From assembly GCF_002073975.1 (NCBI RefSeq), contig NZ_CP020384.1, positions 248,001 through 312,000 of the forward strand: a stretch of DNA of 64,000 nt. The letters are read 5' to 3'. The stretch is from Rhodovulum sp. MB263 (GTDB taxonomy: Bacteria; Pseudomonadota; Alphaproteobacteria; Rhodobacterales; Rhodobacteraceae). A model generated the notes under the pieces. The model was given only the letters and a program-made list of their open reading frames with translations. It ran no database searches and was not told the DNA's origin. A program made the translations under genes and the position numbers. This document shows positions 1 through 64,000 of the stretch, piece after piece; the stretch's first letter is position 1; the number at the start of each line of letters is the position of its first letter.

Positions 1-1
1 C

Positions 2-844
2 TCGCGTGGTGTGCTGCTGGCCTTCTGGGCGTTGGAGACCGATTTCGGGGCGGTTCAGGGCGACTTCAACACGCTGAACGCGCTGGTGACGCTGGCCCAT
101 GATTGCCGCAGGCCCGAGCTGTTCCGGCCGCAGGTCTTCTCGGCCCTGAGCCTTTACGAACGCGGCGATTTCGACCCGGCCACCACCACCGGCGCCTGGG
201 CGGGCGAGATCGGCCAGGTCCAGATGCTGCCCGCCGACATCCTGGAAAACGGCGTCGACGGCGACGGCGACGGGCATGTCCGGCTGAAGAGCTCGGCGCC
301 CGATGCGCTGATGTCGGCCGGGAAGATGCTGAAGGGGCTTGGCTGGCGCGCGAACGAGCCCTGGTTGCAGGAAATCGTCATTCCCGGAAATCTCGACTGG
401 GCCGAGACCGGGCTCGATCATGGCAAGCGCGTCTCGGACTGGGCGCGGCTGGGGGTGCGGGCGCGCAGCGGCAATCTGGGCCCGGCCAGCCTGCGCGCTT
501 CGGTGTTGCTGCCGATGGGCCGGAACGGCCCGGCCTTCCTAGCCTATCCGAATTTCCGGGTTCTGTTCGAGTGGAACCAGAGCCTCGTCTACGTCACCAC
601 CGCCGCCTATCTGGCGACCCGCTTCGAGGGCGCCCCGATCTTCGATCCGCGTGCGCCCGAGCCGGGGCTTGCGGGGGCCGAGATGAAGGCCTTGCAGCAA
701 AAGCTGGTGCGGCGCGGCCATGATGTCGGGGGCGTCGATGGCATTCTCGGCGAGAAAACCCGCGAAGCCGTTCAGAAAGAACAGATCCGGCTTGGCTTTC
801 CCGCAGATTCCTGGCCGACCCGGGCGCTTCTCGACCGGCTCTGA
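2..844 (+). CDS. Lytic murein transglycosylase (MltB/SLT_2 type), 5' partial
   Basis: Predicted periplasmic enzyme that cleaves the MurNAc-GlcNAc bond of peptidoglycan. The frame is open to the left edge, so the signal peptide and true start lie outside; the GTG at 11 is internal, because the catalytic region begins there. The segment WALETDFG carries the Glu expected in the W-x-x-E-T-x-F-G active-site motif of the MltB family, and GQVQMLPADIL follows. The last 60 or so residues, from about MKALQQKLVRRGHD, form a typical peptidoglycan-binding domain. The gene faces the YbjN-like gene, with a GC hairpin between the two stops. The family assignment is firm; the subfamily is not. Confidence 0.87.
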   Translation, partial: SRGVLLAFWALETDFGAVQGDFNTLNALVTLAHDCRRPELFRPQVFSALSLYERGDFDPATTTGAWAGEIGQVQMLPADILENGVDGDGDGHVRLKSSAPDALMSAGKMLKGLGWRANEPWLQEIVIPGNLDWAETGLDHGKRVSDWARLGVRARSGNLGPASLRASVLLPMGRNGPAFLAYPNFRVLFEWNQSLVYVTTAAYLATRFEGAPIFDPRAPEPGLAGAEMKALQQKLVRRGHDVGGVDGILGEKTREAVQKEQIRLGFPADSWPTRALLDRL

Positions 845-850
845 CCGCGC

Positions 851-869
851 GCCCCGGAGCCTCCGGGGC
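851..869. terminator. GC-rich hairpin between convergent genes
   Basis: GCCCCGGA and TCCGGGGC form an 8-bp perfect stem with a 3-nt loop, exactly between the stop of the transglycosylase (844) and the stop of the opposing YbjN-like gene (880). It has no U-tract, so it is a likely bidirectional terminator by position only. Confidence 0.5.
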
Positions 870-879
870 CGCCGGGGCG

Positions 880-1350
880 TTACCAGTCGATATAGTCTTC
901 GAAAGCGTCGATCGATTGCTGCCAGATGTCGATCGTGGTCATGAAGAGCTTCTTGTCGATGCCGGGCTTGGCCAGGATCACGTCCATTTCCAGCCCCGGA
1001 TCGCCCTCGTCGTCAAGCGTGGCCTTGGTGAACAGCCATTCGCGGTTCCACTGGTTCATCTTCAGCGCGGTCACCGGATCCTTCATGTCGTAGGCGACAT
1101 AGAACTGCACCGAACTGCAGTCGACATTGTCGGTGCAGCCATAGAACAGAACGATGAATTCGGTATTCGAGTCGCCGGTCAGGTGGCTGACGATCTTGGG
1201 GTCGCCGAGATCGTCGGTCTCCATCGTCGCCGCAAGCCCCTTGGACTGAAGCGCCTTCAGCACGCTGTCGGGATCCGACGCGATCACATCGGCCGAGGCT
1301 GCCTGGGCGGCGAGGGGAAGGGCCCAGAGGGCATGGACGAGGCGCTTCAT
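880..1350 (-). CDS. YbjN-domain protein, secreted
   Basis: 156-residue protein with an N-terminal signal peptide (MKRLVHALWALPLAAQAASA, cleavage likely after ASA). The remainder resembles the YbjN family: an alpha/beta domain with paired aromatic strands and an acidic C-terminus ending in DYIDW. Two cysteines (YGCTDNVDC) could form a periplasmic disulfide. Function in alphaproteobacteria is not established; YbjN proteins in enterobacteria are sensory or chaperone-like modulators. It lies downstream of smc on the same strand, separated by about 150 bp, so independent expression is likely. Confidence 0.65.
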   Translation of the reverse strand: MKRLVHALWALPLAAQAASADVIASDPDSVLKALQSKGLAATMETDDLGDPKIVSHLTGDSNTEFIVLFYGCTDNVDCSSVQFYVAYDMKDPVTALKMNQWNREWLFTKATLDDEGDPGLEMDVILAKPGIDKKLFMTTIDIWQQSIDAFEDYIDW

Positions 1351-1499
1351 CGGTTCTCTCCTTGTTCGTTCGCACGCGCCGGGGAGTGAGGGGGCAGGCC
1401 GGGAGTGTCAAGCCGGGGGCTTGCGGCCGGCGATCTCCTGCCGAGACAGGCGGCGGATCAGGGAACGCGGATCGGGCTGGGCGGATCGGGCGGCACCGA

Positions 1500-4400
1500 T
1501 CAGGCGACCAGGGCCTCTGCCTTCTTCAGGTCGACCGACACCAGCTGGCTCACCCCCTGCTCGGCCATGGTGACGCCGAACAGCCGGTCCATCCGGCTCA
1601 TGGTCAGCGCATGGTGGGTGATGATGAGAAAGCGGGTATCGGTGCGCCGGGTCATCTCGTCCAGCATGTCGCACATCCGGGTGACATTGGCGTCGTCGAG
1701 CGGCGCGTCGACCTCGTCGAGCACGCAGATCGGCGCCGGATTGGCCAGGAACACACCGAAGATCAGCGCCAGCGCGGTCAGGGTCTGTTCGCCCCCCGAC
1801 AGCAGCGACAGCGTCGAGAGCTTCTTGCCCGGCGGCTGGCACATGATCTCGAGCCCCGCCTCCAGCGGATCGTCGGATTCGACCAGCACCAGCCGGGCCT
1901 CGCCGCCGCGGAAGAGATTGGTGAAAAGCAGCGCGAAATTCGCGTTCACCTGCTCGAAGGCGGTCAACAGCCGGTCGCGGCCCTCGCGGTTGAGGCCGGC
2001 AATGCCGGCGCGCAGCGTGCGAATCGCCTCGTCGAGATCGCTCTTCTCGACCACCAGCGTGTCATGTTCCTCCTGCACCGCGCGGGCATCCTCCTCGGCG
2101 CGCAGGTTGACCGCGCCCAGCGCCTCGCGCTGACGCTTGAGCCGTGTCACCTCATGCTCGATCGCCTCGGCCGGGGGCATCCGGTCGGGATCGTCGCCGA
2201 GCTTTTCCAGCAGGTCGGCGGGCGTCGTTTCCAGCTCTTCGGCGATGCGGGCGGCGGCCTGGGCCACGGTGTCGCGCGCGGCCTCGGCCCGGGCCTGGGC
2301 GGCGGCGCGGGCCTCGCGGAGCTCGCCCGCCCGGCGCTCGGCCTCGCGGGCGGCATGATCGGCCTCGCGGGCCCGGCTCTCGGCCGCGGCCAGCGTCTCG
2401 GCGGCGGTGGCGCGCCGGGTCTCGGCGGTCTCGATCCGGGCGGCCAGCGCTTCGCGTTGCTCGGCGATCTCCTCGGGCAGGGCGGCGGCGCGGTCGAGTT
2501 CTTCCTCCGAGGCGGCCTTGCGGTCCTCGAGCTCGGCCACCCGGGTTCCGGCGGTGTCGAGCCGCTGGCGCCAGGTCTGGGCGTCGCGGGCGATCTGGGT
2601 CAGCCGCTTGGTCCGTGCCTCGCCGTCGCGCTTCAGTTCTTCATGGGCGGCGCGGCGCGCGATCATGGTCATCCGCGCGGCCTCGACGGTGGTGCGCACG
2701 TCGTCGAGCCGGGCCCGCGCCGCGTCGAGATCGCCCAGCGATGCCAACTGGCCATCGGCTTCGCTCAGCCGCAGCCGGGCGCCGGTCGCCTCGTCCTCGT
2801 GGCGGGCGACGGCCATCCGCGCGGTTTCAAGCCGGCTTTCGGCCATCTCGCGGTCGGCTTCGGCGCGCGACAGGGCGCGACCCAGCTCGGCCAGGGCGCG
2901 GTCGGCCTCGCGCCGGGCCTCGCGGGCGGCGCGGTCGGCCTCGGTCGCGGCCTGCAGCTCGCGCGACAGCGCCTCATGGGCCTCGGAGGCGGTCTCGGCC
3001 CGGACCTCGGCCTCATCGAGATCGCGGCGCAGCTCGGCCAGCCGGTTGAGCTGTTGCAGCCGGAGCGCGGCGGCGCTGGGCGCGTCGGCGGCGGAGGCAC
3101 GCAAGCCGTCCCAGCGCCAGAGATCGCCATCAGGGCTGACCAGCCGCTGGCCGGGCCCGAGTGCCGGCTGCAGCCGGGCGCCGGTCCCGGCATCGGGTAC
3201 CAGCCCGATCTGACCGATCCGCCGGATCAGAGCCTCGGGCACCGCGACATGGTCCGAAAGCGGCGCGGCGCCTTCGGGCAGGGGCGGCTCGGCCGGGTAG
3301 GGCGGCAGCGCGAGCCAGCCCGAGGCGGTCCCGTCCCGGACCACCGGCGCGCGCAGATCGTCGGCCAGCGCGGCCCCCAGCGCCTTTTCATAGCCCTTGT
3401 CGACGCCCAGAAGATCGAGGATCTGGCCGCTCTCGGTGGTGTCGCGTTCGACGAGCCGGGCCAGCGCCGCGACCTCGGCGCGCAATGCCCCGGCCTCGCC
3501 CTCGGCCGAGGATTTCTGCGCCCGCGCCTCGGCCTCGCGGGACTGGATCTCGGCCCGGGCCTCATCGGCCGCGATCAGCCGCGCCTCGGCCTCCTCGGCG
3601 CTGTCCTGGGCCGCGTCCTGCCGGGCCTCGGCCTCCTCCATCGCGGACCGGGCAGCAGACAGGTTCGCCTCGGCCGCCGAGACGGTGGCGCGCGCCTTGG
3701 CGGCCTCGTCCTCGTTGCGCTGCAACGTGCGGGCGGCATCCTCGCGCAGGCGCTGGGCGGACTGGTGGCGGGCGACCAGCCGGGCCAGATCCTCGGTCAT
3801 CTGGCTTTGCGCCTCTTCGCGGTCGCGCAGCACGTCGGCCGCGGCATGGGCGGCCTCGGCCGCCTCGTCGAGCGCGGCATCATGGCCCTCATGCTCGGCT
3901 GAAAGTTCGGAGGCCTCCGCCTCGAGACGCTCCAGCGTGTCGCCCGCGTCGCGGTTCAGCGCCGCCTCGCGCTCGATATCGCGGCTCATCTGCTCGATGC
4001 GGCCGGTCAGGGCGCGGATCGACTGGCGCGCGCGTTCTTCCTCCTGCACCAGCGCGTCGCGCTGCACGCTCAGCCGCTGCAGCACGGCGGCGGCGATGGC
4101 CTCTTCCTCGCGAAGCGCGGGCAGGGCGGTCTCGGTCTCGGTCCGCAGCCGGTCGGCCTCGCGCGCGGCGGTCTCGGCCCGGCCGGCCTCGCGGGCATGT
4201 CCGGTCAGCGCGGCCTCGGCCTCGGCCCGGCCGGTATCGGCCTCCTGCCAGCGGCGGAACAGCAGCATGCCCTCGGCGCGGCGCAGATCGCCGGCGATGG
4301 CGCGGTAGCGCGCGGCCTGTTTCGCCTGCCGCGCCAGTTGCGCCAGTTGCTGGGCCAGCTGTTCCAGCACGTCATCGACCCGGGCGAGGTTCTGTTCGGC

Positions 4401-4958
4401 CGCGTTCAGCCGCAACTCGGCCTCGTGGCGGCGCTGATAGAGCCCGGCGATCCCGGCCGCATCCTCGAGGATACGTCGCCGGGCCCGCGGCTTGGCGTTG
4501 ATCAGTTCCGAGATCTGACCCTGCCTGACCAGCGCGGGCGAGGTCGCGCCGGTCGAGGCATCGGCGAACAGCATCTGCACATCGCGGGCGCGCACGTCCT
4601 TGCCGTTCAGCTTGTAGGCCGAGCCCGCATCGCGGGTGATGCGGCGGATCACCTCGATCAGGTCGCTGTCGTTGAAGCCCGCGGGCGCCAGCCGGTCGGC
4701 ATTGTCGATCTGCAGGCTGACCTCGGCGAAGTTGCGTGCCGAGCGGGTCGAGGTGCCGGCGAAGATCACGTCTTCCATGCCGCCGCCCCGCATCGCGGTC
4801 GGACGGCTCTCGCCCATCACCCAGCGCAGCGCCTCGAGCAGGTTCGACTTGCCGCACCCGTTCGGCCCGACGACGCCGGTCAGGCCGCCGGCGATCACCA
4901 GATCGGTCGGGTCGACGAAGCTCTTGAAGCCGTTCAGCCTGAGCCGGGTGAAATGCAA
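1500..4958 (-). CDS. smc: Chromosome segregation protein SMC
   Basis: Condensin ATPase that organises and segregates the chromosome. About 1152 residues, the normal length for this order. Walker A GPNGCGKS lies at residues 31–38; two long, Ala/Glu/Arg-rich coiled-coil arms flank a hinge (around LLGVDKGYEKALGAALADD). The C-terminal head has the ABC signature LSGGEQ near 1053 and Walker B with D-loop DEVDAPLDDAN near 1081. The frame stays open upstream to 5579, but homology begins at HFTRLRLNGFKSF. The start is therefore taken as TTG at 4958, preceded by AGGAGA at a suitable distance; the upstream extension is unlike any SMC N-terminus. Confidence 0.95.
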   Translation of the reverse strand: MHFTRLRLNGFKSFVDPTDLVIAGGLTGVVGPNGCGKSNLLEALRWVMGESRPTAMRGGGMEDVIFAGTSTRSARNFAEVSLQIDNADRLAPAGFNDSDLIEVIRRITRDAGSAYKLNGKDVRARDVQMLFADASTGATSPALVRQGQISELINAKPRARRRILEDAAGIAGLYQRRHEAELRLNAAEQNLARVDDVLEQLAQQLAQLARQAKQAARYRAIAGDLRRAEGMLLFRRWQEADTGRAEAEAALTGHAREAGRAETAAREADRLRTETETALPALREEEAIAAAVLQRLSVQRDALVQEEERARQSIRALTGRIEQMSRDIEREAALNRDAGDTLERLEAEASELSAEHEGHDAALDEAAEAAHAAADVLRDREEAQSQMTEDLARLVARHQSAQRLREDAARTLQRNEDEAAKARATVSAAEANLSAARSAMEEAEARQDAAQDSAEEAEARLIAADEARAEIQSREAEARAQKSSAEGEAGALRAEVAALARLVERDTTESGQILDLLGVDKGYEKALGAALADDLRAPVVRDGTASGWLALPPYPAEPPLPEGAAPLSDHVAVPEALIRRIGQIGLVPDAGTGARLQPALGPGQRLVSPDGDLWRWDGLRASAADAPSAAALRLQQLNRLAELRRDLDEAEVRAETASEAHEALSRELQAATEADRAAREARREADRALAELGRALSRAEADREMAESRLETARMAVARHEDEATGARLRLSEADGQLASLGDLDAARARLDDVRTTVEAARMTMIARRAAHEELKRDGEARTKRLTQIARDAQTWRQRLDTAGTRVAELEDRKAASEEELDRAAALPEEIAEQREALAARIETAETRRATAAETLAAAESRAREADHAAREAERRAGELREARAAAQARAEAARDTVAQAAARIAEELETTPADLLEKLGDDPDRMPPAEAIEHEVTRLKRQREALGAVNLRAEEDARAVQEEHDTLVVEKSDLDEAIRTLRAGIAGLNREGRDRLLTAFEQVNANFALLFTNLFRGGEARLVLVESDDPLEAGLEIMCQPPGKKLSTLSLLSGGEQTLTALALIFGVFLANPAPICVLDEVDAPLDDANVTRMCDMLDEMTRRTDTRFLIITHHALTMSRMDRLFGVTMAEQGVSQLVSVDLKKAEALVA

Positions 4959-5204
4959 ACGGGTCTCCTGATTCCGCGTGGTTCCGCGATCCTTCGGCCA
5001 AGGGCCGAGCCTGTCAAGCCGGGTGCCCCTGATATCGAGGCAGGCCAAGGGTTGTCCACAAGATATTGCGTGATCGCCACGCGCCTTGACGCGCCGGGCG
5101 CGGGCTTCGCACAGAGGGCAGGGTCGACAGCGGAATGCGGGCATGTGGCTGAGCATCGCAATCCGAAACCGGCCTCGGCCGAGGCGCGCGCGGATCGCGG
5201 GCAG

Positions 5205-5592
5205 CGCGGCGACGCTTCCGGAGGTCCGTCCGCCCGAAGAATGCTGTCCCATGACGGCCGGGGATCTGGCCGGCCCCGGGGGATGTCGTGCTTCGTGGCG
5301 CGGCCGGGCTGTCGGATGCACGGCGCTGCTGAAGCGGGACGGGGATGGCGAGATCAGGCGGTTTTGCGTGGGGACGGGAGGGCGCGCGGTCGCGGGGCGT
5401 GGGGCGCGCGCTGATGGGCGCGTTCGAGACCGAGGCGGCGGCACGGGGGCTGACCTGGCTGCGGCTGGAAACCGGCGCCGACCTGGTCCCGAACCGGCCC
5501 CGACCTGGCTGTCGCGATGCGGCTCTGCCGGGTGCGGCGCCTTCGGCGGTTCGCCCGACATCGCGTCGGCTCTCTTCATGGAAAAGCGGTTG
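5205..5592 (+). pseudogene. GNAT N-acetyltransferase, frameshifted remnant
   Basis: Pieces of one GNAT acetyltransferase lie in order but in different frames. In the first frame are VRPPEECC and AVGCTALLKRDGDGEIRRF (beta strands of the fold). In the second is RGVGRALMGAFETEAAARGL followed by TWLRLETG, the acetyl-CoA-binding loop and helix. Back in the first frame is FGGSPDIASALFMEKRL, the usual C-terminus. At least two frame changes separate them and no intact start is evident. The recognisable part begins near 5215. The gene is not functional unless the sequence contains errors. Confidence 0.72.
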
Positions 5593-5597
5593 TCGCG

Positions 5598-5891
5598 TCA
5601 GGGCCCGGAGCAGGTGAGCCTGGCATAGGCCATCGCCGGATCGCCGCTGAGCGTATCGGGCCGGATCGCGCAGCCGGTGGCGGTCTCGATCGCGCGGAAG
5701 GCCCGCAGCATCGCGCCCTTCCGGTATTCGCGATTGAGCCGGATGGCCTGAGCCTCAAGGCCCTTGCGCCGGACGGCGAAGGTCGAGCCGTCGACCTCGA
5801 CCCTGACCGGCGGAATGCCGGCATAATCCGGTCCGGGCGAGTCGCAGGCCGATATGGCGAGACTCAGGGCAAGTGCCAGGATACGAAGCAT
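5598..5891 (-). CDS. Small lipoprotein, unknown function
   Basis: 97 residues from the ATG at 5891. The N-terminus MLRILALALSLAISACDSPG is a lipoprotein signal peptide with lipobox LAISAC, so the mature protein should be lipid-anchored at Cys. The mature part is short, with two further Cys (GCAIRPD and the C-terminal TCSGP), suggesting a periplasmic disulfide. I do not recognise a domain. It ends beside the GNAT remnant and is divergent from the racemase gene. An upstream in-frame ATG at 5912 would spoil the signal peptide and was not chosen. Confidence 0.6.
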   Translation of the reverse strand: MLRILALALSLAISACDSPGPDYAGIPPVRVEVDGSTFAVRRKGLEAQAIRLNREYRKGAMLRAFRAIETATGCAIRPDTLSGDPAMAYARLTCSGP

Positions 5892-6049
5892 CGCCCCATC
5901 CCATCCGAACATCCTTTACGAAAGGTAAACGTGCGATTGGCGCCACAGTCGGGCCAAGTCCCCGGGCCAGCGCGGCCCCGGACCCGCTGTCGTCTTGCGC
6001 CGCGGCCTGCCCGGCGCGAGCATGCGAGAAAAGACCGAGGAGCGGGCAG

Positions 6050-6742
6050 ATGAAGACCATTGGCATACTTGGCGGCATGTCGGCTGCCTCGACGGCGCTG
6101 TATTACGAGGTCCTGAACCGGGGCGCGCGGGCGCGGCTGGGCGGGCTGCATTCGGCGGATCTGCTGATCCGCTCGCTCGATTTCGCTTTGGTCGAGGAAA
6201 TGCAGGCGGCGGGCGACTGGGAGGCGGCGAGCGCGCTTCTCAATCGCGAGGCCAGGCGGCTGGAGGCGGGCGGTGCCGATTTCCTGATGCTGGCCACCAA
6301 CACCATGCACAAGCTGGTCGAGCCGATGCTGGAAGGGGTGTCGATCCCGTTTTTGCATATCGCCGACGCCACCGCGCATCAGATCGGTGCGGCGGGGCTG
6401 AAGCGGCCGGGGCTGATGGCGACGGCCTACACGATGGAGCAGAGCTTCTATACCGACCGGCTGCGCGCCGCCGGGCTCGCGCCGATGCTGCCCGGCCCCG
6501 AGGACCGGGCCGAGACCCATCGCATCATCTATGACGAGCTCTGCATCGGCACCATCCGCGAGGAGAGCCGCCAGAGCTATGTCGAGATCGCCGGGCGGCT
6601 GGCCAAGCGCGGGGCCGATTGCGTCATCCTCGGCTGCACCGAGGTCGGGCTTCTGCTCAATGCCGCGAACGCGCCGCTGCCGGTCTTCGACACGACCGAA
6701 ATTCACTGCGCGGCCGCGCTGGACCTGGCGCTGGCCGCCTGA
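6050..6742 (+). CDS. Aspartate/glutamate racemase family protein (YgeA-like)
   Basis: 230-residue cofactor-independent racemase. GILGGMSAASTALYYEVLN is the typical N-terminus. The two catalytic positions read ATNTMHK and LGCTEVGLL, a Thr/Cys pair. The same Thr/Cys arrangement is known from E. coli YgeA (an L-Asp/Glu-specific racemase), whereas classical aspartate racemases use two cysteines. The ATG at 6050 is preceded by GAGGAGCGGG. The frame stays open upstream but the added residues are not family-like. The substrate (Asp, Glu or another amino acid) cannot be read from sequence. Confidence 0.82.
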   Translation: MKTIGILGGMSAASTALYYEVLNRGARARLGGLHSADLLIRSLDFALVEEMQAAGDWEAASALLNREARRLEAGGADFLMLATNTMHKLVEPMLEGVSIPFLHIADATAHQIGAAGLKRPGLMATAYTMEQSFYTDRLRAAGLAPMLPGPEDRAETHRIIYDELCIGTIREESRQSYVEIAGRLAKRGADCVILGCTEVGLLLNAANAPLPVFDTTEIHCAAALDLALAA

Positions 6743-6763
6743 GACCCGGCGCCGGGCGGTTGT

Positions 6764-8437
6764 TCAGTCCTTCGACTGCGCCGCCTCGCCCAGCGCCCGC
6801 GCCTCGGACAGGGTCAGCCCCGTGGCCAGCGCCTCGGGGTCCAGTCGCAGTTCGATCACGAAGGGCCGGTCGGAGGCCAGCGCCCGCTCGAGCGCGGGGG
6901 CGAAGGCGGCCTGATCGGTCACGGTCTCGCCCTCGCCGCCATACGCCCGCGCCAGCGCCGCGTAATCGGGATTGACCAGATCGGTGCCGCTGACCCGGCC
7001 GGGATATTTCCGCTCCTGATGCATGCGGATGGTGCCGTAGCGGCCGTTATTGGCGACGATCACCACCACATTGGCGCCGTTTTGCACCGCCGTCGACATC
7101 TCGTTGAGGGTCATCTGGAAACAGCCGTCGCCCGCGAGGCAGATCACCGGCAGCCCGGGGCGGGCCAGCTTGGCCGCGATCGCGGCGGGAAAGCCGTAGC
7201 CCATCGAGCCCGAGGTCGGCGCCAGCTGGGTGCCGGGGCCGCGATAGCGGAAATAACGGTGCAGGAAGGCGGCGTAATTGCCAGCGCCGTTGGTCAGCAC
7301 CGCGGTCTCGGGCAACGCCTCCGACAGGTGGGTGACGACCTCTTCCATCCGGACCGCCCCCGGGGTCGGTTTGGGCGTGGTCCAGGCCTCGTAATCGGCG
7401 CGGGCGGCCCGGGTCCAGGCCGACCAGCGCGGCGGCGTTGCGGGCGCGCCGGCCCGGGCCAGGGCCGCGACCACGTCGGGCGCGCTCAGCGCGATGCCGG
7501 GATCGGGACGCCAGATCCGGCCAAGCTCGTCCGGGTCTGGATGGACATGGACCACGCGCTTGTCCTGCACGGCCGGGTCCATCAGCGAATAGCCCGCGGT
7601 CGCGGTATCGCCCAGCCGGGTGCCCAGCGCGATCACCAGATCGCAATCCCGCAGGCGCTGGCCCAGCACCGGGTTCATGCCGACACCGAGATCGCCGACA
7701 TAGTTCGGGTGGCGGTTGTCGAGCCGGTCCTGACGGCGGAAGCTGACCGCGACCGGCAGGTCATGGCTTTCGGCGAAGCGCGCCAGATCGGTTGCCGCCT
7801 GCGCCGACCAGTGCGGCCCGCCCACCACGACCAGCGGCCGTTCGGCCTCGTCCAGCGCGGTCAGGACGGCGGCCACCTGTGCCGGGGTCGGGTCGGGTTC
7901 GGGCCAGATCCGGGCCGGAATGTCGGGCACCTCGGCAATGCCGCTCAGCATGTCCTCGGGCAGGGCCAGCACCACCGGCCCCGGGCGCCCCGATTGTGCG
8001 GTATGGAAGGCGCGCGAGATGTATTCGGGCAGCCGACGGGTCTCGTCGACCTCGGCCACCCACTTGACCAATGGCCCGAAGAAGCGCCGGTAGTCGAGTT
8101 CCTGAAAGGCTTCGCGGTCGCGGTCGCTGCGCGCGATCTGGCCGACGAAGACCACCATCGGCGTCGAATCCTGCCGTGCGACATGCAGTCCGCTGGCCGC
8201 GTTGCAGGACCCGGGCCCGCGGGTGACGAACAGTACGCCGGGCCGGCCGGTCAGCTTGGCATGGGCCTCGGCCATCATTGCCGCGCCGCCCTCGTGACGG
8301 CAGACCACATTCGGGATGCCGGCATCGTAAAGCCCGTCGAGCGCGGCCAGAAAGCTTTCGCCGGGTACCGAGAACACCCGCTCGACCCCCTGGATCGCCA
8401 GTTGGTCGGCCAGGATCTTTCCGCCATGACGCCGCAT
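6764..8437 (-). CDS. ThDP-dependent acetolactate synthase-like enzyme
   Basis: 557 residues with the three domains of the acetolactate synthase/pyruvate oxidase superfamily. The N-terminal pyrimidine-binding domain has the catalytic Glu in CRHEGGAAMMAEAHA (E49); a central domain follows; the C-terminal ThDP-binding domain has GDGCFQMTLNEMSTAVQNGA through VIVANN. It is not adjacent to a regulatory subunit (ilvH), so it is more likely a catabolic or accessory ThDP enzyme than the biosynthetic IlvB; the substrate is unknown. The start ATG at 8437 follows GGAAAGGG. It is divergently transcribed from the FMN reductase gene 124 bp away, so the two may share a control region. Confidence 0.85.
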   Translation of the reverse strand: MRRHGGKILADQLAIQGVERVFSVPGESFLAALDGLYDAGIPNVVCRHEGGAAMMAEAHAKLTGRPGVLFVTRGPGSCNAASGLHVARQDSTPMVVFVGQIARSDRDREAFQELDYRRFFGPLVKWVAEVDETRRLPEYISRAFHTAQSGRPGPVVLALPEDMLSGIAEVPDIPARIWPEPDPTPAQVAAVLTALDEAERPLVVVGGPHWSAQAATDLARFAESHDLPVAVSFRRQDRLDNRHPNYVGDLGVGMNPVLGQRLRDCDLVIALGTRLGDTATAGYSLMDPAVQDKRVVHVHPDPDELGRIWRPDPGIALSAPDVVAALARAGAPATPPRWSAWTRAARADYEAWTTPKPTPGAVRMEEVVTHLSEALPETAVLTNGAGNYAAFLHRYFRYRGPGTQLAPTSGSMGYGFPAAIAAKLARPGLPVICLAGDGCFQMTLNEMSTAVQNGANVVVIVANNGRYGTIRMHQERKYPGRVSGTDLVNPDYAALARAYGGEGETVTDQAAFAPALERALASDRPFVIELRLDPEALATGLTLSEARALGEAAQSKD

Positions 8438-8561
8438 GTTTTTCCCTTTCCTCCGATCCCCATCGGGAGCAGCCTGCGCCAAGCCTGCGGCAGGAGCAAG
8501 GCGCGCCGCGTGCAGGACTGCGTCGGAGGACTGTCGGGCGGAACCGGAACGGAGAAAGAAG

Positions 8562-9104
8562 ATGTCCGATCACAAGCTGTTGGGAATCGCGGGGGCTCTG
8601 CGCAAGGGGTCCTATAACCGGATGCTGCTGCGCGAGGCGGCGCGGATCTTCGACCCGGCCGAATTCGTCGAGGCCGATCTCAGGCTGCCGCTGTTCGATC
8701 AGGATCTGGAGGACGCGTCTGGCATTCCGCCCGGGGTTCAGTGCCTTGCCGATCAGATCGCCGCGGCCGATGCGGTGGTGATCGCGGGGCCCGAATACAA
8801 CAAGAGCATCACCGGCGTCCTGAAGAACGCGCTCGACTGGGTCAGCCGGACCGGAGGCACGCCCTGGGCCGACAAGCCGGTGGCCATCGTCTCGGCGACG
8901 GGCGGCCGGGCCGGGGGCGAACGGACGCAATTCGCGCTCAGGCTGTGTCTGGTGCCGTTCCGGGCGCGGGTGCTGGCCGGTCCCGAGGTCCTGGTGGGGC
9001 TGGCCCCGGAGCAGTTCGACGCGGCCGGGCGGCTGACCAACGAGATCAACCTCAAGGCGCTCGAGGCGCTGATGCAGGCTCTGAAGGCGGAAATATCTCG
9101 TTAA
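8562..9104 (+). CDS. NADPH-dependent FMN reductase family protein
   Basis: 180-residue flavodoxin-fold oxidoreductase. GIAGALRKGSYNRMLLREAA matches the FMN phosphate-binding loop (G-S-x-R-x-x-S-x-N in relatives) and AGPEYNKSITGVLKNALDW is the family's second FMN motif. Such enzymes reduce FMN, quinones or azo compounds with NAD(P)H; the true substrate is unknown. A good ribosome-binding site (GGAGAAAGAAG) precedes the ATG at 8562. It is divergent from the ThDP enzyme. Confidence 0.85.
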   Translation: MSDHKLLGIAGALRKGSYNRMLLREAARIFDPAEFVEADLRLPLFDQDLEDASGIPPGVQCLADQIAAADAVVIAGPEYNKSITGVLKNALDWVSRTGGTPWADKPVAIVSATGGRAGGERTQFALRLCLVPFRARVLAGPEVLVGLAPEQFDAAGRLTNEINLKALEALMQALKAEISR

Positions 9105-9190
9105 TCGGTCTCGTGCATAGTCCCTGCGCAGGCGGGCTGTCGTCGTGACCGCCCCTGTCAGTCCAGAGGCCGGAAGAGAGACCGCGAAGA

Positions 9191-10057
9191 ATGCCAGAGC
9201 CCGCCGACATCAGCGGCCCAGGTACGGACGCCCCGAAAGAGGCCGTCGGGAAGTCACAGGTCGCCACGGATGTGCTCGATCCCACCCGGATCGTGGCGCT
9301 GTTCGTCGCCCTCGGTCTCGAGGGCAAGCCGCCGGGCCATTACGATCCGCTGCCGCCCTATTTCCACCAGGTCTATTTCTGGGATGTGCACCGTCCCGAC
9401 CAGCTTGGCCGGGACGGTCTTCCGCATGTCGGCGGCAACGGGTTCATTCCCGATCTGGGCCTGCCGCGGCGGATGTGGGCCGGGGGGCGGCTGACCTTCT
9501 ACGGCCCGCTGCGCCAGGGGCTGCCGGCACAGAAGACCTCGACCATCGAGAAGGTTCAGATCAAGAAGGGCCGGTCGGGGCCGCTGGCCTTCGTCACGCT
9601 GCGCCACGATATCGTCGAGGGCGGCATGCTGCGGCTCACGGAATACGAGGATCTGGTCTATCTGCCCGATCCCGACCCCGCCCGGCCGCGCCCGCCCGCG
9701 CCCGCCGCGCCCGAAACCTGGGAAGACGCGGTCGAGATGACCTTCACGCCGACGCTTCTCTTCCGCTATTCGGCGCTGACGCTGAACGGTCACCGCATCC
9801 ATTACGACCGCGACTATTGCCAGCGGGTCGAGGGCTATCCGGGGCTGGTGGTGCAGGGCCAGCTGCTGGCGCAGTTCCTGATGCTGAGGGCCAATGCCCA
9901 TGGCACGATCCGGCATTTCAGCATGCGCGCCTATGCACCGGTCTTCGATTTCGAGACGGTGCAGCTTTGCCGGGCGGGCGACCGCTACTGGATCCGGGGC
10001 GAGGATGGCCGCCTGGCAGTGATGGGCGAGGCCGTCTTCGCACCCAGCGCGCTTTGA
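9191..10057 (+). CDS. FAS1-like/MaoC dehydratase family protein (mesaconyl-C4-CoA hydratase-like)
   Basis: 288 residues, predicted double hot-dog enzyme that hydrates or dehydrates a CoA or ACP thioester. The N-terminal half has RRMWAGGRLTFYGPL, characteristic of HTD2/mesaconyl-C4-CoA hydratase relatives. The C-terminal half has LFRYSALTLNGHRIHYDRDY and EGYPGLVVQG, the MaoC-like active-site region with Asn/His. A Pro/Ala-rich linker (around PDPDPARPRPPAPA) joins the two. Candidate roles are hydration steps in dicarboxylic or branched acyl-CoA metabolism; no pathway partner lies next to it. Confidence 0.75.
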   Translation: MPEPADISGPGTDAPKEAVGKSQVATDVLDPTRIVALFVALGLEGKPPGHYDPLPPYFHQVYFWDVHRPDQLGRDGLPHVGGNGFIPDLGLPRRMWAGGRLTFYGPLRQGLPAQKTSTIEKVQIKKGRSGPLAFVTLRHDIVEGGMLRLTEYEDLVYLPDPDPARPRPPAPAAPETWEDAVEMTFTPTLLFRYSALTLNGHRIHYDRDYCQRVEGYPGLVVQGQLLAQFLMLRANAHGTIRHFSMRAYAPVFDFETVQLCRAGDRYWIRGEDGRLAVMGEAVFAPSAL

Positions 10058-10132
10058 TCCGTCCCGCCGCCTTCTTGGGTGGCCTCTGTCTCGCCTCAAC
10101 TCTCGACTTGCCGAGGTGAATGCAGACAGAAC

Positions 10133-10585
10133 CTAGCGCTTGTAGGGAGCCATGCCGGCGCGGGCCAGTTCGTCGGCGCGTTCGTTCTCGGGATGGCCGG
10201 CATGGCCCTTGACCCAGGTCCAGGTCACCTTGTGGCGGGCCTGTGCCGCATCGAGCCTTTGCCAGAGCTCGACATTCTTCACGGGTTTCTTCGCCGCCGT
10301 CTTCCAGCCATTCTTCTTCCAGCCGTGAATCCAGCCGGTGACGCCGTTCTTCACATAGGCGCTGTCGGTGACGACGGTGATTTCCGAGGGACGGCTCAGG
10401 CTTTCCAGCGCGTTGATCGCGGCCAGAAGCTCCATCCGGTTGTTGGTGGTCGCTGCCTCGCCGCCCGAAAGCTCGCGCTGCTTGAGCACGCTGTCGCCCT
10501 CGCGAGCCTGCAACAGCGCGCCCCAGCCGCCCGGTCCCGGGTTTCCGCTGCAGGCGCCGTCGGTATAGGCGAAAAGCTCGGTCAT
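10133..10585 (-). CDS. rnhA: Ribonuclease HI
   Basis: Degrades the RNA strand of RNA–DNA hybrids. 150 residues. The four carboxylates of the active site are visible: [14 protein letters not shown] (Asp), NNRMELLA (Glu), VTDSAYV (Asp) and ENERADELA (Asp). The basic stretch [20 protein letters not shown] is the substrate handle. ATG at 10585 chosen; the longer upstream frame (to 10654) has no homology. It lies 145 bp downstream of the ispH operon on the same strand and may be its last gene. Confidence 0.95.
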
Positions 10586-10730
10586 GATGCTGTCCTTCCC
10601 GGTCTGGTCCCGTCTGGCCTCCGTTGGGCTGCCGTCTGGCGATCTCCTGGCCACGGAGAGGTCAGGGTCGGGCGGGTTTAGGGCGCGTCGCGCGCCGGGT
10701 CAATCGGGCCCGGGTCACTGGCCGGTCTGC

Positions 10731-11327
10731 TCAGTCGGGGCGGCGGGCCAGCAGATAGAGGCTGGCGAAGGGCCTGCCGTCGAAGCCGGTGCCGGGCTCT
10801 GTCTCTTCGGTCTCTACCGCGAGGCCCGCGCGCTCTAGCGCGGCGCCGAAGCCTCCTGGTGTGACATAGGTGTAAAACCGCCCGAGCCGGTCCCGCGCCT
10901 CGCCCTCGCCCTGTTTCATCGCGACCGCGAAGACGCCCCCGGGCCGGAGCGCCCGGGCGATGGCGCCCAGATGGGTGGGCAGGGCGGCGCGCGGGGCGTG
11001 CAGCAGGCTGAAATGCGCCCAGATCCCGTCGAAGGCGGCCTCGGCCTCGAGATCGGCAAAGCCCGCGACCTCGACATGTATCCCGTGGCGGGCCCGGGCG
11101 ACGGCGGCCATTTCCGGGCAGGCATCGAGCGCCGTCACGCGCAACCCCGCAGCCGCCATCCCGGCCGCAGCCCAGCCCGGCCCGCAGCCGAGATCGAGTG
11201 CCGCACCGCCCGCGGGCAGGCGGGCGATGAAGGCGGCCAGCCGGTCCTGCGCGACCCGGCCGTGATGGATCGCCGAATAGGCCTCGGCCCGGGCCGCATA
11301 GACGGCCAGCGTTCCGGCGTCGCTCAC
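10731..11327 (-). CDS. SAM-dependent methyltransferase, class I
   Basis: 198 residues. Motif I is ALDLGCGPGWAAAGMA, followed by VTALDACPEM and FDGIWAHFSLLH, a Rossmann-type methyltransferase of the Methyltransf_11/25 group. The substrate is unknown. The start is GTG at 11327, overlapping the stop of the DUF3429 gene (GTGA), which indicates translational coupling. A longer frame to 11393 would run deep into the upstream gene and lacks homology. Confidence 0.8.
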   Translation of the reverse strand: MSDAGTLAVYAARAEAYSAIHHGRVAQDRLAAFIARLPAGGAALDLGCGPGWAAAGMAAAGLRVTALDACPEMAAVARARHGIHVEVAGFADLEAEAAFDGIWAHFSLLHAPRAALPTHLGAIARALRPGGVFAVAMKQGEGEARDRLGRFYTYVTPGGFGAALERAGLAVETEETEPGTGFDGRPFASLYLLARRPD

Positions 11328-11776
11328 AGCAGCAGCGGCAGTGCGAGGCAGCCGGTCGCCACGGCGGCCAGCGGCAGGCGCAGCCGCAGCCACCAGCCCG
11401 GGGCAAGCCCGAGCTTCCAGAAGAAGAAATCGAGCAGCAAGAGACCCAGATAGCCCGCGATCAGCGCGACGAGGCTGCCTTCGGGGCCGCCCCCCACCAT
11501 CAGGAAAGCCCAGATCGCGGGCAGTACCGACAGCCCGCAGGCCGGGCCCGCGACCGGCCCGTCGGCCCGGCCGGCAAAGCCCCAGAGAATGCCCGACATG
11601 AAGACCAGCAGCACGGTGCCGTAGAAGTTCAGCAGGTAGATCCCCATGAAGCGGGGTCCGACGGTCTGGATGCCGATGTCGAACAGGCCCGGCACGGTCG
11701 CGCTGAGCGTGCCCCAGATAAGCGGCAGAAGCGCGGTCAGGCCCAGAAGAAGCGGTGTGCGGGGAATGTCGGTCAT
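11324..11776 (-). CDS. DUF3429 family membrane protein
   Basis: 150 residues with four to five hydrophobic helices (for example LLLGLTALLPLIWG, YLLNFYGTVLLVFMSGILWG, SLVALIAGYLGLLLLDFFFW). It matches the DUF3429 pattern, in which GTVLLVFMSGILWGF is typical. Inner-membrane protein of unknown role. Its ATG overlaps the stop of the LysE-like gene by four bases (ATGA), and its own stop overlaps the GTG of the methyltransferase. Confidence 0.75.
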   Translation of the reverse strand: MTDIPRTPLLLGLTALLPLIWGTLSATVPGLFDIGIQTVGPRFMGIYLLNFYGTVLLVFMSGILWGFAGRADGPVAGPACGLSVLPAIWAFLMVGGGPEGSLVALIAGYLGLLLLDFFFWKLGLAPGWWLRLRLPLAAVATGCLALPLLL

Positions 11777-12387
11777 GTTGTCTCGAAGGCCAGTTTCAGC
11801 CCCAGCCCGGCGAAGACCGCGGCAAAGCCCCGGTTGAGCCAGGCCATGGCGCGGGCGCTGGCCAGAAGGCGGTCGCGGGCGGCGGCGGCGAACAGCCCGT
11901 AGCCGAGAAAGACTGCAAGGGTCAGGCCCATGAACACCCCGCCAAGGGTCATCATCTCGGCCGTCGCGGTGGCCGGGTCGCCCGACAGGAAGGGCGGCAG
12001 GAGCGCCAGGAAGAAGAGCGAGAGCTTGGGATTGAGGATGTTGATCAGCGCGCCGCGCAGGGCGATCCGGAAGACCCCGTCGCGCCCCGTCCGTTCGCCG
12101 ATCTGCAGCGCGCCGCCCTGCCGGACCGCCTGCCAGGCCAGATAGATCAGATAGGCGACGCCCGCGAATTTGACGATCTGGAAAAGCAGTGCCGAGGAAT
12201 GCAGAAGGGCCGCGAGCCCCAGCATGGCGGCGGCCAGATGCGGCAGGATCCCGAGGGTGCAGCCGAGCGCGGCGGGCAGCACGGCCCGGCGTCCCTGCCC
12301 CAGCGACATCATCAGCGTGTAGACGACGCCGGTGCCCGGGGCCAGAACCACCACCAGCGCGGTCAGCAGGAACTGCGTCGACAGCAT
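11773..12387 (-). CDS. LysE/RhtB-family amino-acid exporter
   Basis: 204 residues, about six transmembrane helices. LVVVLAPGTGVVYTLMMSLGQGRR corresponds to the conserved N-terminal P-G-P/G-T-x-x-x region of LysE/RhtB transporters, and GALINILNPKLSLFFLALLPPF is the family's second signature. Likely exports an amino acid or a derivative; specificity unknown. Its ATG overlaps the ispH stop (TGATG), so translation is probably coupled. Confidence 0.87.
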   Translation of the reverse strand: MLSTQFLLTALVVVLAPGTGVVYTLMMSLGQGRRAVLPAALGCTLGILPHLAAAMLGLAALLHSSALLFQIVKFAGVAYLIYLAWQAVRQGGALQIGERTGRDGVFRIALRGALINILNPKLSLFFLALLPPFLSGDPATATAEMMTLGGVFMGLTLAVFLGYGLFAAAARDRLLASARAMAWLNRGFAAVFAGLGLKLAFETT

Positions 12388-13337
12388 CAGGCCAGTTCGC
12401 GCACGATGCGCGGCAGGCGGAACTCGATGCTCTCGTCGGCGGTCACGACCTCCTCGACGGTCAGATCGAAGCGGTCGCGGAAGGCCTGCATCACTTCCTC
12501 GATCAGCACATCGGGGGCCGAGGCCCCGGCGGTCAGCCCGATGGCCGAGGCCCCCTCGAGCGCGCGCCAGTCGATATCGGCGGCGCGCTGCACCAGCTGG
12601 GCATAGTCGCAGCCCGCATTGGCGGCGACCTCGACCAGACGGCGCGAATTCGACGAGTTCGGCGCCCCGACCACCAGCAGCGCCTGCACCTTCGGCGCCA
12701 CGGTCTTGACCGCGCCCTGGCGGTTGGTGGTGGCGTAGCAGATGTCTTCCTTGTGGGGCCCCTCGATATTCGGGAAGCGCGCCTTCAGTGCCGCGACGAC
12801 GCCCTGGGTGTCGTCGATCGACAGCGTGGTCTGGGTGATATAGGCCAGCCGGTCGGGATCGCGCACCTCGAGCCCCGCGACCTCGTCGGCGGTCTCGATC
12901 AGCAGCACCTCGCCCTCGGGCAGCTGGCCCATGGTGCCGATGGTCTCGGGATGGCCGCGATGGCCGATCATGACCATCTGCTTGCCGTTCTCGTGATGGC
13001 GCTGGGCCTCGAGATGGACCTTGGACACAAGCGGGCAGGTGGCGTCGACGAAGACCATCTCGCGGCGACGGGCCTCGGCGGGCACCGCTTTCGGCACGCC
13101 ATGGGCCGAGAAGATCACCGGCCGGTCGGGCGGACAGTCCTCCAGCTCCTCGACGAAGACGGCGCCCATGTCGCGCAGCCGGTCGACCACGAACTTGTTG
13201 TGGACGATCTCGTGGCGGACATAGACCGGGGCACCCCATTTCGCGAGGGCGGCCTCGACGATCTTGATCGCGCGGTCGACGCCGGCACAGAAGCCCCGGG
13301 GGGCGGCGAGAAAGAGAGTCAGCGGCGGCTTGGTCAT
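12387..13337 (-). CDS. ispH: 4-hydroxy-3-methylbut-2-enyl diphosphate reductase
   Basis: Last enzyme of the MEP isoprenoid pathway: a [4Fe-4S] protein reducing HMBPP to IPP and DMAPP. 316 residues. The three cluster cysteines are at 17 ([11 protein letters not shown]), 101 ([12 protein letters not shown]) and 200 ([12 protein letters not shown]), and the NSSNSRRL motif binds substrate phosphate. Start ATG at 13337 after AACAGGAGACAG. First gene of a four-gene chain with 1–4 nt overlaps, continuing into a LysE exporter, DUF3429 and a methyltransferase. Confidence 0.96.
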
Positions 13338-13401
13338 GGGCTCTGTCTCCTGTTCGACTGTCAGAGGTAAACCCGGCCGGGCCGCGCGTAAAGTCCGGGG
13401 C

Positions 13402-13848
13402 TCAGCCAGAGGCCGCCGCAGTGGCCCAGGCGAGCGCGGCATATCGCCCGGTCTTGGCCAGCGTGACCAGAAGCACGAACAGCCAGACCGGCGTGCGCAT
13501 CATGCCCGCGACCACGGTGAAGGCATCGCCGAAGGGCGCCCAGCTCAGCAAGAGCGTCCAGACGCCCCAGCGCCCGTACCAGTGCTGGGCCCGGTCGAGC
13601 TGGGCCTCGCTGGCGGGGAACCAGCGGCGGTGGCGGAACCGCTCGATGCCGCGGCCGAGCAGGTAGTTCACGACCGCGCCCAGCACGTTGCCGATGCTGG
13701 CCACCAGGATCAGCCAGCCGATGCCGATCTGCCCGGCCAGCTGCAGCCCGACAAAGACCAGTTCGGACTGGAACGGCAGGATGGTGGCCGCGCCGAAGGC
13801 GGCGGCAAAGAGCGCGAACAGCTGAAGAACGAGGGGCGAGACGGGCAT
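13402..13848 (-). CDS. YqaA/DedA-family membrane protein
   Basis: 148 residues with four hydrophobic segments. [18 protein letters not shown] and [21 protein letters not shown] are typical of the YqaA branch of the DedA/SNARE-associated (VTT) superfamily, members of which are thought to move lipids across membranes. The stop lies 65 bp before the start of ispH on the same strand, so it may be transcribed with that operon. Confidence 0.78.
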
Positions 13849-13954
13849 CGCTTCCTTGAGATGCGGTGCGATGCCCGGGTTTCAAGCATGTCGGACCGGC
13901 TTTCAGGCACGCAGGGGGGGGGGCGGGCCGTGCCGGTCTCGGCGCTTGTCGGGC

Positions 13955-14527
13955 TCAGTCGTTCTGGGCGGTTTCCGAGCGCGGTTCGGCGCGGGGCTCG
14001 CGCGGGGGGCGGCCGATCACCTCTTTCAGCTCGTCGAGCTCGATGAAGTTGTCGGCCTGGCGGCGCAGCTCGTCGGCGATCATCGGGGGCTGGCTGCGGA
14101 TGGTCGACACCACCGAGACCCGGACTCCCTGACGCTGGAGGCTTTCGATCAGCGGCTTGAAGTCGCCATCGCCCGAGAACAGCACGACATGATCGACGCG
14201 GGGCGCCAACTCCATGGCATCGACGGCCAGTTCGATATCCATGTTGCCCTTGACCTTCCGGCGGCCCTGGCTGTCGGTGTATTCCTTCGCGGGCTTCGTC
14301 ACCATGGTGAAGCCGTTGTAGTTCAGCCAGTCGACAAGCGGACGGATCGGAGAGTAGTCGTCATTCTCGAGCAGCGCAGTGTAGTAGAAAGCCCGGAGCA
14401 GCTTGCCTCTGCGCATGAATTCCTGTCGGAGGAGCTTGTAGTCGATGTCGAAGCCCAGCGCCTTCGCGGCGGCATAGAGATTCGATCCGTCTATGAACAG
14501 CGCCAAGCGCTCGTCTCTGTAAAACAT
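13955..14527 (-). CDS. NYN-domain (LabA/DUF88) predicted ribonuclease
   Basis: 190 residues. PIN-like NYN fold with the acidic active-site residues in LALFIDGSNLY, NMDIELAVDAMEL and LFSGDGDFKPLIESL. Members are predicted metal-dependent RNases or RNA-binding proteins. The C-terminal tail is Pro/Arg/Glu-rich and probably disordered. It is divergent from folK, with about 118 bp between the two starts. Confidence 0.83.
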   Translation of the reverse strand: MFYRDERLALFIDGSNLYAAAKALGFDIDYKLLRQEFMRRGKLLRAFYYTALLENDDYSPIRPLVDWLNYNGFTMVTKPAKEYTDSQGRRKVKGNMDIELAVDAMELAPRVDHVVLFSGDGDFKPLIESLQRQGVRVSVVSTIRSQPPMIADELRRQADNFIELDELKEVIGRPPREPRAEPRSETAQND

Positions 14528-14645
14528 CGTTGGTCCTTCTGGTCAGCGCCCGCCGGATGAACGCCGAGAGTGGTTTGATGAGGGGGGCATTCTTGAAAAA
14601 CTTAGTCCTGCGGGCCGTCAAATGAACATGTAAGGATCGCGCCAT

Positions 14646-15284
14646 ATGCCGCAACCTGAAAAATCAATACCAGCATGGCCAAAAGGCCTGATTGCCCTCG
14701 GCGGGAATATGGGATCCGGAGCCGGCGCGCCTGAAGCGACCCTGGCGGCGGGGCTTGCCGCGCTCGAGGCCGAATCGGTCCGAATCGTGAAAATCAGCAG
14801 ATTTTATCATACGCCGAGCATGCCGGAAGGGTCGGGACCCGAATTTGTGAACGCGGTGGTCGAGATCGCGACCGATCTTTCCGCCACGGCCTTGCTGGCT
14901 CGCCTGCACGGGATCGAGGCGCGATTCGGCCGCGAACGCCGTATCCGCTGGGCGCCGCGCACGCTCGATCTCGATCTGCTCGATCTGGATGGCGCGGTGC
15001 TGCCCGATGCCGCCGTGCAGGCGCGCTGGATGGGGCTGGCGCCGGAGGCGCAGGCCCGCGAGGTCCCCGACCGCACGATCCTGCCGCATCCGCGGATACA
15101 GGATCGCGCCTTCGTGCTGGTCCCCCTGGCCGAGATCGCGCCGGACTGGCGCCATCCGGTGTCGGGACAGACCGCGCAGGAGATGCTGGCGGCCCTGCCT
15201 GCGGCCGAAATCGCGGGCATTTCGCCGTTTTCGGGGCCATGGTCAGGTGTATCCGCTCTTGTCAAGACCTATCCAAGCCAATAG
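14646..15284 (+). CDS. folK: 2-amino-4-hydroxy-6-hydroxymethyldihydropteridine pyrophosphokinase
   Basis: Transfers pyrophosphate from ATP to 6-hydroxymethyl-dihydropterin in folate synthesis. 212 residues. LIALGGNMGS at the N-terminus and RRIRWAPRTLDLDLLDLDG, the R-W-x-P-R-x-L-D-x-D signature that binds ATP and Mg, are present; RTILPHPRIQDRAFVLVPL is the C-terminal family motif. About 13 residues precede the usual start, so a shorter N-terminus is possible. Followed closely by rpoZ. Confidence 0.93.
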   Translation: MPQPEKSIPAWPKGLIALGGNMGSGAGAPEATLAAGLAALEAESVRIVKISRFYHTPSMPEGSGPEFVNAVVEIATDLSATALLARLHGIEARFGRERRIRWAPRTLDLDLLDLDGAVLPDAAVQARWMGLAPEAQAREVPDRTILPHPRIQDRAFVLVPLAEIAPDWRHPVSGQTAQEMLAALPAAEIAGISPFSGPWSGVSALVKTYPSQ

Positions 15285-15321
15285 ATAGGGGGTTCAACTT
15301 TCCAATGGAGCGGAGAGACCC

Positions 15322-15684
15322 ATGGCCCGCGTGACGGTCGAAGATTGTGTCGACAAGGTACCGAACCGGTTCGAGCTGGTGATGCTTGCCGCCCATCGCG
15401 CCCGTGAGGTGGCTTCGGGTGCCAGCCTTACCGTGGATCGCGACAACGACAAGAACCCGGTCGTCGCCCTGCGCGAGATCGCCGAGGAGAGCCAGTCGGC
15501 CGACGATCTGCGCGAGCGGATGATCGAGGCGCATCAGACCCAGATCGAGGTCGACGAGCCCGAAGAGGATTCGATGGCGCTGCTGATGGGCGGTGCGGCC
15601 AGCGAACCCGACCGTCCGTCGGATGACGACATGTCGGAAGAGAAGCTCCTGCGCGCGCTGATGGAAGCCCAGGGTCAAAGGTAG
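15322..15684 (+). CDS. rpoZ: RNA polymerase omega subunit
   Basis: 120 residues. [20 protein letters not shown] and [12 protein letters not shown] are the conserved alphaproteobacterial omega N-terminus, followed by [11 protein letters not shown]. The C-terminal half is acidic and variable, as usual in this order. Omega assists assembly of the polymerase and forms part of a ppGpp site in proteobacteria, which fits its place directly before rsh. Confidence 0.96.
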
Positions 15685-15745
15685 GACGGCCGGGGCGCGG
15701 GCGGGCCTGTCGGCTCGTGGCGCCCCCCTTCAAGATGGCGGCCAG

Positions 15746-17863
15746 ATGATCGACGTCGAAGACCTGATCTCGCTGGTCCGCAACTATAATCCCCGCACGG
15801 ACGAAGATCTCATCCGCCGCGCCTATGCCTATGGGCGCGAGATGCATGCCGGGCAGCGGCGCCGGTCGGGCGAGGAATATTTCATGCATCCGGTCGCGGT
15901 CGCCGCGATCCTGACCGAGCAGCGGCTGGACGATGCGGCCATCGTCACGGCGCTTTTGCATGACACGGTCGAGGACACCAAGTCGACCTTCTCCGAGATC
16001 GAGCGGCTGTTCGGTCGCGAGGTGGCCGAACTGGTCGATGGCGTGACCAAGCTGACCAATCTGCAGCTGACTTCGAACGAGACCAAGCAGGCCGAGAATT
16101 TCCGCAAGCTCTTCATGGCGATGTCGAAGGATCTGCGGGTGATCCTCGTCAAGCTCGCGGACCGGCTGCACAACATGCGCACGATCAAGTCGCTGCCGAT
16201 CGAGAAGCAGGTGCGCAAGAGCCACGAGACCATGGATATCTACGCGCCGCTTGCGGGCCGGATGGGCATGCAGTGGATGCGCGAGGAGCTGGAAGACCTG
16301 GCCTTCCGGGTGCTCAATCCCGAGGCGCGCAACTCGATCATCCGCCGCTTCATCACGCTGCAGCGCGAATCGGGCGACGTGATCCAGAAGATCACCCAGG
16401 ACATCCGAAAGGAGCTGGACCGCGAGGAGATCGAGGCCGATGTCTTCGGCCGGGCCAAGAAGCCCTATTCGATCTGGCGCAAGATGGAGGAGAAGGGGCA
16501 GGGCTTCTCGCGGCTGTCGGACATCTACGGCTTTCGCGTCATCACCCAGAGCGAGGGCGACTGCTACCGGGTTCTGGGTGCGATCCACCAGCGCTGGCGG
16601 GCGGTACCGGGCCGGTTCAAGGACTATATCAGCCAGCCCAAGTCGAACGGCTACCGCTCGATCCAGACCACGGTGTCGGGGCGCGACGGCAAGCGGGTCG
16701 AGGTGCAGATCCGCACCCGGCAGATGCATGAGGTGGCCGAATCGGGCGTCGCCGCGCACTGGTCCTATCGCGATGGCGTCAGGGCCTCGAACCCGTTCGC
16801 GGTCGATCCGGCGAAATGGCTGGCCTCGCTGACCGAGCGGTTCGAGACCGAGGACCATGACGAGTTCCTCGAGCATGTGAAGCTCGAGATGTATTCCGAC
16901 CAGGTGTTCTGCTTCACGCCCAAGGGCGATGTGATCAAGCTGCCCCGGGGCGCGACGCCGCTGGATTATGCCTATGCGATCCACACCCGGATAGGCGACA
17001 GCTGCGTCGGTGCCAAGGTCGACGGCATCCGCGTGCCGCTCTGGACGCGGCTCAAGAACGGCCAGTCGGTCGAGATCATCACCGCCGAGGGCCAGCGCCC
17101 GCAGGCGACCTGGATCGACATCGTCGTCACCGGCCGCGCCAAGGCCGCGATCCGCAAGTCGCTGCGCGAGGAAGACCGCGAACGCTATATCAAGCTCGGC
17201 CGCGAACTGGCACGGGTGGCGTTCGAGCATCTGGGCAAGAAGGCGACCGACAAGGCGCTGCGCACTGCCGCCAAGACCTTCGGCCTGGCCGGCGCGAACG
17301 AATTGCTGGCCCGGCTCGGCTCGGCCGAGATGCGGGCCCAGGACGTGGTCGAGGCGCTCTATCCCGAGCTGGCCAACACCACCGGCGACGAGATCGACGC
17401 GACCCGCGCGGTGATCGGTCTCTCGCCCGACGAATCCTTCACCCGGGCGCCCTGCTGCCAGCCGGTGCCCGGCGAGCGCATTGTCGGCATCACCTATCGC
17501 GGCCGGGGCGTGATCGTGCATGCGATCGACTGCCCGGTGCTGGAGAAGTTCGAGGAACAGCCCGAGCGCTGGGTCGATCTGCACTGGCATTCGGGCAAGC
17601 ATCCGGCGGTGCATAATGTCGGCTTCCTGCTGACGATCCGGAACGATGCCGGCGTGCTCGGCCGGATCTGCACCTTGATCGGCGAACAGAAGGCCAATAT
17701 TTCCGATATGGAATTCGTCGACAAGAAGCCCGATTTTTACCGCTTGCTGGTTCAAGTGGATTTGCGGGACGTCGAGCATCTTCACACCGTGATGACAGCT
17801 CTTGAGGCTGAAAGCGACGTGGCCGAGTTGGAGAGATACCGAGACCCCGCGCGCACGATGTAA
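15746..17863 (+). CDS. rsh: Bifunctional (p)ppGpp synthetase/hydrolase (RelA/SpoT homologue)
   Basis: 705 residues; the stringent-response enzyme that makes and degrades (p)ppGpp. The HD hydrolase domain has HPVAVAAIL (H48) and LLHDTVEDT (H72, D73). The synthetase domain has KPYSIWRKMEEKG, DIYGFRVI and KSNGYRSIQTTV. A TGS domain (CFTPKGDVIKLPRGATPLDY) and a C-terminal ACT domain (NVGFLLTIRNDAGVLGRICT) follow. Hydrolase and synthetase motifs both look intact, as expected for a single Rsh. Start ATG at 15746. Confidence 0.96.
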   Translation: MIDVEDLISLVRNYNPRTDEDLIRRAYAYGREMHAGQRRRSGEEYFMHPVAVAAILTEQRLDDAAIVTALLHDTVEDTKSTFSEIERLFGREVAELVDGVTKLTNLQLTSNETKQAENFRKLFMAMSKDLRVILVKLADRLHNMRTIKSLPIEKQVRKSHETMDIYAPLAGRMGMQWMREELEDLAFRVLNPEARNSIIRRFITLQRESGDVIQKITQDIRKELDREEIEADVFGRAKKPYSIWRKMEEKGQGFSRLSDIYGFRVITQSEGDCYRVLGAIHQRWRAVPGRFKDYISQPKSNGYRSIQTTVSGRDGKRVEVQIRTRQMHEVAESGVAAHWSYRDGVRASNPFAVDPAKWLASLTERFETEDHDEFLEHVKLEMYSDQVFCFTPKGDVIKLPRGATPLDYAYAIHTRIGDSCVGAKVDGIRVPLWTRLKNGQSVEIITAEGQRPQATWIDIVVTGRAKAAIRKSLREEDRERYIKLGRELARVAFEHLGKKATDKALRTAAKTFGLAGANELLARLGSAEMRAQDVVEALYPELANTTGDEIDATRAVIGLSPDESFTRAPCCQPVPGERIVGITYRGRGVIVHAIDCPVLEKFEEQPERWVDLHWHSGKHPAVHNVGFLLTIRNDAGVLGRICTLIGEQKANISDMEFVDKKPDFYRLLVQVDLRDVEHLHTVMTALEAESDVAELERYRDPARTM

Positions 17864-17892
17864 GGGGCCACCCGCTGGAAAGGACCCAAGGC

Positions 17893-18540
17893 TTGGTGTT
17901 CAAGCGCCGCGACAAGAGAAGCGTCGGCAAGATCTTGCTCGACAGCGTCTATCCGCGCGGCGGATGGGGGCGGGCGGCCTATTACATATCGCACCGCCTG
18001 CGCCGCCTGCCGGACACGCCGCGCAAGATCGGGCGTGGCATCTTCGCCGGTGTCTTCACGGTCTTTACCCCGTTCTACGGCCTGCATTTCCTGATCGCGG
18101 GGCTGCTGGCCAAGGCGATGCGCGGCAATATCCTGGCCGCGCTGCTGTCGACGCTGGTCGGCAATCCGCTGACCTATGTGCCGATCGGGGTGGCCTCGCT
18201 CAAGCTGGGGCACTTCCTGCTGGGGACGCGCTTCGACGAGAATGTCGACGAGACGCTGGTGGCGAAATTCGCCGGGGCGGCCTCGGATCTCAAGAACAAC
18301 CTGATTGCGCTGTTCACCGATGCGGTGCCGCACTGGGCGCGGCTGTCGGTCTTCTATCACGAGGTGTTCCTGCCCTATATGGTGGGCGGTTGCATTCTCG
18401 GTATCGTTGCCGGGCTGATCTCTTATTATGCCAGCGTGCCGGTGCTGACCGCCTATCAGAACCGCCGCCGCGGGCGGCTGAAGAAGAAGCTGAGCGAGCT
18501 GCGGGCCAGTGCCGCGGCCAAGGCCGAGGACCGGGGCTGA
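17893..18540 (+). CDS. DUF2062 membrane protein
   Basis: 215 residues. Two to three hydrophobic helices in the middle ([20 protein letters not shown] and the [16 protein letters not shown] region), with a basic N-terminus and a Lys/Arg-rich coiled tail. The G-x-F-x-x-F-x-P-x-x-G-x-H pattern is that of DUF2062. It starts 29 bp after rsh; this position between rsh and pdxJ is common in Rhodobacterales. Start is TTG at 17893 or GTG at 17896. No experimentally known function that I can name. Confidence 0.8.
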
Positions 18541-18625
18541 AGACTGCGGCTCAGGGCTGGGGCTGAAGACCGTGGCAGGGAACCGGGACGGAGAGGTCTC
18601 CGGGGGGGGGCTGGGAGGAGAGAGA

Positions 18626-19378
18626 ATGACAGCGACCGGAAACGGGCTTCGGCTCGGCGTGAACATCGACCATGTGGCCACGCTGCGCAACGCCCGCGGC
18701 ACGGCCTATCCCGATCCGCTGCGCGCGGCCTTGCTGGCCGAGGCGGCGGGGGCCGATGGCATCACCGCGCATCTGCGCGAGGACCGGCGGCATATCCGGG
18801 ATGCCGATATCGACGCGCTGATGGCGGGGCTGAGGGTGCCGCTCAATCTCGAGATGGCGGCGACCGACGAGATGCAGGCGATTGCGCTTCGGCATCGCCC
18901 GCATGCGGTGTGCCTTGTGCCTGAACGGCGCGAGGAACGCACCACCGAAGGCGGGCTCGACGTGGCAGGCGACGCCGCGCGGCTGGCGCGTTTCATCGCG
19001 CCCCTGGCCGGGGCCGGCTGCCGGGTCTCGCTGTTCATTGCCGCCGATCCGGCCCAGGTCGAGGCCGCGGCAGAGGTCGGCGCGGCGGTGGTCGAGCTGC
19101 ATACCGGCGCCTATTGCGATTTCCACCACGAGGGCAGGCTGGCCGAGCGCGATGCCGAGCTTGCCCGGCTGACGGCGATGGCGCGGCATGCGCAGGGGCT
19201 GGGCCTCGAGGTGCATGCGGGCCATGGGCTGACCTATGAGACGGTGGCCCCGGTGGCGGCCCTGCCCGAGATCCGCGAGCTCAATATCGGGCATTTCCTG
19301 ATCGGCGAGGCGGTCTTCCTCGGGCTCGGCGCCTCGATCGCGGAGATGCGCCGCCGGATGGAGGCCGCGCGCGGCTAG
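18626..19378 (+). CDS. pdxJ: Pyridoxine 5'-phosphate synthase
   Basis: 250 residues; condenses 3-amino-1-hydroxyacetone phosphate with deoxyxylulose phosphate in vitamin B6 synthesis. [18 protein letters not shown] is the N-terminal active-site strand, [12 protein letters not shown] carries catalytic His/Glu, and [14 protein letters not shown] with [17 protein letters not shown] closes the TIM barrel. Start ATG at 18626, behind GGGAGGAGAGAG. In relatives acpS follows directly on the same strand; here era faces it instead. Confidence 0.95.
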
Positions 19379-19682
19379 ATCTGCGGCCCCCGCACCCGCG
19401 TTGCTGCCCGGCGTTCCGTGCCCCCCCCGGCCGGGGGGCTCCGGCCATAAGGCGTTGGCCGGAAGGCGCGACGCCTGGACCCGGGCGTCCGGAGCCGCCG
19501 AACCCGGCGCCCGAGGGCGTCGGTCCGTGCGGCGATAAGGTTCCCACGGCGATGACGAGAGCCGGGATGTCCCCTCCCTGCCGCCCGCAGCTCCGAAGAT
19601 CGTCGGCGCGACCCGGGGCCTGCCCGGGCGTCCCTGGTCATGGCCGGCGGTCCTTCTGCCCGGCCCGGTCGTCTCGCAGCGC
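19379..19682. other. Non-coding spacer between convergent pdxJ and era
   Basis: No gene is supported here: the open frames lack homology-like content and ribosome-binding sites. It holds a 16-bp perfect GC palindrome at 19423–19438 (CCCCCCGGCCGGGGGG) that may terminate either gene. It is also the left junction of the apparently inverted acpS–era block. Confidence 0.6.
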
Positions 19683-20591
19683 TCAGTCGCCGTCGCGGAA
19701 ATCGAGGCCCATCTCGGAATAACGTTCGGATTCCTCAAGCCAGTTCGGGCGCACCTTCACATGCAGGAACAGATGCACGGGACGGCCGAGGAATTCGGCG
19801 ATCTCGGCCCGGGCGGCCTGACCGACGGCCTTCGCGGTCTCGCCCTTGTGGCCCAGCACGATCCCCTTGTGGCCGTCGCGCGCGACATAGATCACCTGGT
19901 CGATCCGGGTCGAGCCGTCCTTGCGGTCCTCCCAGTTCTCGGTCTCGACGGTCAGCTCGTAGGGAAGTTCCTGATGCAGCCTCAGCGTCAGCTTCTCGCG
20001 GGTCATCTCGGCCGCGATCATCCGCATCGGCAGATCGGCGATCTGGTCCTCGGGGTAGAGCCACGGCCCCTCGGGCAGGGTCTCGGCCAGCCAGCCGCGC
20101 AGGTCGTCGACCCCGTGGCCCTTCTCGGCCGAGATCATGAAGGTGCGCGCGAAGGGATAGGCCGCGTTCAGATCGGCCGACAGCGCCAGCAGCGCCTCGG
20201 CCTTGACCCGGTCGATCTTGTTGATGGCGAGCGCCACGGTCTGGCCCCCGGCGGCGCGCTCGTGCAGCGCCTCGAGAATGGCGTCGACGCCTTCGGTGCG
20301 GCCGCGATGGGCCTCGATCAGCAGCACCACGATATCGGCATCGGCGGCGCCGCCCCAGGCGGCGGCGACCATCGCCCGGTCGAGCCGCCGCCGCGGGCGG
20401 AACAGGCCTGGCGTGTCGACGAAGACGATCTGTGCCTCGCCCTCCATCGCCACGCCACGGATCCGGGCGCGGGTGGTCTGCACCTTGTGGGTGACGATCG
20501 AGACCTTGGCCCCGACCATCCGGTTCAGCAGGGTGGACTTGCCCGCATTCGGTTCTCCGATCAGGGCGACGAATCCGCTGCGTGTGCTCAT
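19683..20591 (-). CDS. era: GTPase Era
   Basis: 302 residues; GTPase that helps 16S rRNA maturation and 30S assembly. The G domain has GEPNAGKSTLLN (G1), TTRARIRG (G2), FVDTPGLF (G3) and INKIDRV (G4). The C-terminal KH domain has IVLGHKGETAKAVGQAARAEI and HLFLHVKVRPNW. ATG at 20591. On the minus strand facing pdxJ, separated from rnc by a ferritin-like gene. Confidence 0.96.
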   Translation of the reverse strand: MSTRSGFVALIGEPNAGKSTLLNRMVGAKVSIVTHKVQTTRARIRGVAMEGEAQIVFVDTPGLFRPRRRLDRAMVAAAWGGAADADIVVLLIEAHRGRTEGVDAILEALHERAAGGQTVALAINKIDRVKAEALLALSADLNAAYPFARTFMISAEKGHGVDDLRGWLAETLPEGPWLYPEDQIADLPMRMIAAEMTREKLTLRLHQELPYELTVETENWEDRKDGSTRIDQVIYVARDGHKGIVLGHKGETAKAVGQAARAEIAEFLGRPVHLFLHVKVRPNWLEESERYSEMGLDFRDGD

Positions 20592-20669
20592 GCGTGTAAA
20601 CCTCCGGCTCAGGCCCGGGCTTTACGCGATAAGTGCTCCCGGCGCCAGCCGGATGCGGGCAAGGGGGCG

Positions 20670-21155
20670 TCAGTCCTCGCCGGCGCCCGGTCCCGAGACC
20701 TGCTTGGCGCTGTAGGCCGGTTCACCCAGACGCCCGAGCAGCGCCAGCTGGGTGTCGAGCCAGCCCTTGTGGCCCTCTTCGTCCAGCACGATCTTCTCGA
20801 ACAGCGTCCGGCTGCCGATATCGCCCACCTCCATCGCACGCTGGGCGGCCTTTCTGTAGACGTCGATCGCCTCCTGCTCGTCGGCGGCATCCATCTCGAA
20901 CATCTGTTCGAGGCTCTCGGCCCGCACCGGCTGTTTCTGAAACCGGATCTCGGGCGTGCCGCCGAGGAAGATGATCCGTTCCATGAAGAGGTCGGAATGG
21001 CCGATTTCCTCCTGCATCTCCTCGCGCATCTTGGCGGCCAGCAGATCGAGCCCCCAATCGTCGAGCACCTGCGCATGCAGCTGGTACTGATGGCCTGCGG
21101 TCATCTCCATCTCGAGCGCGGTCTGAAGGTCCTTGATGGTCTGGTCATTCGACAT
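20670..21155 (-). CDS. Bacterioferritin-like ferroxidase, heme ligand absent
   Basis: 161 residues, four-helix ferritin-like protein closest to bacterioferritin. The di-iron ligands align: E17 (EMEMTAGHQY), E50 and H53 (MQEEIGHSD), a Glu in DAADEQEAIDVY, and Glu/His in VLDEEGHKGWL. The residue after E50 is Ile, where heme-binding bacterioferritins have the axial Met (EMxH), so heme binding is unlikely. Iron storage or oxidation is inferred. ATG at 21155; the longer upstream frame is not family-like. Its position between era and rnc is unusual. Confidence 0.78.
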   Translation of the reverse strand: MSNDQTIKDLQTALEMEMTAGHQYQLHAQVLDDWGLDLLAAKMREEMQEEIGHSDLFMERIIFLGGTPEIRFQKQPVRAESLEQMFEMDAADEQEAIDVYRKAAQRAMEVGDIGSRTLFEKIVLDEEGHKGWLDTQLALLGRLGEPAYSAKQVSGPGAGED

Positions 21156-21368
21156 GAGGTCAGCCTTTCCTGTCATGGTTGCCGGGGCTGGGCGCGCCCC
21201 GCCTTCGAGACGCATGTAGGACGGATCGGCGCGCCCGCAGCCGTGCAGGTTGTCGCAGCAGGGCTTAGGGCCGCTCGAACCGTGGCCGAACCGGTCCGAG
21301 CGCTCAGATGGCAGGCAGTCGCCCGGTCTGCTGCCCGGTTTTCGTGCGGCAGCGGCATGAGGGAAGGG

Positions 21369-22058
21369 TCAGGACGGCGCGCGGCGCAGTGACGCCAGCA
21401 GCGCGGCCGCGGCGGTCTGTTCGGCCTGGCGCTTGGCGCCGGCGGTGGCGGTGGCTTCCTCGCCGGTTTCAAGCCGCGCGGCGATGGTGAAGACGGGCGC
21501 GTGATCGGGGCCTTCGCGGGCGATCTCGACATAGCGCGGCGGCTGCTGACCACGGGCCTGGGCCCATTCCTGCAGCGCGGTCTTGGCATCGCGGGCATCG
21601 GGCTCGACCTGCTCGATCCGCGCGCCCCAGAGCCGCAGCACCATGTCCCGCGCGGTCTCGAAACCGGCATCGCGATAGACCGCGGCGATCACCGCCTCCA
21701 TCGCATCGGCCAGAAGCGCCTCCTTGCGCCGTCCGCCCGACATCATCTCGGAGCGGCCGAGCTTGAGCACGTCGCCAAGCCCGATCTCGCGGGCCACATC
21801 GGCGCAGGCCTCGCGGCGCACCAGCGCGTTGAAGCGGGGCGCGAGCTGGCCCTCCGAGGCCGCCTTGTCGGCCTTCAGCAGCGCCTCGGCCATGACGAGG
21901 CCCAGCACCCGGTCGCCGAGGAATTCCAGCCGCTGGTTGTCGGGCCGGGTCGGGCTCGACAGCGAGGAATGGGTGACGGCGCGCAGCAGAAGCTCGGGCC
22001 GGGCGAAGTCATGGCCCAGCCGCTGCGAGAAGGCGATCAGATCTGCAGCAAGTCTCAC
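21369..22058 (-). CDS. rnc: Ribonuclease III
   Basis: 229 residues; cleaves double-stranded RNA in rRNA and mRNA processing. The signature [20 protein letters not shown] carries the catalytic Glu/Asp, and [17 protein letters not shown] the second acidic pair. The C-terminal dsRNA-binding domain includes [15 protein letters not shown] and [16 protein letters not shown]. Start is GTG at 22058, only 3 nt after the lepB stop, so the two genes are surely co-transcribed. Confidence 0.96.
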
Positions 22059-22061
22059 GGT

Positions 22062-22853
22062 TCAGTCGATTGCCTTGAAGAACCGGTCGGCGCGCCAGGT
22101 CCAGATGAAGAACAGCGACCGCCCGGCCGACGAGAACATGATCCGGTCGGCCCGGCCGATCAGGTTTTCGGCGGGCACGAAGCCGACGCCGCCATTGGCC
22201 TGGGCATAGCGGCTGTCGCGGCTGTTGTCGCGGTTGTCGCCCAGCACGAAATATTCGCCCTCGGGCACGGTATAGACCGGCGTGGTGTCGCGCGCGCCGC
22301 GGTCGGTGATGTTCAGGATGCCATGGCTGACGCCATTGGGCAGGGTCTCGATCGAGCGTGCCTTCATGCAGGTGCCGCCGATGCCGACCGGCGCGTTCTC
22401 GCATTCCGGATAATAGCCCATCGGCCCCTGCTTCTCGTAGGGCTCCTTGAAGATCCCGGCGGGTTCGACCTCGACCGGGGAGCCGTTGATGTAAAGCACG
22501 CCCTCGCGCATCTGCACGGTGTCGCCGGGCAGGCCGACAAGCCGCTTGATATAGTCCGAATTGCTGACCGGGTGGCGGAACACGACGACATCGCCGCGCT
22601 CGGGCTCCGAGCTCAGGAGCCGGCCCGAGAAGGGACACAGGCCGAAGGGGCAGGAATAGCGCGAATAGCCATAGGCCATCTTGTTGACGAAGAGGAAATC
22701 GCCGATCAGCAGCGTGTCCTTCATGCTGCCCGACGGAATCCAGAACGGCTGGAAGAACAGCGTCCGGAACAGGCCCGCGATCAGCAATGCCCAGAAGATC
22801 GTCTTGACCGTCTCCCAGAGACCGCCGCCCGCCTTTTCGTCCGTCTTCGCCAT
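22062..22853 (-). CDS. lepB: Signal peptidase I
   Basis: 263 residues; inner-membrane protease that removes signal peptides. One N-terminal transmembrane helix (TIFWALLIAGLFRTLFFQPF) is followed by the catalytic Ser in IPSGSMKDTLL (S43) and the catalytic Lys in DYIKRLVGLPGD (K103). Box E is FVLGDNRDNSRDSR. An insert with CPFGLC is usual for alphaproteobacteria. Upstream of rnc in the same operon. Confidence 0.95.
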   Translation of the reverse strand: MAKTDEKAGGGLWETVKTIFWALLIAGLFRTLFFQPFWIPSGSMKDTLLIGDFLFVNKMAYGYSRYSCPFGLCPFSGRLLSSEPERGDVVVFRHPVSNSDYIKRLVGLPGDTVQMREGVLYINGSPVEVEPAGIFKEPYEKQGPMGYYPECENAPVGIGGTCMKARSIETLPNGVSHGILNITDRGARDTTPVYTVPEGEYFVLGDNRDNSRDSRYAQANGGVGFVPAENLIGRADRIMFSSAGRSLFFIWTWRADRFFKAID

Positions 22854-23245
22854 ATGCCCGGTCCTGCCTTGTAGCTGCGCCGCCAGACGGCGCCGGAAAA
22901 TGCCCCCGCTTCATGGGCGCGCGGCTGCGGGCTGTCAAGGCAGCGGGGCCGGAGGGCTTGCGCGCGGATCCGGCCATGACCGCCGGCAAGATGCAGGCGC
23001 CGTCGCTCCGGCGGATGCAGAGGAAACCTCGATGCCGCTGCCGCCCGGAGGCTTCGGAAAAACGGTGGAAGCCTTCTGTCGAACGCCCGATGACATCTGC
23101 CATGGTCGCGCCAGTGCGAGGCCGGCCGGGAGCGGGGTTCGAACCTCCCTGTCAGCGCCAGGCCGGGGCCCGGTCCTGTTGCGCCGACCCTGCCGGATGC
23201 GGCAGTCCAGGAGTGGCGGTGCACAGGTGGCGGTGCGCTGGCGGA
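22854..23245. other. Intergenic stretch between acpS and lepB
   Basis: About 390 bp with no convincing gene on either strand. The T-loop-like string near 23133–23147 is not part of a foldable tRNA. In relatives acpS and lepB are nearly adjacent, so this looks like inserted or decayed DNA; I see no recognisable remnant. Confidence 0.5.
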
Positions 23246-23665
23246 TTATCGCCTGCGGGAGGCCGGCGGTTTTGCGCGCGCCTCGATCACCACGAAGGCC
23301 TGCGCCCAGGGGTGGTCGTCGGTCAGCGAGACATGAACGATCGCCTCATGGCCTGGCGGGGTCAGCTCGGCCAGACGCTCGGCCGCCCAGCCGGTCAGTG
23401 CCATCACCGGCTGGCCGGTCGGCAGGTTGGTGACTGCCATGTCCTTCCAGGAAATGCCCATTCTCAGCCCGGTGCCCAGCGCCTTCGAGCAGGCCTCCTT
23501 GGCGGCCCAGCGCTTGGCATAGGTTCCGGCAGCGTCGGCCCGGTGCTCGGCCTTGGCCTGCTCGGCCTCGGTGAAGACGCGGGTCCGGAACCGGTCGCCG
23601 AATCGTTCAAGCGTCGCGGCGATGCGGTCGATATTGGCCAGATCGGTGCCGATGCCGAGGATCAT
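23246..23665 (-). CDS. acpS: Holo-[acyl-carrier-protein] synthase
   Basis: 139 residues; transfers the phosphopantetheine arm from CoA to apo-[18 protein letters not shown] is the conserved Mg-binding start, and [18 protein letters not shown] is the second signature, with the catalytic Glu and Lys. [20 protein letters not shown] ends the fold. ATG at 23665; the frame extends upstream without homology. First gene of the minus-strand acpS–lepB–rnc–ferritin–era block. Confidence 0.94.
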
Positions 23666-24196
23666 CGCGTCGGCCTCCGCTCCGCGCGGACGCCGCGCGG
23701 CCGCAGGCTGCGCGGCCCGGCCCAACCGGAGGCGCCGCGGCAGCGGCAAGGACGGGCGGGAGCGCCCCCGCCACCGGCGGAACGGGCTTTCGGAACGGGC
23801 GGAACGCAGCGCATGGGGCCTCCGGATCGGTTGCTCTGCCCGGATGTACGCCACCCGGCCCGGTCAGGCAAATGCCGCCCTGTCACCCCGGCGCTGGCCT
23901 CTCCGGGCCGGGTGGCGCCGGGCGCGGGTCGGGAAGGTGGCCTCCAGCCGGTCCCCCGTTCCGCCCCCGCGGGGGCCGGGCCGGCCCCCCGCCAATGCGT
24001 GCCGAGGGCTCCCCTGAAGCCATGCGGCGCAAAGCTCGCACGGGGCGTCGTTGGCGGGTCTGCACGCGCCCGTTGACGCAGGGCGGGTGCGGCCCTAAAT
24101 GCAGCGGCGGGCAGGGTCGGCGCCGCCTTCGGGACAGAGCCTCCCGAAAGCGCCTCGGCCCGGCCGAAATCCGAGCCCGAAACCGAGGGAGGCACA
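23666..24196. other. Intergenic region at right end of the inverted block
   Basis: 530 bp between divergent acpS and the TPR-methyltransferase gene, with no supported gene. It is extremely GC-rich and contains several short dyads. The clearest is TTCGGGA/TCCCGAA (24128–24134 and 24142–24148, 7-nt loop) about 50 bp before the methyltransferase start, possibly regulatory. No repeat shared with the left junction at 19.4–19.7 kb was found by eye. Confidence 0.5.
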
Positions 24197-25192
24197 ATGG
24201 CTGCCCCCGGCGATACGGCCCCTTTTTGGACTTTGCAGATGATGGCGGCGAGAGGTCTTTCCTCCGGCGACCTGATCGTGGATCGGCGGTTCGATTTCGC
24301 CGAGGGGCTGGCCCTCGGCGGCGATCTGTCGGCGGCGATCGAGGTGCTGGGCGAGGCGATGGAGCGGGTGCCCGGCTGGGCGGCCGGCTGGTTTCGACTG
24401 GGGGAATGGCATGAGGCGGCGGGCGCGCCCGAGCGGGCGGCCGAGGCCTGGGACCGCGCGCTCGCGGCCGATCCGCAGGACCTGCTGGGCGCCGGGCTCA
24501 AGCGCGACCTGGTGCGGGCGGCGCCGGTGGCCGAGACCATGCCGGCGGCCTTCGTCGAGGCGCTGTTCGACGATTACGCGCCGCGCTTCGACCGGGCGCT
24601 GGTCGAGCGGCTCGATTATTGCGCGCCCGAACTCCTGCGCCGGGCGCTGGACGGGCGGCGTTTCGGCCGGGCGATGGATCTGGGCTGCGGCACCGGGCTG
24701 GCGGGGGCGGCGTTCCGCGACATCTGCGAGCGTCTCGAAGGCATCGACATCTCGGCCGGCATGCTGGCGCAGGCCGAGGCCAAGGGGCTCTATGACCGGC
24801 TTACGAAAGGCGATCTCGCCGCGCTCGAGATCGGTCCCGAGCGCTACGACCTGATCATTGCCGCCGATGTCTTCGTCTATCTCGGCGCTCTCGAGCGTAT
24901 CCTCGGCTGGTGCGCGGGCTCGCTGGCGCCCGGGGGCGTGCTGGCCTTCACCGTCGAGGCGGCGGCGCCGGGCGAGGGGCCGCTGGCGCTGCGCGAAAGC
25001 CGCCGCTTCGCCCATGCGCCCGATCATCTGCGGCCGGTGCTGGCCGCGGCGGGGTTCGGGGCGGTCCGGCTCGACCGGGCGGCCCTGCGCAGCGATCGCG
25101 GCGCCGTGATCGAGGGCTTCGTCGTCATCGCCACCGATCTGGTGCGAACCCCCGACCGGCAGGGCGACGGCGAGGATGTGGCGCTGGCCTGA
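24197..25192 (+). CDS. TPR-containing class I methyltransferase
   Basis: 331 residues. The N-terminal ~100 residues form about two tetratricopeptide-like repeats (AIEVLGEAMERVPGWAAGWF and AAEAWDRALAADPQDLLGAG). The C-terminal part is a SAM-dependent methyltransferase with motif I RAMDLGCGTGLAGAAFRDI, then LEGIDISAGMLAQA and YDLIIAADVFVYLGAL. Similar TPR-methyltransferases are common in alphaproteobacteria; the substrate is unknown. ATG at 24197 follows GAGGGAGG. Confidence 0.82.
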   Translation: MAAPGDTAPFWTLQMMAARGLSSGDLIVDRRFDFAEGLALGGDLSAAIEVLGEAMERVPGWAAGWFRLGEWHEAAGAPERAAEAWDRALAADPQDLLGAGLKRDLVRAAPVAETMPAAFVEALFDDYAPRFDRALVERLDYCAPELLRRALDGRRFGRAMDLGCGTGLAGAAFRDICERLEGIDISAGMLAQAEAKGLYDRLTKGDLAALEIGPERYDLIIAADVFVYLGALERILGWCAGSLAPGGVLAFTVEAAAPGEGPLALRESRRFAHAPDHLRPVLAAAGFGAVRLDRAALRSDRGAVIEGFVVIATDLVRTPDRQGDGEDVALA

Positions 25193-25304
25193 GGCGGGAC
25201 TGTGCATGAGCGCGCAGGGCTCTGTTCCCGCATCGCCCTCTTGCCCGGTCGCGGCCGATGCCTACGTCCGAGCCAACCCCTTCGAATGTCAAAGGACATT
25301 TTCA

Positions 25305-26408
25305 ATGACCCAGCCCAAGCTCTTTACTTCCTTCGCCGCCGGCGACATCGCGCTGGCGAACCGTGTCGTGATGGCGCCTCTGACCCGCAACCGTGCCGAA
25401 CGCGAGACGCTGGCGCCGACCGATCTTCATGTCACCTATTACAGCCAGCGGGCCGGGGCCGGGCTGATCGTGACCGAGGGCGCGCAGATCTCGCCCGAGG
25501 GGCAGGGCTATCTCGACACGCCCGGCATCTATTCCGATCTGCAGGTCGAGCGCTGGCGCAAGGTCACCGACGCCGTGCATGCGGCGGGCGGACGCATCGT
25601 GATCCAGCTCTGGCATGTCGGGCGGGTGTCGCATGTCTCGCTTCTGCCCGGCGGTCAGGCCCCGGTCGCGCCCTCCGCGGTCCCGGCCGACGGGGTCAAG
25701 ACCTTCACCGCCGAGGGCTTTACCGGGGTGTCGGCGCCGCGTGCGCTCGAGACCTCCGAGATTTCCCGCATCCTCGGCGATTACCGCAAGGCCGCCGCGA
25801 ATGCGATGGCGGCGGGATTTGACGGGGTCGAGATCCACGGCGCCAACGGCTATCTGATCGACCAGTTCCTGCGCGACGGCACCAACCGCCGGACCGACGG
25901 TTATGGCGGCCCGATCGAGAATCGCTGCAGGTTCCTGTTCGAGGTGGTCGAGACCGTGGCGGACGAGATCGGCGCGGGCCGTACCGGGCTGCGGCTGAGC
26001 CCGTTCTCGAACGCGAACGGCATTTCCGACAGCGACCCCTTCGCGGTGTTCTCGCAGGCGATTTCGGACCTGAACCGCTTTGGCCTCGCCTTCCTGCACA
26101 TGGTCGAGGGCCAGACCGGCGGGCCGCGCGACTGGCCCGAGGGCCGCGGCATCCCCGAGCTGCGGGCGCTGTTCGAAGGCCCCTATATCGCCAATAACGG
26201 CTATGACCGGGCCTCGGCGATCGACGCGGTCGAAAGCGGTGCGGCCGACATGGTGGCCTTCGGCCGTCCGTTCATCTCGAACCCCGATCTGGTCGCGCGG
26301 CTGCGGCAGGGCGCCGGGCTGGCCGAGCCGAACCGGGAGACCATGTATGGCGGCGGCGCCGAGGGGCTGATCGATTATCCCGCGCTCGACGCGGCCCGCC
26401 CGGCCTGA
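25305..26408 (+). CDS. Old Yellow Enzyme-family alkene reductase
   Basis: 367-residue FMN-dependent TIM-barrel oxidoreductase. N-terminal NRVVMAPLTRNRAE, the flavin/substrate residues in QLWHVGRVSH, and the His/Asn pair in EIHGANGYLIDQFLRDGTN followed by RTDGYGGPIENRCRFL are all typical of OYE/NemA. It reduces activated C=C bonds or nitroesters with NADPH. ATG at 25305 behind AAAGGAC chosen; the in-frame ATG at 25206 would add 33 residues unlike the family. Confidence 0.92.
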   Translation: MTQPKLFTSFAAGDIALANRVVMAPLTRNRAERETLAPTDLHVTYYSQRAGAGLIVTEGAQISPEGQGYLDTPGIYSDLQVERWRKVTDAVHAAGGRIVIQLWHVGRVSHVSLLPGGQAPVAPSAVPADGVKTFTAEGFTGVSAPRALETSEISRILGDYRKAAANAMAAGFDGVEIHGANGYLIDQFLRDGTNRRTDGYGGPIENRCRFLFEVVETVADEIGAGRTGLRLSPFSNANGISDSDPFAVFSQAISDLNRFGLAFLHMVEGQTGGPRDWPEGRGIPELRALFEGPYIANNGYDRASAIDAVESGAADMVAFGRPFISNPDLVARLRQGAGLAEPNRETMYGGGAEGLIDYPALDAARPA

Positions 26409-26420
26409 CCGGGTCTGGCA

Positions 26421-26445
26421 GGGGGCCGCGTCCGGCACGGCCCCC
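26421..26445. terminator. Bidirectional hairpin between convergent genes
   Basis: GGGGGCCG and CGGCCCCC form an 8-bp perfect stem with a 9-nt loop, between the stops of the OYE gene (26408) and the glycerophosphodiesterase gene (26459). It has no strong U-run, so the call rests on stem and position. Confidence 0.5.
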
Positions 26446-26458
26446 GACATATCGCCGA

Positions 26459-27520
26459 TCAGGCGGCGGCGCGGCGGCGGCGCAGGGCGGCGAGCCCGCC
26501 CAGACCCGCCAGCATCAGCGGCAGCGTCGCCGGAACCGGCACCTCGGCGGCTTCGTAGCGTTGCAGCACTTCGACGCCCCGCAGGGGGTAATCGGTGAAG
26601 AAGCCGTCCATCCCGGCCTCGATCCAGGGCAGGAACATCTCCCAGGCGGCCTCGTCCGTCCTGGGCCGGAAGGTCCAGCCATGCACGCTCAGCCCAAGCT
26701 CATGCGCGGCGGCGATGAAGGCGGCATCGAGATCGTAGCCGAGATAAAGCCCCAGCCCGTCCGCGAACCCGGCGAGATCCTCGAGCGCGGTGACCTCGCC
26801 GGTGGTCGCGTCATAGACACCGAAGCCGTCGCCCAGATCCAGCGCATAGCCGAGCGCGGCGATCGCATTGTCCATGCCGGCCTCGGTCTGAAGCGCGGCG
26901 AGCTGGCGCGCGCCCTCATGGCTGAAGGTCTGCACGAAGGTGTTCGGCACCGAGCCGTCGAAGCCGTTGGACTTCATCTCCTGAAGGATCTGCCGGTTCA
27001 TCGCCAGGCTGTTGGGGGTCTTGGCCTCGGGATAGATGCCGATCTGGGCGCCCGTCGCGGCGTTATGCGCGGCGACCAGATCCATCACCTCCTGAAAGGT
27101 CGGCACCTTGTAGGGATCGGCCATCGAGGGCGCGAAACCCGGATAGTCGGTCGAGGCGGTGGCGCCGGTGGGCTCGACCGTCAGCGACTTGATTTCGGCC
27201 AGGGTGAAATCCGACACCCGGTAATCGCCGTTCCGCGGAGAGAACAGCGCTTCGACATTGGTGGTGCGGGCCAGCGTCGCATCATGCATGGCGACCAGAA
27301 CGCCGTCGGCGGTCATCTGCAGGTCGGGTTCGATCACGTCGGCGCCCATTTCGAGGGCGAGTTCATAGCCGCCAAGCGTATGTTCGGGCAGGTAGCCGCT
27401 GGCGCCGCGATGGGCGATGATCAGCGGCGCGTTTCCGTCGAGGGTGTTGTAAAGGCTGGCGGCCCCGGCGGGCACGGTCGAGATCAGCCCCAGGGAGAGG
27501 GTCGCGAGAATGCGTTTCAT
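26459..27520 (-). CDS. Glycerophosphodiester phosphodiesterase with VPxPA-CTERM tail
   Basis: 353 residues; hydrolyses deacylated phospholipids to glycerol-3-phosphate and an alcohol. Signal peptide MKRILATLSLGLISTVPAGA. The catalytic GDPD motifs are IAHRGASGYLPEHTL and the Glu/Asp/His of VIEPDLQMTADGVLVAMHD. The extreme C-terminus, VPVPATLPLMLAGLGGLAAL plus RRRR, has the Pro motif, hydrophobic helix and Arg cluster of VPxPA/PEP-CTERM sorting signals. The enzyme is therefore probably handed to an exosortase-type system and surface-anchored or released. ATG at 27520; the frame upstream lacks a signal peptide. Confidence 0.87.
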   Translation of the reverse strand: MKRILATLSLGLISTVPAGAASLYNTLDGNAPLIIAHRGASGYLPEHTLGGYELALEMGADVIEPDLQMTADGVLVAMHDATLARTTNVEALFSPRNGDYRVSDFTLAEIKSLTVEPTGATASTDYPGFAPSMADPYKVPTFQEVMDLVAAHNAATGAQIGIYPEAKTPNSLAMNRQILQEMKSNGFDGSVPNTFVQTFSHEGARQLAALQTEAGMDNAIAALGYALDLGDGFGVYDATTGEVTALEDLAGFADGLGLYLGYDLDAAFIAAAHELGLSVHGWTFRPRTDEAAWEMFLPWIEAGMDGFFTDYPLRGVEVLQRYEAAEVPVPATLPLMLAGLGGLAALRRRRAAA

Positions 27521-27862
27521 GTCGAAGATCCTGTTCGTCGCGTTGAATGACTTCGGGTGTGATTTGGATGTGGCTCCGGCCTTATGCGGAGATTGAAACG
27601 CCCGGGTCACCGTCTTGCGACAGCCGGATGAAAATGCGCCGGGGCGGTTGAGGGGGGCGATTGGCGCCGGCCAATGCGGGAGGCTCTCCGGCCCCCGACT
27701 CGGGCGCGCTGCGGGTCGATCTTGCCCCCATGTATCTGTCATGTCGCATGGGATCCCGTGTCCCTCTCCGAGGCCGTGTCCAGTCGGGCGCGGCGCTTTC
27801 CGGGGGCGACTGGCGCGGCCGGTTTCGGGCTCCCGGATATCCTGTTGCCGCAGGGCGGAGAT
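27521..27862. other. Non-coding region upstream of the glycerophosphodiesterase
   Basis: About 340 bp without a supported gene, presumably holding the promoter of the glycerophosphodiesterase. A single CTGTCAT string at 27736–27742 resembles half a Pho box, but no second half-site is properly spaced. Confidence 0.4.
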
Positions 27863-28024
27863 ACTGTTGAAAAAGTCTCTGAACGGGCGAGACCGGGCAG
27901 ATCAGCAGAACAACCTCCCGCGAAGCCCCTCCTGAGCAAATGCGTTTTGCCAAGGGGCGGTCTGCAGGGGCAATATTCCAAGATTTCGAGTCATTTTTCG
28001 GTTCGCAGAGTTTTTCAACACAAT
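27863..28024. mobile_element. MITE-like or IS-remnant element with terminal inverted repeats
   Basis: A ~160-bp AT-richer patch is bounded by imperfect inverted repeats. The left end reads TGTTGAAAAAGTCTCTGAAC (27865–27884), and the complement of the right end (28001–28022) reads TGTTGAAAAACTCTGCGAAC. No transposase fits between them, so it is a miniature element or a deleted insertion sequence. Target-site duplication could not be recognised. It sits between the acyl-CoA synthetase stop and the glycerophosphodiesterase. Confidence 0.55.
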
Positions 28025-28079
28025 CCGGAGCGGACGGCGCGTGGCACCCGAGGAGACGGCGAGGCCGGGGCCCCGGGGC

Positions 28080-29978
28080 TCAGTCGTCTGTCCATTCCCA
28101 GGGGCGGGTGAAATTGCCCAGAAGATGCACGACCGCCTCGTCCTCCACCGGTCCCTGGCGTTCCAGCCGGGCGACGAGGCCGCGCTTGCGGTCCTCGACC
28201 ACCTCGCGCACCCGCACCATATGGCCCGCCTCGGCCAGCGCCGCGTCATAGACCCGCTGGATCGCCCGCTTGCGCAGCCCGGGCTTGAACACCTTGCCGA
28301 CGGCGGTCTTGGGCAATTCGTCGAGGATCTCGATATGCTTCGGGATCGCGGCGCGCTCGTGGATATGTACGCGGGCATGGGCCATCAGATCCTCGGGCGT
28401 GACGCTGGCTCCGTCGACGAGCTCGACATAGGCGCAGGGCAGCTCGCCCGAAAAGCTGTCGGGCTGGCCGATGGCGCCGGCGAAGGCCACGTCGTGATGG
28501 GACAGCAGCGCCTCCTCGATCTCGGCCGGGTCGATATTGTGCCCGCCCCGGATGATCACGTCCTTGGCGCGGCCGGTGATGAACAGATAGCCATCCTCGT
28601 CGATCCGGCCCAGATCGCCGGTGCGCAGGAAGTAGCCATCGGCGAACAGGCCGAGATTCTTCGCCTCTTCGGTATAGGTCGAGCCCGGCACCACCCCGGG
28701 GTTGGAGATGCAGATCTCGCCGACCTCGTCGGTCTCGCATTCGCGCTGCACAGTCCCGTCGCCGTCGCATTTCAGGATGCGGATCTCGGTATAGGGGAAG
28801 GGCAGCCCGACCGAGCCGATCTTCTTTTGCGAATCCGGCGGGTTGATCGAGACGAGGCAGGTGGCCTCGGTCAGCCCGTAGCCCTCGCAGATGGTGACGC
28901 CGGTCGCGGCCTCGAAGCGGTTGTAAAGCTCGACCGGCAGCGGTGCCGAGCCCGAGAAGGCATAGCGGAGCGTCGAGACATCGGCATCGACCTTGCGCTG
29001 CATCAGCGCGGCGATGGCGGTGGGCACGGTGATGACGAAGGTCACGCCCCAACGCTCGATCAGCTTCCAGAAATTGTCGAACACGCCCTCGCCGCGATAG
29101 CCCGCAGGCGTCGGCATCACGAAATGCGCCCCGGCCGCGACAACCGACATCAGCACCGGATACGCGGCGAAGACGTGAAACAGCGGCAAAGGACAGATCA
29201 GCGTGTCATTCTCGCGGAACAGAAGCCTGTGGCCCAGCCAGCCATTGTAGATCATGCCCGACACGCGGTGCTGGGCGACCTTGGGCATGCCGGTGGTGCC
29301 GCCGGTATGGAAATAGGCGGCGAAGCGGTCCTCCTCGGGGTCGTCGAAGCTCAGCCGGTCGGCGGGTTCGGCCGCCAGCGCGCGGTGAAAATCCAGCACG
29401 TCGGCATGGTAGTGGCCGGGCGATTTCCTGCGGATCAGCGGCACGATCAGCCGCTTGACCCCGGTCAGGTAGCGGACCAGATCGACCTCCAGCACGGTCT
29501 GTACCCTGGGAGCGTGCCGCACCGCCTCGGAGACCTTCTCTGCGACATCGGTCTTGGGGAAGGATTTCAGCGTGACCACGACCTTGGCCCCGGTCTCGCG
29601 CAGGATCGCGGCGATCTGCTCGGCCTCGAGCAGCGGGTTGATCGGGTTGACGATCCCCGCCACTGCGCCGCCCAGGAAGCAGACCGCGGTTTCGTTGCAG
29701 TTGGGCAGGATATAGGCCACCACGTCATCCGGGCCGATCCCGAGGCGGCGGAACAGGTTCGCGGCCTGGGTGATGCGGCCCCGGAACTCGGTCCAGGTCA
29801 GCGTCTCGGCCGGATCCTTCGGGCCGGACAGGATCTGGAAGGACACTGCCGGGCGGTCGGGAAAGGCCGCCGCGGTGCGCGTGACGAAGGAATAGATGGT
29901 CTTCGGCCGGTCGCGTTCGTTCCACGGCGCCTCGGCGGCAATGGCCAGCCAGTCGCTCCTGGCGGCCTCCATGCTCAT
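28080..29978 (-). CDS. Acyl-CoA synthetase (AMP-forming)
   Basis: 632 residues, adenylate-forming enzyme that activates a carboxylic acid to its CoA ester. The phosphate-binding loop is YFHTGGTTGMPKV. SGSAPLPVELYNRF, ICEGYGLTEATC, FLRTGDLGRIDEDGYLFITG and DVIIRGGHNIDPAEIEEAL follow in order. PKTAVGKVFKPGLRKRA contains the catalytic Lys of the C-terminal domain. Related proteins act on medium- or long-chain fatty acids; the chain length is not deducible. Start: ATG at 29978; an in-frame TTG nine bases upstream sits better behind GGAGG and may be the real start. Confidence 0.88.
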   Translation of the reverse strand: MSMEAARSDWLAIAAEAPWNERDRPKTIYSFVTRTAAAFPDRPAVSFQILSGPKDPAETLTWTEFRGRITQAANLFRRLGIGPDDVVAYILPNCNETAVCFLGGAVAGIVNPINPLLEAEQIAAILRETGAKVVVTLKSFPKTDVAEKVSEAVRHAPRVQTVLEVDLVRYLTGVKRLIVPLIRRKSPGHYHADVLDFHRALAAEPADRLSFDDPEEDRFAAYFHTGGTTGMPKVAQHRVSGMIYNGWLGHRLLFRENDTLICPLPLFHVFAAYPVLMSVVAAGAHFVMPTPAGYRGEGVFDNFWKLIERWGVTFVITVPTAIAALMQRKVDADVSTLRYAFSGSAPLPVELYNRFEAATGVTICEGYGLTEATCLVSINPPDSQKKIGSVGLPFPYTEIRILKCDGDGTVQRECETDEVGEICISNPGVVPGSTYTEEAKNLGLFADGYFLRTGDLGRIDEDGYLFITGRAKDVIIRGGHNIDPAEIEEALLSHHDVAFAGAIGQPDSFSGELPCAYVELVDGASVTPEDLMAHARVHIHERAAIPKHIEILDELPKTAVGKVFKPGLRKRAIQRVYDAALAEAGHMVRVREVVEDRKRGLVARLERQGPVEDEAVVHLLGNFTRPWEWTDD

Positions 29979-30220
29979 GCTGTTCAAGATGTCGTCCTCC
30001 CATGCGGCCCGTTGTGATCGGGCCTGCTCTCCCATGGCGCGGAAGGATGGGGCGAAATGCCGCCCTCCGCAAGATGCCCGTGCTGCGGCAACTCGGCGTC
30101 CGATCCGGGGCCGTCCGACCGGCAGCAGCCTCATTCTGCCTGTCCGCGACGCTCTGTTCCTTGTCTCCGGTGCCTTGCCGAAGGTGCGGCCCCGGGTCGG
30201 ACGGGCCGGCGAGATCCGGC

Positions 30221-32014
30221 TCAGGCGGCGGTCTCGACCCCGGCGGTGAACTGAAGCCTTGCAAGGCGCGCGTAAAGCCCGCCCTCGGCCACCAGCGCGT
30301 CATGGGTGCCCTCGGCCACGATCCGGCCGCGGTCCAGCACGACGATCCGGTCGGCCTTCTTCACCGTGGCCAGCCGGTGGGCGATGATGATCGTGGTCCG
30401 GGTCGCGGCCATCCGGTCCACGGCTTCCTGCACCGCGCGTTCGGATTCCGCGTCGAGCGCCGAGGTCGCCTCGTCCAGAAGCAGCACCGGCGCGTCGCGC
30501 AGGATGGCGCGGGCGATGGCGATGCGCTGTTTTTGTCCGCCCGACAGCATCAGCCCGCGCTCGCCCACCTCGGTGTCGTAGCCCTGCGGCAGCGCGCTCA
30601 GGAAATCATGCGCGGCGGCAGCGCGGGCGGCGGCCTCGACCTCGGCATCGGAGGCGCCGGGACGGCCGAAACGGATGTTCTCGCGGGCGCTGGCAGCGAA
30701 GATCGCCGGGTCCTGCGGCACCAGCGCCAGACGGCTGCGGAAGGCCTCGCGGCCCAGGCTGCGCAGATCGGCGCCGTCGAACAGCACGCGGCCCTGCTGC
30801 GGGTCGTAGAAGCGCAGGATCATCTGCATGACCGTGGTCTTGCCCGCCCCCGAGGGCCCGACCAGCGCCACCGTCTCGCCGGGGCGGACGGTCAGGTCTA
30901 TGCCGTTCAGCGCCGGGCTGTCGGGCCGGGTCGGATAGGAGAAGCGCACATTCTCGAAGCGGATCTCGCCCTGCGCGGGTTCGGGCAGGGGCGCCGGGGC
31001 CTCGGGATCGGTCACGCTGTCCTGCGCGGTCAGCAGCTCGACCAGCCGCTCGGTGGCGCCCGCGGCGCGCTGCAATTCGCCCCAGATCTCGGTCATCGCC
31101 GCGACCGCGCCCGCGACCATCACCGAATAGATCACGAACTGCACCAGCTCGCCCACGCTCATCTCGCCCGCCCGGACGTCATGGGCCCCGACCCAGAGCA
31201 CGCCGACGATGCCCGCGAAGACGAGGAAGATCACGATCACCGTCATCACCGCCCGGGTGCCGATCCGCTGGCGGGCCGCGATGAAGCTCTGCTCGGTCAC
31301 GCCCCGGAACTGCGCCCGCGCCCGTGCCTCGTTGGTGAAGGCCTGCACCGTCTGCACCGACAAGAGCGCCTCGGAGGCATTGCCCGACGAGGCCGCGATC
31401 CAGTCCTGGTTCTCGCGGCTGAGCCGTCTCAGCCGGCGCCCCAGAAGCACGATCGGCACGATCACCGCGGGCACCAGCAGCAGCACCAGCCCCGACAGCT
31501 TGGTCGCGGTCGCCAGCATCAGCACCAGCGCGCCGAAGAAGACGAGGATGTTGCGCAGCGCGAAGGAGGCCGAGGAGGACAGCACCGACAGGATCAGCGT
31601 TGTGTCGGTGGTGATCCGGCTCAGCACCTCGCCGGTCATGGTCTTTTCGTAGAAGGCCGGGCTCATGCCGATCATGCGGTCGAAGACGGCGCTGCGGATA
31701 TCGGCCACGACCCGCTCGCCCAGCCGGGTGACAAGGTAGTAGCGCAGCGCGGTGCCGACGGCCAGCAGCACCACGATCGCGAGCGCCAGCCCGAAATAGC
31801 GGTCAAGCAGCGCCGCGGTGTCGGTGTCGAAGGCGTCGACCACTTGGCGCACCGCCACCGGCATCGCCAGATAGACGATGGCGGTCAGGACCAGCGCGGC
31901 AAGCGCGGCCGCCAGCATCCGCCGATAGGGCGCGACGAAGGGCCAGAGCGCGGCAAGCGCGCCGATCCGTTTCGATCTTGCGCGGTCGTCCTGTGGCTGG
32001 GGGGCTGGCGGCAT
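30221..32014 (-). CDS. ABC exporter, fused permease and ATPase (MsbA/ABCB type)
   Basis: 597 residues. The N-terminal half has six predicted transmembrane helices (for example MLAAALAALVLTAIVYLAMP and TVIVIFLVFAGIVGVLWVG). The C-terminal ATPase has Walker A GPSGAGKTTVMQMI, a Q-loop, signature LSGGQKQRIAIARAIL and Walker B VLLLDEATSALDAESE, then IIIAHRLATV. It works as a dimer exporting lipids, drugs or peptides; the substrate is unknown. Monocistronic as far as can be seen; 242 bp separate it from the acyl-CoA synthetase. Confidence 0.9.
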   Translation of the reverse strand: MPPAPQPQDDRARSKRIGALAALWPFVAPYRRMLAAALAALVLTAIVYLAMPVAVRQVVDAFDTDTAALLDRYFGLALAIVVLLAVGTALRYYLVTRLGERVVADIRSAVFDRMIGMSPAFYEKTMTGEVLSRITTDTTLILSVLSSSASFALRNILVFFGALVLMLATATKLSGLVLLLVPAVIVPIVLLGRRLRRLSRENQDWIAASSGNASEALLSVQTVQAFTNEARARAQFRGVTEQSFIAARQRIGTRAVMTVIVIFLVFAGIVGVLWVGAHDVRAGEMSVGELVQFVIYSVMVAGAVAAMTEIWGELQRAAGATERLVELLTAQDSVTDPEAPAPLPEPAQGEIRFENVRFSYPTRPDSPALNGIDLTVRPGETVALVGPSGAGKTTVMQMILRFYDPQQGRVLFDGADLRSLGREAFRSRLALVPQDPAIFAASARENIRFGRPGASDAEVEAAARAAAAHDFLSALPQGYDTEVGERGLMLSGGQKQRIAIARAILRDAPVLLLDEATSALDAESERAVQEAVDRMAATRTTIIIAHRLATVKKADRIVVLDRGRIVAEGTHDALVAEGGLYARLARLQFTAGVETAA

Positions 32015-32147
32015 GGGGCACTCCTTGGCTCCCTGCGCAGGTAGTGGGCGAAGGGGGGGCGGTCAACCGGCCAGCGCTGCCCCGCCGGATCGGCCGAGGG
32101 GTGCCGCCGCCCTGCGGTCGGGCCGCGCCTGCCCTCAGGTTCCGTGT

Positions 32148-33326
32148 TCAGGAATTTCCGACGATTTCCGCCACACGGTCCGAGATTTCCTCGAAGCGCT
32201 GGCGCAGGACCGTGTCGTCGAAGGGTTCGAGGTCGGGCAGTTGCCGGGTCATGATCTCGCCGAACAACCGGTCGGTCTCGTCGATGAAGTTGAGTACGTT
32301 CATCGAGTTCACCGCGGTGTCATAGGTCGAATAGGTGACGTCGAGCCAGGACCGGGCCTTCTCCATCGCCTCGGCCGAGCGTGCCTTCTGGCGGTCGAGG
32401 ATCCGTTCGTAGCGTGCGATCACATCGAGCGAGAGCGCGTTGGCGGCGATGTTCTTGGCGTAGATGTCCTGCTGTTCGGGCGTGGCCGTGGCCATCCGCT
32501 CGCGGGCAAAGGCGACGGTGGCGTCGATCTCGCCCTTGATGGTCCCGAGCGCGGGCAGATATTCCTCGTCGAGCCGGCGCATGTATTCGCGATGCACCAT
32601 CACCTGCAGCTCGGCCATCACCACGAAGACCCCGTAATACTGGATCTGCATCGCCGGCGAGGGCGAGGTCTCGGCCATCAGCGCCTTCAGCTCGTCGGTG
32701 ATCTTGCGGGTGATGTCGAAGACCGCGAACATCCGCAGCAGATCGTCGCCATCGGCGCGCGAGGTCAGGCTGTCGATCTCGTCGGGGCCAAGGGCGGCGC
32801 CCGCCTCGGCAAAGCTCTGCTGCAGCGCCTGCTTGCGCGCGGCGACCTCGCCGTCGAGCGCGGTGGCCTCGGCCTCGCGGCTGGCGATCCGCTCCTCGAT
32901 CCGGTCGGTCTCGTCGGGATCGGGGGCGGGGGCCTTCCGGGCGAGATAGAGATCGCGGCGCAGCACCTCGATCTCGCGCCCGAGGCCGGCGATCTCGGCC
33001 CTCAGCCGCCGGATCTCCTCGATGGCGCCGACATTGCCGTCCTGCAGAAGCGCCTTCTCGATCTCGAGCACCAGCGCGTCGACATCGCGTTCGAGGCCCT
33101 TGGTCGAGCGGCCCAGCAGCCGGAAGCCGCCTTGCGCGCGGCTGTCCTCGATGCGGTCATGCAACTCGGTGAGGTTCTCGCCGCCCTCGATCAGCCGGTC
33201 GAGATGCTGTTCGAGCGGGGTGCCGGGGGGCTTGGCCTCCCAGAGCGTCCAGGCGGCAGCCGGTTGCCCCGCGATGGCGACGAGGCAGGCCAGGGCGACG
33301 ATCGGGCGGAGGAAGGGGACGGTCAT
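32148..33326 (-). CDS. Secreted coiled-coil protein, unknown function
   Basis: 392 residues from ATG 33326. Signal peptide MTVPFLRPIVALACLVAIAG ending near AAA-WTLWEAK. The mature part is almost wholly helical with heptad-rich stretches (EIRRLRAEIAGLGREIEVLR; ERIASREAEATALDGEVAA), and the C-terminal half is Met/Tyr-rich and probably globular. I recognise no catalytic motif. A structural or scaffolding role in the periplasm is a guess. The long upstream extension of the frame to 33659 lacks a signal peptide and was rejected. Confidence 0.62.
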   Translation of the reverse strand: MTVPFLRPIVALACLVAIAGQPAAAWTLWEAKPPGTPLEQHLDRLIEGGENLTELHDRIEDSRAQGGFRLLGRSTKGLERDVDALVLEIEKALLQDGNVGAIEEIRRLRAEIAGLGREIEVLRRDLYLARKAPAPDPDETDRIEERIASREAEATALDGEVAARKQALQQSFAEAGAALGPDEIDSLTSRADGDDLLRMFAVFDITRKITDELKALMAETSPSPAMQIQYYGVFVVMAELQVMVHREYMRRLDEEYLPALGTIKGEIDATVAFARERMATATPEQQDIYAKNIAANALSLDVIARYERILDRQKARSAEAMEKARSWLDVTYSTYDTAVNSMNVLNFIDETDRLFGEIMTRQLPDLEPFDDTVLRQRFEEISDRVAEIVGNS

Positions 33327-33796
33327 GCGCGCGCTTTCGGAGGGCGGACCCGGGATCCGCACGGTCGGACGGAAGATACAGCCTAGCACGGATCGCCCGG
33401 CCGCGCATCCTTCGCCGGTGCGCGGCAGTGTCTCGGTCCGGGGCCCGGGACGAGGACCGTCGCCGCCAGCATCGGGCCGGAGCAGGCCCGGACGCCGCGA
33501 CAGGGTTGCCTTCGGGTGCCGGGCGTTGCGATCCCCGCCCCGGCGCCTTAAGGCCGCAGGCGGGCGGTTGCTGCATAAAGGCCACCGTTCGGGATCGGGT
33601 CCGGCCTCCAGGATTGACAGTTTGCATTCCATGGCTAGGTTCTCCTCATGGTCACGCATGAGCTCTTTTTCCGGTTTCTGCTTCTGAACCGCCCGGGTCC
33701 CCGGGCGGTCTGCGCTTAGGCGCGTCTTCGACCTTCCGGGGCTTTCTCACATCCTTGAATTGAGAATGCGGCCTTCGCCGCCCTCGGAGACACATC
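33327..33796. other. Intergenic region with a perfect hairpin
   Basis: 470 bp between the divergent coiled-coil gene and the first Rnk-like gene, with no supported ORF. It contains the perfect 10-bp dyad ACCGCCCGGG/CCCGGGCGGT at 33688–33709 (2-nt loop). This is about 90 bp before the Rnk-like start, so it could be a terminator or a regulatory hairpin; no U-tract follows. Confidence 0.5.
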
Positions 33797-34264
33797 ATGA
33801 CCATCACCAGGATCACGCATCTGCCTCCTGGCAGTGACTTTCGGGAGCTGTTCCCGCGCTCCTCTGTCGAGACCGGTTTTCTTCTCATGGCTGCAGACCG
33901 GCTGGGCATCGAACGCCTGCTTCGCCATGACGGCACCAGGAATGCGGCAAATCCCGCGCTTCTGAACGGGTTCCTGCGCCACAAGCTGAGGATCTCGCGC
34001 GCGGCTCCCGAGCCGGCACCGCCCGGGCTTGTCGTCGCCGGTTGCCATGTCACCTACATGATCAGCGGCGAGGGCGCACGCTCGGGCCTGCTGACCATCA
34101 GCCCGGTGCCGGGGCCGGGGCATCTTTCCATTGCGTCGCTTCTCGGCGCGACCCTGATGGGGATGCGGAAGCTGCAGAAGGTTCCGCTCTTGCGGGATGA
34201 CGGCCGGATCGAGACGGTCGTCGTGCTGGATGTCGGCCTGCCGCCGGGTCGCCACGCGGCCTGA
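33797..34264 (+). CDS. Diverged Rnk/GreA C-terminal-like protein
   Basis: 155 residues. The C-terminal 70 or so residues (from GCHVTYMISGEGARSG through SIASLLGATLMGM to RIETVVVLDV) follow the beta-rich pattern of the GreA/GreB C-terminal domain. They align with the next gene's VTYRDESTGQEK, VSVLTPIGIALIGLAEGASL and VLTVLRV, though the usual S-x-x-x-P-x-G-x-A-L-x-G core is degraded. The N-terminal region is unlike the neighbour. It probably belongs to the Rnk family of polymerase secondary-channel regulators, but this rests on eye alignment with one neighbour. Confidence 0.5.
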   Translation: MTITRITHLPPGSDFRELFPRSSVETGFLLMAADRLGIERLLRHDGTRNAANPALLNGFLRHKLRISRAAPEPAPPGLVVAGCHVTYMISGEGARSGLLTISPVPGPGHLSIASLLGATLMGMRKLQKVPLLRDDGRIETVVVLDVGLPPGRHAA

Positions 34265-34270
34265 GCGCCC

Positions 34271-34333
34271 TTCCGCCACCGGCGTACCGAGTAATCGCCG
34301 TTTCACGACATATCAGCGCCCTCAGTGGCGGAA
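34271..34333. promoter_or_regulatory. Inverted repeat around the leader of the Rnk-like gene
   Basis: TTCCGCCAC (34271–34279) and GTGGCGGAA (34325–34333) are perfect 9-nt complements flanking 45 nt. The right arm abuts the ribosome-binding site (AAAGGAAAG) of the gene starting at 34345, so folding of the leader could affect its translation. Position and pairing are seen; function is inferred. Confidence 0.4.
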
Positions 34334-34344
34334 AGGAAAGCTCA

Positions 34345-34788
34345 ATGACCGAGCAACATACCCCCTCACGCGGCACCGGGCGGCGGCCCAGGGTCGTCAT
34401 CTCTGCCGACAGCCTGGACAGGCTCGAAGCTCTTGCGCAGGGCGCGATCCAGCGCAACCCCGAGCTGGCCGACCGGCTGCTCGGCGAGCTTGGCCGGGCC
34501 CGTATCGTTCCCGTCGCGAAACTGCCCCCGGACGTGGTGGCGATCGGCCGCGCGGTCACCTATCGCGACGAATCGACCGGTCAGGAGAAGACGGTCACGC
34601 CGGTCTTTCCCGAGGCGGCCGACATCTCCAGTGGCCGGGTCTCGGTCCTGACGCCGATCGGGATCGCGCTGATCGGCCTGGCCGAGGGGGCATCGCTGCC
34701 CTGGGATACCAGGGACGGAAAGCGGCGGGTGCTGACGGTGCTCCGGGTCGCGCCGGAAGAGGTCGCCGAGGGGCTGGCGGCAGGATGA
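34345..34788 (+). CDS. Rnk-like regulator (GreA/GreB C-terminal domain)
   Basis: 147 residues. The N-terminal part VVISADSLDRLEALAQGAIQ with RNPELADRLLGELGRA resembles the short helical N-domain of Rnk (regulator of nucleoside diphosphate kinase). The C-terminal domain has VTPVFPEAADISSGRVSVLT, then PIGIALIGLAEGASLPWD, the conserved GreA/Rnk FKBP-like core. Rnk binds RNA polymerase near the secondary channel but lacks the cleavage-stimulating coiled coil. It sits 80 bp after a diverged relative on the same strand. Confidence 0.75.
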   Translation: MTEQHTPSRGTGRRPRVVISADSLDRLEALAQGAIQRNPELADRLLGELGRARIVPVAKLPPDVVAIGRAVTYRDESTGQEKTVTPVFPEAADISSGRVSVLTPIGIALIGLAEGASLPWDTRDGKRRVLTVLRVAPEEVAEGLAAG

Positions 34789-34929
34789 TCCGCTGTTCCC
34801 GAGGGCTGGCCGAGGCCCATGACCGGCCCGGAAGGGGTCGCGCGATGCGTTGACGACGCCAGGAGGCTCCTTCCGGGACATCGACTGCCAATGCTCTGGC
34901 GTCCTTACCTCCCATCGAAAGAGGCTCTC

Positions 34930-35154
34930 ATGAACCGTCCCCTTCCTCCTGTCTGCCCGTCCTGCAAGGCACCGCTTCCCCGCGCGGCCGCACATCGCTG
35001 CCCCAGCTGCCGGCACGTCCTTGACGGCGGGCCCTTTCTCATCCGGGTTTCCTGCCGCCGCTGCGGCGCGGCCGTCGAGCGCCGCGCCGGCGCCTCAGCG
35101 ACCTGCCTCCGATGCCGGTCCACGCGTCCCTCCCGGCTTCTGCAACAGGGCTGA
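34930..35154 (+). CDS. Zinc-ribbon microprotein
   Basis: 74 residues with three Cys pairs: CPSCKAPLP, CPSCRHVLDG and CRRCG, plus CLRC near the C-terminus, so one or two zinc ribbons can be formed. ATG at 34930 after GAAAGAGG. The frame extends upstream without Cys or homology. Function unknown; many such proteins bind nucleic acid or assist assembly of larger complexes. Confidence 0.6.
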   Translation: MNRPLPPVCPSCKAPLPRAAAHRCPSCRHVLDGGPFLIRVSCRRCGAAVERRAGASATCLRCRSTRPSRLLQQG

Positions 35155-35502
35155 CCAGAGGGGGCCGGCCGGTTTTCCGGCGGCCGCTCCGGCCGTCGGC
35201 GGGCTGGCCGGCACGCCATTCGCGCCGCCCGATTGCAGGGCGGCGCGGTATGTTTCGGCCTGTCCTGGATGATTGGCTTCATGCGGAATTCCGGGGCTCG
35301 AAATGGCATCGGAGCGCTGTTGCGCGGTGAGTCGCAGCGGCGCTTTCCTTTGCCCGACGGGTATTCCCGGGCGTCTTTCGGCGTGGTCCTGGGGTGGCCC
35401 TGCATGGAGCGGATCGTGCCGGATATGAGCCAGTCTTCCGACACGCGCCGCGCCTCGTTCCGCGGCAAGCGGCCCCATCCTGCATGATCCGCTTCAATGA
35501 GG
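35155..35502. other. Region left of attL, partly similar to the element's right end
   Basis: No intact gene. Three patches match, in order, the DNA just left of attR: AGCGCTGTTGCGCGG (35313) vs AGCGCCGTTGCGGGG (45275); CGCAGCGGCG plus a T-rich tail (35333 vs 45296); TCGTTCCGCGGCAAGC (35455) vs TCGTTCCGCTGCAAGC (45385). The last is exactly 48 bp before the repeat on both sides. It is either the ancestral serC upstream region or the leftover right end of an older related element. Confidence 0.55.
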
Positions 35503-35564
35503 CTTGCTGTTTTCTCTGGGGAAGCGTATGTCCGGCGGTGGGACACCCCTCCCAACGAGGGGCG
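35503..35564. repeat. attL: direct repeat, truncated copy of the serC leader
   Basis: 62 bp, matching 45433–45495 at all but one substitution (35514 C vs T) and one missing C in a C-run. It contains the hairpin CCCCTC-CCAAC-GAGGGG (35546–35562). It lacks the downstream ribosome-binding-site stem present at serC, so it is a decapitated leader left by integration. Confidence 0.85.
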
Positions 35565-35591
35565 CTGTCATTTCTATTTTCTCCTTCTTTT

Positions 35592-36596
35592 TCAAATGGC
35601 TGATAGCTTCTTGCTCGTTTCTTGCACCGTTTTTGCACCGAAAAGCACATTGGTGACGCTCGGGTCTTTCATCGCGTGAGCGTAGGTGCGCAGCACCGTT
35701 GTTGCGTCCTTCCATCCGCCCATATCCGCCACGGTCTTCACGTCGATACCGGCCTGCAGCATGGAAGTGGCAAAGCCGTGCCGACAGCAGTGCGGTGTAA
35801 GGCGCTCGATCTTCGCCCGCTTGCAAACATTGTTCCAAGGCCCCCGAACGCTGCCCCTCCCGGCGTAGCCGAACACGGGCTCATCCGGATTCCGGTTGCT
35901 AGGAATATTCGCTAGCGAGACCACAACTTCGGGCGGCAGATGTGCGATGCGCTTCCAAGGTGTCGGCTTGAACAGGTGCAACTCGACCCTTGCCGCGCTG
36001 AGGTCAACATAGCGCCAAGTCAGGTTGCATGCCTCCCCAACCCTCGCCGCCGTGCCGAACATGAACAGGCAGAGCGCGCCAAGATGCGCGAGCCCGTCTT
36101 CCTCGGCTTGTGACGAGAAGGCGCGCACCCACTCCAACGTTGCTGGCGTCTTCACCTCGGGCGTTTCGGTGTAGCGTTTCACCGAAATGCGCTGGCACCA
36201 TCCGAACCCCGCCGCGTGGTTTATTGCAGCCTGCGTTGGCTTGATCACCTGCCGGTTCCAAGTCGGCTCGTTCGCATTTGGGTATATTTTCTTGGCCGCT
36301 TGCCTGATCAACTCCGGTGTCACGTCTTCAACGAGAGTGTCTTTCCAGTGCTCCGCCAGCTTGAGAAGAAACCGTGCGGGCTTATCCGCGTCCAAATATG
36401 CCGTGAAGACTTGCGCCATGGTCAACCCGGCCCCCGGCCCATCGAAACGACGTTGCCACGCTTGGGCTTCGGTTTCCGCTTTGATCCGCTCCGCGATTTT
36501 TCGGTCAGTCGTTTTTGTAGACTGATAAAACTTCCTTCCGGCAACAGTCCCTCGGACGTACCAGGCGCCGTTGCGCTGGAACAGCTTGAGCGACAT
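35592..36596 (-). CDS. Tyrosine-type site-specific integrase
   Basis: 334 residues. The catalytic set of the phage integrase family is visible: Arg in FGTAARVGEACNL (R185), a Lys in the beta-hairpin (HLFKPTPWK), H-x-x-R in TPHCCRHGFATSML (H269, R272), Trp in MGGWKD in place of the second His (W295), and the Tyr nucleophile in VLRTYAHAMK (Y305). An N-terminal SAM-like core-binding domain precedes it. It lies 27 bp inside attL and would catalyse integration into the serC leader. ATG at 36596 has GGAGG six bases upstream. Confidence 0.95.
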   Translation of the reverse strand: MSLKLFQRNGAWYVRGTVAGRKFYQSTKTTDRKIAERIKAETEAQAWQRRFDGPGAGLTMAQVFTAYLDADKPARFLLKLAEHWKDTLVEDVTPELIRQAAKKIYPNANEPTWNRQVIKPTQAAINHAAGFGWCQRISVKRYTETPEVKTPATLEWVRAFSSQAEEDGLAHLGALCLFMFGTAARVGEACNLTWRYVDLSAARVELHLFKPTPWKRIAHLPPEVVVSLANIPSNRNPDEPVFGYAGRGSVRGPWNNVCKRAKIERLTPHCCRHGFATSMLQAGIDVKTVADMGGWKDATTVLRTYAHAMKDPSVTNVLFGAKTVQETSKKLSAI

Positions 36597-36772
36597 TTCA
36601 TGGCCTCCGTGATCTTTTCGACATGCTCCGGAAAGAGGATCATCTTTTGGCCCAGCTTGGCAAACGCGCCAAGCGCCCGCGCCTCGCCCTTCATGGTCCT
36701 CTCCGACACACCGAAATGCGCCGCCAAATCGGCGGGCGTGGTGTAGTCAGGGAAGAGCACGGGCGAAGTCAT
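36422..36772 (-). CDS. HTH DNA-binding protein, excisionase-like
   Basis: 116 residues. The N-terminal half (YTTPADLAAHFGVSERTMKG through KMILFPEHVEKITEAMK) is a winged-helix/MerR-like HTH of the kind found next to phage integrases as excisionase or directionality factor. The basic C-terminal tail (KRKPKPKRG) is in a different frame over the first 175 nt of the integrase gene, an unusually long overlap. ATG at 36772 overlaps the stop of the preceding 22-codon ORF (TGATG). Confidence 0.65.
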   Translation of the reverse strand: MTSPVLFPDYTTPADLAAHFGVSERTMKGEARALGAFAKLGQKMILFPEHVEKITEAMKCRSSCSSATAPGTSEGLLPEGSFISLQKRLTEKSRSGSKRKPKPKRGNVVSMGRGPG

Positions 36773-36840
36773 CAATCGTCGCTCTCCCCGCTTTCAGCGA
36801 GATATTTGCGGATTGTGGCGGGGCGGCGTACCATCGTCAT
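36772..36840 (-). CDS. 22-residue micro-ORF in regulatory gene chain
   Basis: Encodes MTMVRRPATIRKYLAESGES plus DD. Its ATG overlaps the stop of the 49-residue gene (ATGA) and its stop overlaps the ATG of the HTH gene (TGATG). It is therefore likely at least a translational coupling link; whether the peptide has a function is unknown. Confidence 0.4.
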   Translation of the reverse strand: MTMVRRPATIRKYLAESGESDD

Positions 36841-36986
36841 GCCTCCCCCAAATCGAGCGCGATTACGGCAATCTTGCCCGTGCGCGGGTCGATCTCGCCC
36901 CAACCCATCGGGATTTCGGCGCCGCAGCAGGCTTTGAGCACGCGCGCCACGTCTGCTTGGGTGAAGCTGGTCGGTTTGCAGGCCAT
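36837..36986 (-). CDS. Small phage-type hypothetical protein
   Basis: 49 residues, MACKPTSFTQADVARVLKAC and then an acidic beta-rich end (IDPRTGKIAVIALDLGEA). The pattern of an F-T-Q-A-D-[LV]-x-R-[AV] helix followed by two strands resembles small proteins frequently found beside integrases in Rhodobacterales prophages. ATG at 36986 has a strong ribosome-binding site (AAGGAGAACTGC). Function unknown. Confidence 0.6.
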   Translation of the reverse strand: MACKPTSFTQADVARVLKACCGAEIPMGWGEIDPRTGKIAVIALDLGEA

Positions 36987-37035
36987 GTGCAGTTCTCCTT
37001 GCTGCGTTTCTATGGCGGAGCGAAGAGTGCGCCGG

Positions 37036-37515
37036 TCAGACGTTGCTGTTCGGGTTTTCCATCGCGTAGCCGCCCGCATGAAGGCGCTTGAGCAGGCGCG
37101 AGAAGATCGCGCTATAATCAACGACGATGTAGGCTCCGGCGTCGGCCCCTTCCGAAATCAGCTTGCCAAGCGTGGCGCCCACATTGAGCGACCCGTAGGC
37201 GATTTCCATGACGAGATCGTTCCCTTTTCGGCTGGCGCCAACGAAGTAGGGCGCGGCGTTGCTTTCGATGATCTCCGCCAGCATCTGGACGGCAAAGGAA
37301 CAGGCCGAAGAGGCAACGTCCTGATTTCCTGTCCCGCCCGAGACCTCGGCGAAGACCGCTACCGAAAACAGCTCGGACAGCGTGAAGCGGTGCCAGCCCT
37401 CGCTTGCCCCGAGGTCGAAGAACCCCTTGCGACGCCAGCTCTGCACGGTGTTGAGGTTGGTTTCGGTCAGTGAGGCGACTTCGGAAACCGTGAAGCGCTG
37501 ATTGGTGAATTCCAT
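37036..37515 (-). CDS. MerR-like HTH regulator of the element
   Basis: 159 residues. N-terminal HTH: RFTVSEVASLTETNLNTVQS, then WRRKGFFDLGASEGWHRFTL, a MerR-type recognition helix and wing. The remaining 100 residues are a predicted alpha/beta effector or dimerisation domain with no clear relative. ATG at 37515 chosen because the HTH begins there. Palindromic sites just upstream (37536–37572) suggest autoregulation. Confidence 0.65.
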   Translation of the reverse strand: MEFTNQRFTVSEVASLTETNLNTVQSWRRKGFFDLGASEGWHRFTLSELFSVAVFAEVSGGTGNQDVASSACSFAVQMLAEIIESNAAPYFVGASRKGNDLVMEIAYGSLNVGATLGKLISEGADAGAYIVVDYSAIFSRLLKRLHAGGYAMENPNSNV

Positions 37516-37535
37516 TTTTTTGATCTCCAGATCTC

Positions 37536-37572
37536 GATACATGTATCCAGGTACATGATTTCGATACCCGTC
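37536..37572. promoter_or_regulatory. Putative operator palindromes upstream of the MerR-like gene
   Basis: GATACATGTATC at 37536–37547 is a perfect 12-bp palindrome, followed by GGTACATGATTTCGATACC, whose ends (GGTA/TACC) are also inverted. A related CATGATTT box recurs about 45 bp further upstream (37604–37611). Placement 20 bp upstream of the regulator's start suggests repressor binding; not tested. Confidence 0.5.
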
Positions 37573-37647
37573 TAAGGACTCGCAGTCAAGATGTGTGTTA
37601 CCGCACATGATTTACCCATACGGGCAGCGCCAATGACCAAACGTTCC

Positions 37648-38010
37648 TCACCACGCCGACGGCGCGACCCCGACCAACAGGCGCGCTTCCTTCCAGATCA
37701 TGCTGGTCTCCCAGTCTGCGCCGCACTTTCCGCACACGGTTTCGACGATCACCTTGGCTGCGAAGTCGGCAGCACAGGTGCTTGGAAGAGACATCATCTC
37801 ATCCTCGATCTTGTTCGAATGCCGGTAGAAGAGCAGGTCCAGCTCTGCGTCTTCGCCGCTTCCAGTCGCATTGCAGACATGCCGCCTGGCGGCATCGAGG
37901 ATCGCACGATGCCGATGGAAGAGCCTCAGGATCTGCGATTGGTCGGCTTCGGCCTTCGTCATCGTGGGCACAGCCAGCGTTGCGGCGGAGAAGAAAGTCC
38001 GACGTTTCAT
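37648..38010 (-). CDS. Element-encoded protein with Tat-like N-terminus
   Basis: 120 residues. MKRRTFFSAATLAVP begins like a short twin-Arg or Sec signal, followed by a helical region with four Cys in total (VCNATG, STCAAD, VCGKCG). Similar short 'MKRRTF' proteins occur in Rhodobacterales prophages, with no known function. Its ATG overlaps the stop of the upstream 67-residue gene (ATGA). Confidence 0.55.
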   Translation of the reverse strand: MKRRTFFSAATLAVPTMTKAEADQSQILRLFHRHRAILDAARRHVCNATGSGEDAELDLLFYRHSNKIEDEMMSLPSTCAADFAAKVIVETVCGKCGADWETSMIWKEARLLVGVAPSAW

Positions 38011-38210
38011 GCCCTCGCCTCCATCAGGCGGAGGGTGTGCCGCAGGGCCGTGCGCAGATAGCTGCGGGCCTCGCGCTCGCTCTGAGAGTATCGGCCCGGC
38101 CGCTCCGTCGCATCGAGAGCGAGGGCCAAGCAGTCGTGGATTTCATACAGGCGTGCAGCAGGCAAAGCCGTGACGGCTGCCGGAAACGGGTTCGGCATTC
38201 TGGGCTCCAT
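38007..38210 (-). CDS. Small hypothetical helical protein
   Basis: 67 residues (or 63 if starting at the ATG at 38198). Helical, Arg-rich C-terminus (SYLRTALRHTLRLMEARA). Translationally coupled with the following gene by an ATGA overlap and divergent from the XRE regulator across a probable operator region. No recognised domain. Confidence 0.5.
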   Translation of the reverse strand: MEPRMPNPFPAAVTALPAARLYEIHDCLALALDATERPGRYSQSEREARSYLRTALRHTLRLMEARA

Positions 38211-38227
38211 TGATATGCGGTGGCGGT

Positions 38228-38277
38228 TTCGCTACAGTGTCCTCACGATAACAACCAAATCGCTACTGTAAAGCGAA
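38228..38277. promoter_or_regulatory. Probable XRE operator between divergent genes
   Basis: TCGCTACAGT (38229) is repeated as TCGCTACTGT (38260), and TTCGCTACAGT (38228) pairs with ACTGTAAAGCGAA (38265–38277) as an inverted repeat with a 2-nt offset. The sites lie between the divergent small gene (start 38210) and the XRE regulator (start 38298), the expected place for a switch operator. Confidence 0.5.
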
Positions 38278-38297
38278 TTCTACACGGTGACGCGAAA

Positions 38298-38519
38298 ATG
38301 ACACCTGCGCAGTGCCGAATGGCCCGGTCTGGTTTGTCTATGGGAGTGCGCGAGTTGGCAGAGGCCGCAGGCGTCTCAACCAACACGATTACGCGCCTAG
38401 AGAAGGGCGAGGCGCTGAAACCGCGGACGCTTGAAGCGATTCAATCTGCGTTTGAGGCCGCCGGTGTCGAGTTCATTCCCGAGAACGGCGGCGGGCCAGG
38501 AGTTCGGCTTAAGAAGTGA
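38298..38519 (+). CDS. Small XRE-family transcriptional regulator
   Basis: 73 residues, a single lambda-repressor-like HTH: CRMARSGLSMGVRELAEAAG then VSTNTITRLEKGEALKPRTL, followed by a short C-terminus (AFEAAGVEFIPENGGGPGVR), the standard layout of short phage and plasmid XRE proteins. It is the only plus-strand gene in the element and converges on the Abi_C gene. The start at 38298 excludes an N-terminal extension without homology. Confidence 0.82.
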   Translation: MTPAQCRMARSGLSMGVRELAEAAGVSTNTITRLEKGEALKPRTLEAIQSAFEAAGVEFIPENGGGPGVRLKK

Positions 38520-38624
38520 ACAATCAGCCCGAAGCAGACGACCGCTTCCCCCTTCCGTCTTACTTGGCGGCCGTTGGTACGGGCGGAAAGTGGTCATTCG
38601 CTGCACACCCTCAAAGGCCGTCGC

Positions 38625-39521
38625 TTACCTTTGAAGATCGTCGGCCTTCGGTAGCTGACGCGCTGGAAATTTACGTTGCCATGTCTCAATGAGAAAGAGC
38701 GCGGCAGTGCTCGCCGCATGGATCGACAAACGGGCGATCCGCGCGTCGACACGCGCGAAGCCCTTTTCGCGACCATGGGCATCGCCGCCATGTGTTCGGA
38801 GAGCCCCTACACCGCATACCACCGTGGTCAGTCCGGAAAGAACCTGCCTCACATCATTTGCGATTAGGGGATCAATATCTGAACGATCAGGCGACAGTCC
38901 AAGAGGCTGCTTCACGGCATTATAGAGCCCCTGCACATCCTTCTTGGCAGGAAGCGGCTCGCCAAGTTCGACCAAAATCGACCGGCACACGCTTTCGACC
39001 GTGCTGCACGCGGCGGTGACAGCATCCTCCGGATCGGTGGCAGCACTTGCGAGGGCGCGTTCCAGATCACGGCTCACCGTGTCGAAGTCGATCACCTCGG
39101 ATAGCCCGGCAAGCTCTGAGAGAACCGGCACGCCTTTGCCTGCTTCGACCAGGCGCATCCGCCCTCCCTGCTGCTGAATCTCGAAGCCGTCAAAGCGCAA
39201 TGCGCGGTTAAGGTGGTCGAGTACGGCTGTATGGCGTTCTGGCTCATGGATGAAGTCGCGAGGATCGGCCGCTGCCTCAATGATACGCGGGAGCACATCC
39301 TCGGGCTGGAAACTATTGTTGATTTTGATGAGGCACTGGACCAGGGATGGCAGGCGGGAGCCGTCCACGCTGAAATCGACGTTGCAGGCGCGCATGAACT
39401 TCTCGATCTGCGGGCCACTACGATAAAGCCCAATAGGTGGCGGAGCATCCGCATAAGCAGCCCCGCCGCTGATGACATCGGCCAAGGCGTCTATGCTTTG
39501 GGGTGACAACGGGAAGGACAT
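38625..39521 (-). CDS. Abi_C (HEPN-like) abortive-infection family protein
   Basis: 298 residues. The C-terminal ~120 residues (VTAACSTVESVCRSILVELG, then VLSGLTTVVCGVGALRTHGG and DAHGREKGFARVDARIARL) match the Abi_C pattern of abortive-infection proteins. This domain is HEPN-like, with an R-x6-H motif (R242, H249) as a candidate RNase centre. The N-terminal ~150 residues are helical and not recognised; they may sense the trigger. Expressed with the HEPN gene, whose stop lies 15 bp upstream. Lower G+C than the host suggests recent acquisition. Confidence 0.7.
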   Translation of the reverse strand: MSFPLSPQSIDALADVISGGAAYADAPPPIGLYRSGPQIEKFMRACNVDFSVDGSRLPSLVQCLIKINNSFQPEDVLPRIIEAAADPRDFIHEPERHTAVLDHLNRALRFDGFEIQQQGGRMRLVEAGKGVPVLSELAGLSEVIDFDTVSRDLERALASAATDPEDAVTAACSTVESVCRSILVELGEPLPAKKDVQGLYNAVKQPLGLSPDRSDIDPLIANDVRQVLSGLTTVVCGVGALRTHGGDAHGREKGFARVDARIARLSIHAASTAALFLIETWQRKFPARQLPKADDLQR

Positions 39522-39536
39522 GTTTCTGTGGCTATT

Positions 39537-40232
39537 CTACCGGACGATTTCGTATGCAGCGGCTCGGAGCAGACCAGCAAGCACAGTTGCGCGAGTCCCC
39601 CCGTTCATCTGGGATTTGAGATAGTGTCCAGCTTGCTGCACACGATTGACACCGCGGCGCAGCCCCGTGGGATGCAGCGCCCCAAGCGCGAGGACGTCAT
39701 TGAGCCGATCAAGCGAGCTTTTGCTCCTATGAGCAAGATTGTTCCTGAAGGCGATTGTTAGATCAATGATCGCTTTTTGCTGAGCAATTAGGCGAGTGAA
39801 GCGTTCGACATGGGCAGCAATAAGCCATTGTTTCGCTCTGCCTTCGATAGCAGCATAGGTCGGGAAGGAGGTGTTTCGTCCCGAGGGGTCGAGCACGGTT
39901 TTCAGTTCATCTTTGGTGAGGTGGCGTTGCGACTTAAACTCAGCGAAGCTGTCGAAAGCAGCGGCAGCCTTTTGATTTGATTGCAGGGCCTCTCGAACGC
40001 TCGTTTCCAAGTGCTGCATGACCCGTGAGCAGTCGCGGTTTGCATATGCGAAAATCAAGTCGTTGGCGAACCCTTCGAACAGCACACCCAGAGTGAGTGC
40101 GTAGTTCTCCGTGGCGATTTTGCGGTCCTGGACGGCAGTCAGAGCGCCCCAAGAGCTATTGTAGAACCGAGCCTGCTCAGCGAGTTGGTCTGCAAAGTCA
40201 CTCCAGACGCCTTCAGGATCAATCTTCCGCAT
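39537..40232 (-). CDS. HEPN-superfamily protein (RNxxxH), probable defence partner
   Basis: 231 residues from ATG 40232, with the strong ribosome-binding site GAGGAAAC. Largely helical. FRNNLAHRSKSSLDRL near residues 162–177 holds the RNxxxH motif (R163, N164, H168) of HEPN ribonucleases. The rest (YALTLGVLFEGFANDLIFAY; HVERFTRLIAQQKAIIDLTI) fits the HEPN helical bundle. It probably acts with the downstream Abi_C protein in one operon. RNase activity and role in phage defence are inferred from the motif and context only. Confidence 0.65.
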   Translation of the reverse strand: MRKIDPEGVWSDFADQLAEQARFYNSSWGALTAVQDRKIATENYALTLGVLFEGFANDLIFAYANRDCSRVMQHLETSVREALQSNQKAAAAFDSFAEFKSQRHLTKDELKTVLDPSGRNTSFPTYAAIEGRAKQWLIAAHVERFTRLIAQQKAIIDLTIAFRNNLAHRSKSSLDRLNDVLALGALHPTGLRRGVNRVQQAGHYLKSQMNGGTRATVLAGLLRAAAYEIVR

Positions 40233-40375
40233 GTTTCCTCGCACACAAGCTCTCAATTCGCGGCAAGGTCGCCTTGCGGAGGCGCTGATTGGGCAGCATG
40301 CCCTACCGAGATCCGAAAATGGCAAAGGCTCGGGCGACACTCAGGGGCAATTAACCCTGCCTTTTGAATAGACAG

Positions 40376-40403
40376 ATAATACCCACATTTAGGCTTGCTG
40401 CAA
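40376..40403 (-). promoter_or_regulatory. Candidate promoter of the HEPN–Abi_C operon
   Basis: On the minus strand TTGCAG (40403–40398) and TATTAT (40381–40376) are separated by 16 bp, a plausible sigma-70 promoter about 145 bp upstream of the HEPN start. The -10 matches five of six consensus bases. Confidence 0.4.
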
Positions 40404-40727
40404 CTGCGGCATCTACTCTCTGCCTCAAGGTCTGCTCAGGGCCGAGGTGTATCGTCGGCGCGAGGCGCGACGGCCTGATCGCAGTGTCCGATTTTCACAT
40501 CGGCTGATCGAAGACAGGCCGGGGCGTTTCCGCACCCCGGCCCGATGCCCGCCGCGCCCTGACGAAAACCCAGGCCGCGGGCTGTCGGGGTTCTTCGCCC
40601 ACCATGCGGGACACTCGCCGACTTGCCCCAATCGCGTTTGCGGACCCCTCCCGCCAGGTGCGATCCCCCCTGCCGCGTCAGAGCCGCCGCACGCGGCTCT
40701 GAGCATCCTTTTGGGCCGATTGCCGGA
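40404..40727. other. Non-coding stretch after the capsid gene
   Basis: No gene seen. It contains the dyads GGCCGGGG/CCCCGGCC (40517–40542) and CAGAGCCGC/GCGGCTCTG (40679–40701), and separates the structural genes from the defence operon. Confidence 0.5.
40679..40701 (-). terminator. Hairpin downstream of the capsid gene
   Basis: Perfect 9-bp stem CAGAGCCGC/GCGGCTCTG with a 5-nt loop, 27 bp after the capsid stop at 40728. No U-run follows on the minus strand, so termination strength is uncertain. Confidence 0.5.
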
Positions 40728-42284
40728 TCACGCGCCGGGGTTCTTGTACCAGGCGCGGTGATCGACGAACCCGGCCCCGAAATCGAGGCGCACCTTGAAC
40801 TCGCTGGCATCGGTCTCGAAGCCGTCGCGGGTGAAGATCTGCGGTCCCGAAGCCCCATCCAGATAGGCGTGCTGCAGCGCATCGGGACGGCCCGGCAAGG
40901 CGGCGATGTACCAGGCCGCCGGGTCCGTCAGGTTGGCATCGGCCAGAACCGTCAGCTTCTGCTGGAACGGGTTCACATCGTCGGCCGACGCGGCCGAGAT
41001 TTCGGCCACCAGCCGTTCGGCCTGCGTTTCCAGCTCGGGCGGCACGATCAACAGCGCGGGGTCCACCCGGATCGCCTCGCCCGCCAGCCCCTTCTGACGG
41101 CGCATCGCCGTGCGCGCGAGGGACAGCGAGGCAATGGAGAGGGTCGCGCCGGTCTCGGCCAGGTTGCCGTGATCGGCATGGAAGAGGGCCTTGCCGTCCG
41201 ACATAGCCGGACCCGTGCCGCCATTCGCCTCGAGGAGCCCGGCGAAGATGCGCGCTTCGGTGAGCGCCGCGCCCTGACCGAACATGCGGGCGCTCTGCTC
41301 GAACGCGCCGAGGTCGTCGTTCACGATGGCCTGCCGGGTCAGGGTGAAGATCTTGCCATAGGTCTCCAGAACGAAGGCCTCGCCCGCGTCGGTGATCTGG
41401 CCCTGCCCGAACTCGCCGTTTTCCAGCACCTTCGCCAGCTCGACACCGCCCGAGACGCGGACGGTGTTGATCGGGCGGAAGTCCGGGGCCGAAACTTCGC
41501 GGGACGCTTTCTTGATTTGCGACTCGGCAGCCTCGTAGGCCGTCAGCAATACCTTGTTCGAGGCAATCGCCAGGGCGGCCCTGAAATCGTCGGTGCCCAT
41601 CGCACCGCCCCACATCATGGCATGGCGCCGCCCCCGGACGTAGCCGCCGCCGGCCGAAATCTTGGCAATGTCGTCCAGCCGCATGGCCACGAACTCCCGA
41701 CCATGGGTCGGCACATGCCCGGCTTGCATCCGCGCCAGGAGGCCGTCCGCCATCGCGTCGGCCCGAGACGGGGTATCCTCAACAAAGGCCAATGCGCTGG
41801 GGCGAACCGGCGGCTCATTGCGGGCCATGAGGGCCATCGCCTCTTCCCCGGCGACCCGTGCGATTTCCTGCGTGATCGCCGCCGGGTCCGTTCCCGGAAC
41901 GGCAATACCGGCCATCACCGCGCGTTTCGCGATCGACATCAGCGCGGCCTGGTTCAGCAGCTCCCCCCGGACGAACGGCACGGACGCCTCCCGGAAGCTG
42001 GCCAGACCGGCGGCGACGGCCTCGGCCTGCGCCGCGCCGACGCCGGTTTCGGCCATCAGGTCCGCGAACTCGGCCGAGAGCCCCGCCTTGAACGCCACGC
42101 CACGCATCTGCGCCAAGTGGCGGGCAGAGGGCTGGCCATTCGGGACGGCCCCGGCCGACCCGCTGGCGGGCGCACCCGAGGGGGCGCCTTCGGCCCGTGC
42201 AATGCCAGCGCCGCGCAGACCGATCCGCTTGGGATGCTGCGCGGGGTTGAGGGCGACGGCGCCCCGGATTTCTTCAGCGATCAT
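40728..42284 (-). CDS. Phage major capsid protein (Mu gpT-like / protease-capsid fusion family)
   Basis: 518 residues. The C-terminal ~300 residues, with VSGGVELAKVLENGEFGQGQ, SDGKALFHADHGNLAETGA, RVDPALLIVPPELETQAERL and the end FVDHRAWYKNPGA, follow the pattern of Mu-like major head proteins (gpT) and related capsid fusions. The N-terminal 200 residues are Ala-rich and helical, perhaps a scaffold-like segment removed on maturation. ATG at 42284 with GAGGATCACC; the frame upstream to 42500 has no homology. It is the main structural gene of the element; its protease lies 1.9 kb upstream. Confidence 0.78.
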   Translation of the reverse strand: MIAEEIRGAVALNPAQHPKRIGLRGAGIARAEGAPSGAPASGSAGAVPNGQPSARHLAQMRGVAFKAGLSAEFADLMAETGVGAAQAEAVAAGLASFREASVPFVRGELLNQAALMSIAKRAVMAGIAVPGTDPAAITQEIARVAGEEAMALMARNEPPVRPSALAFVEDTPSRADAMADGLLARMQAGHVPTHGREFVAMRLDDIAKISAGGGYVRGRRHAMMWGGAMGTDDFRAALAIASNKVLLTAYEAAESQIKKASREVSAPDFRPINTVRVSGGVELAKVLENGEFGQGQITDAGEAFVLETYGKIFTLTRQAIVNDDLGAFEQSARMFGQGAALTEARIFAGLLEANGGTGPAMSDGKALFHADHGNLAETGATLSIASLSLARTAMRRQKGLAGEAIRVDPALLIVPPELETQAERLVAEISAASADDVNPFQQKLTVLADANLTDPAAWYIAALPGRPDALQHAYLDGASGPQIFTRDGFETDASEFKVRLDFGAGFVDHRAWYKNPGA

Positions 42285-42478
42285 GGTGATCCTCGCTTTC
42301 GATGCGGGCGAGACGGTCGCCCAGCCGGTCCCCTCGGGACAACAACAACCCGAACCGTCAAGGTTCTGGTTTTTCAGTGACTTGAAGGCATCGGGGTGCG
42401 AATTACCCCCGTGCAGACCCGTGCCGGGAAGGACCCGCCACCGGCTTTTGAAGTGAAGAAGGGTGAAACCGACGGTCA

Positions 42479-42697
42479 TCAGATCGCACCGTCCGGCCAT
42501 CTGACCGCTTTGCAGCGGAGGCCACTGGTGCAGCGCCTGCCTTTGGGTGTTTCCCAGGTCAGCACCGCGCTTTCTCTGCCATCGACCCGCGTGTAGGGCG
42601 CGATCGCCACAAGCTTGAGCAGGCGTCCCCGGTAGTACCGGATCGTCGTTCCAAGCGACGGCGCCTCATCGAACTGGATGGGATATTGATCCACCAT
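42479..42697 (-). CDS. Small beta-rich phage-type protein
   Basis: 72 residues beginning MVDQYPIQFDEAPSLGTTIR. Probable strands (LLKLVAIAPYTRV, SAVLTWETPKGRRC) and two Cys. Located between the presumptive origin and the capsid gene, preceded by GGGGGGGCGTG. The function is unknown; position suggests a regulatory or head-related role. Confidence 0.5.
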   Translation of the reverse strand: MVDQYPIQFDEAPSLGTTIRYYRGRLLKLVAIAPYTRVDGRESAVLTWETPKGRRCTSGLRCKAVRWPDGAI

Positions 42698-42720
42698 CAC
42701 GCGCCCCCCCGAGACTGACC

Positions 42721-42984
42721 GGGACAAACAGTCCGGGTCCGGGCGTGGTCCGGGGAGGGAAGGTATATATATTTATATATATACCTTTCCCCCTCCTGTC
42801 CCGTCCCACCATACGCCGTGCGGCCTTTGCCCCGACCAACCGGGACAAGAGATTGGTTGGCGTATTGTCCTGCATTTTCATTGTCTTGGCGGAAGTCGGG
42901 ACAAGCGGGACAAGCCGGGACAAAGCCCATTGTCCCACCACACCGGGACAAGGCGGGACATGCCGGGACAAGAGACGTTGTCCC
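42721..42984. repeat. GGGACAA repeat array (iteron-like)
   Basis: Nine exact copies of GGGACAA: seven on the plus strand (42721, 42842, 42898, 42907, 42917, 42945, 42965), two inverted as TTGTCCC (42930, 42978), plus a GGGACAT variant at 42955. In the core the copies lie 9–10 bp apart (42898/42907/42917; 42945/42955/42965), one helical turn. It is directly downstream of the RepA-like helicase gene. The pattern suggests binding sites for a replication initiator. Confidence 0.65.
42757..42790. repeat. Long AT-rich hairpin beside the repeat array
   Basis: A 13-bp perfect inverted repeat (AAGGTATATATAT against ATATATATACCTT, 42760–42787) with a 2-nt TT centre, extendable with G·T and G-C pairs to about 42757–42790. 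This TA-tract is exceptional in such GC-rich DNA and could be the duplex-unwinding element of an origin or a very strong bidirectional terminator. Confidence 0.65.
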
Positions 42985-42986
42985 GG

Positions 42987-44111
42987 TCATTGCACCACCC
43001 ACACCAGGTCGTCCCGCACGACGATTTCCCGCGCGGTTTCAAGCTCTTCCCTGCACCGGTTGAACGCCCGCTTGCGCGTGTCCCGGTTCTCGGAGGCGGA
43101 CAGCTCGCCTTCGGCCATGCAGGCATCGCGCCACAGATCGAAGCTCACGCCAGCGTGGCTCGGATACTGCGGCTTGCGGTGAATCTCGCCACGGTCCTCG
43201 ATCAGCCTGTTGAGGAGCGACAGGGCCTTTCGCGCCGCTTCGCTCACGCCCGCGCGTCCCGCCTCTGCGGGCACCGCCGGGTCAACCAGACAGGTCGTGA
43301 CGGGATCGCCGTCCTGGTCGAGGCCAAGCTCGACCTGCCGGAGCTGATAGCAGAAGCGATAGCCGGTCGGCCCGTCGCGCTGCTTTGTCACTTCGGCGGT
43401 GATCTGCCCCAGGTCGTCCCGGGACAGTTCGATTTCGGTGTCGATTGCGGCACGAAGGGACGAATGCCCCCGCGCCCCGCGCCCGGTGTCCTTGCCGGTA
43501 TGGTGCACCAGCATGACATGCGCCCCGGTGACGCGCCGGATCAGGTCGAGATTGCGCACCAGGTCGGCAATATCGGGCGCCGCGTTCTCATCCCGGCCCC
43601 CCATCACCCGCGCCATCGTGTCGATGACGATCATGTCGAAACCAGCGCCGCCCACGGCCGAGAGGTGTTGCAGCACTTCGGTCAGCGGCCCGGCCGCGCT
43701 GTCAGTTCCGGTCAGCGTGATCGGGACCGACAGCACGAAGAATTCGGGATCATCGAGCGCCGCCACCCGGTTCGCGAAGCCGCCGCCGCCCTCGGCCGCG
43801 ATATAGAGGACGCGGCCCTTGTTCACCCGCCGGTCTCCCCAGCTGCGCCCCTTGGCGACATGGTGCGCCAGATCCAGGGCCAGGAACGACTTTCCGCTGT
43901 TGGACGGGCCGTAGAGGACGGACAGGGCCGACTGGTCGAGCCAGCCCTTGACCAGATACGGGCGGGCCAGGCAGGGCGACAGATCCGCCGCCCAGGTCGT
44001 GGCCCCCAGCAAGGACAGGGCGCGGGGCTTCAAGCGCGCACGATTGCCATAAAGATGGCTGACCGCGCCCTCGGAAGCGCCTTCGGTCCCTTTTGTCGGA
44101 TCTTTGGTCAT
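42987..44111 (-). CDS. RepA-like AAA/RecA-fold replicative helicase
   Basis: 374 residues. Walker A LYGPSNSGKSFLALDLAHHV (GPSNSGKS 68–75), Walker B FDMIVIDTMARVMGG, and a sensor region MLVHHTGKDTGRGARGHSSL place it with RepA/AAA_25 helicases of plasmids and phages. The C-terminal 100 residues look like a winged-helix extension (ARKALSLLNRLIEDRGEIHR). It probably unwinds DNA at the adjacent repeat array. ATG at 44111; stop 26 bp after the ClpP-like gene, same operon. Confidence 0.82.
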   Translation of the reverse strand: MTKDPTKGTEGASEGAVSHLYGNRARLKPRALSLLGATTWAADLSPCLARPYLVKGWLDQSALSVLYGPSNSGKSFLALDLAHHVAKGRSWGDRRVNKGRVLYIAAEGGGGFANRVAALDDPEFFVLSVPITLTGTDSAAGPLTEVLQHLSAVGGAGFDMIVIDTMARVMGGRDENAAPDIADLVRNLDLIRRVTGAHVMLVHHTGKDTGRGARGHSSLRAAIDTEIELSRDDLGQITAEVTKQRDGPTGYRFCYQLRQVELGLDQDGDPVTTCLVDPAVPAEAGRAGVSEAARKALSLLNRLIEDRGEIHRKPQYPSHAGVSFDLWRDACMAEGELSASENRDTRKRAFNRCREELETAREIVVRDDLVWVVQ

Positions 44112-44136
44112 GGCCGCTCGTTCCTCTGCGACGGCC

Positions 44137-44739
44137 TCAGGCCGCGTTTCCAGTCCAGCCATTCCGCACCGCGAGCCGCACCAGCTCGGGCGGCGGGGCC
44201 TTGAAGCGCGTGTAGTCGAACGCCGCCACCGGCTCGGATTGGAAAGCCTCCTCGTCGCCAAAGAGGCGGTCGCAGAAGTTGAGCGCCAAAGCCTCGTCGG
44301 CGGTCATCCAGGTTTCCGCCGCCATCCAGGCGCGGATACGCTCGACCGGATGGCCCGTGGCCCGGGCGTAGGCTTGCGCATAGGTCTCGGAAATCTTGTC
44401 CAGCATGCCCGCCTCGCGGCGCAGGTCGTCTGCGGTTCCCCAGGCGAGATTGGACGGCTCATGGATCATCAGATGCGCCGCGCGGTGCATGGCGATCTCG
44501 GCCGCCCCCATCACCAGGAGCGACGCGGCAGACGCCGCCACGCCCAAGACTTCCACCCGCACCTGCCCATGCTGTTCGAGCTGCGCCAGGATCGCGGCCC
44601 CATCCGAGGCAATCCCGCCATAGGAGTTGACGGCGATCACCACCGGCACGCCCGCATTGTCGTCCAGGAAGGCGCCGATCCGGGGCGGGGTATTCTCGCC
44701 CTCGCCAATCGGCCCGTAGATATGAAGGGTTTCGGTCAT
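44137..44739 (-). CDS. ClpP-related head maturation protease
   Basis: 200 residues, ClpP/crotonase fold. The nucleophile is in LGVAASAASLLVMGA (Ser70), the catalytic His in AHLMIHEPSNLAWG (H93), and the C-terminal ETWMTADEALALNFCDRLFG is the usual motif near the third residue. Such proteases mature phage capsids, which fits the capsid gene in the same element. Its ATG overlaps the stop of a 31-codon ORF (ATGA). Confidence 0.87.
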   Translation of the reverse strand: MTETLHIYGPIGEGENTPPRIGAFLDDNAGVPVVIAVNSYGGIASDGAAILAQLEQHGQVRVEVLGVAASAASLLVMGAAEIAMHRAAHLMIHEPSNLAWGTADDLRREAGMLDKISETYAQAYARATGHPVERIRAWMAAETWMTADEALALNFCDRLFGDEEAFQSEPVAAFDYTRFKAPPPELVRLAVRNGWTGNAA

Positions 44740-44831
44740 TCTGACACCTGAGCTTCGGGGGGCTGTTGCGGTTGCGCCGAGGGAGCGGCGGGGCTCGACC
44801 GCAGGCGTTCCGGATCGGCAAGCCGTCTCAT
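44736..44831 (-). CDS. 31-residue micro-ORF between two element genes
   Basis: MRRLADPERLRSSPAAPSAQ then PQQPPEAQVSE. Pro/Gln/Ala-rich, likely disordered. Its ATG overlaps the preceding gene's stop and its stop overlaps the protease ATG, both by ATGA. The double coupling argues it is translated; product function unknown. Confidence 0.5.
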   Translation of the reverse strand: MRRLADPERLRSSPAAPSAQPQQPPEAQVSE

Positions 44832-45385
44832 GCCGCCACCTCGATTTCCGAGATATGCCGAAGGAACGCGGTCTGATCGCGCGGCGCCATCGCCTCGAAG
44901 GAGGCCAGCGCGAAGGCTTTCAGCTCGGCCCGATTGGCGAGCGAGGCCCAGAACCGGGCTTCCTCCATCCCGCGCAGGAACGGAGGCATGGGCGCCCCGG
45001 CCGCGCGCAGCACCGTGGCCGCCGTCATTTCGGCCTGCTCGGGCTCCAGCGACCGCAACGCCGCATAGGCCAGCGAGGCCCGCTCGCGCGCCGTGAGCCT
45101 TGCGGCCCATACTGCCGAAGCCGCTGCCCAGGCGTCGAAGTCTTCCAGCGTCAGCGCCGCCGCCAGCATCCGAGAGGCGCGGTCGTGCGCGTCAGAGGCG
45201 TATTTCAGCGTTGCCGAGACACCGGCTTTCAAGCTAGAATGGCAGGGAAGTCGGAAGCCTTCACATGCATTTTCAGCGCCGTTGCGGGGACCATCCGCAG
45301 CGGCGTTTTCTTTGGCGCTGTCTCGGGACGGATGGGGAACAAACTGCACCGAATTTGCACGTGCAATCGGCATCCGTTCACGCAT
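44828..45385 (-). CDS. Element hypothetical protein at the attR end
   Basis: 185 residues if starting at ATG 45385 (alternative ATG 45373). The C-terminal ~120 residues are helical and Ala-rich (LTLEDFDAWAAASAVWAARL; ELKAFALASFEAMAPRDQTA) and resemble small phage proteins found before ClpP-type proteases; no known function. The N-terminal 60 residues are poorly structured, so a later start is possible. It lies 48 bp inside attR and begins the chain 44828–44137. Confidence 0.5.
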   Translation of the reverse strand: MRERMPIARANSVQFVPHPSRDSAKENAAADGPRNGAENACEGFRLPCHSSLKAGVSATLKYASDAHDRASRMLAAALTLEDFDAWAAASAVWAARLTARERASLAYAALRSLEPEQAEMTAATVLRAAGAPMPPFLRGMEEARFWASLANRAELKAFALASFEAMAPRDQTAFLRHISEIEVAA

Positions 45386-45432
45386 CGTTCCGCTGCAAGC
45401 CGTAAGAATCTGAATGGCAGACCCTTTTGATA

Positions 45433-45495
45433 CTTGCTGTTTTTTCTGGGGAAGCGTATGTCCGGCGGTGGGACACCCCTCCCCAACGAGGGGCG
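45433..45495. repeat. attR: direct repeat inside the serC leader
   Basis: 63-bp copy of attL, here joined to the intact serC upstream region. It includes the hairpin CCCCTC-CCCAAC-GAGGGG (45476–45493). It also contains TTGCTG and, 17 bp later, TATGTC, a weak promoter-like pair lying wholly within the repeat. Confidence 0.85.
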
Positions 45496-45517
45496 AATAT
45501 CTGGAAGGATACCAGCG
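45446..45517 (+). promoter_or_regulatory. serC leader RNA (serC motif, Rfam RF00517-like)
   Basis: Lies immediately before serC in the lineage where the serC leader family is known. The seen structure is a hairpin CCCCTC/GAGGGG (45476–45493) and a terminal stem CTGG/CCAG (45501–45515) whose loop holds the ribosome-binding site AAGGA. A final stem covering the ribosome-binding site is a described feature of that family, so it could control serC–serA translation. A covariance-model hit was not run. Confidence 0.65.
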
Positions 45518-46672
<1,155 letters not shown>

Positions 46673-46674
46673 CG

Positions 46675-46695
46675 CGAATTTTCGTCGAAAATTCG
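46675..46695 (+). promoter_or_regulatory. Hairpin between serC and serA
   Basis: CGAATTTTC and GAAAATTCG form a perfect 9-bp stem with a 3-nt loop, directly after the serC stop. An AT-rich palindrome in this GC-rich context may act as a partial terminator or as a processing or stability element, setting the serC:serA ratio. Confidence 0.5.
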
Positions 46696-46749
46696 AGGCC
46701 GGGCGAGACGCGCCCGGCCCTTCCCCCATTCCCACGAGGAGTGCCCGAG

Positions 46750-48345
46750 ATGGCCCCCAAGGTTCTCGTTTCCGACAAGCTTTCCGAAACCGCCGTCCAG
46801 ATCTTCCGCGACCGCGGCATCGAGGTCGACTTCCAGCCCGATCTCGGCAAGGATAAGGACAAGCTGCTCGAGGTGATCGGCCAGTATGACGGCCTCGCCA
46901 TCCGCTCTGCCACCAAGGTGACCGAGAAGATCCTCGAAGCCGCCACCAATCTCAAGGTGGTCGGCCGTGCCGGCATCGGCGTCGACAATGTCGACATCCC
47001 GGCCGCCTCGAAGAAGGGCGTGATCGTGATGAACACGCCTTTCGGCAACTCGATCACCACGGCCGAACATGCCATCTCTATGATGATGGCCGTCGCCCGG
47101 CAGATCCCCGAGGCCAATGCCTCGACCCATGCCGGCAAATGGGAGAAATCCCGCTTCATGGGCGTCGAGCTCACCGGCAAGACGCTCGGCCTGATCGGCT
47201 GCGGCAATATCGGCTCGATCGTGGCCGACCGCGCCGTCGGCCTGAAGATGAAGGTTCTGGCCTATGACCCCTTCCTGTCGGAAGAGCGCGCCGACAAGCT
47301 GGGCGTGACTAAGGTCGAGCTGGAGGACCTGTTGCCGAAGGCCGATTTCATCACGCTGCACGTGCCGATGACCGAGAAGACGGCCAACATCCTCTCGGCC
47401 GAGAACCTCGGCAAGACCAAGAAGGGCGTGCGCATCGTCAACTGTGCCCGCGGCGGTCTCGTCGACGAGACGGCGCTGGCCGAGCTGCTGCAATCGGGTC
47501 ATGTCGCGGGCGCGGCCTTCGACGTCTTCGCCGTGGAGCCGGCCAAGGACAACGTGCTGTTCAACCTGCCCAACGTGGTCTGCACCCCGCATCTGGGCGC
47601 CTCGACCACCGAGGCCCAGGAAAACGTGGCCCTGCAGGTCGCCGAGCAGATGTCCGACTATCTGCTGACCGGCGCGGTCACCAATGCGATCAACATGCCC
47701 TCGATCACCGCCGAAGAGGCGAAGGTCATGGGCCCCTGGATCAAGCTCGCGGGCCATATCGGCGCCTTCATCGGCCAGATGACCGACGAACCGGTCAAGG
47801 CGATCAACGTGCTCTATGACGGCTTCGCCGCCGAGATGAACACCGCCGCCCTGAATGCCGCCGCCATTGCCGGGGTGATGAAGCAGGCCAATCCGACCGT
47901 GAACATGGTCTCGGCCCCGATCGTCGCCAAGGAGCGTGGCATCGCGATCTCGACCACGACCCAGGGCAAGTCGGGCACCTTCGACGGCTATGTCAAGATG
48001 ACCGTCGTCACCGCCAAGCGCGAACGTTCGATCGCCGGCACCGTGTTCTCGGACGGCAAGCCGCGCTTCATCCAGATCAAGGGCATCAATATCGATGCCG
48101 AGATCGGCGAGCACATGCTCTACACCACCAACCGCGACGTGCCGGGCATCATCGGTGCGCTGGGCGCGGCGATGGGCGCGCATGGGGTCAATATCGCGAA
48201 CTTCACGCTCGGCCGCACCAAGGTCGGCGAGGATGCCATCGCGCTGATGTATCTCGACCAGCCGATGCCCGCCCATGTGGTCGAGGAGCTCGAGAAGACC
48301 GGCCTGTTCCAGCAGGTGCGCCCGCTGGAATTCGAGATCGGCTGA
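46750..48345 (+). CDS. serA: D-3-phosphoglycerate dehydrogenase
   Basis: 531 residues, first committed step of serine synthesis. NAD-binding region LGLIGCGNIGSIVADRA, catalytic Arg/Glu/His in IVNCARGGLVDETAL and VCTPHLGASTTEAQENVA. The long form has a central regulatory (ASB) domain and a C-terminal ACT domain (VPGIIGALGAAMGAHGVNIA). ATG at 46750 behind ACGAGGAGTG. In an operon with serC, terminated by the hairpin at 48368–48398. Confidence 0.96.
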   Translation: MAPKVLVSDKLSETAVQIFRDRGIEVDFQPDLGKDKDKLLEVIGQYDGLAIRSATKVTEKILEAATNLKVVGRAGIGVDNVDIPAASKKGVIVMNTPFGNSITTAEHAISMMMAVARQIPEANASTHAGKWEKSRFMGVELTGKTLGLIGCGNIGSIVADRAVGLKMKVLAYDPFLSEERADKLGVTKVELEDLLPKADFITLHVPMTEKTANILSAENLGKTKKGVRIVNCARGGLVDETALAELLQSGHVAGAAFDVFAVEPAKDNVLFNLPNVVCTPHLGASTTEAQENVALQVAEQMSDYLLTGAVTNAINMPSITAEEAKVMGPWIKLAGHIGAFIGQMTDEPVKAINVLYDGFAAEMNTAALNAAAIAGVMKQANPTVNMVSAPIVAKERGIAISTTTQGKSGTFDGYVKMTVVTAKRERSIAGTVFSDGKPRFIQIKGINIDAEIGEHMLYTTNRDVPGIIGALGAAMGAHGVNIANFTLGRTKVGEDAIALMYLDQPMPAHVVEELEKTGLFQQVRPLEFEIG

Positions 48346-48367
48346 CCCGCGCCGGATTGACAGTCCG

Positions 48368-48398
48368 GGGGCCTGCCGCAGACCCTGCGGCGGGCCCC
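48368..48398 (+). terminator. Strong terminator after serA
   Basis: GGGGCCTGCCGCAG pairs with CTGCGGCGGGCCCC over 14 bp (one T·G wobble) with loop ACC, followed by TTGCCTTTTC. The best intrinsic terminator in the window; it separates serC–serA from the phosphoesterase gene. Confidence 0.8.
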
Positions 48399-48420
48399 TT
48401 GCCTTTTCAGGAGAGCTTTC

Positions 48421-49188
48421 ATGTCACTCAGCTATGCCATCGGCGATATCCATGGCCAGCGGGCGCGGCTCGAGGCGGCGCATGCGCTGATCGCCGAGGA
48501 CCGGGAGCGGGTCGGCGATGCCCGGGCGCCGGTGATCCATCTCGGCGATTATGTCGATCGCGGACCCGACAGCCGCGGCGTGCTCGATCTGCTGATCGAG
48601 GGCCGGGCCGCGGGGCGCCCCTGGATCTGCCTGCTGGGCAACCACGATCGCTGGATGCAGCATTTCCTGCGCCCCGGCTGCGAGCCCGAACCGGCGCGGC
48701 CCGATATGCTCTGGCTCGAGGATGCGGTCGGCGGGCGGGCGACGCTGGCCTCCTACGGTGTCGAGGCGGATCCGCATCGCGCGCTCGATGCGATCCATGC
48801 CGAGGCCCGGGCGGCGGTGCCCTCTGCGCATCTGGAGTTTCTCGCGGGGCTTCTGCCCTGCTTCCGCCATGGCGAGGCGTTCTTCTGCCATGCCGGCATC
48901 CGGCCCGGCGTGCCGCTCGAGGCACAGAACGTCACCGACCTGATCTGGATCCGTGGCGAGTTTCACCGCGATACCCGCGAGCATGGCGCATTGGTCGTGC
49001 ATGGCCATACGCCGGTCGACCGGGTCACCCATTTCGGCAACCGGGTCAATCTCGATACCGGTGCGGGCTATGGCCGGCCGCTCTCTGTCGTGGCGATAGA
49101 GGGCCGCAAGGCGTATCTGCTGACCCCCGGCGGGCGGGTGGCCGTGCCGCCGGAGATGCCGCCCGAGGCGCGCTGCCAGGCCGGGTGA
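48421..49188 (+). CDS. Serine/threonine-type metallophosphoesterase
   Basis: 255 residues. All metal-binding blocks of the PPP-type phosphoesterases are present: AIGDIHGQRARL, HLGDYVDRGPDSRG, LLGNHDRWMQ and VVHGHTPVDRV, with a His in FFCHAGIRPGV. Similar bacterial proteins dephosphorylate proteins or diadenosine tetraphosphate; which one is unknown. ATG at 48421 with AGGAGAG upstream. Confidence 0.9.
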   Translation: MSLSYAIGDIHGQRARLEAAHALIAEDRERVGDARAPVIHLGDYVDRGPDSRGVLDLLIEGRAAGRPWICLLGNHDRWMQHFLRPGCEPEPARPDMLWLEDAVGGRATLASYGVEADPHRALDAIHAEARAAVPSAHLEFLAGLLPCFRHGEAFFCHAGIRPGVPLEAQNVTDLIWIRGEFHRDTREHGALVVHGHTPVDRVTHFGNRVNLDTGAGYGRPLSVVAIEGRKAYLLTPGGRVAVPPEMPPEARCQAG

Positions 49189-49285
49189 GGCCCGGCGGCC
49201 CGCCCTTGGGAAAACCGAGCCGGGGCAAGCCGGTTCCGGGAAAACCCGCTCCCCCTGCCGGGACGGATCGGCTAAGACCGGCGCC

Positions 49286-49843
49286 ATGACCCAGATCGAC
49301 CCTTCCACCCTGCACGATCCCGGCGGCAAGACCCGCTGGTCGTTGCCCCCGGGCATGCGCGGCAGCGCCGTCTTTTCGCCCTGCGGGCGCTACCGGACCC
49401 GGCTCGAGCGCGACTGGACGGCGGCGGGCCAGACCCCCCGCACCATCCTGTTCTGCGGCATGAACCCCTCGACCGCCGATGCGCTGGTGCAGGACAATAC
49501 CTGCGCCAAGGAGACAAGGCGCGCCGCGGCGCTGGGCTTCACCCGCTATCTCAAGGGCAATGTGCTGGATTATCGCGTCACCAACCCGAAGGACCTGCCG
49601 AAGGACCCGGGCCTTGCCTGCAGCGCCGAGAACCTGCCCGCGATCCTGTCCATGGCCCGCGAGGCCGAGCTGGTGGTGATGGCTTATGGCCGGCTTCACA
49701 AGCGCTATGCCGGGGTGGTCGGGGGCATCATCGCCGCGCTGCGCGAGACCGGAAAGCCGCTTTACTGCTTCGGTCTCAATCAGGACGGCTCGGCCAAGCA
49801 CCCGCTTTACCTGCGCAACGACGCGCCGCTTCTGCCGTTCTGA
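49286..49843 (+). CDS. DUF1643 family protein
   Basis: 185 residues. ILFCGMNPSTADALVQDNTC and YRVTNPKDLPKD are the DUF1643 signatures. Family function is not known; the fold has been compared to uracil-DNA-glycosylase-like domains, but this is not certain for this protein. Its stop is 3 bp from the stop of the opposing VWA gene. Confidence 0.82.
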   Translation: MTQIDPSTLHDPGGKTRWSLPPGMRGSAVFSPCGRYRTRLERDWTAAGQTPRTILFCGMNPSTADALVQDNTCAKETRRAAALGFTRYLKGNVLDYRVTNPKDLPKDPGLACSAENLPAILSMAREAELVVMAYGRLHKRYAGVVGGIIAALRETGKPLYCFGLNQDGSAKHPLYLRNDAPLLPF

Positions 49844-49846
49844 GCC

Positions 49847-51229
49847 TCAGCGCGCCAGCGACAGCACCCGGCCGAAGGGCGCCCCCGAGGGCGGGGGCTC
49901 GCCCGGTACCGCCCAGATCACCGGCAGCCGCCGGGGCGGGGGCGGCCCGAACGGGCCCATCAGGTCGGTCAGCATCACCACCGCCGACGGGCCGAGCGCC
50001 AGTGCCTCTTCCATGACCTGGATGAAGGAGGTGCCGCCCGCGCGCGAGAACAGCACATCGGTGATCCGCCCCTCCCAGATGCCGCCGCCCATGACATGGC
50101 GGCCATGGACCCTGGTGTCGAAGACCAGCACATGGGTCTCGGCGCCGCTGCGCTTGGAAATCGCCGCCACCTCGGCCGCGAACTTGGCCAGCAGCACCGG
50201 CTCGACCGAACCAGAGCTGTCGATGCCGACCACGATCCGCGGGATCTCGCGGGCGCGGGACCAGGCGAATTCGAAGGCGGGTTCGGGGGCGCCGGTCGCG
50301 CGGGCATCGCTGTCGCGGGCGATCCAGCGCCGGGCCGGGCGGGTGGTCTGCGGCGCCGGCCGGATCATCACGGCGCGGCTGACCAGCGCCCGCAGATGCC
50401 GCTCCCAGGGGGTGTGGACCTCGGGCAGATCGGCCAGACGGTGGCCGAGCATGCCGAGCCCGAAGCCCGCGACCCGCCCGGCCTCCATCGCCCGGGCCAC
50501 GCGCTGGCGCCATTCAGCCTCTTCCTCGCTGCCCCCGCCCTGATCGCCCTCGTCGCCCGCGGTCTCGATATCGGGGGCAAAGCCCTGCTGCCGGGCATAG
50601 TCGCGCGCCGCCTCGGCCACCGCGCCGCCGGGCCGGGGGCGGCTGTCTCCGGCCGTGCCCCGGCCCTTGCCCTCGGCTTCGCCCGCGCCCCGGCCGGTGT
50701 CGCCCGGCGGCGACCGGTCGACAAGGCGCAGACGGCTGCGCGGCGGCGGCGCCTCGGCCTCGAAGAGCCGCAGATAAAGCCGTTCGGCATCGTAGCGCGT
50801 CACCGCCTCTTCGCCGCCCATCTCCTCGCGGGCGGCGGTCTTCAGCAGCCCGGTCAGTCTGACCGCCGGGCGCGGCAGGATAAAGCCGGTCAGCATCAGC
50901 GTCTCGTTGACGATGGAATCGGTCGCGAGGTTGAACAGCTCGGCATCGAAGCGGTCGCCGAACCGCGCCTGCATGGCCTGCGACCGGGCGGCATGACGGA
51001 AGGCGACATGCAGGATGTGATGGGCCGCGAGCCCGATCTGCTCGGGCAGGCTCAGCGCCTCGAAGCCGGGCCCATAGCGGATCGCCTGGCCGTCGGTCCA
51101 GGCCGCGTCGGCGCGCGCGTCGCTGTCGCGATGGCTGCACCACAGCGCCAGCGCGGCGAAGGCCGGGTCCTGCTCGGCCAGCTTCTGCAGCGCGCGGGTG
51201 GCGCGGCGGGAATGGCCCGATGGCTCCAT
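49847..51229 (-). CDS. VWA-like protein with DUF2201 putative metallopeptidase domain
   Basis: 460 residues. The N-terminal ~200 residues match DUF2201; its zinc-type motif reads AAHHILHVAFRH, with His where an HExxH peptidase has Glu. A Gly/Glu-rich linker leads to a C-terminal VWA-like domain with MIDAS-type residues (VVGIDSSGSVEPVLLAKF, MLTDLMG). Together with the upstream MoxR ATPase, it makes a MoxR–VWA pair, a chaperone-like system for assembling protein or metal complexes. Start 1 nt after the MoxR stop. Confidence 0.82.
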   Translation of the reverse strand: MEPSGHSRRATRALQKLAEQDPAFAALALWCSHRDSDARADAAWTDGQAIRYGPGFEALSLPEQIGLAAHHILHVAFRHAARSQAMQARFGDRFDAELFNLATDSIVNETLMLTGFILPRPAVRLTGLLKTAAREEMGGEEAVTRYDAERLYLRLFEAEAPPPRSRLRLVDRSPPGDTGRGAGEAEGKGRGTAGDSRPRPGGAVAEAARDYARQQGFAPDIETAGDEGDQGGGSEEEAEWRQRVARAMEAGRVAGFGLGMLGHRLADLPEVHTPWERHLRALVSRAVMIRPAPQTTRPARRWIARDSDARATGAPEPAFEFAWSRAREIPRIVVGIDSSGSVEPVLLAKFAAEVAAISKRSGAETHVLVFDTRVHGRHVMGGGIWEGRITDVLFSRAGGTSFIQVMEEALALGPSAVVMLTDLMGPFGPPPPRRLPVIWAVPGEPPPSGAPFGRVLSLAR

Positions 51230-51230
51230 C

Positions 51231-52346
51231 TCAGAGCCCCGCCGCCTTCCGCTCGGCGGCATAGGCGCGATAGGCCTCGTTGCCGAGGAAATGCTCGCCC
51301 AGCCCGATCTCGAGCCCCTTCCGGATCAGCCCCTCGAAGCCATAGGTGCAAAGCTCGCCCAGAGGCATCCGCGCGAAGGCCTCGTCGGGGCGGTGGCGGG
51401 CCAGGTTCCGGATCTCGGCCATGCAGTCGATCACTTGCTGGACATTGCGCGCATCGAGCACCCCGATCAGCCCGTAGATCAGCGCGTTCAGCCCGTGCAT
51501 CGAGGCCGGATAGAGCGCGATCCGCGCCTTGCGGTCGGCCTCGAGCATCTCCTGCACCTGCACCGTCGCCGCGATGTCATCGGCGATCAGCGCGAATTCG
51601 GCCGCGACCGCCTCGCCGACCGTGCCCGCGATCAGCACGTTGCGCAGCCGCCGCTCGGCGACGGCGCCCATGATCTGGCTCACCCGTTCCCAGCTGCGGG
51701 GCGTGGTGGCGATCAGATGGCCCTCGGCCACCGCGCGCTCGGTGGTGTCCAGAAGGTCGGGCCTTGTCTTGATGAAGGCCACGACACTGGCATCGAGCCC
51801 CCTCGGCACCGCGTAGTTGTCAAGCCAGTCGCCGGCGGCGGCCTGCACATGCAGATGGATCAGCCGGTCGGAGAGCGCGGTGTTCATCTGATAGGCGATG
51901 GCGCCATCCTCGACGGTATTGCCGGCCGCCACGATGAACACGGTCCCGGGCAGCACATGCCGCCCGACCCGGCGTTCCTGCAACAGCCCGTAGACCGTGG
52001 GCTGCAGCATCGGCGAGGCCGCGGTCAACTCGTCGAGAAACAGGATCGAGGGCTCGGCCGGGTCGTCGGGCAGGTCCTCGGGACGATACCAGCGGGTCTT
52101 GCGGGTCTCGTGGTCGTAATAGGGCAGGCCGCGCAGGTCCTGCGGCTCGATGGTGGTCAGCCGCAGATCGAAGAGCCGGGCGCCGATCTCGCGCGCGAGC
52201 TGCTCGACCACCTGGGTCTTGCCCACGCCGGGCCGCCCGTGCAGCATGTAGGAGGCCGTGATATGCCCGGCCTTCTGCGCCTCCCATCCGGCACGCAGTA
52301 CATCGAGTGCCTCGCCGGCCGGCACGGTCATCGCATTTACGCTCAT
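51231..52346 (-). CDS. MoxR-family AAA ATPase
   Basis: 371 residues. Walker A LHGRPGVGKTQVVEQLA, Walker B PSILFLDELTAASPMLQPTV, and sensor VFIVAAGNTVEDGA are typical of MoxR/CbbQ-like AAA proteins that act with a VWA partner. It is directly followed by that partner on the same strand, separated by one base. The client protein is not identifiable. Confidence 0.9.
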   Translation of the reverse strand: MSVNAMTVPAGEALDVLRAGWEAQKAGHITASYMLHGRPGVGKTQVVEQLAREIGARLFDLRLTTIEPQDLRGLPYYDHETRKTRWYRPEDLPDDPAEPSILFLDELTAASPMLQPTVYGLLQERRVGRHVLPGTVFIVAAGNTVEDGAIAYQMNTALSDRLIHLHVQAAAGDWLDNYAVPRGLDASVVAFIKTRPDLLDTTERAVAEGHLIATTPRSWERVSQIMGAVAERRLRNVLIAGTVGEAVAAEFALIADDIAATVQVQEMLEADRKARIALYPASMHGLNALIYGLIGVLDARNVQQVIDCMAEIRNLARHRPDEAFARMPLGELCTYGFEGLIRKGLEIGLGEHFLGNEAYRAYAAERKAAGL

Positions 52347-52608
52347 ACTGCCTCCTGTGTTGTCCCCGCCCTGTTCAACCTAGCGCGGCATGCGGCCGGA
52401 TCACGTGGTGGGATCACGGGGCCTGATCATGGGGGCGGGGCATCGGGCCGGACCAATGGGCCTGCGGGCTCGGGGCACGGTGGCTCGGGGCACGGGGGCT
52501 CATCACGCGGTTGTGCGGCTTGCCGGGCCGGGCTCTGTGCCTATGTCACATCCAGGCGGGGGCCGGGTCGCTATGCGATCTGCAAGCGTTTTGCAAAGGA
52601 TTGCCCGC

Positions 52609-53931
52609 ATGTCCGAGTCCAAGTTCGAATCCCGCCCTCTGCCCGTGCCCGCAGGCCGCATTGCCCGGCTTGCCCGGTTCGGCGGGCTGGCCTCCAACCT
52701 GGCGGGAACGGCGGCGCTCAACGGCATGCAGCAGCTTGCGCAGGGGCATCGGCCGAAGGCGCGCGATCTGTTCCTGACACCCGCCAACATGCGCAAGGTC
52801 GCCGACCGGCTCGCGCATATGCGCGGGGCCGCGATGAAGGTCGGCCAGCTCGTCTCGATGGATGCCGGCGACATGCTGCCGCCCGAACTGGCCGAGATCA
52901 TGGCCCGGCTTCGGGCCGATGCCCATTACATGCCGGGCGGCCAGCTCAAGCAGGTGCTCAATGCCAATTGGGGCGAGGGCTGGCTGAAACGCTTTGCCCG
53001 CTTCGACGTGCGCCCGGTCGCGGCGGCCTCGATCGGGCAGGTGCACCGGGCCCAGACCAAGGACGGTCGCGACCTGGCGATCAAGGTGCAATATCCCGGC
53101 GTGCGCCGCTCGATCGACAGCGATGTCGACAATGTGGCGGCGCTGCTGAGGCTGTCGGGGGCGATGCCGAAGGAGATGGACATCGCGCCGCTTCTGGACG
53201 AGGCCAAGCGGCAGCTGCATGAAGAGGCCGATTACGCGCGCGAGGGCCATTATCTGGGCCGTTTCGCCGACCTGCTGGCCGGGGCGCCCGATTTCGTGGT
53301 CCCGGGGCGGCACGGGGATCTGACCACCGAGAACGTGCTGGCGATGGATTTCGTCGAGGGCGTCGGCATCGAGACCCTGACCGACGCCCCGCAGGCCGAA
53401 CGCGACCGGGTGATGGGGCTTCTGGTCTCGCTCCTGTTCCGCGAGCTGTTCGAGTTCCGGCTGATGCAGACCGATCCGAATTTCGCCAATTACCGCTATC
53501 AACCCGATACCGGCCGCGTGGTGCTGCTGGATTTCGGAGCGTCGCGCGAATTTCCGGCCGAGATGACCGAGGCCTTCCGGGGCCTGATGCGTGCGGGGCT
53601 TGCGGGCGACCGTGCCGCGATCCGGCAGGCGATCCTCGAGATCGGGTTCTTCGCCGAGGACACAGCGCCCCGCCACCAGCAGCTGATGATCGACATGTTC
53701 GAGATGTCGATGGAGCCGCTCAACCGTCCCGGCGCCTTCGATTTCGCCGAGAACGATGTCGCGCTCCGGATGCGGGATGCCGGGATGGCGCTGGGCCAGG
53801 ACCGCGATTTCTGGCATGTGCCGCCGATGGATACGCTGTTCATGCAGCGCAAGTTCGGCGGCATGTATCTGCTGGCCAGCCGGCTTCGGGCGCGGATCGA
53901 CCTGCGCGAGATCGTCGGCCGCTATCTCTAG
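52609..53931 (+). CDS. ABC1/UbiB-family atypical kinase
   Basis: 440 residues. The family's K-x-G-Q motif is in RGAAMKVGQLVSMDAGDMLP; the Ala-rich nucleotide loop in AAASIGQVHRAQTK; Lys in LAIKVQYPGV; catalytic and metal residues in MQTDPNFANYRY and VVLLDFGASREF. Members support ubiquinone biosynthesis or lipid homeostasis with ATPase or kinase-like activity. ATG at 52609; the upstream open frame has no homology. Confidence 0.9.
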   Translation: MSESKFESRPLPVPAGRIARLARFGGLASNLAGTAALNGMQQLAQGHRPKARDLFLTPANMRKVADRLAHMRGAAMKVGQLVSMDAGDMLPPELAEIMARLRADAHYMPGGQLKQVLNANWGEGWLKRFARFDVRPVAAASIGQVHRAQTKDGRDLAIKVQYPGVRRSIDSDVDNVAALLRLSGAMPKEMDIAPLLDEAKRQLHEEADYAREGHYLGRFADLLAGAPDFVVPGRHGDLTTENVLAMDFVEGVGIETLTDAPQAERDRVMGLLVSLLFRELFEFRLMQTDPNFANYRYQPDTGRVVLLDFGASREFPAEMTEAFRGLMRAGLAGDRAAIRQAILEIGFFAEDTAPRHQQLMIDMFEMSMEPLNRPGAFDFAENDVALRMRDAGMALGQDRDFWHVPPMDTLFMQRKFGGMYLLASRLRARIDLREIVGRYL

Positions 53932-53940
53932 CGGCCCGGC

Positions 53941-54849
53941 TCAGCCCTTGACGAAGACCCGGCTCGGGTGCAGCTCGCCCGCCTTGTAGATGCCGACCGC
54001 CACCGCCTCGCCATCGAGCGAGGCCCAGGCCTCGTCGCCATATTCCACATCCGAGGCCAGCACGATGCCGGGATTGCCGTTGCGCAGCTTGGTCGCGCCG
54101 TCGGGCGTGGTGCGCAGCTCGGGCAGATCGGCCAGACCCTCTTCGAGCGGGCGCAGATAGGCGTCGAGCTCGGGGCTGCGGGCCAGTTCCTCGACCAGAT
54201 CGAAGCTGACGCCGTCCTCGACCTCGAACGGCCCGGCCCAGACCCGGCGCAGGCTGAGCACATGGCCATGGCAGCCCAGCGCCTGCCCCAGATCGCGGGC
54301 GATCGAACGCACATAGCCGCCCTTGCCGCAGATCATCTCGAGGACCGCGTGATCGGTATCGGGGCGCTCGACCATCTCGAGGCTCTCGACATAAAGCGGG
54401 CGGGCCGCGATCTCGACCTCCTCGCCCGCGCGGGCCAGCGCATAGGCGCGCTCGCCGTCGATCTTGACCGCCGAGAATTGCGGCGGCACCTGCTCGATAT
54501 CGCCGACGAAGGCGGGCAGGGCGGCATGGATCTCGTCATCCGAGGGCCGCCTTTCCGAGGTCGCGATCACCTCGCCCTCGGCATCGTCGGTATTGGTCGC
54601 CGCGCCGAAGCGCATGGTGAAGCGATAGGCTTTCAGCGCATCGGTGACGAAGGGCACGGTCTTCGTGGCCTCGCCCAGCGCCACCGCCAGAACCCCGGTC
54701 GCCGCCGGGTCGAGCGTGCCGGCATGGCCGGCCTTCTTCGCGTTGAAGGCCCAGCGGACCTTGTTGACGACGGCGGTCGAGGTCAGGCCGGCGGGCTTGT
54801 CCACCACCAGCCAGCCCGAAATGTCGCGTCCCTTGCGGCTGCGTCCCAT
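53941..54849 (-). CDS. truB: tRNA pseudouridine(55) synthase
   Basis: 302 residues. Catalytic Asp in [16 protein letters not shown] (D47), [14 protein letters not shown] at the N-terminus, [16 protein letters not shown] and [15 protein letters not shown] follow. Makes pseudouridine-55 in the T-loop of tRNA. In the minus-strand group rbfA–glycosidase–truB. Confidence 0.95.
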
Positions 54850-55192
54850 ATGCCTTGGCTCCTGCGATGCGGTCCGAACGACCCGGATGCTTGTACGAGG
54901 TCCGCCTGCTAGCGAAGCCGGGGCGTTCCGTCAATGCGGGGCAGGGGCCGGGCGGGTTGGCCGGCGGGTGTCGGGGGGCAGGACGCGGCCTCATGAAACC
55001 CGAGCCATGAGGCGTGAACAGGCGACGAGGGTGGCGGCGAGCGCGTTTCGCCCCCCCGCGGCTTGTTCGGGAGAAGGGGCCGGATCGCCTGCCGGTCGAC
55101 GCCGGTCAGATCATGATGTGACATGCTCACTTCCGTTTTCGGGAATGAAGCATCGACAGCCCGGTCAGGGAATCCCGTTTAGGAGGCAGAGC
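54850..55192. other. Non-coding spacer between truB and glycosidase genes
   Basis: About 340 bp; no gene, tRNA or clear terminator seen. It presumably contains the truB promoter and the 3' end of the glycosidase transcript. Confidence 0.4.
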
Positions 55193-55936
55193 TTAGTCGG
55201 GGGCGGGCACGACCGTGCCCACGATCGGCCCCATCGGCAGCCCGGCATCGTTGCGGCCGAGATCCGGAGCATAGAGCTTCGACACCTTGCCGTCGAAATA
55301 AAGCGCGTTCGGGGTCTTCAGCACGTCGCGGAAGAGCCGGGCGAATTCGTGGAAGGTGACCGGCGCGTCGGAAATCGCGAAGTGAAGCCGCCCCCCGGCA
55401 TCGACCCCGACGCCGTTGCGGATATGGCGCGACGAGCTGTCGGGCAGGAACCGCGGATGCAGTGCGCCGTCGATCACCAGCATCGGTCCGGATTGCGTCG
55501 CATAGCGGCAGTCGGGCGGGTCGGCCAGATAGGCGCGGGTCTCGATCACCTCGGCCCGGCCGTCTTCAAGGCACAGCACCCCGTTCGGCAGCATCCCGAA
55601 ATTGCCCGGTCCTGCCGGGGCCACGGCGCGCATCTCCTGCCTGCCATCCTCGACATAAAGCCCGACGGGGCGGCGGTCGGCATGGTACATCCCGGCATTC
55701 ATCGCGAAGGCCAGGGTCTCGCCCCCGGCCGCCAGCGCCTGGTTCACCCGGCCGAAGCTGCCATAGATCCCGCCCTGGCCGGTCCTGAGAAACAGCCGCA
55801 GCTCGTCGCGCGCCGGATCGGCGCTGCAGATGACATAGCCGCGGCCCTCATGGCTCTGGCGATGGCAGGAGGGCTCTGCCGCGGCGGGCAGGGGAAGAAG
55901 GACGGCCAGCAGGAGGAGGGCGGCCCTAATCCTCAT
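55193..55936 (-). CDS. Phosphodiester glycosidase-family protein (NAGPA/DUF2233-like), secreted
   Basis: 247 residues. Signal peptide [71 protein letters not shown] and [20 protein letters not shown] are the blocks of the NAGPA-like domain, known to remove phosphodiester-linked sugars. The natural substrate here is unknown, perhaps an envelope glycan. Its start overlaps the 3' end of rbfA by 11 nt. Confidence 0.83.
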
Positions 55937-56369
55937 CGCCGTCGGGGGCGGCGTCGGGGGCGGCGTCGGGGGTGGCGTCGGGGGCGGCCAGGTCGCGGCG
56001 CACGGTCTCGTCGGCCAGAAGCCGCCGGGTCTCGTCCATCCGGTCGAAGGTCTCGTCGAGGGTGAAGCGCAGCTCGGGCGTGAACTTGAGCTGGGTCTTC
56101 TTGCCGACGGCCCGGCGCAGCTCGCCGCGGTTGCGGCGCAGCGCGGCCAGCGCCTCCTCGGCATGATGCCCGCCCAGCGGCAGCACGAAGGCGGTCGCGA
56201 TCTTCAGGTCGGGCGAGGCGCGGACCTCGCCCACGGTGATCGACATCGTGTTCAGCTCGGGGTCGTGCACGTCGCCGCGCGCCAGCACTTCCGAGAGGCT
56301 GCGGCGGATAAGCTCGCCGACGCGAAGCTGTCTTTGGGACGGGGCGGAGGATCTGGACATGGGCTGCAT
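55926..56369 (-). CDS. rbfA: 30S ribosome-binding factor A
   Basis: 147 residues (138–147 depending on which of the Met codons starts). [17 protein letters not shown], the KH-like core [20 protein letters not shown] and [20 protein letters not shown] are RbfA motifs. It binds the 30S subunit during maturation of the 16S 5' end. The C-terminal tail is a tandem PDA repeat ([14 protein letters not shown]) produced by a 12-bp DNA repeat. Divergent from dapB. Confidence 0.92.
55942..55989. repeat. 12-bp tandem repeat in the rbfA 3' end
   Basis: About four copies of a 12-bp unit (GGCGTCGGGGGC with one variant) encode the PDA-repeat tail of RbfA. Such short repeats can change length by slippage without breaking the frame. 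Confidence 0.6.
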
Positions 56370-56459
56370 CTAGGCCACCTGACGGTCTTTGCCAAGCGGG
56401 GCTTTGCGCCCGCCTGTCCATGGGCTACATCGGGCCCAGTCGGGTCGAAGGAGAGAGTT

Positions 56460-57272
56460 ATGACGGACAGCCTGCCGGGCATCGTGGTGATGGGCGCTTC
56501 GGGGCGCATGGGTCAGATGCTGATCGGGGCCGTGCTGCAAGGCGGCAAGGCCCGGCTCGCGGGCTGTGTCGAACGGCCCGGCCATCCCTGGATCGGCCGC
56601 GACGTGGGCGAGGCGATGGGGGGCGCGGCCGTGGGCGTGAAGGTCACCGACGATGCGCTGGCGGTGATCGCCGGGGCCCAGGCGGTGATCGACTTCACCA
56701 CGCCGGAGGCCACGGTCGCGACCGCGACCCTTACCGCGCAGGCCCGTGCCGTGCATGTGATCGGCACCACCGGCCTTGCGCCCGAGCATCTGCAGAAGAT
56801 CAAGGCCGCCGCCCGGCACGCGGTGATCGTGCGGGCCGGCAACATGAGCCTCGGCGTCAATCTGCTGATGCAGCTGACGCGCCGGGTCGCGGCCGCGCTC
56901 GACGACGATTTCGACATCGAGATCGTCGAGGCGCATCACCGCCACAAGGTCGACGCCCCCTCGGGCACCGCGCTGATGCTGGGCGAGGCGGCGGCGGAAG
57001 GCCGGCGGATCGTGCTGGACGAGGCCTCCGAGCGCGGCCGCGACGGCATCACCGGCGAACGGGCGAAGGGCGCGATCGGCTTCTCGGCCATTCGCGGCGG
57101 CGACATCGTCGGCGAGCATGACGTGATCTTCGCCGGTGAGGGCGAGCGGATCGTGCTGCGCCATGTCGCGACCGACCGCCGGATCTTCGCCCGCGGGGCA
57201 CTGAAGGCCGCGCTCTGGGGGCAGGACCAGAAGCCCGGCGAATATGACATGCTCGACGTGCTGGGGCTTTAG
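56460..57272 (+). CDS. dapB: 4-hydroxy-tetrahydrodipicolinate reductase
   Basis: 270 residues. NAD(P)-binding loop [18 protein letters not shown]; substrate motif [20 protein letters not shown] with catalytic His and Lys. A step in lysine and diaminopimelate synthesis. ATG at 56460; the frame upstream extends antisense to rbfA and is not family-like. Followed by a hydrolase gene 98 bp downstream. Confidence 0.96.
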
Positions 57273-57370
57273 GCCATGCCCGGTCCTAGGGAGGCATCTG
57301 CCGCTCTGCCCGGGACATCCGTTTCGACATCCTTTCGGCGGCTGGCAGTCCCCCGGGACAGGAGAGACGA

Positions 57371-57913
57371 TTGAAAGCCCTGGTCATAATCGACATGCAG
57401 ATGGAGATGCAGCATCGCATCGGGGCCGGCCGCGACTGCGTGAACGCCGATGCGCCCGAGCGGATCGCCGCGCTTGTCGCGGCCTTCCGCGGGAAAGGCC
57501 TGCCGGTCGTTCACATCCGCCACGTCGACGCCGACCCCGGATCGCCGCTTGCCGCCGAGGCCGGGGGATCTCGCCCGATGCCTTGCGCCGAGGCGCAGGG
57601 CGGCGAGCCGGTCTTCGTCAAGCGGACCTCATCGGCCTTCGCCTCGACCGATCTGGCGGCCTGGCTGCACGAGAACCGCATTTCGAAACTGGTCGTGACC
57701 GGAGCCGTGGCCGGTTTCTGCGTCGACAGCATGGTCCGGAACGGCGCCGATCTGGGCTTCGACATGACCGTCGTTCGCGATGCGGTCATCGGCTTCGACC
57801 TTCCCGGTTCCGGGCTCTCGGCCCGGGTGATCTTCGATGTCACGATGGCCCATCTCGAGGCCGATTTCGCAAGGCTGACCGACACGTCCGGCATTCTCGC
57901 GACGCTCGGCTGA
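57371..57913 (+). CDS. Isochorismatase-family cysteine hydrolase
   Basis: 180 residues. Catalytic triad: Asp in VIIDMQMEMQHR, Lys in VFVKRTSSAFASTDLAAWL, Cys in VTGAVAGFCVDSMVRNGADL. These hydrolases act on amides such as nicotinamide or on isochorismate; the specificity is unknown. Start TTG at 57371 preceded by GGAGAGACGA; no better start codon fits the N-terminus. Confidence 0.87.
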   Translation: MKALVIIDMQMEMQHRIGAGRDCVNADAPERIAALVAAFRGKGLPVVHIRHVDADPGSPLAAEAGGSRPMPCAEAQGGEPVFVKRTSSAFASTDLAAWLHENRISKLVVTGAVAGFCVDSMVRNGADLGFDMTVVRDAVIGFDLPGSGLSARVIFDVTMAHLEADFARLTDTSGILATLG

Positions 57914-58207
57914 CCGGCTGGACTGTCTGACGGGCCGGACTGGCGGCGGGCCGCCAAAGGCCTGCCGAGCTTGGTGTTCCCCTGCCCGCCCGCTCCGAAA
58001 GCGGTGGGGGTGCCCTTCTTCTGCCGTTCGCCAGGACGGGTCGGGCCTTTTCTGTGGCTTCCTCCGCTCCCCGGCCTCGGCGCGGGTGCCGCCCGGCCAG
58101 GGGCGCGTTTCCGGCATCTGCGCGCCCCTCGTGCCGATGTTGCGTCGCTTTTGACGGGCAGAGGCCCCGCAGATATGACATGGCAGCGCTTGAGGCGTGA
58201 TCGAGCC

Positions 58208-58965
58208 ATGACAGGCAGGCCGTTTCGATCCTGCATCATCTGCACCGTCCCGCGCAGTGGAAGCACGCTGCTCTGCGGATTGCTTGCGGCGACAGGAGTG
58301 GCGGGAGACCCGGCTCGCATTTTCACGCGTCGTCGCTCGAGGGCTGGCTTAAGGATCATGACCTGAAACGGGCCGATTTCGCGTCCGACGGTGACACGGT
58401 TCGTGCCGTCTTCGAGGCTGCCCTGAGGCGGGGCACAGGCGACACCGGTATGTTCGGTTTGCGACTGCAGCGCGGCAGTTTCGACCACTTCATGCAGCAA
58501 TTGAAACGGCTCGTGCCGGGCAACATGAGCGATGCGGAGCGGATCGAAGCGGCCTTCGGCCCAACCTTGTTCATCCATCTGTCCCGCCCCGACCGGCTGG
58601 ATCAGGCAATCTCGCGCCTGCGGGCCGAACAGACCGGCCTGTGGCATCGCAATGCCGACGGCTCGGAACTGGAACGCCTCGCCCCTCCGCAGGAGGCGCG
58701 ATACGATGCCGCCGCGATCAGGCGCCATATGGCCGCGCAGGAGGCACTCGATGCGGCCTGGGAAGGATGGTTCCGGCAGGAGGGGCTGAACCCCCTGCGC
58801 ATCACCTATGACGCGCTGTCGACAGGCCCGCAACAGGTCCTGGCGCAGGTGCTGTCGGCGCTGGGCCTCGATCCGGCGCAAGCCCGGTCCGTCGTGTCGC
58901 CGACGGCAAAGCTTGCCGATGCCCTGAGCCGGGAGTGGCGTTGCCGGTTCGAGAGCGAGACCTGA
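58208..58965 (+). pseudogene. Stf0-type sulfotransferase with single-base frameshift
   Basis: FRSCIICTVPRSGSTLLCGL at the 5' end holds the PAPS-binding loop (TVPRSGST) of Stf0-like sulfotransferases. The frame breaks near 58313–58320; homology resumes one frame over with HFHASSLEGWLKDHDL and runs through MFGLRLQRGSFDHFMQQLKR, LSRPDRLDQAISRLRAEQ to the end of the fold at 58965. One missing base explains it, so this is either a recent pseudogene or a sequencing error. Intact, it would sulfate a carbohydrate or lipid. Confidence 0.78.
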
Positions 58966-59327
58966 AGACCGACGCCCGGCGACAGCGACGGGCGCGATGT
59001 TCCGGGGCCTCGGGCCCTCGCACCGTTTTCGGGGGCGTCCTCGCCCTGAGCGGGGCACAGGCCGCCCGAGGCCGATGGCCCGATCGCATTGCAATGCCGG
59101 AGCGGCCGGATGTTCATCGGCCGCGCTGGCCGTGGCGGTCGCCGAGACCCCCATTCGGGCAAGGCGAAGGGCATCACCGCCCCCGAGGCGCGACGCGGAC
59201 CTGCCCCCGGATGTCCCGTCCCGACATACGCTTTGTTCAACCGGCCCCAGTCGGATAGAACCGCCAGAGCCCCTGCACGGGCCTGTCCTGGGCCATGTGC
59301 CGGTATCCTTGATGTGACGGAGTTGGA
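58966..59327. other. Non-coding region after the sulfotransferase remnant
   Basis: 362 bp with no supported gene. It presumably contains the promoter of the YrhK-like gene; no strong promoter or hairpin recognised. Confidence 0.4.
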
Positions 59328-59558
59328 ATGACAGGACTCGAGCGGATCGTACGGGCCTACCGCCACTGGCATCTCAGTGTCGCCGTGGCAGGGAATGTCC
59401 TGTTTCTGGTCGGCTCCGTTCTCTTCCTGCCGACGCTCTCGAACTGGGAAACCGTGGCGGTATGGATGTTCATCGTCGGATCGTTCCTGATGCTGATAGG
59501 TGCCTTCGGCGAAGTCGCGAAAGCCATCTACGAGAAACAGGAGCGCGACAGAATGTAG
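59328..59558 (+). CDS. YrhK-domain membrane protein
   Basis: 76 residues with two transmembrane helices (LSVAVAGNVLFLVGSVLFLP and TVAVWMFIVGSFLMLIGAFG), matching the YrhK pattern. Function unknown. ATG at 59328. Confidence 0.72.
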   Translation: MTGLERIVRAYRHWHLSVAVAGNVLFLVGSVLFLPTLSNWETVAVWMFIVGSFLMLIGAFGEVAKAIYEKQERDRM

Positions 59559-59701
59559 GCGGCACGGCCGCGAATGACGGCCCTGTCCCGCTTGCCGGGC
59601 CTGCCGAAAGGACGATGCGAGAGGCCGGAACCGGGATCGGATCCGTCGCCGCCCCTTCGCTTCCGAGCGGTCGGATCGGCTCTCGTCGCGCGGTCCGCGG
59701 C

Positions 59702-59899
59702 TCAGAAATCGATGGCGATGCCCTTCTTTTCCCAGTCGCCATAGCGGACCGGGTCGGGGCCGTCGCGGCCGCCCAGCTCGACGGGCCGGGCCGCCGCGGC
59801 GGCTTCGGCGGCCTTGCGGCGCTCCGCGGCCTCGGCCAGCGCGCGCCGGGCAGCGGGCGGCAGATCCTTGCGGGGGGTGTCTTCAGCGTCGTCGGACAT
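59702..59899 (-). CDS. DUF1674 protein (SDHAF4-like)
   Basis: 65 residues. The C-terminus DPVRYGDWEKKGIAIDF is the hallmark of DUF1674, related to eukaryotic SDHAF4, which protects the flavinylated succinate dehydrogenase subunit during assembly. The N-terminal half is Ala/Arg/Glu-rich and helical. Divergent from rsmB with 70 bp between starts. Confidence 0.85.
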   Translation of the reverse strand: MSDDAEDTPRKDLPPAARRALAEAAERRKAAEAAAAARPVELGGRDGPDPVRYGDWEKKGIAIDF

Positions 59900-59969
59900 C
59901 GGGCGCCTCCTTGCCGGTTGCGATCCGGTGATATACCGGGGGCGCGGCATGGAGCAAGCGGGGGCCGGA

Positions 59970-61262
59970 ATGGACGAGCCACGGGAACGCGGGACCGAGC
60001 GCACGCGGGCAGCGGCGCTGGAGCTGATCCGCGCGGTGCTGGAAGAGCGGCGGCTGATCGCCGAACTGGCCGGGCCCGAGGGGCCTCTGGAACCGCTCGA
60101 GCCCTCGGAGCGGGCCCGTGCCCGGCGGCTGGCGGTGTCGACGCTGCGCCATATGGGCCGCGCCGATGCGGTGCTGAAACCCTTCCTGCGCCGGCCGCCG
60201 CCGCCGCCGGTCCGCGCCATCCTCAGGCTCGCGACGGTCGAGATGCTCGAGGGCGGGGCCGCGGCCCATGGCGCGGTCAATGCCGCCGTCGCGCTGGCCC
60301 GGGCCGATCGCAAGACCGAGGCGCTGGCGGGGCTGGTGAATGCCGTCCTGCGCAAGGTGGCCGATCTGCCCGCCAGCGACTGGCAGGCACTGCCGCCGCC
60401 GCGGCTGCCGGGCTGGCTGCGCGGCCGGCTCGACAGCGCCTGGGGCCGGGCGGCCGTGGTCGGGATCGAGGCCGCCCATGCCGCGGGCGCGCCGCTCGAT
60501 CTGACGCCGAAGGATGGCGATGCCGTGGCGCTGGCCGAGGCCACCGGCGGCGTGGCGCTGTCGACCGGCTCGGTCCGGATCGCGGGGCCGGTGCAGGTCT
60601 CGGCGCTGCCGGGCTATGGCGAGGGCACGTGGTGGGTGCAGGACGCGGCGGCGGCCCTGCCCGCGCGGCTGCTGGCGGCGCGGCCGGGCGAGCGGGTTCT
60701 GGATCTTTGCGCCGCGCCGGGCGGCAAGACCATGCAGCTGGCCGCGGCGGGCGCCAAGGTCACGGCGCTCGATATCTCGGAACAGCGGATGGCGCGCGTC
60801 GAGGAGAACTTGGCCCGCACCGAGCTTGAGGCCGAGCTGGTCGTCGCGGATGCGCTGGACTGGGGCGGCGACGCCCGTTTCGACGCGATCCTGCTGGATG
60901 CGCCCTGTTCGGCGACCGGCACGATCCGGCGCCATCCCGACCTGCCCCTCGCCAAGGACGGCGCGTCGGTCAAGCCGCTCTTCCCGCTGCAATCGGCACT
61001 GATCGACCGCGCGCTCGGCCTGCTGGCCCCCGGCGGACGGCTGATCTACTGCACCTGTTCGCTTCTGCCCGAGGAGGGCGAGGCGCAACTGGCGGCGGCG
61101 CTCGAGCGTCACCCGGATCTGTCCGCCATCGCCTTCGATGCGCCCTGGATCGAACCCGGCTGGCGCGCGGCCCATGGCGCCTTGCGGCTTCGGCCCGATC
61201 TCTGGCCCGAAAGCGGCGGCATGGACGGGTTCTTCATCGCCGGGCTTCGCAAACCTGCCTGA
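59970..61262 (+). CDS. rsmB: 16S rRNA (cytosine-C5) methyltransferase, RsmB/NOP family
   Basis: 430 residues. The N-terminal NusB-like domain (RARRLAVSTLRHMGRADAVL; HGAVNAAVALARADRK) precedes a SAM domain with VLDLCAAPGGKTMQLAAAGA, the Cys in ILLDAPCSATGTIRRHPDL and the catalytic Cys in LIYCTCSLLPEEGE. ATG at 59970; an ATG at 59949 is also possible. Followed by the heparinase-like gene and purH, a usual neighbourhood in Rhodobacterales. Confidence 0.92.
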   Translation: MDEPRERGTERTRAAALELIRAVLEERRLIAELAGPEGPLEPLEPSERARARRLAVSTLRHMGRADAVLKPFLRRPPPPPVRAILRLATVEMLEGGAAAHGAVNAAVALARADRKTEALAGLVNAVLRKVADLPASDWQALPPPRLPGWLRGRLDSAWGRAAVVGIEAAHAAGAPLDLTPKDGDAVALAEATGGVALSTGSVRIAGPVQVSALPGYGEGTWWVQDAAAALPARLLAARPGERVLDLCAAPGGKTMQLAAAGAKVTALDISEQRMARVEENLARTELEAELVVADALDWGGDARFDAILLDAPCSATGTIRRHPDLPLAKDGASVKPLFPLQSALIDRALGLLAPGGRLIYCTCSLLPEEGEAQLAAALERHPDLSAIAFDAPWIEPGWRAAHGALRLRPDLWPESGGMDGFFIAGLRKPA

Positions 61263-61360
61263 CGTCTGCCCCGTTTCGGACGCAATTCTCCGGTGACACC
61301 CCTCAGTCGGCCCGGTATGGTCCGGCGGCAGGCAAGAGTCCGACAGAACGAAGCCCGACC

Positions 61361-63148
61361 ATGGCAGGCCCGACCGACATCGAGTTCCCGCCCTTGCGGC
61401 GCGGTGCATGGAGAAACCGTCTCCATGCCCGGCTGAGTGCGCTCGGCCGGCCCGCCCTGCGTCTGGTGCTGCAGCCAGAGCCGCGCTCGGTCGGCAGTTT
61501 CGCGCGGGGACGGCAGCTTTGCGCAGGCCGATTCCTGTTCGATGGCGGCGCGGTCGAGGCGCCCGGCACCCCGATCTGGGATATCGAAAGCCCGGGCCTC
61601 CGCTTCGAGGCGGCGCGGCAGGGATTCGGCTGGCTCGACGATCTGGCGGCCGCCGCCGATGGCAAGGCGCGGAGGGCGGCCCAGGACTGGGTTCTGGGCT
61701 GGATCGAGCGCTTCGGGCGCGGCGGTGGGCCGGGCTGGACGCCCGAACTGGCCGGGCGCCGGACGATCCGGATGATCCATCATGCACGCTTCATCGAGGC
61801 CGGGCTCGACGCTGCCGGCTGTGACCGGCTGCATCTGTCGCTGGCCCGGCAGACGGCGTTTCTGGCCCGGCGCTGGCGCAACGCGCCGCCGGGGCTGGCG
61901 CGCTTCGAGGCGCTGGCCGGGCTGATCTATGGCGCGCTCTGCCTCGAGGGGATGGGGCGTCATCTGCAAGGGGCCCAGACCGCGCTCGAGCGGGTCTGCG
62001 ACACCGAGATCGCCGATGACGGGGCGCTGAGCTCGCGCAATCCCGAAGAACTGCTGGATGTGCTGACCCTTCTGGGATGGGCCGAGTCGGCGCTGGCAGC
62101 GGCCAGGCAGCCCGCCTGGCAGGGGCATCGCGCGGCGATCCAGCGGATCGCGCCGGTGCTGCGGGCGCTGCGCCATGCCGATGGCGGGCTGGCGCGGTTC
62201 CATGGCGGCGGGCACGGGGCCGAGGGGCGGCTCGATCAGGCGCTGGCGGCGGCCGGGGTCAAGCCGCGCCCGCTGAGGGGGCTCGCCATGGGCTATGCCC
62301 GGCTGGCCTCGGGGCGCACCACGGTGATCGTCGATGCGGCCCGGCCGCCCTCGGGGCCGGCCTCGGCCGAGGCGCATGCCTCGACGCTGGCCTTCGAGCT
62401 GACCTCGGGACGGCGGCCGTTGATCGTCAATTGCGGCGCGGGCGGCGCCTTCGGGCCGGACTGGCGGCTGGCCGGACGGGCGAGCTCGTCGCATTCGACT
62501 CTGGCGATCGAGGGCTTTTCCTCGTCGCGCCTGGCGCCCCGGCGGCGCGGGCGGCCGCAATTGCTGGCCGAGATCCCGGACGCCGTCGACTGGCGGGCCG
62601 AGACCGGGCAGGGCGGCCATGCGCTGACCGCCTGGCATGACGGCTATGCGACCACCCATGGGCTGATCCATGTGCGCCAGCTGAACCTGGCCTATGACGG
62701 CCGGGCGCTGTCGGGCGAGGACACGCTGGCGGCCTTCACCCCCGAGGAACGCGCGGCCTTCGAGCGTGCCGTGGAGCGCTTGGGCGGCGAGGGCATTGCC
62801 TTCTCGATCCGCTTCCACCTGCATCCCGAGATCGACGCGGCGCTCGACCTTGGCGGCTCGGCGGTCTCGCTGGCGCCGAAAAGCGGCGAGATCTGGGTGT
62901 TTCGCCATGATGGCGCGGCCAGCCTGTCGCTGGTGCCCAGCGTCTATCTGGAAACCGGCCGCGCCGCGCCCCGCGCCAGTCAGGCCATCGTGCTGTCGGC
63001 GCGGGTGACCGATCATGCCAGCGTCGTCGGCTGGACGCTGGCCAAGGCCCATGAAGGCGCGCAGGCCCCGCGGGACCTTGAGCGCGAAGACGAATTCGAC
63101 GATACAGCAGCCCCCTGGACTCGCCCCCATTCAATGACGAAGGACTGA
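61361..63148 (+). CDS. Heparinase II/III-family protein
   Basis: 595 residues, no signal peptide. The N-terminal (alpha/alpha) toroid region includes [20 protein letters not shown]. The C-terminal beta-sandwich includes [60 protein letters not shown] and [20 protein letters not shown], all typical of the family. Substrate unknown; the lack of a signal suggests a cytoplasmic protein, so uronate-polymer cleavage is doubtful. It ends 5 bp before purH, so the two are co-transcribed. Confidence 0.87.
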
Positions 63149-63152
63149 TCCT

Positions 63153-64000
63153 ATGACCGATCTCGTGCCCGTGCGCCGCGCGCTCCTTTCCGTATCCGAC
63201 AAGACCGGGCTTGCCGATCTTGGCCGGTCGCTGGCTGCCCGGGGGGTCGAACTGCTGTCGACCGGCGGCACCGCCAAGGCGCTCCGCGAGGCGGGGCTAG
63301 AGGTCAAGGACGTGTCCGAGGTCACCGGCTTTCCCGAGATGATGGACGGCCGGGTCAAGACGCTGCATCCGATGGTGCATGGCGGGCTTCTGGCGCTGCG
63401 CGACAACGAGGCCCATGTGATGGCCATGGAGGAGCACGGCATCGGCCCGATCGATCTGCTGGTCGTGAACCTCTATCCGTTCGAGGCGACCGTCGCGAAG
63501 GGCGCCGAATATGACGATTGCATCGAGAATATCGATATCGGCGGCCCGGCGATGATCCGCGCGGCGGCCAAGAACCACGCCTTCGTCAACGTCGTCGTCG
63601 ATACCGAGGATTACACCCGGCTGCTGGGCGAGCTCGACCGCCATGACGGCGCGACCTGCCTGAAATTCCGCAAGAAGCTGGCACAGATCGCCTATGCCCG
63701 GACCGGCGCCTATGATGCCGCCGTCTCGACCTGGATGGCGAAGGCGCTGGGCGATGCCCAGCCGCGCCGCCGCGTCTTCGCGGGCGCGCTGGCCCAGGGG
63801 CTGCGCTATGGCGAGAACCCGCACCAGCAGGCGGCCTTCTACATCGACGGATCGGAACGGCCCGGCGTTGCCACTGCCAGGCAGTGGCAGGGCAAGGAGC
63901 TGTCCTACAACAACATCAACGACACCGATGCCGCCTTCGAGCTGGTCAGCGAGTTCCTGCCCGCGACCGGCCCGGCCTGCGCCATCATCAAGCATGCCAA
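63153..64000 (+). CDS. purH: Bifunctional AICAR formyltransferase/IMP cyclohydrolase, 3' partial
   Basis: 282 codons are visible; the gene runs off the right edge. [20 protein letters not shown] and [20 protein letters not shown] with [19 protein letters not shown] are the MGS-like cyclohydrolase domain; [19 protein letters not shown] and [17 protein letters not shown] begin the AICAR transformylase part. Final two steps of purine synthesis. ATG at 63153 follows AGGACTGATCCT. Confidence 0.96.

Follow-up and report, generated by a model that had tools for sequence, protein, structure and literature searches.

A clade of tyrosine integrases, carried by phage-like mobile elements of alphaproteobacteria, very probably targets the start of serC transcription, where the right attachment junction (attR) would replace the promoter and keep serC-serA expressible. 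The case analyzed here lies in a window of 64,000 nt from Rhodovulum sp. MB263 (NZ_CP020384.1, 248,001–312,000, forward strand), and all coordinates below are positions in this window. In the proposed mechanism, recombination by the integrase would take place between attP and the beginning of the serC transcription unit, crossing over on the 5′ side of hairpin 1 of the leader RNA. attR would join a promoter of the element to the 3′ part of the chromosomal leader, the RBS hairpin, and serC, with the native register preserved, while attL would retain the displaced native promoter, aimed at the 3′ end of the integrase gene. A crossover at this place implies that attP has a promoter of its own, likewise in that register, and the predicted outcome is that serC-serA is still expressed though its start site is cut. 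Sequence comparison documents the site, the fact that the clade uses it, the separation of serB from serC, and the common attR promoters.

The window element is flanked by direct repeats at 35503–35564 (attL, + strand) and 45433–45495 (attR, + strand; delimited by repeat comparison), which are 97% identical over 62/63 bp. attL comprises an element-type promoter and serC hairpin 1 with a loop one C short. The repeat sequence matches only these two places in the 4.16-Mb genome, and the cores are 9,930 bp apart, in agreement with the first-pass annotation of a 9.9-kb element bracketed by 62/63-bp repeats. The short-loop form of the att core, GGGACACCCCTCCCAACGAGGG (35540–35561, + strand), occurs as an exact string in two of 390 genomes of the order, the window genome and G281, and adjoins this integrase in both. 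A chance repeat was rejected on the grounds of the two genomic matches and this distribution. The annotation had also read the repeats as the attachment site. This reading is supported, but the att core is not 62 bp: the identical bases around the core extend over about 51 bp in the window and 23–33 bp in the other 17 att pairs. A weaker similarity continues past the repeat (81% over 117 bp, 35451–35564 versus 45381–45495), and the left flank at 35451–35502 (+ strand), which resembles the right end of the element, may be a relic of an earlier insertion. The right end itself (45283–45432, + strand) is the presumed P arm, and a stretch with 88% similarity is located upstream of serC in G006. Among the 18 att pairs compared, the repeats at both ends are direct, except for the inverted pair of G013, which presumably reflects a later rearrangement.

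The integrase gene (35592–36596, − strand; 334 aa, PF00589, E = 1.9e-21) is uninterrupted and adjoins the left junction. Its product contains the strings ARVGEA, HCCRH, GGWKD, and RTYAH, which we take to be the catalytic R, H-R, W, and Y of a tyrosine integrase. An ORF with weak similarity to excisionases (36422–36775, − strand; phrog_1840, E = 0.0061) overlaps it, and phrog_1840 also matches an ORF of viral contig L132 (E = 4.2e-6). The element further encodes a small ORF with no family match (37036–37515, − strand), an HTH_3 regulator (38298–38519, + strand, within the ORF 38220–38519), an Abi_C/AbiJ-like protein (38625–39521, − strand), and an ORF without a match in family searches (39537–40232, − strand). 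These are followed by a major capsid protein (40728–42284, − strand; Phage_capsid_4, matching protease/capsid fusion models in their C-terminal part), a possible iteron origin consisting of GGGACAA/TTGTCCC repeats and an AT-rich palindrome (42721–42984, no strand), a RepA-like AAA_25 ATPase (42987–44111, − strand), a ClpP-type head maturation (prohead) protease (44137–44739, − strand), and an unmatched ORF at the right end (44828–45232, − strand). The genes lie mostly on the minus strand, and PF00589, the capsid, the prohead protease, and AAA_25 confirm the annotated integrase and phage-type genes.

Capsid-forming PICIs are phage satellites, and the window element resembles them in its size (~10 kb), integrase, small regulators, and capsid and protease genes. 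Unlike them, it has no recognized terminase or portal: terminase, portal, and connector families were not found in 13 window ORFs, each compared with at least one library (two ORFs of <60 aa were left out). Its identification as a capsid-forming satellite was therefore rejected, despite its own capsid and protease.

The right repeat is joined to the start region of serC, as annotated. It overlaps the serC leader RNA RF00517 (45466–45517, + strand; 72.6 bits, over the gathering cut-off), which lies upstream of serC (phosphoserine transaminase, 45518–46672, + strand; NF002841 and TIGR01365 of NCBIfam over the cut-off) and serA (phosphoglycerate dehydrogenase, 46750–48345, + strand; TIGR01327 over the cut-off). 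The left repeat scores 35.0 bits, right at the cut-off, and keeps hairpin 1 with the shortened loop, whereas hairpin 2 is absent. ARAGORN found no tRNA or tmRNA in the 64-kb window. The proposal of a cis-regulatory RNA as the target, rather than a tRNA or tmRNA, is supported with a refinement: the target consists of the serC promoter/start site and hairpin 1 of the leader, and does not take in the leader as a whole. The RBS hairpin remains on the chromosome side, and the repeat stops upstream of the serC start codon, so the element supplies no new N-terminus. The crossover probably lies in the 5′ side of hairpin 1, its exact bases being inferred; ten attL cores are informative on this point because half of the attL cores carry the full loop. 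A section of PMC1273637 places near-consensus promoters directly before the serC motif, and RF00517 is called an orphan riboswitch candidate in a section of PMC7266159. The target leader is a member of this motif, for which the literature searched contained no link to integration.

Relatives of the integrase use the same site. All those examined with at least ~50% identity and a visible integrase end adjoin the same hairpin core. The core is beside the integrase C-terminus in 8/8 loci of genome contigs and in nine of the ten order-wide matches other than its own (one of the nine appears to be the same MAG as L029), which is the outcome anticipated for the flanks of integrase homologues. Pseudorhodobacter turbinis and the viral contigs L130, L132, and L134 have it at this place too. 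In the tree, the serC-core integrases form a single clade (19 rows, support 99/97). In eight of nine genomes, one contig has two RF00517 matches 10.8–27.4 kb apart, the second match scoring slightly below the cut-off in two of these eight. Across the 18 att pairs, 17 elements range in size from 2.7 to 27.4 kb and differ in cargo, which includes tail genes in Roseovarius pacificus and plasmid-type genes in Lutimaribacter. Viral contig L132 carries terminase, portal, and HNH genes; its ten scanned ORFs gave no match to a tail family. Integrase relatives occur in 46 phage records, all with <60% identity (44% for the best among the matches listed), and in 24 plasmid records (54% for the best among the matches listed, P. 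turbinis); at the DNA level, nothing in the phage records matched the att region. More distant relatives adjoin tRNA-like sequence, as judged by eye, in L161, L021, and L166. For these, the Rfam tRNA model places L166 at the threshold and L161 below it, with L021 absent from the list, and a search with ARAGORN gave no complete tRNA next to the distant integrases.

Empty sites are provided by the genus of R. pacificus. In 21 of its 29 loci, where ser gene names were confirmed by NCBIfam, serB adjoins serC with one core and the starts are 159–1206 bp apart; in R. pacificus itself the two genes are separated by 17.4 kb. Native-type promoters stand in three of the five genomes of this genus in which serB and serC are apart, so other events part the two genes too. 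For the left flank of the window element (query 33526–35490), the 16 genomes of the window genus that were searched yielded no clean empty site. The flank lies next to an att copy in G013 only, a genome that also holds element remnants, while G003, G007, and G015 gave 78–79% matches on contigs other than the serC contig. The suggested comparison with empty sites therefore succeeded in the R. pacificus genus and not for the window flank. These two aspects of the window, the missing empty site and the similarity running past the repeat, are what favor the alternative that the region upstream of serC was duplicated by chance or in the distant past around a phage-like stretch. We consider this extremely improbable, since related integrases adjoin the same core in many genomes with differing cargo and sizes, and since serB and serC, adjoining in most related loci, are parted by the element in R. 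pacificus. The identification of attL and attR accordingly draws on the relatives at the same core, the serB-serC empty sites, and the integrase clade.

The promoter at attR (45434–45462, + strand) consists of TTGCTG (45434–45439) and TATGTC (45457–45462) separated by 17 nt. The same boxes at attL (35504–35532, + strand; TTGCTG 35504–35509, TATGTC 35527–35532) are at −36/−13 from the core and point to the integrase 3′ end. Single-copy serC sites have both TTG at −36 and TA at −13 in 35/35 cases, and the attR boxes keep this register (TTG in 18/18, TA in 17/18, with no TA at −13 in G364). Over the 60 nt upstream, agreement is 0.63 within attR, 0.43 within attL, and 0.48 between attR and its own attL, a difference reached by 0/5000 label swaps, or 2/5000 without the window, G013, and L027; the attR sequences share ancestry, and the 18 pairs are not 18 independent cases. 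Compared with native sites from the same genus, the R. pacificus attL is similar (mean 0.66) and its attR is not (0.38). A T-rich element mark is absent from one attR (G384) and present in one attL besides those of the window and G013 (P. turbinis). An element-derived promoter sequence thus appears to be joined to serC, as in promoter-replacing islands; the promoters are presumably active and the elements presumably able to excise. The replacement promoter had gone unnoticed in the first-pass annotation. One exact attP-like promoter string was searched for in the viral contigs and was not found. The stranded attL promoters retain both boxes in 16/20 cases, two of the four misses being one-base shifts (L029 and P. 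turbinis), and the native promoter at attL has lost its boxes in two genomes. In G128, the stranded promoter differs from that of a congener at 8/60 positions, three of them in the boxes (−36, −35, and −13).

The conservation upstream of attR could instead mark an arm-binding region for integrase or excisionase, the boxes being incidental and serC being read from elsewhere. An attP arm is expected at that place, CTGCA-like motifs repeat there by eye, and strong conservation is also seen at columns −60, −42, −27, −22, and −21, all of these except −42 being as fully conserved as the boxes. We regard this explanation as very unlikely, because the boxes stand at exactly the native distance, their columns are on average more conserved than the spacer (1.81 versus 1.07 bits), and the native promoter is 2.7–27 kb distant after insertion. 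The column comparison used 31 native sites (L003, L005, L006, and L008 left out) and 15 attL (window, G013, L027, L029, and P. turbinis left out).

In the window, element-type promoters stand on both sides, which accounts for the extra length of the repeat. They probably derive from an earlier insertion, and the long repeat would then reflect serial insertion into the same site. It is rather unlikely that attL and attR underwent gene conversion, or that a single insertion occurred where this promoter type had been inherited. Either would explain why both promoters are 97% alike over 62 bp; the similarity is only 81% over 117 bp, as expected of two diverged element ends. Moreover, an element-type promoter is present in five of the six window-genus genomes without adjacent serB (G000 and G013 among them) and in none of the ten with it. 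G004, G006, and G163 have a single att copy with an element-type promoter, while G015, also single-copy, is uninformative on promoter type because its contig stops 105 bp upstream.

We propose, tentatively and at somewhat less than even confidence, that the elements drive promoter turnover at serC-serA. Insertion would hand over a promoter, the stranded native one could decay, and the element promoter would outlive the lost or broken element as the only one of the gene; G004, G006, and G163 would be domesticated leftovers, and the window would record two or more rounds. The original target of the clade may have been the anticodon hairpin of tRNAs, from which it shifted to a leader hairpin of similar shape.

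Promoter replacement itself is known. According to a portion of PMC8409611, dusA-specific elements (IMEVchUSA3) and, as cited there, SXT (prfC) integrate at the 5′ end of a gene and supply a new promoter. The serC elements likewise enter a host gene at its 5′ end and appear to bring a promoter. However, SXT and dusA elements cut within the coding sequence and give a new N-terminus, whereas serC elements cut the untranslated leader, which leaves the protein unaltered and the RBS hairpin in place. The annotation knew of no described element with this target; among the papers listed, in a search largely outside subscription journals, none described serC as a site of integration. The excerpt of PMC8224337 assigns 35% of its better prophages to tRNA genes and does not mention serC, and the excerpts of PMC12541379 and PMC4389210 (E. 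coli engineering) are unrelated to serC integration. Neither a cis-regulatory RNA leader as an att site nor promoters outliving their element were found in the literature searched.

Elements in tRNA genes restore the 3′ end of the tRNA. The serC elements share with them the tyrosine integrase, a hairpin-like inverted-repeat core, and direct-repeat junctions; unlike them, they restore the regulatory portion at the 5′ side of an mRNA gene. The finding would extend the range of attachment sites by an mRNA start site that bears a cis-regulatory RNA hairpin, with an evident means of sparing the host gene. It may serve as a natural experiment on RF00517, in which the sequence 5′ of hairpin 1, including the promoter, has been swapped repeatedly while hairpin 2 is kept. 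The serB-serC split and the short-loop core would be a ready marker for finding such elements, which may exemplify the inheritance of gene promoters from mobile DNA.

Two direct repeats (35503–35564, the left junction or attL, and 45433–45495, the right junction or attR), which are 97% identical and have no other match in the 4.16-Mb genome, bracket an uninterrupted tyrosine integrase, an excisionase-like ORF of weak similarity, an HTH_3 regulator, a capsid protein, an AAA_25 ATPase, and a ClpP-type prohead protease. The repeat pair around an integrase and phage-type genes proposed in the first-pass annotation was thus recovered. The right repeat extends into the serC leader RNA (RF00517, 45466–45517), which is followed by serC and serA. 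An ARAGORN scan of the window yielded neither tRNA nor tmRNA. The left copy scored 35.0 bits against RF00517, exactly the family cut-off; it contains hairpin 1 only, with a loop one C short. An Abi_C/AbiJ-like gene, together with an adjoining unknown ORF (38625–40232), is possible defence cargo. Nine of the 12 GGGACAA/TTGTCCC heptamers in the window cluster at 42721–42984, adjoining the stop of a repA-like gene, with an AT-rich palindrome among them (approximately 42757–42790), and a cluster of a similar kind follows a related gene in L124, a second locus of this genome. The heptamers and the palindrome possibly form an iteron origin.

Relatives of the integrase share this site. When homologues were searched for the same flanks, as the first-pass annotation had proposed, the serC core (the short att sequence in hairpin 1) was located directly beyond the integrase C-terminus in all eight relatives from genome contigs (59–89% identity). 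An order-wide search of 390 genomes gave 10 matches besides the window; nine, at ~50% identity or higher, have the core (one of them, G281, is apparently the MAG already counted as L029), and the tenth, at 39% identity, is without it. In 8/9 core-bearing genomes, a single contig carries a pair of RF00517 matches 10.8–27.4 kb apart, counting G384 and G311, whose second copy is slightly below the cut-off. Pseudorhodobacter turbinis and the viral contigs L130, L132, and L134 are further cases, and an integrase fragment in G013, a genome of the genus, likewise terminates at a diverged core. The viral contig L129 (integrase 89% identical) stops at the integrase, and the site falls outside the record. 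The exact short-loop core string, which misses full-loop and other arm variants, occurs in two of the 390 genomes, both times adjoining this integrase; the reversed string, used as a control, matched no genome. The integrase of L134, which has a full core, is 55% identical. A full core is also present in the viral contig L135; in the examined part of that contig the context differs, and a search for relatives of this integrase, SerB, and SerC gave none. An arm variant, CCCTTC/GAAGGG (cores of L025, L110, L113, L117, and eight other carriers), mostly changes both sides jointly, in chromosomes and their elements alike; the exceptions are the G311 attL (GATGG) and the two unlike cores of G128, a genome from the genus of Roseovarius pacificus.

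The 19 serC-site sequences in a 23-integrase tree form one side of a branch with support of 99/97, but only four sequences lie outside, which is weak ground; three of these have long branches, as does G311 inside the group, the tree tool warned that G393 and G053 were possibly joined falsely, and the root was placed purely for display. By eye, tRNA-like sequence adjoins three of the four outside integrases (the Rfam tRNA model just reaches its threshold in L166 and scores under it in L161), and the record of the fourth stops at the integrase itself.

The long loop is present in all 18 attR cores and all 35 single-copy serC sites compared. Ten attL cores, all from the nearer clade (the window, L022–L027, L029, L130, and L132), have one C less, and ten have the full loop (L028, G384, G364, G540, G224, G392, G249, G399, G311, and P. 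turbinis). The short loops must be element-derived, and the sequence upstream of these ten attL varies with the host; we infer that strands cross over on the 5' side of the first hairpin. The repeat common to an att pair is 23–33 bp in 17/18 pairs and ~51 bp in the window.

Empty sites were found in the genus of R. pacificus, a carrier whose serB and serC are split by 17.4 kb, flanked on either side by a core. Its left flank matched 59 of 60 genomes sampled from a larger group; 30 loci among the matches were listed, and the 29 other than R. pacificus itself were compared. In 21 of these listed loci, serB and serC start 159–1206 bp apart (≤344 bp in 20) with a single native core. Among the remaining eight, two stop at a contig end; in G128, a core whose right side is element-like adjoins serB, at a distance of 19 kb from serC; G163 has serC on a different contig with an element-type promoter; G129, G115, and G146 have native-type promoters and are separated in some other way; and G126 gave no leader match. 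The left junction of G128 (L126 near 5370, L189) is decayed, with a native-type promoter, altered boxes, and a shortened core loop; a large share of the island toward serC is taken up by a 3970-aa ORF, and this integrase was not found in it. SerB flanks attL in 7/8 genome-contig loci and in 8/9 order-wide core-bearing loci, with one locus common to both sets.

According to Corbino et al. (PMC1273637), examples of the serC motif are all directly preceded by putative start sites with near-consensus promoters, and the last hairpin may sequester the ribosome binding site. All 35 single-copy serC sites have TTG at 36 and TA at 13 bases before the core. At attR, TTG lies at the native distance in 18/18 and TA in 17/18, and at attL both are retained in 16/20; R. 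pacificus lost both boxes, L023 lost TTG, and L029 and P. turbinis have a one-base shift. Agreement over the upstream 60 bases is 0.63 for attR across hosts, 0.43 for attL, and 0.48 for attR versus attL within a genome. Label swaps within genomes reached the difference in agreement in 0/5000 trials, and in 2/5000 without the window, G013, and L027. Following the −35 box, 17/18 attR, 0/31 serB-adjacent native sites, and 3/20 attL (the window, G013, and P. turbinis) carry a T-rich mark. The R. pacificus attL has remained similar to native sites in the genus (mean upstream agreement 0.66), in contrast to its attR (0.38). G128 has an element-type promoter at serC and retains a native-type promoter beside serB, which differs from that of a congener at 8/60 positions, three of them box positions. 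Together, the box register, the agreement values, the T-rich mark, and the R. pacificus and G128 data argue that the element brings a putative serC promoter and that the native promoter stays behind.

The cargo differs among elements. That of R. pacificus includes head and tail genes, whereas L132 carries genes for portal, protease, capsid, terminase, HNH, and replication initiation; L028 encodes a capsid, a protease, and a primase, and the Lutimaribacter element has RepC-like and ParA-like genes with Mob_Pre (slightly above the cut-off). Much of the window module has a second copy with 90–95% DNA identity in the same genome (L124:4995-15943; G000:C1, ~890–901 kb), flanked by two different tyrosine integrases with a portal gene nearby. 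Because this close relative adjoins two other integrases, the cargo and the integration module apparently change partners. The window element was considered as a capsid-forming satellite, and this was rejected; terminase and portal were not recognised.

Elements that integrate at prfC and dusA are already known to supply a new promoter (PMC8409611), a trait that the serC-site elements probably share. As the first-pass annotation had supposed, no report of serC or a leader RNA as such a site was found among the papers listed by searches of mostly non-subscription literature.

In the window, both attL and attR have element-type promoters, and weaker similarity extends further upstream. The left flank is not serB; in contig coordinates that gene is 3.4 Mb distant. 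Of 16 genomes in the genus of the window strain, 10 have serB no more than 1.1 kb from the serC site, all 10 with native-type promoters; the six without a near serB have the element type in G000 (the window's genome), G004, G006, G013, and G015, and G008 is ambiguous. In G013, which carries a broken relative, the integrase fragment and an inverted att copy are 44.5 kb from serC, and the ORF adjoining the right end looks by eye like a transposase. For the single-copy genomes, the contig ends upstream of the site at 105 bp (G015), 3.6 kb (G006), and 23.6 kb (G004); therefore, only G004 is well placed to reveal a lost element. Gene conversion, instead of repeated insertion, may lie behind the twin promoters of the window. 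We read these observations, in the window and across the genus, as repeated insertion at one site, in which the promoters would outlast the elements that brought them.
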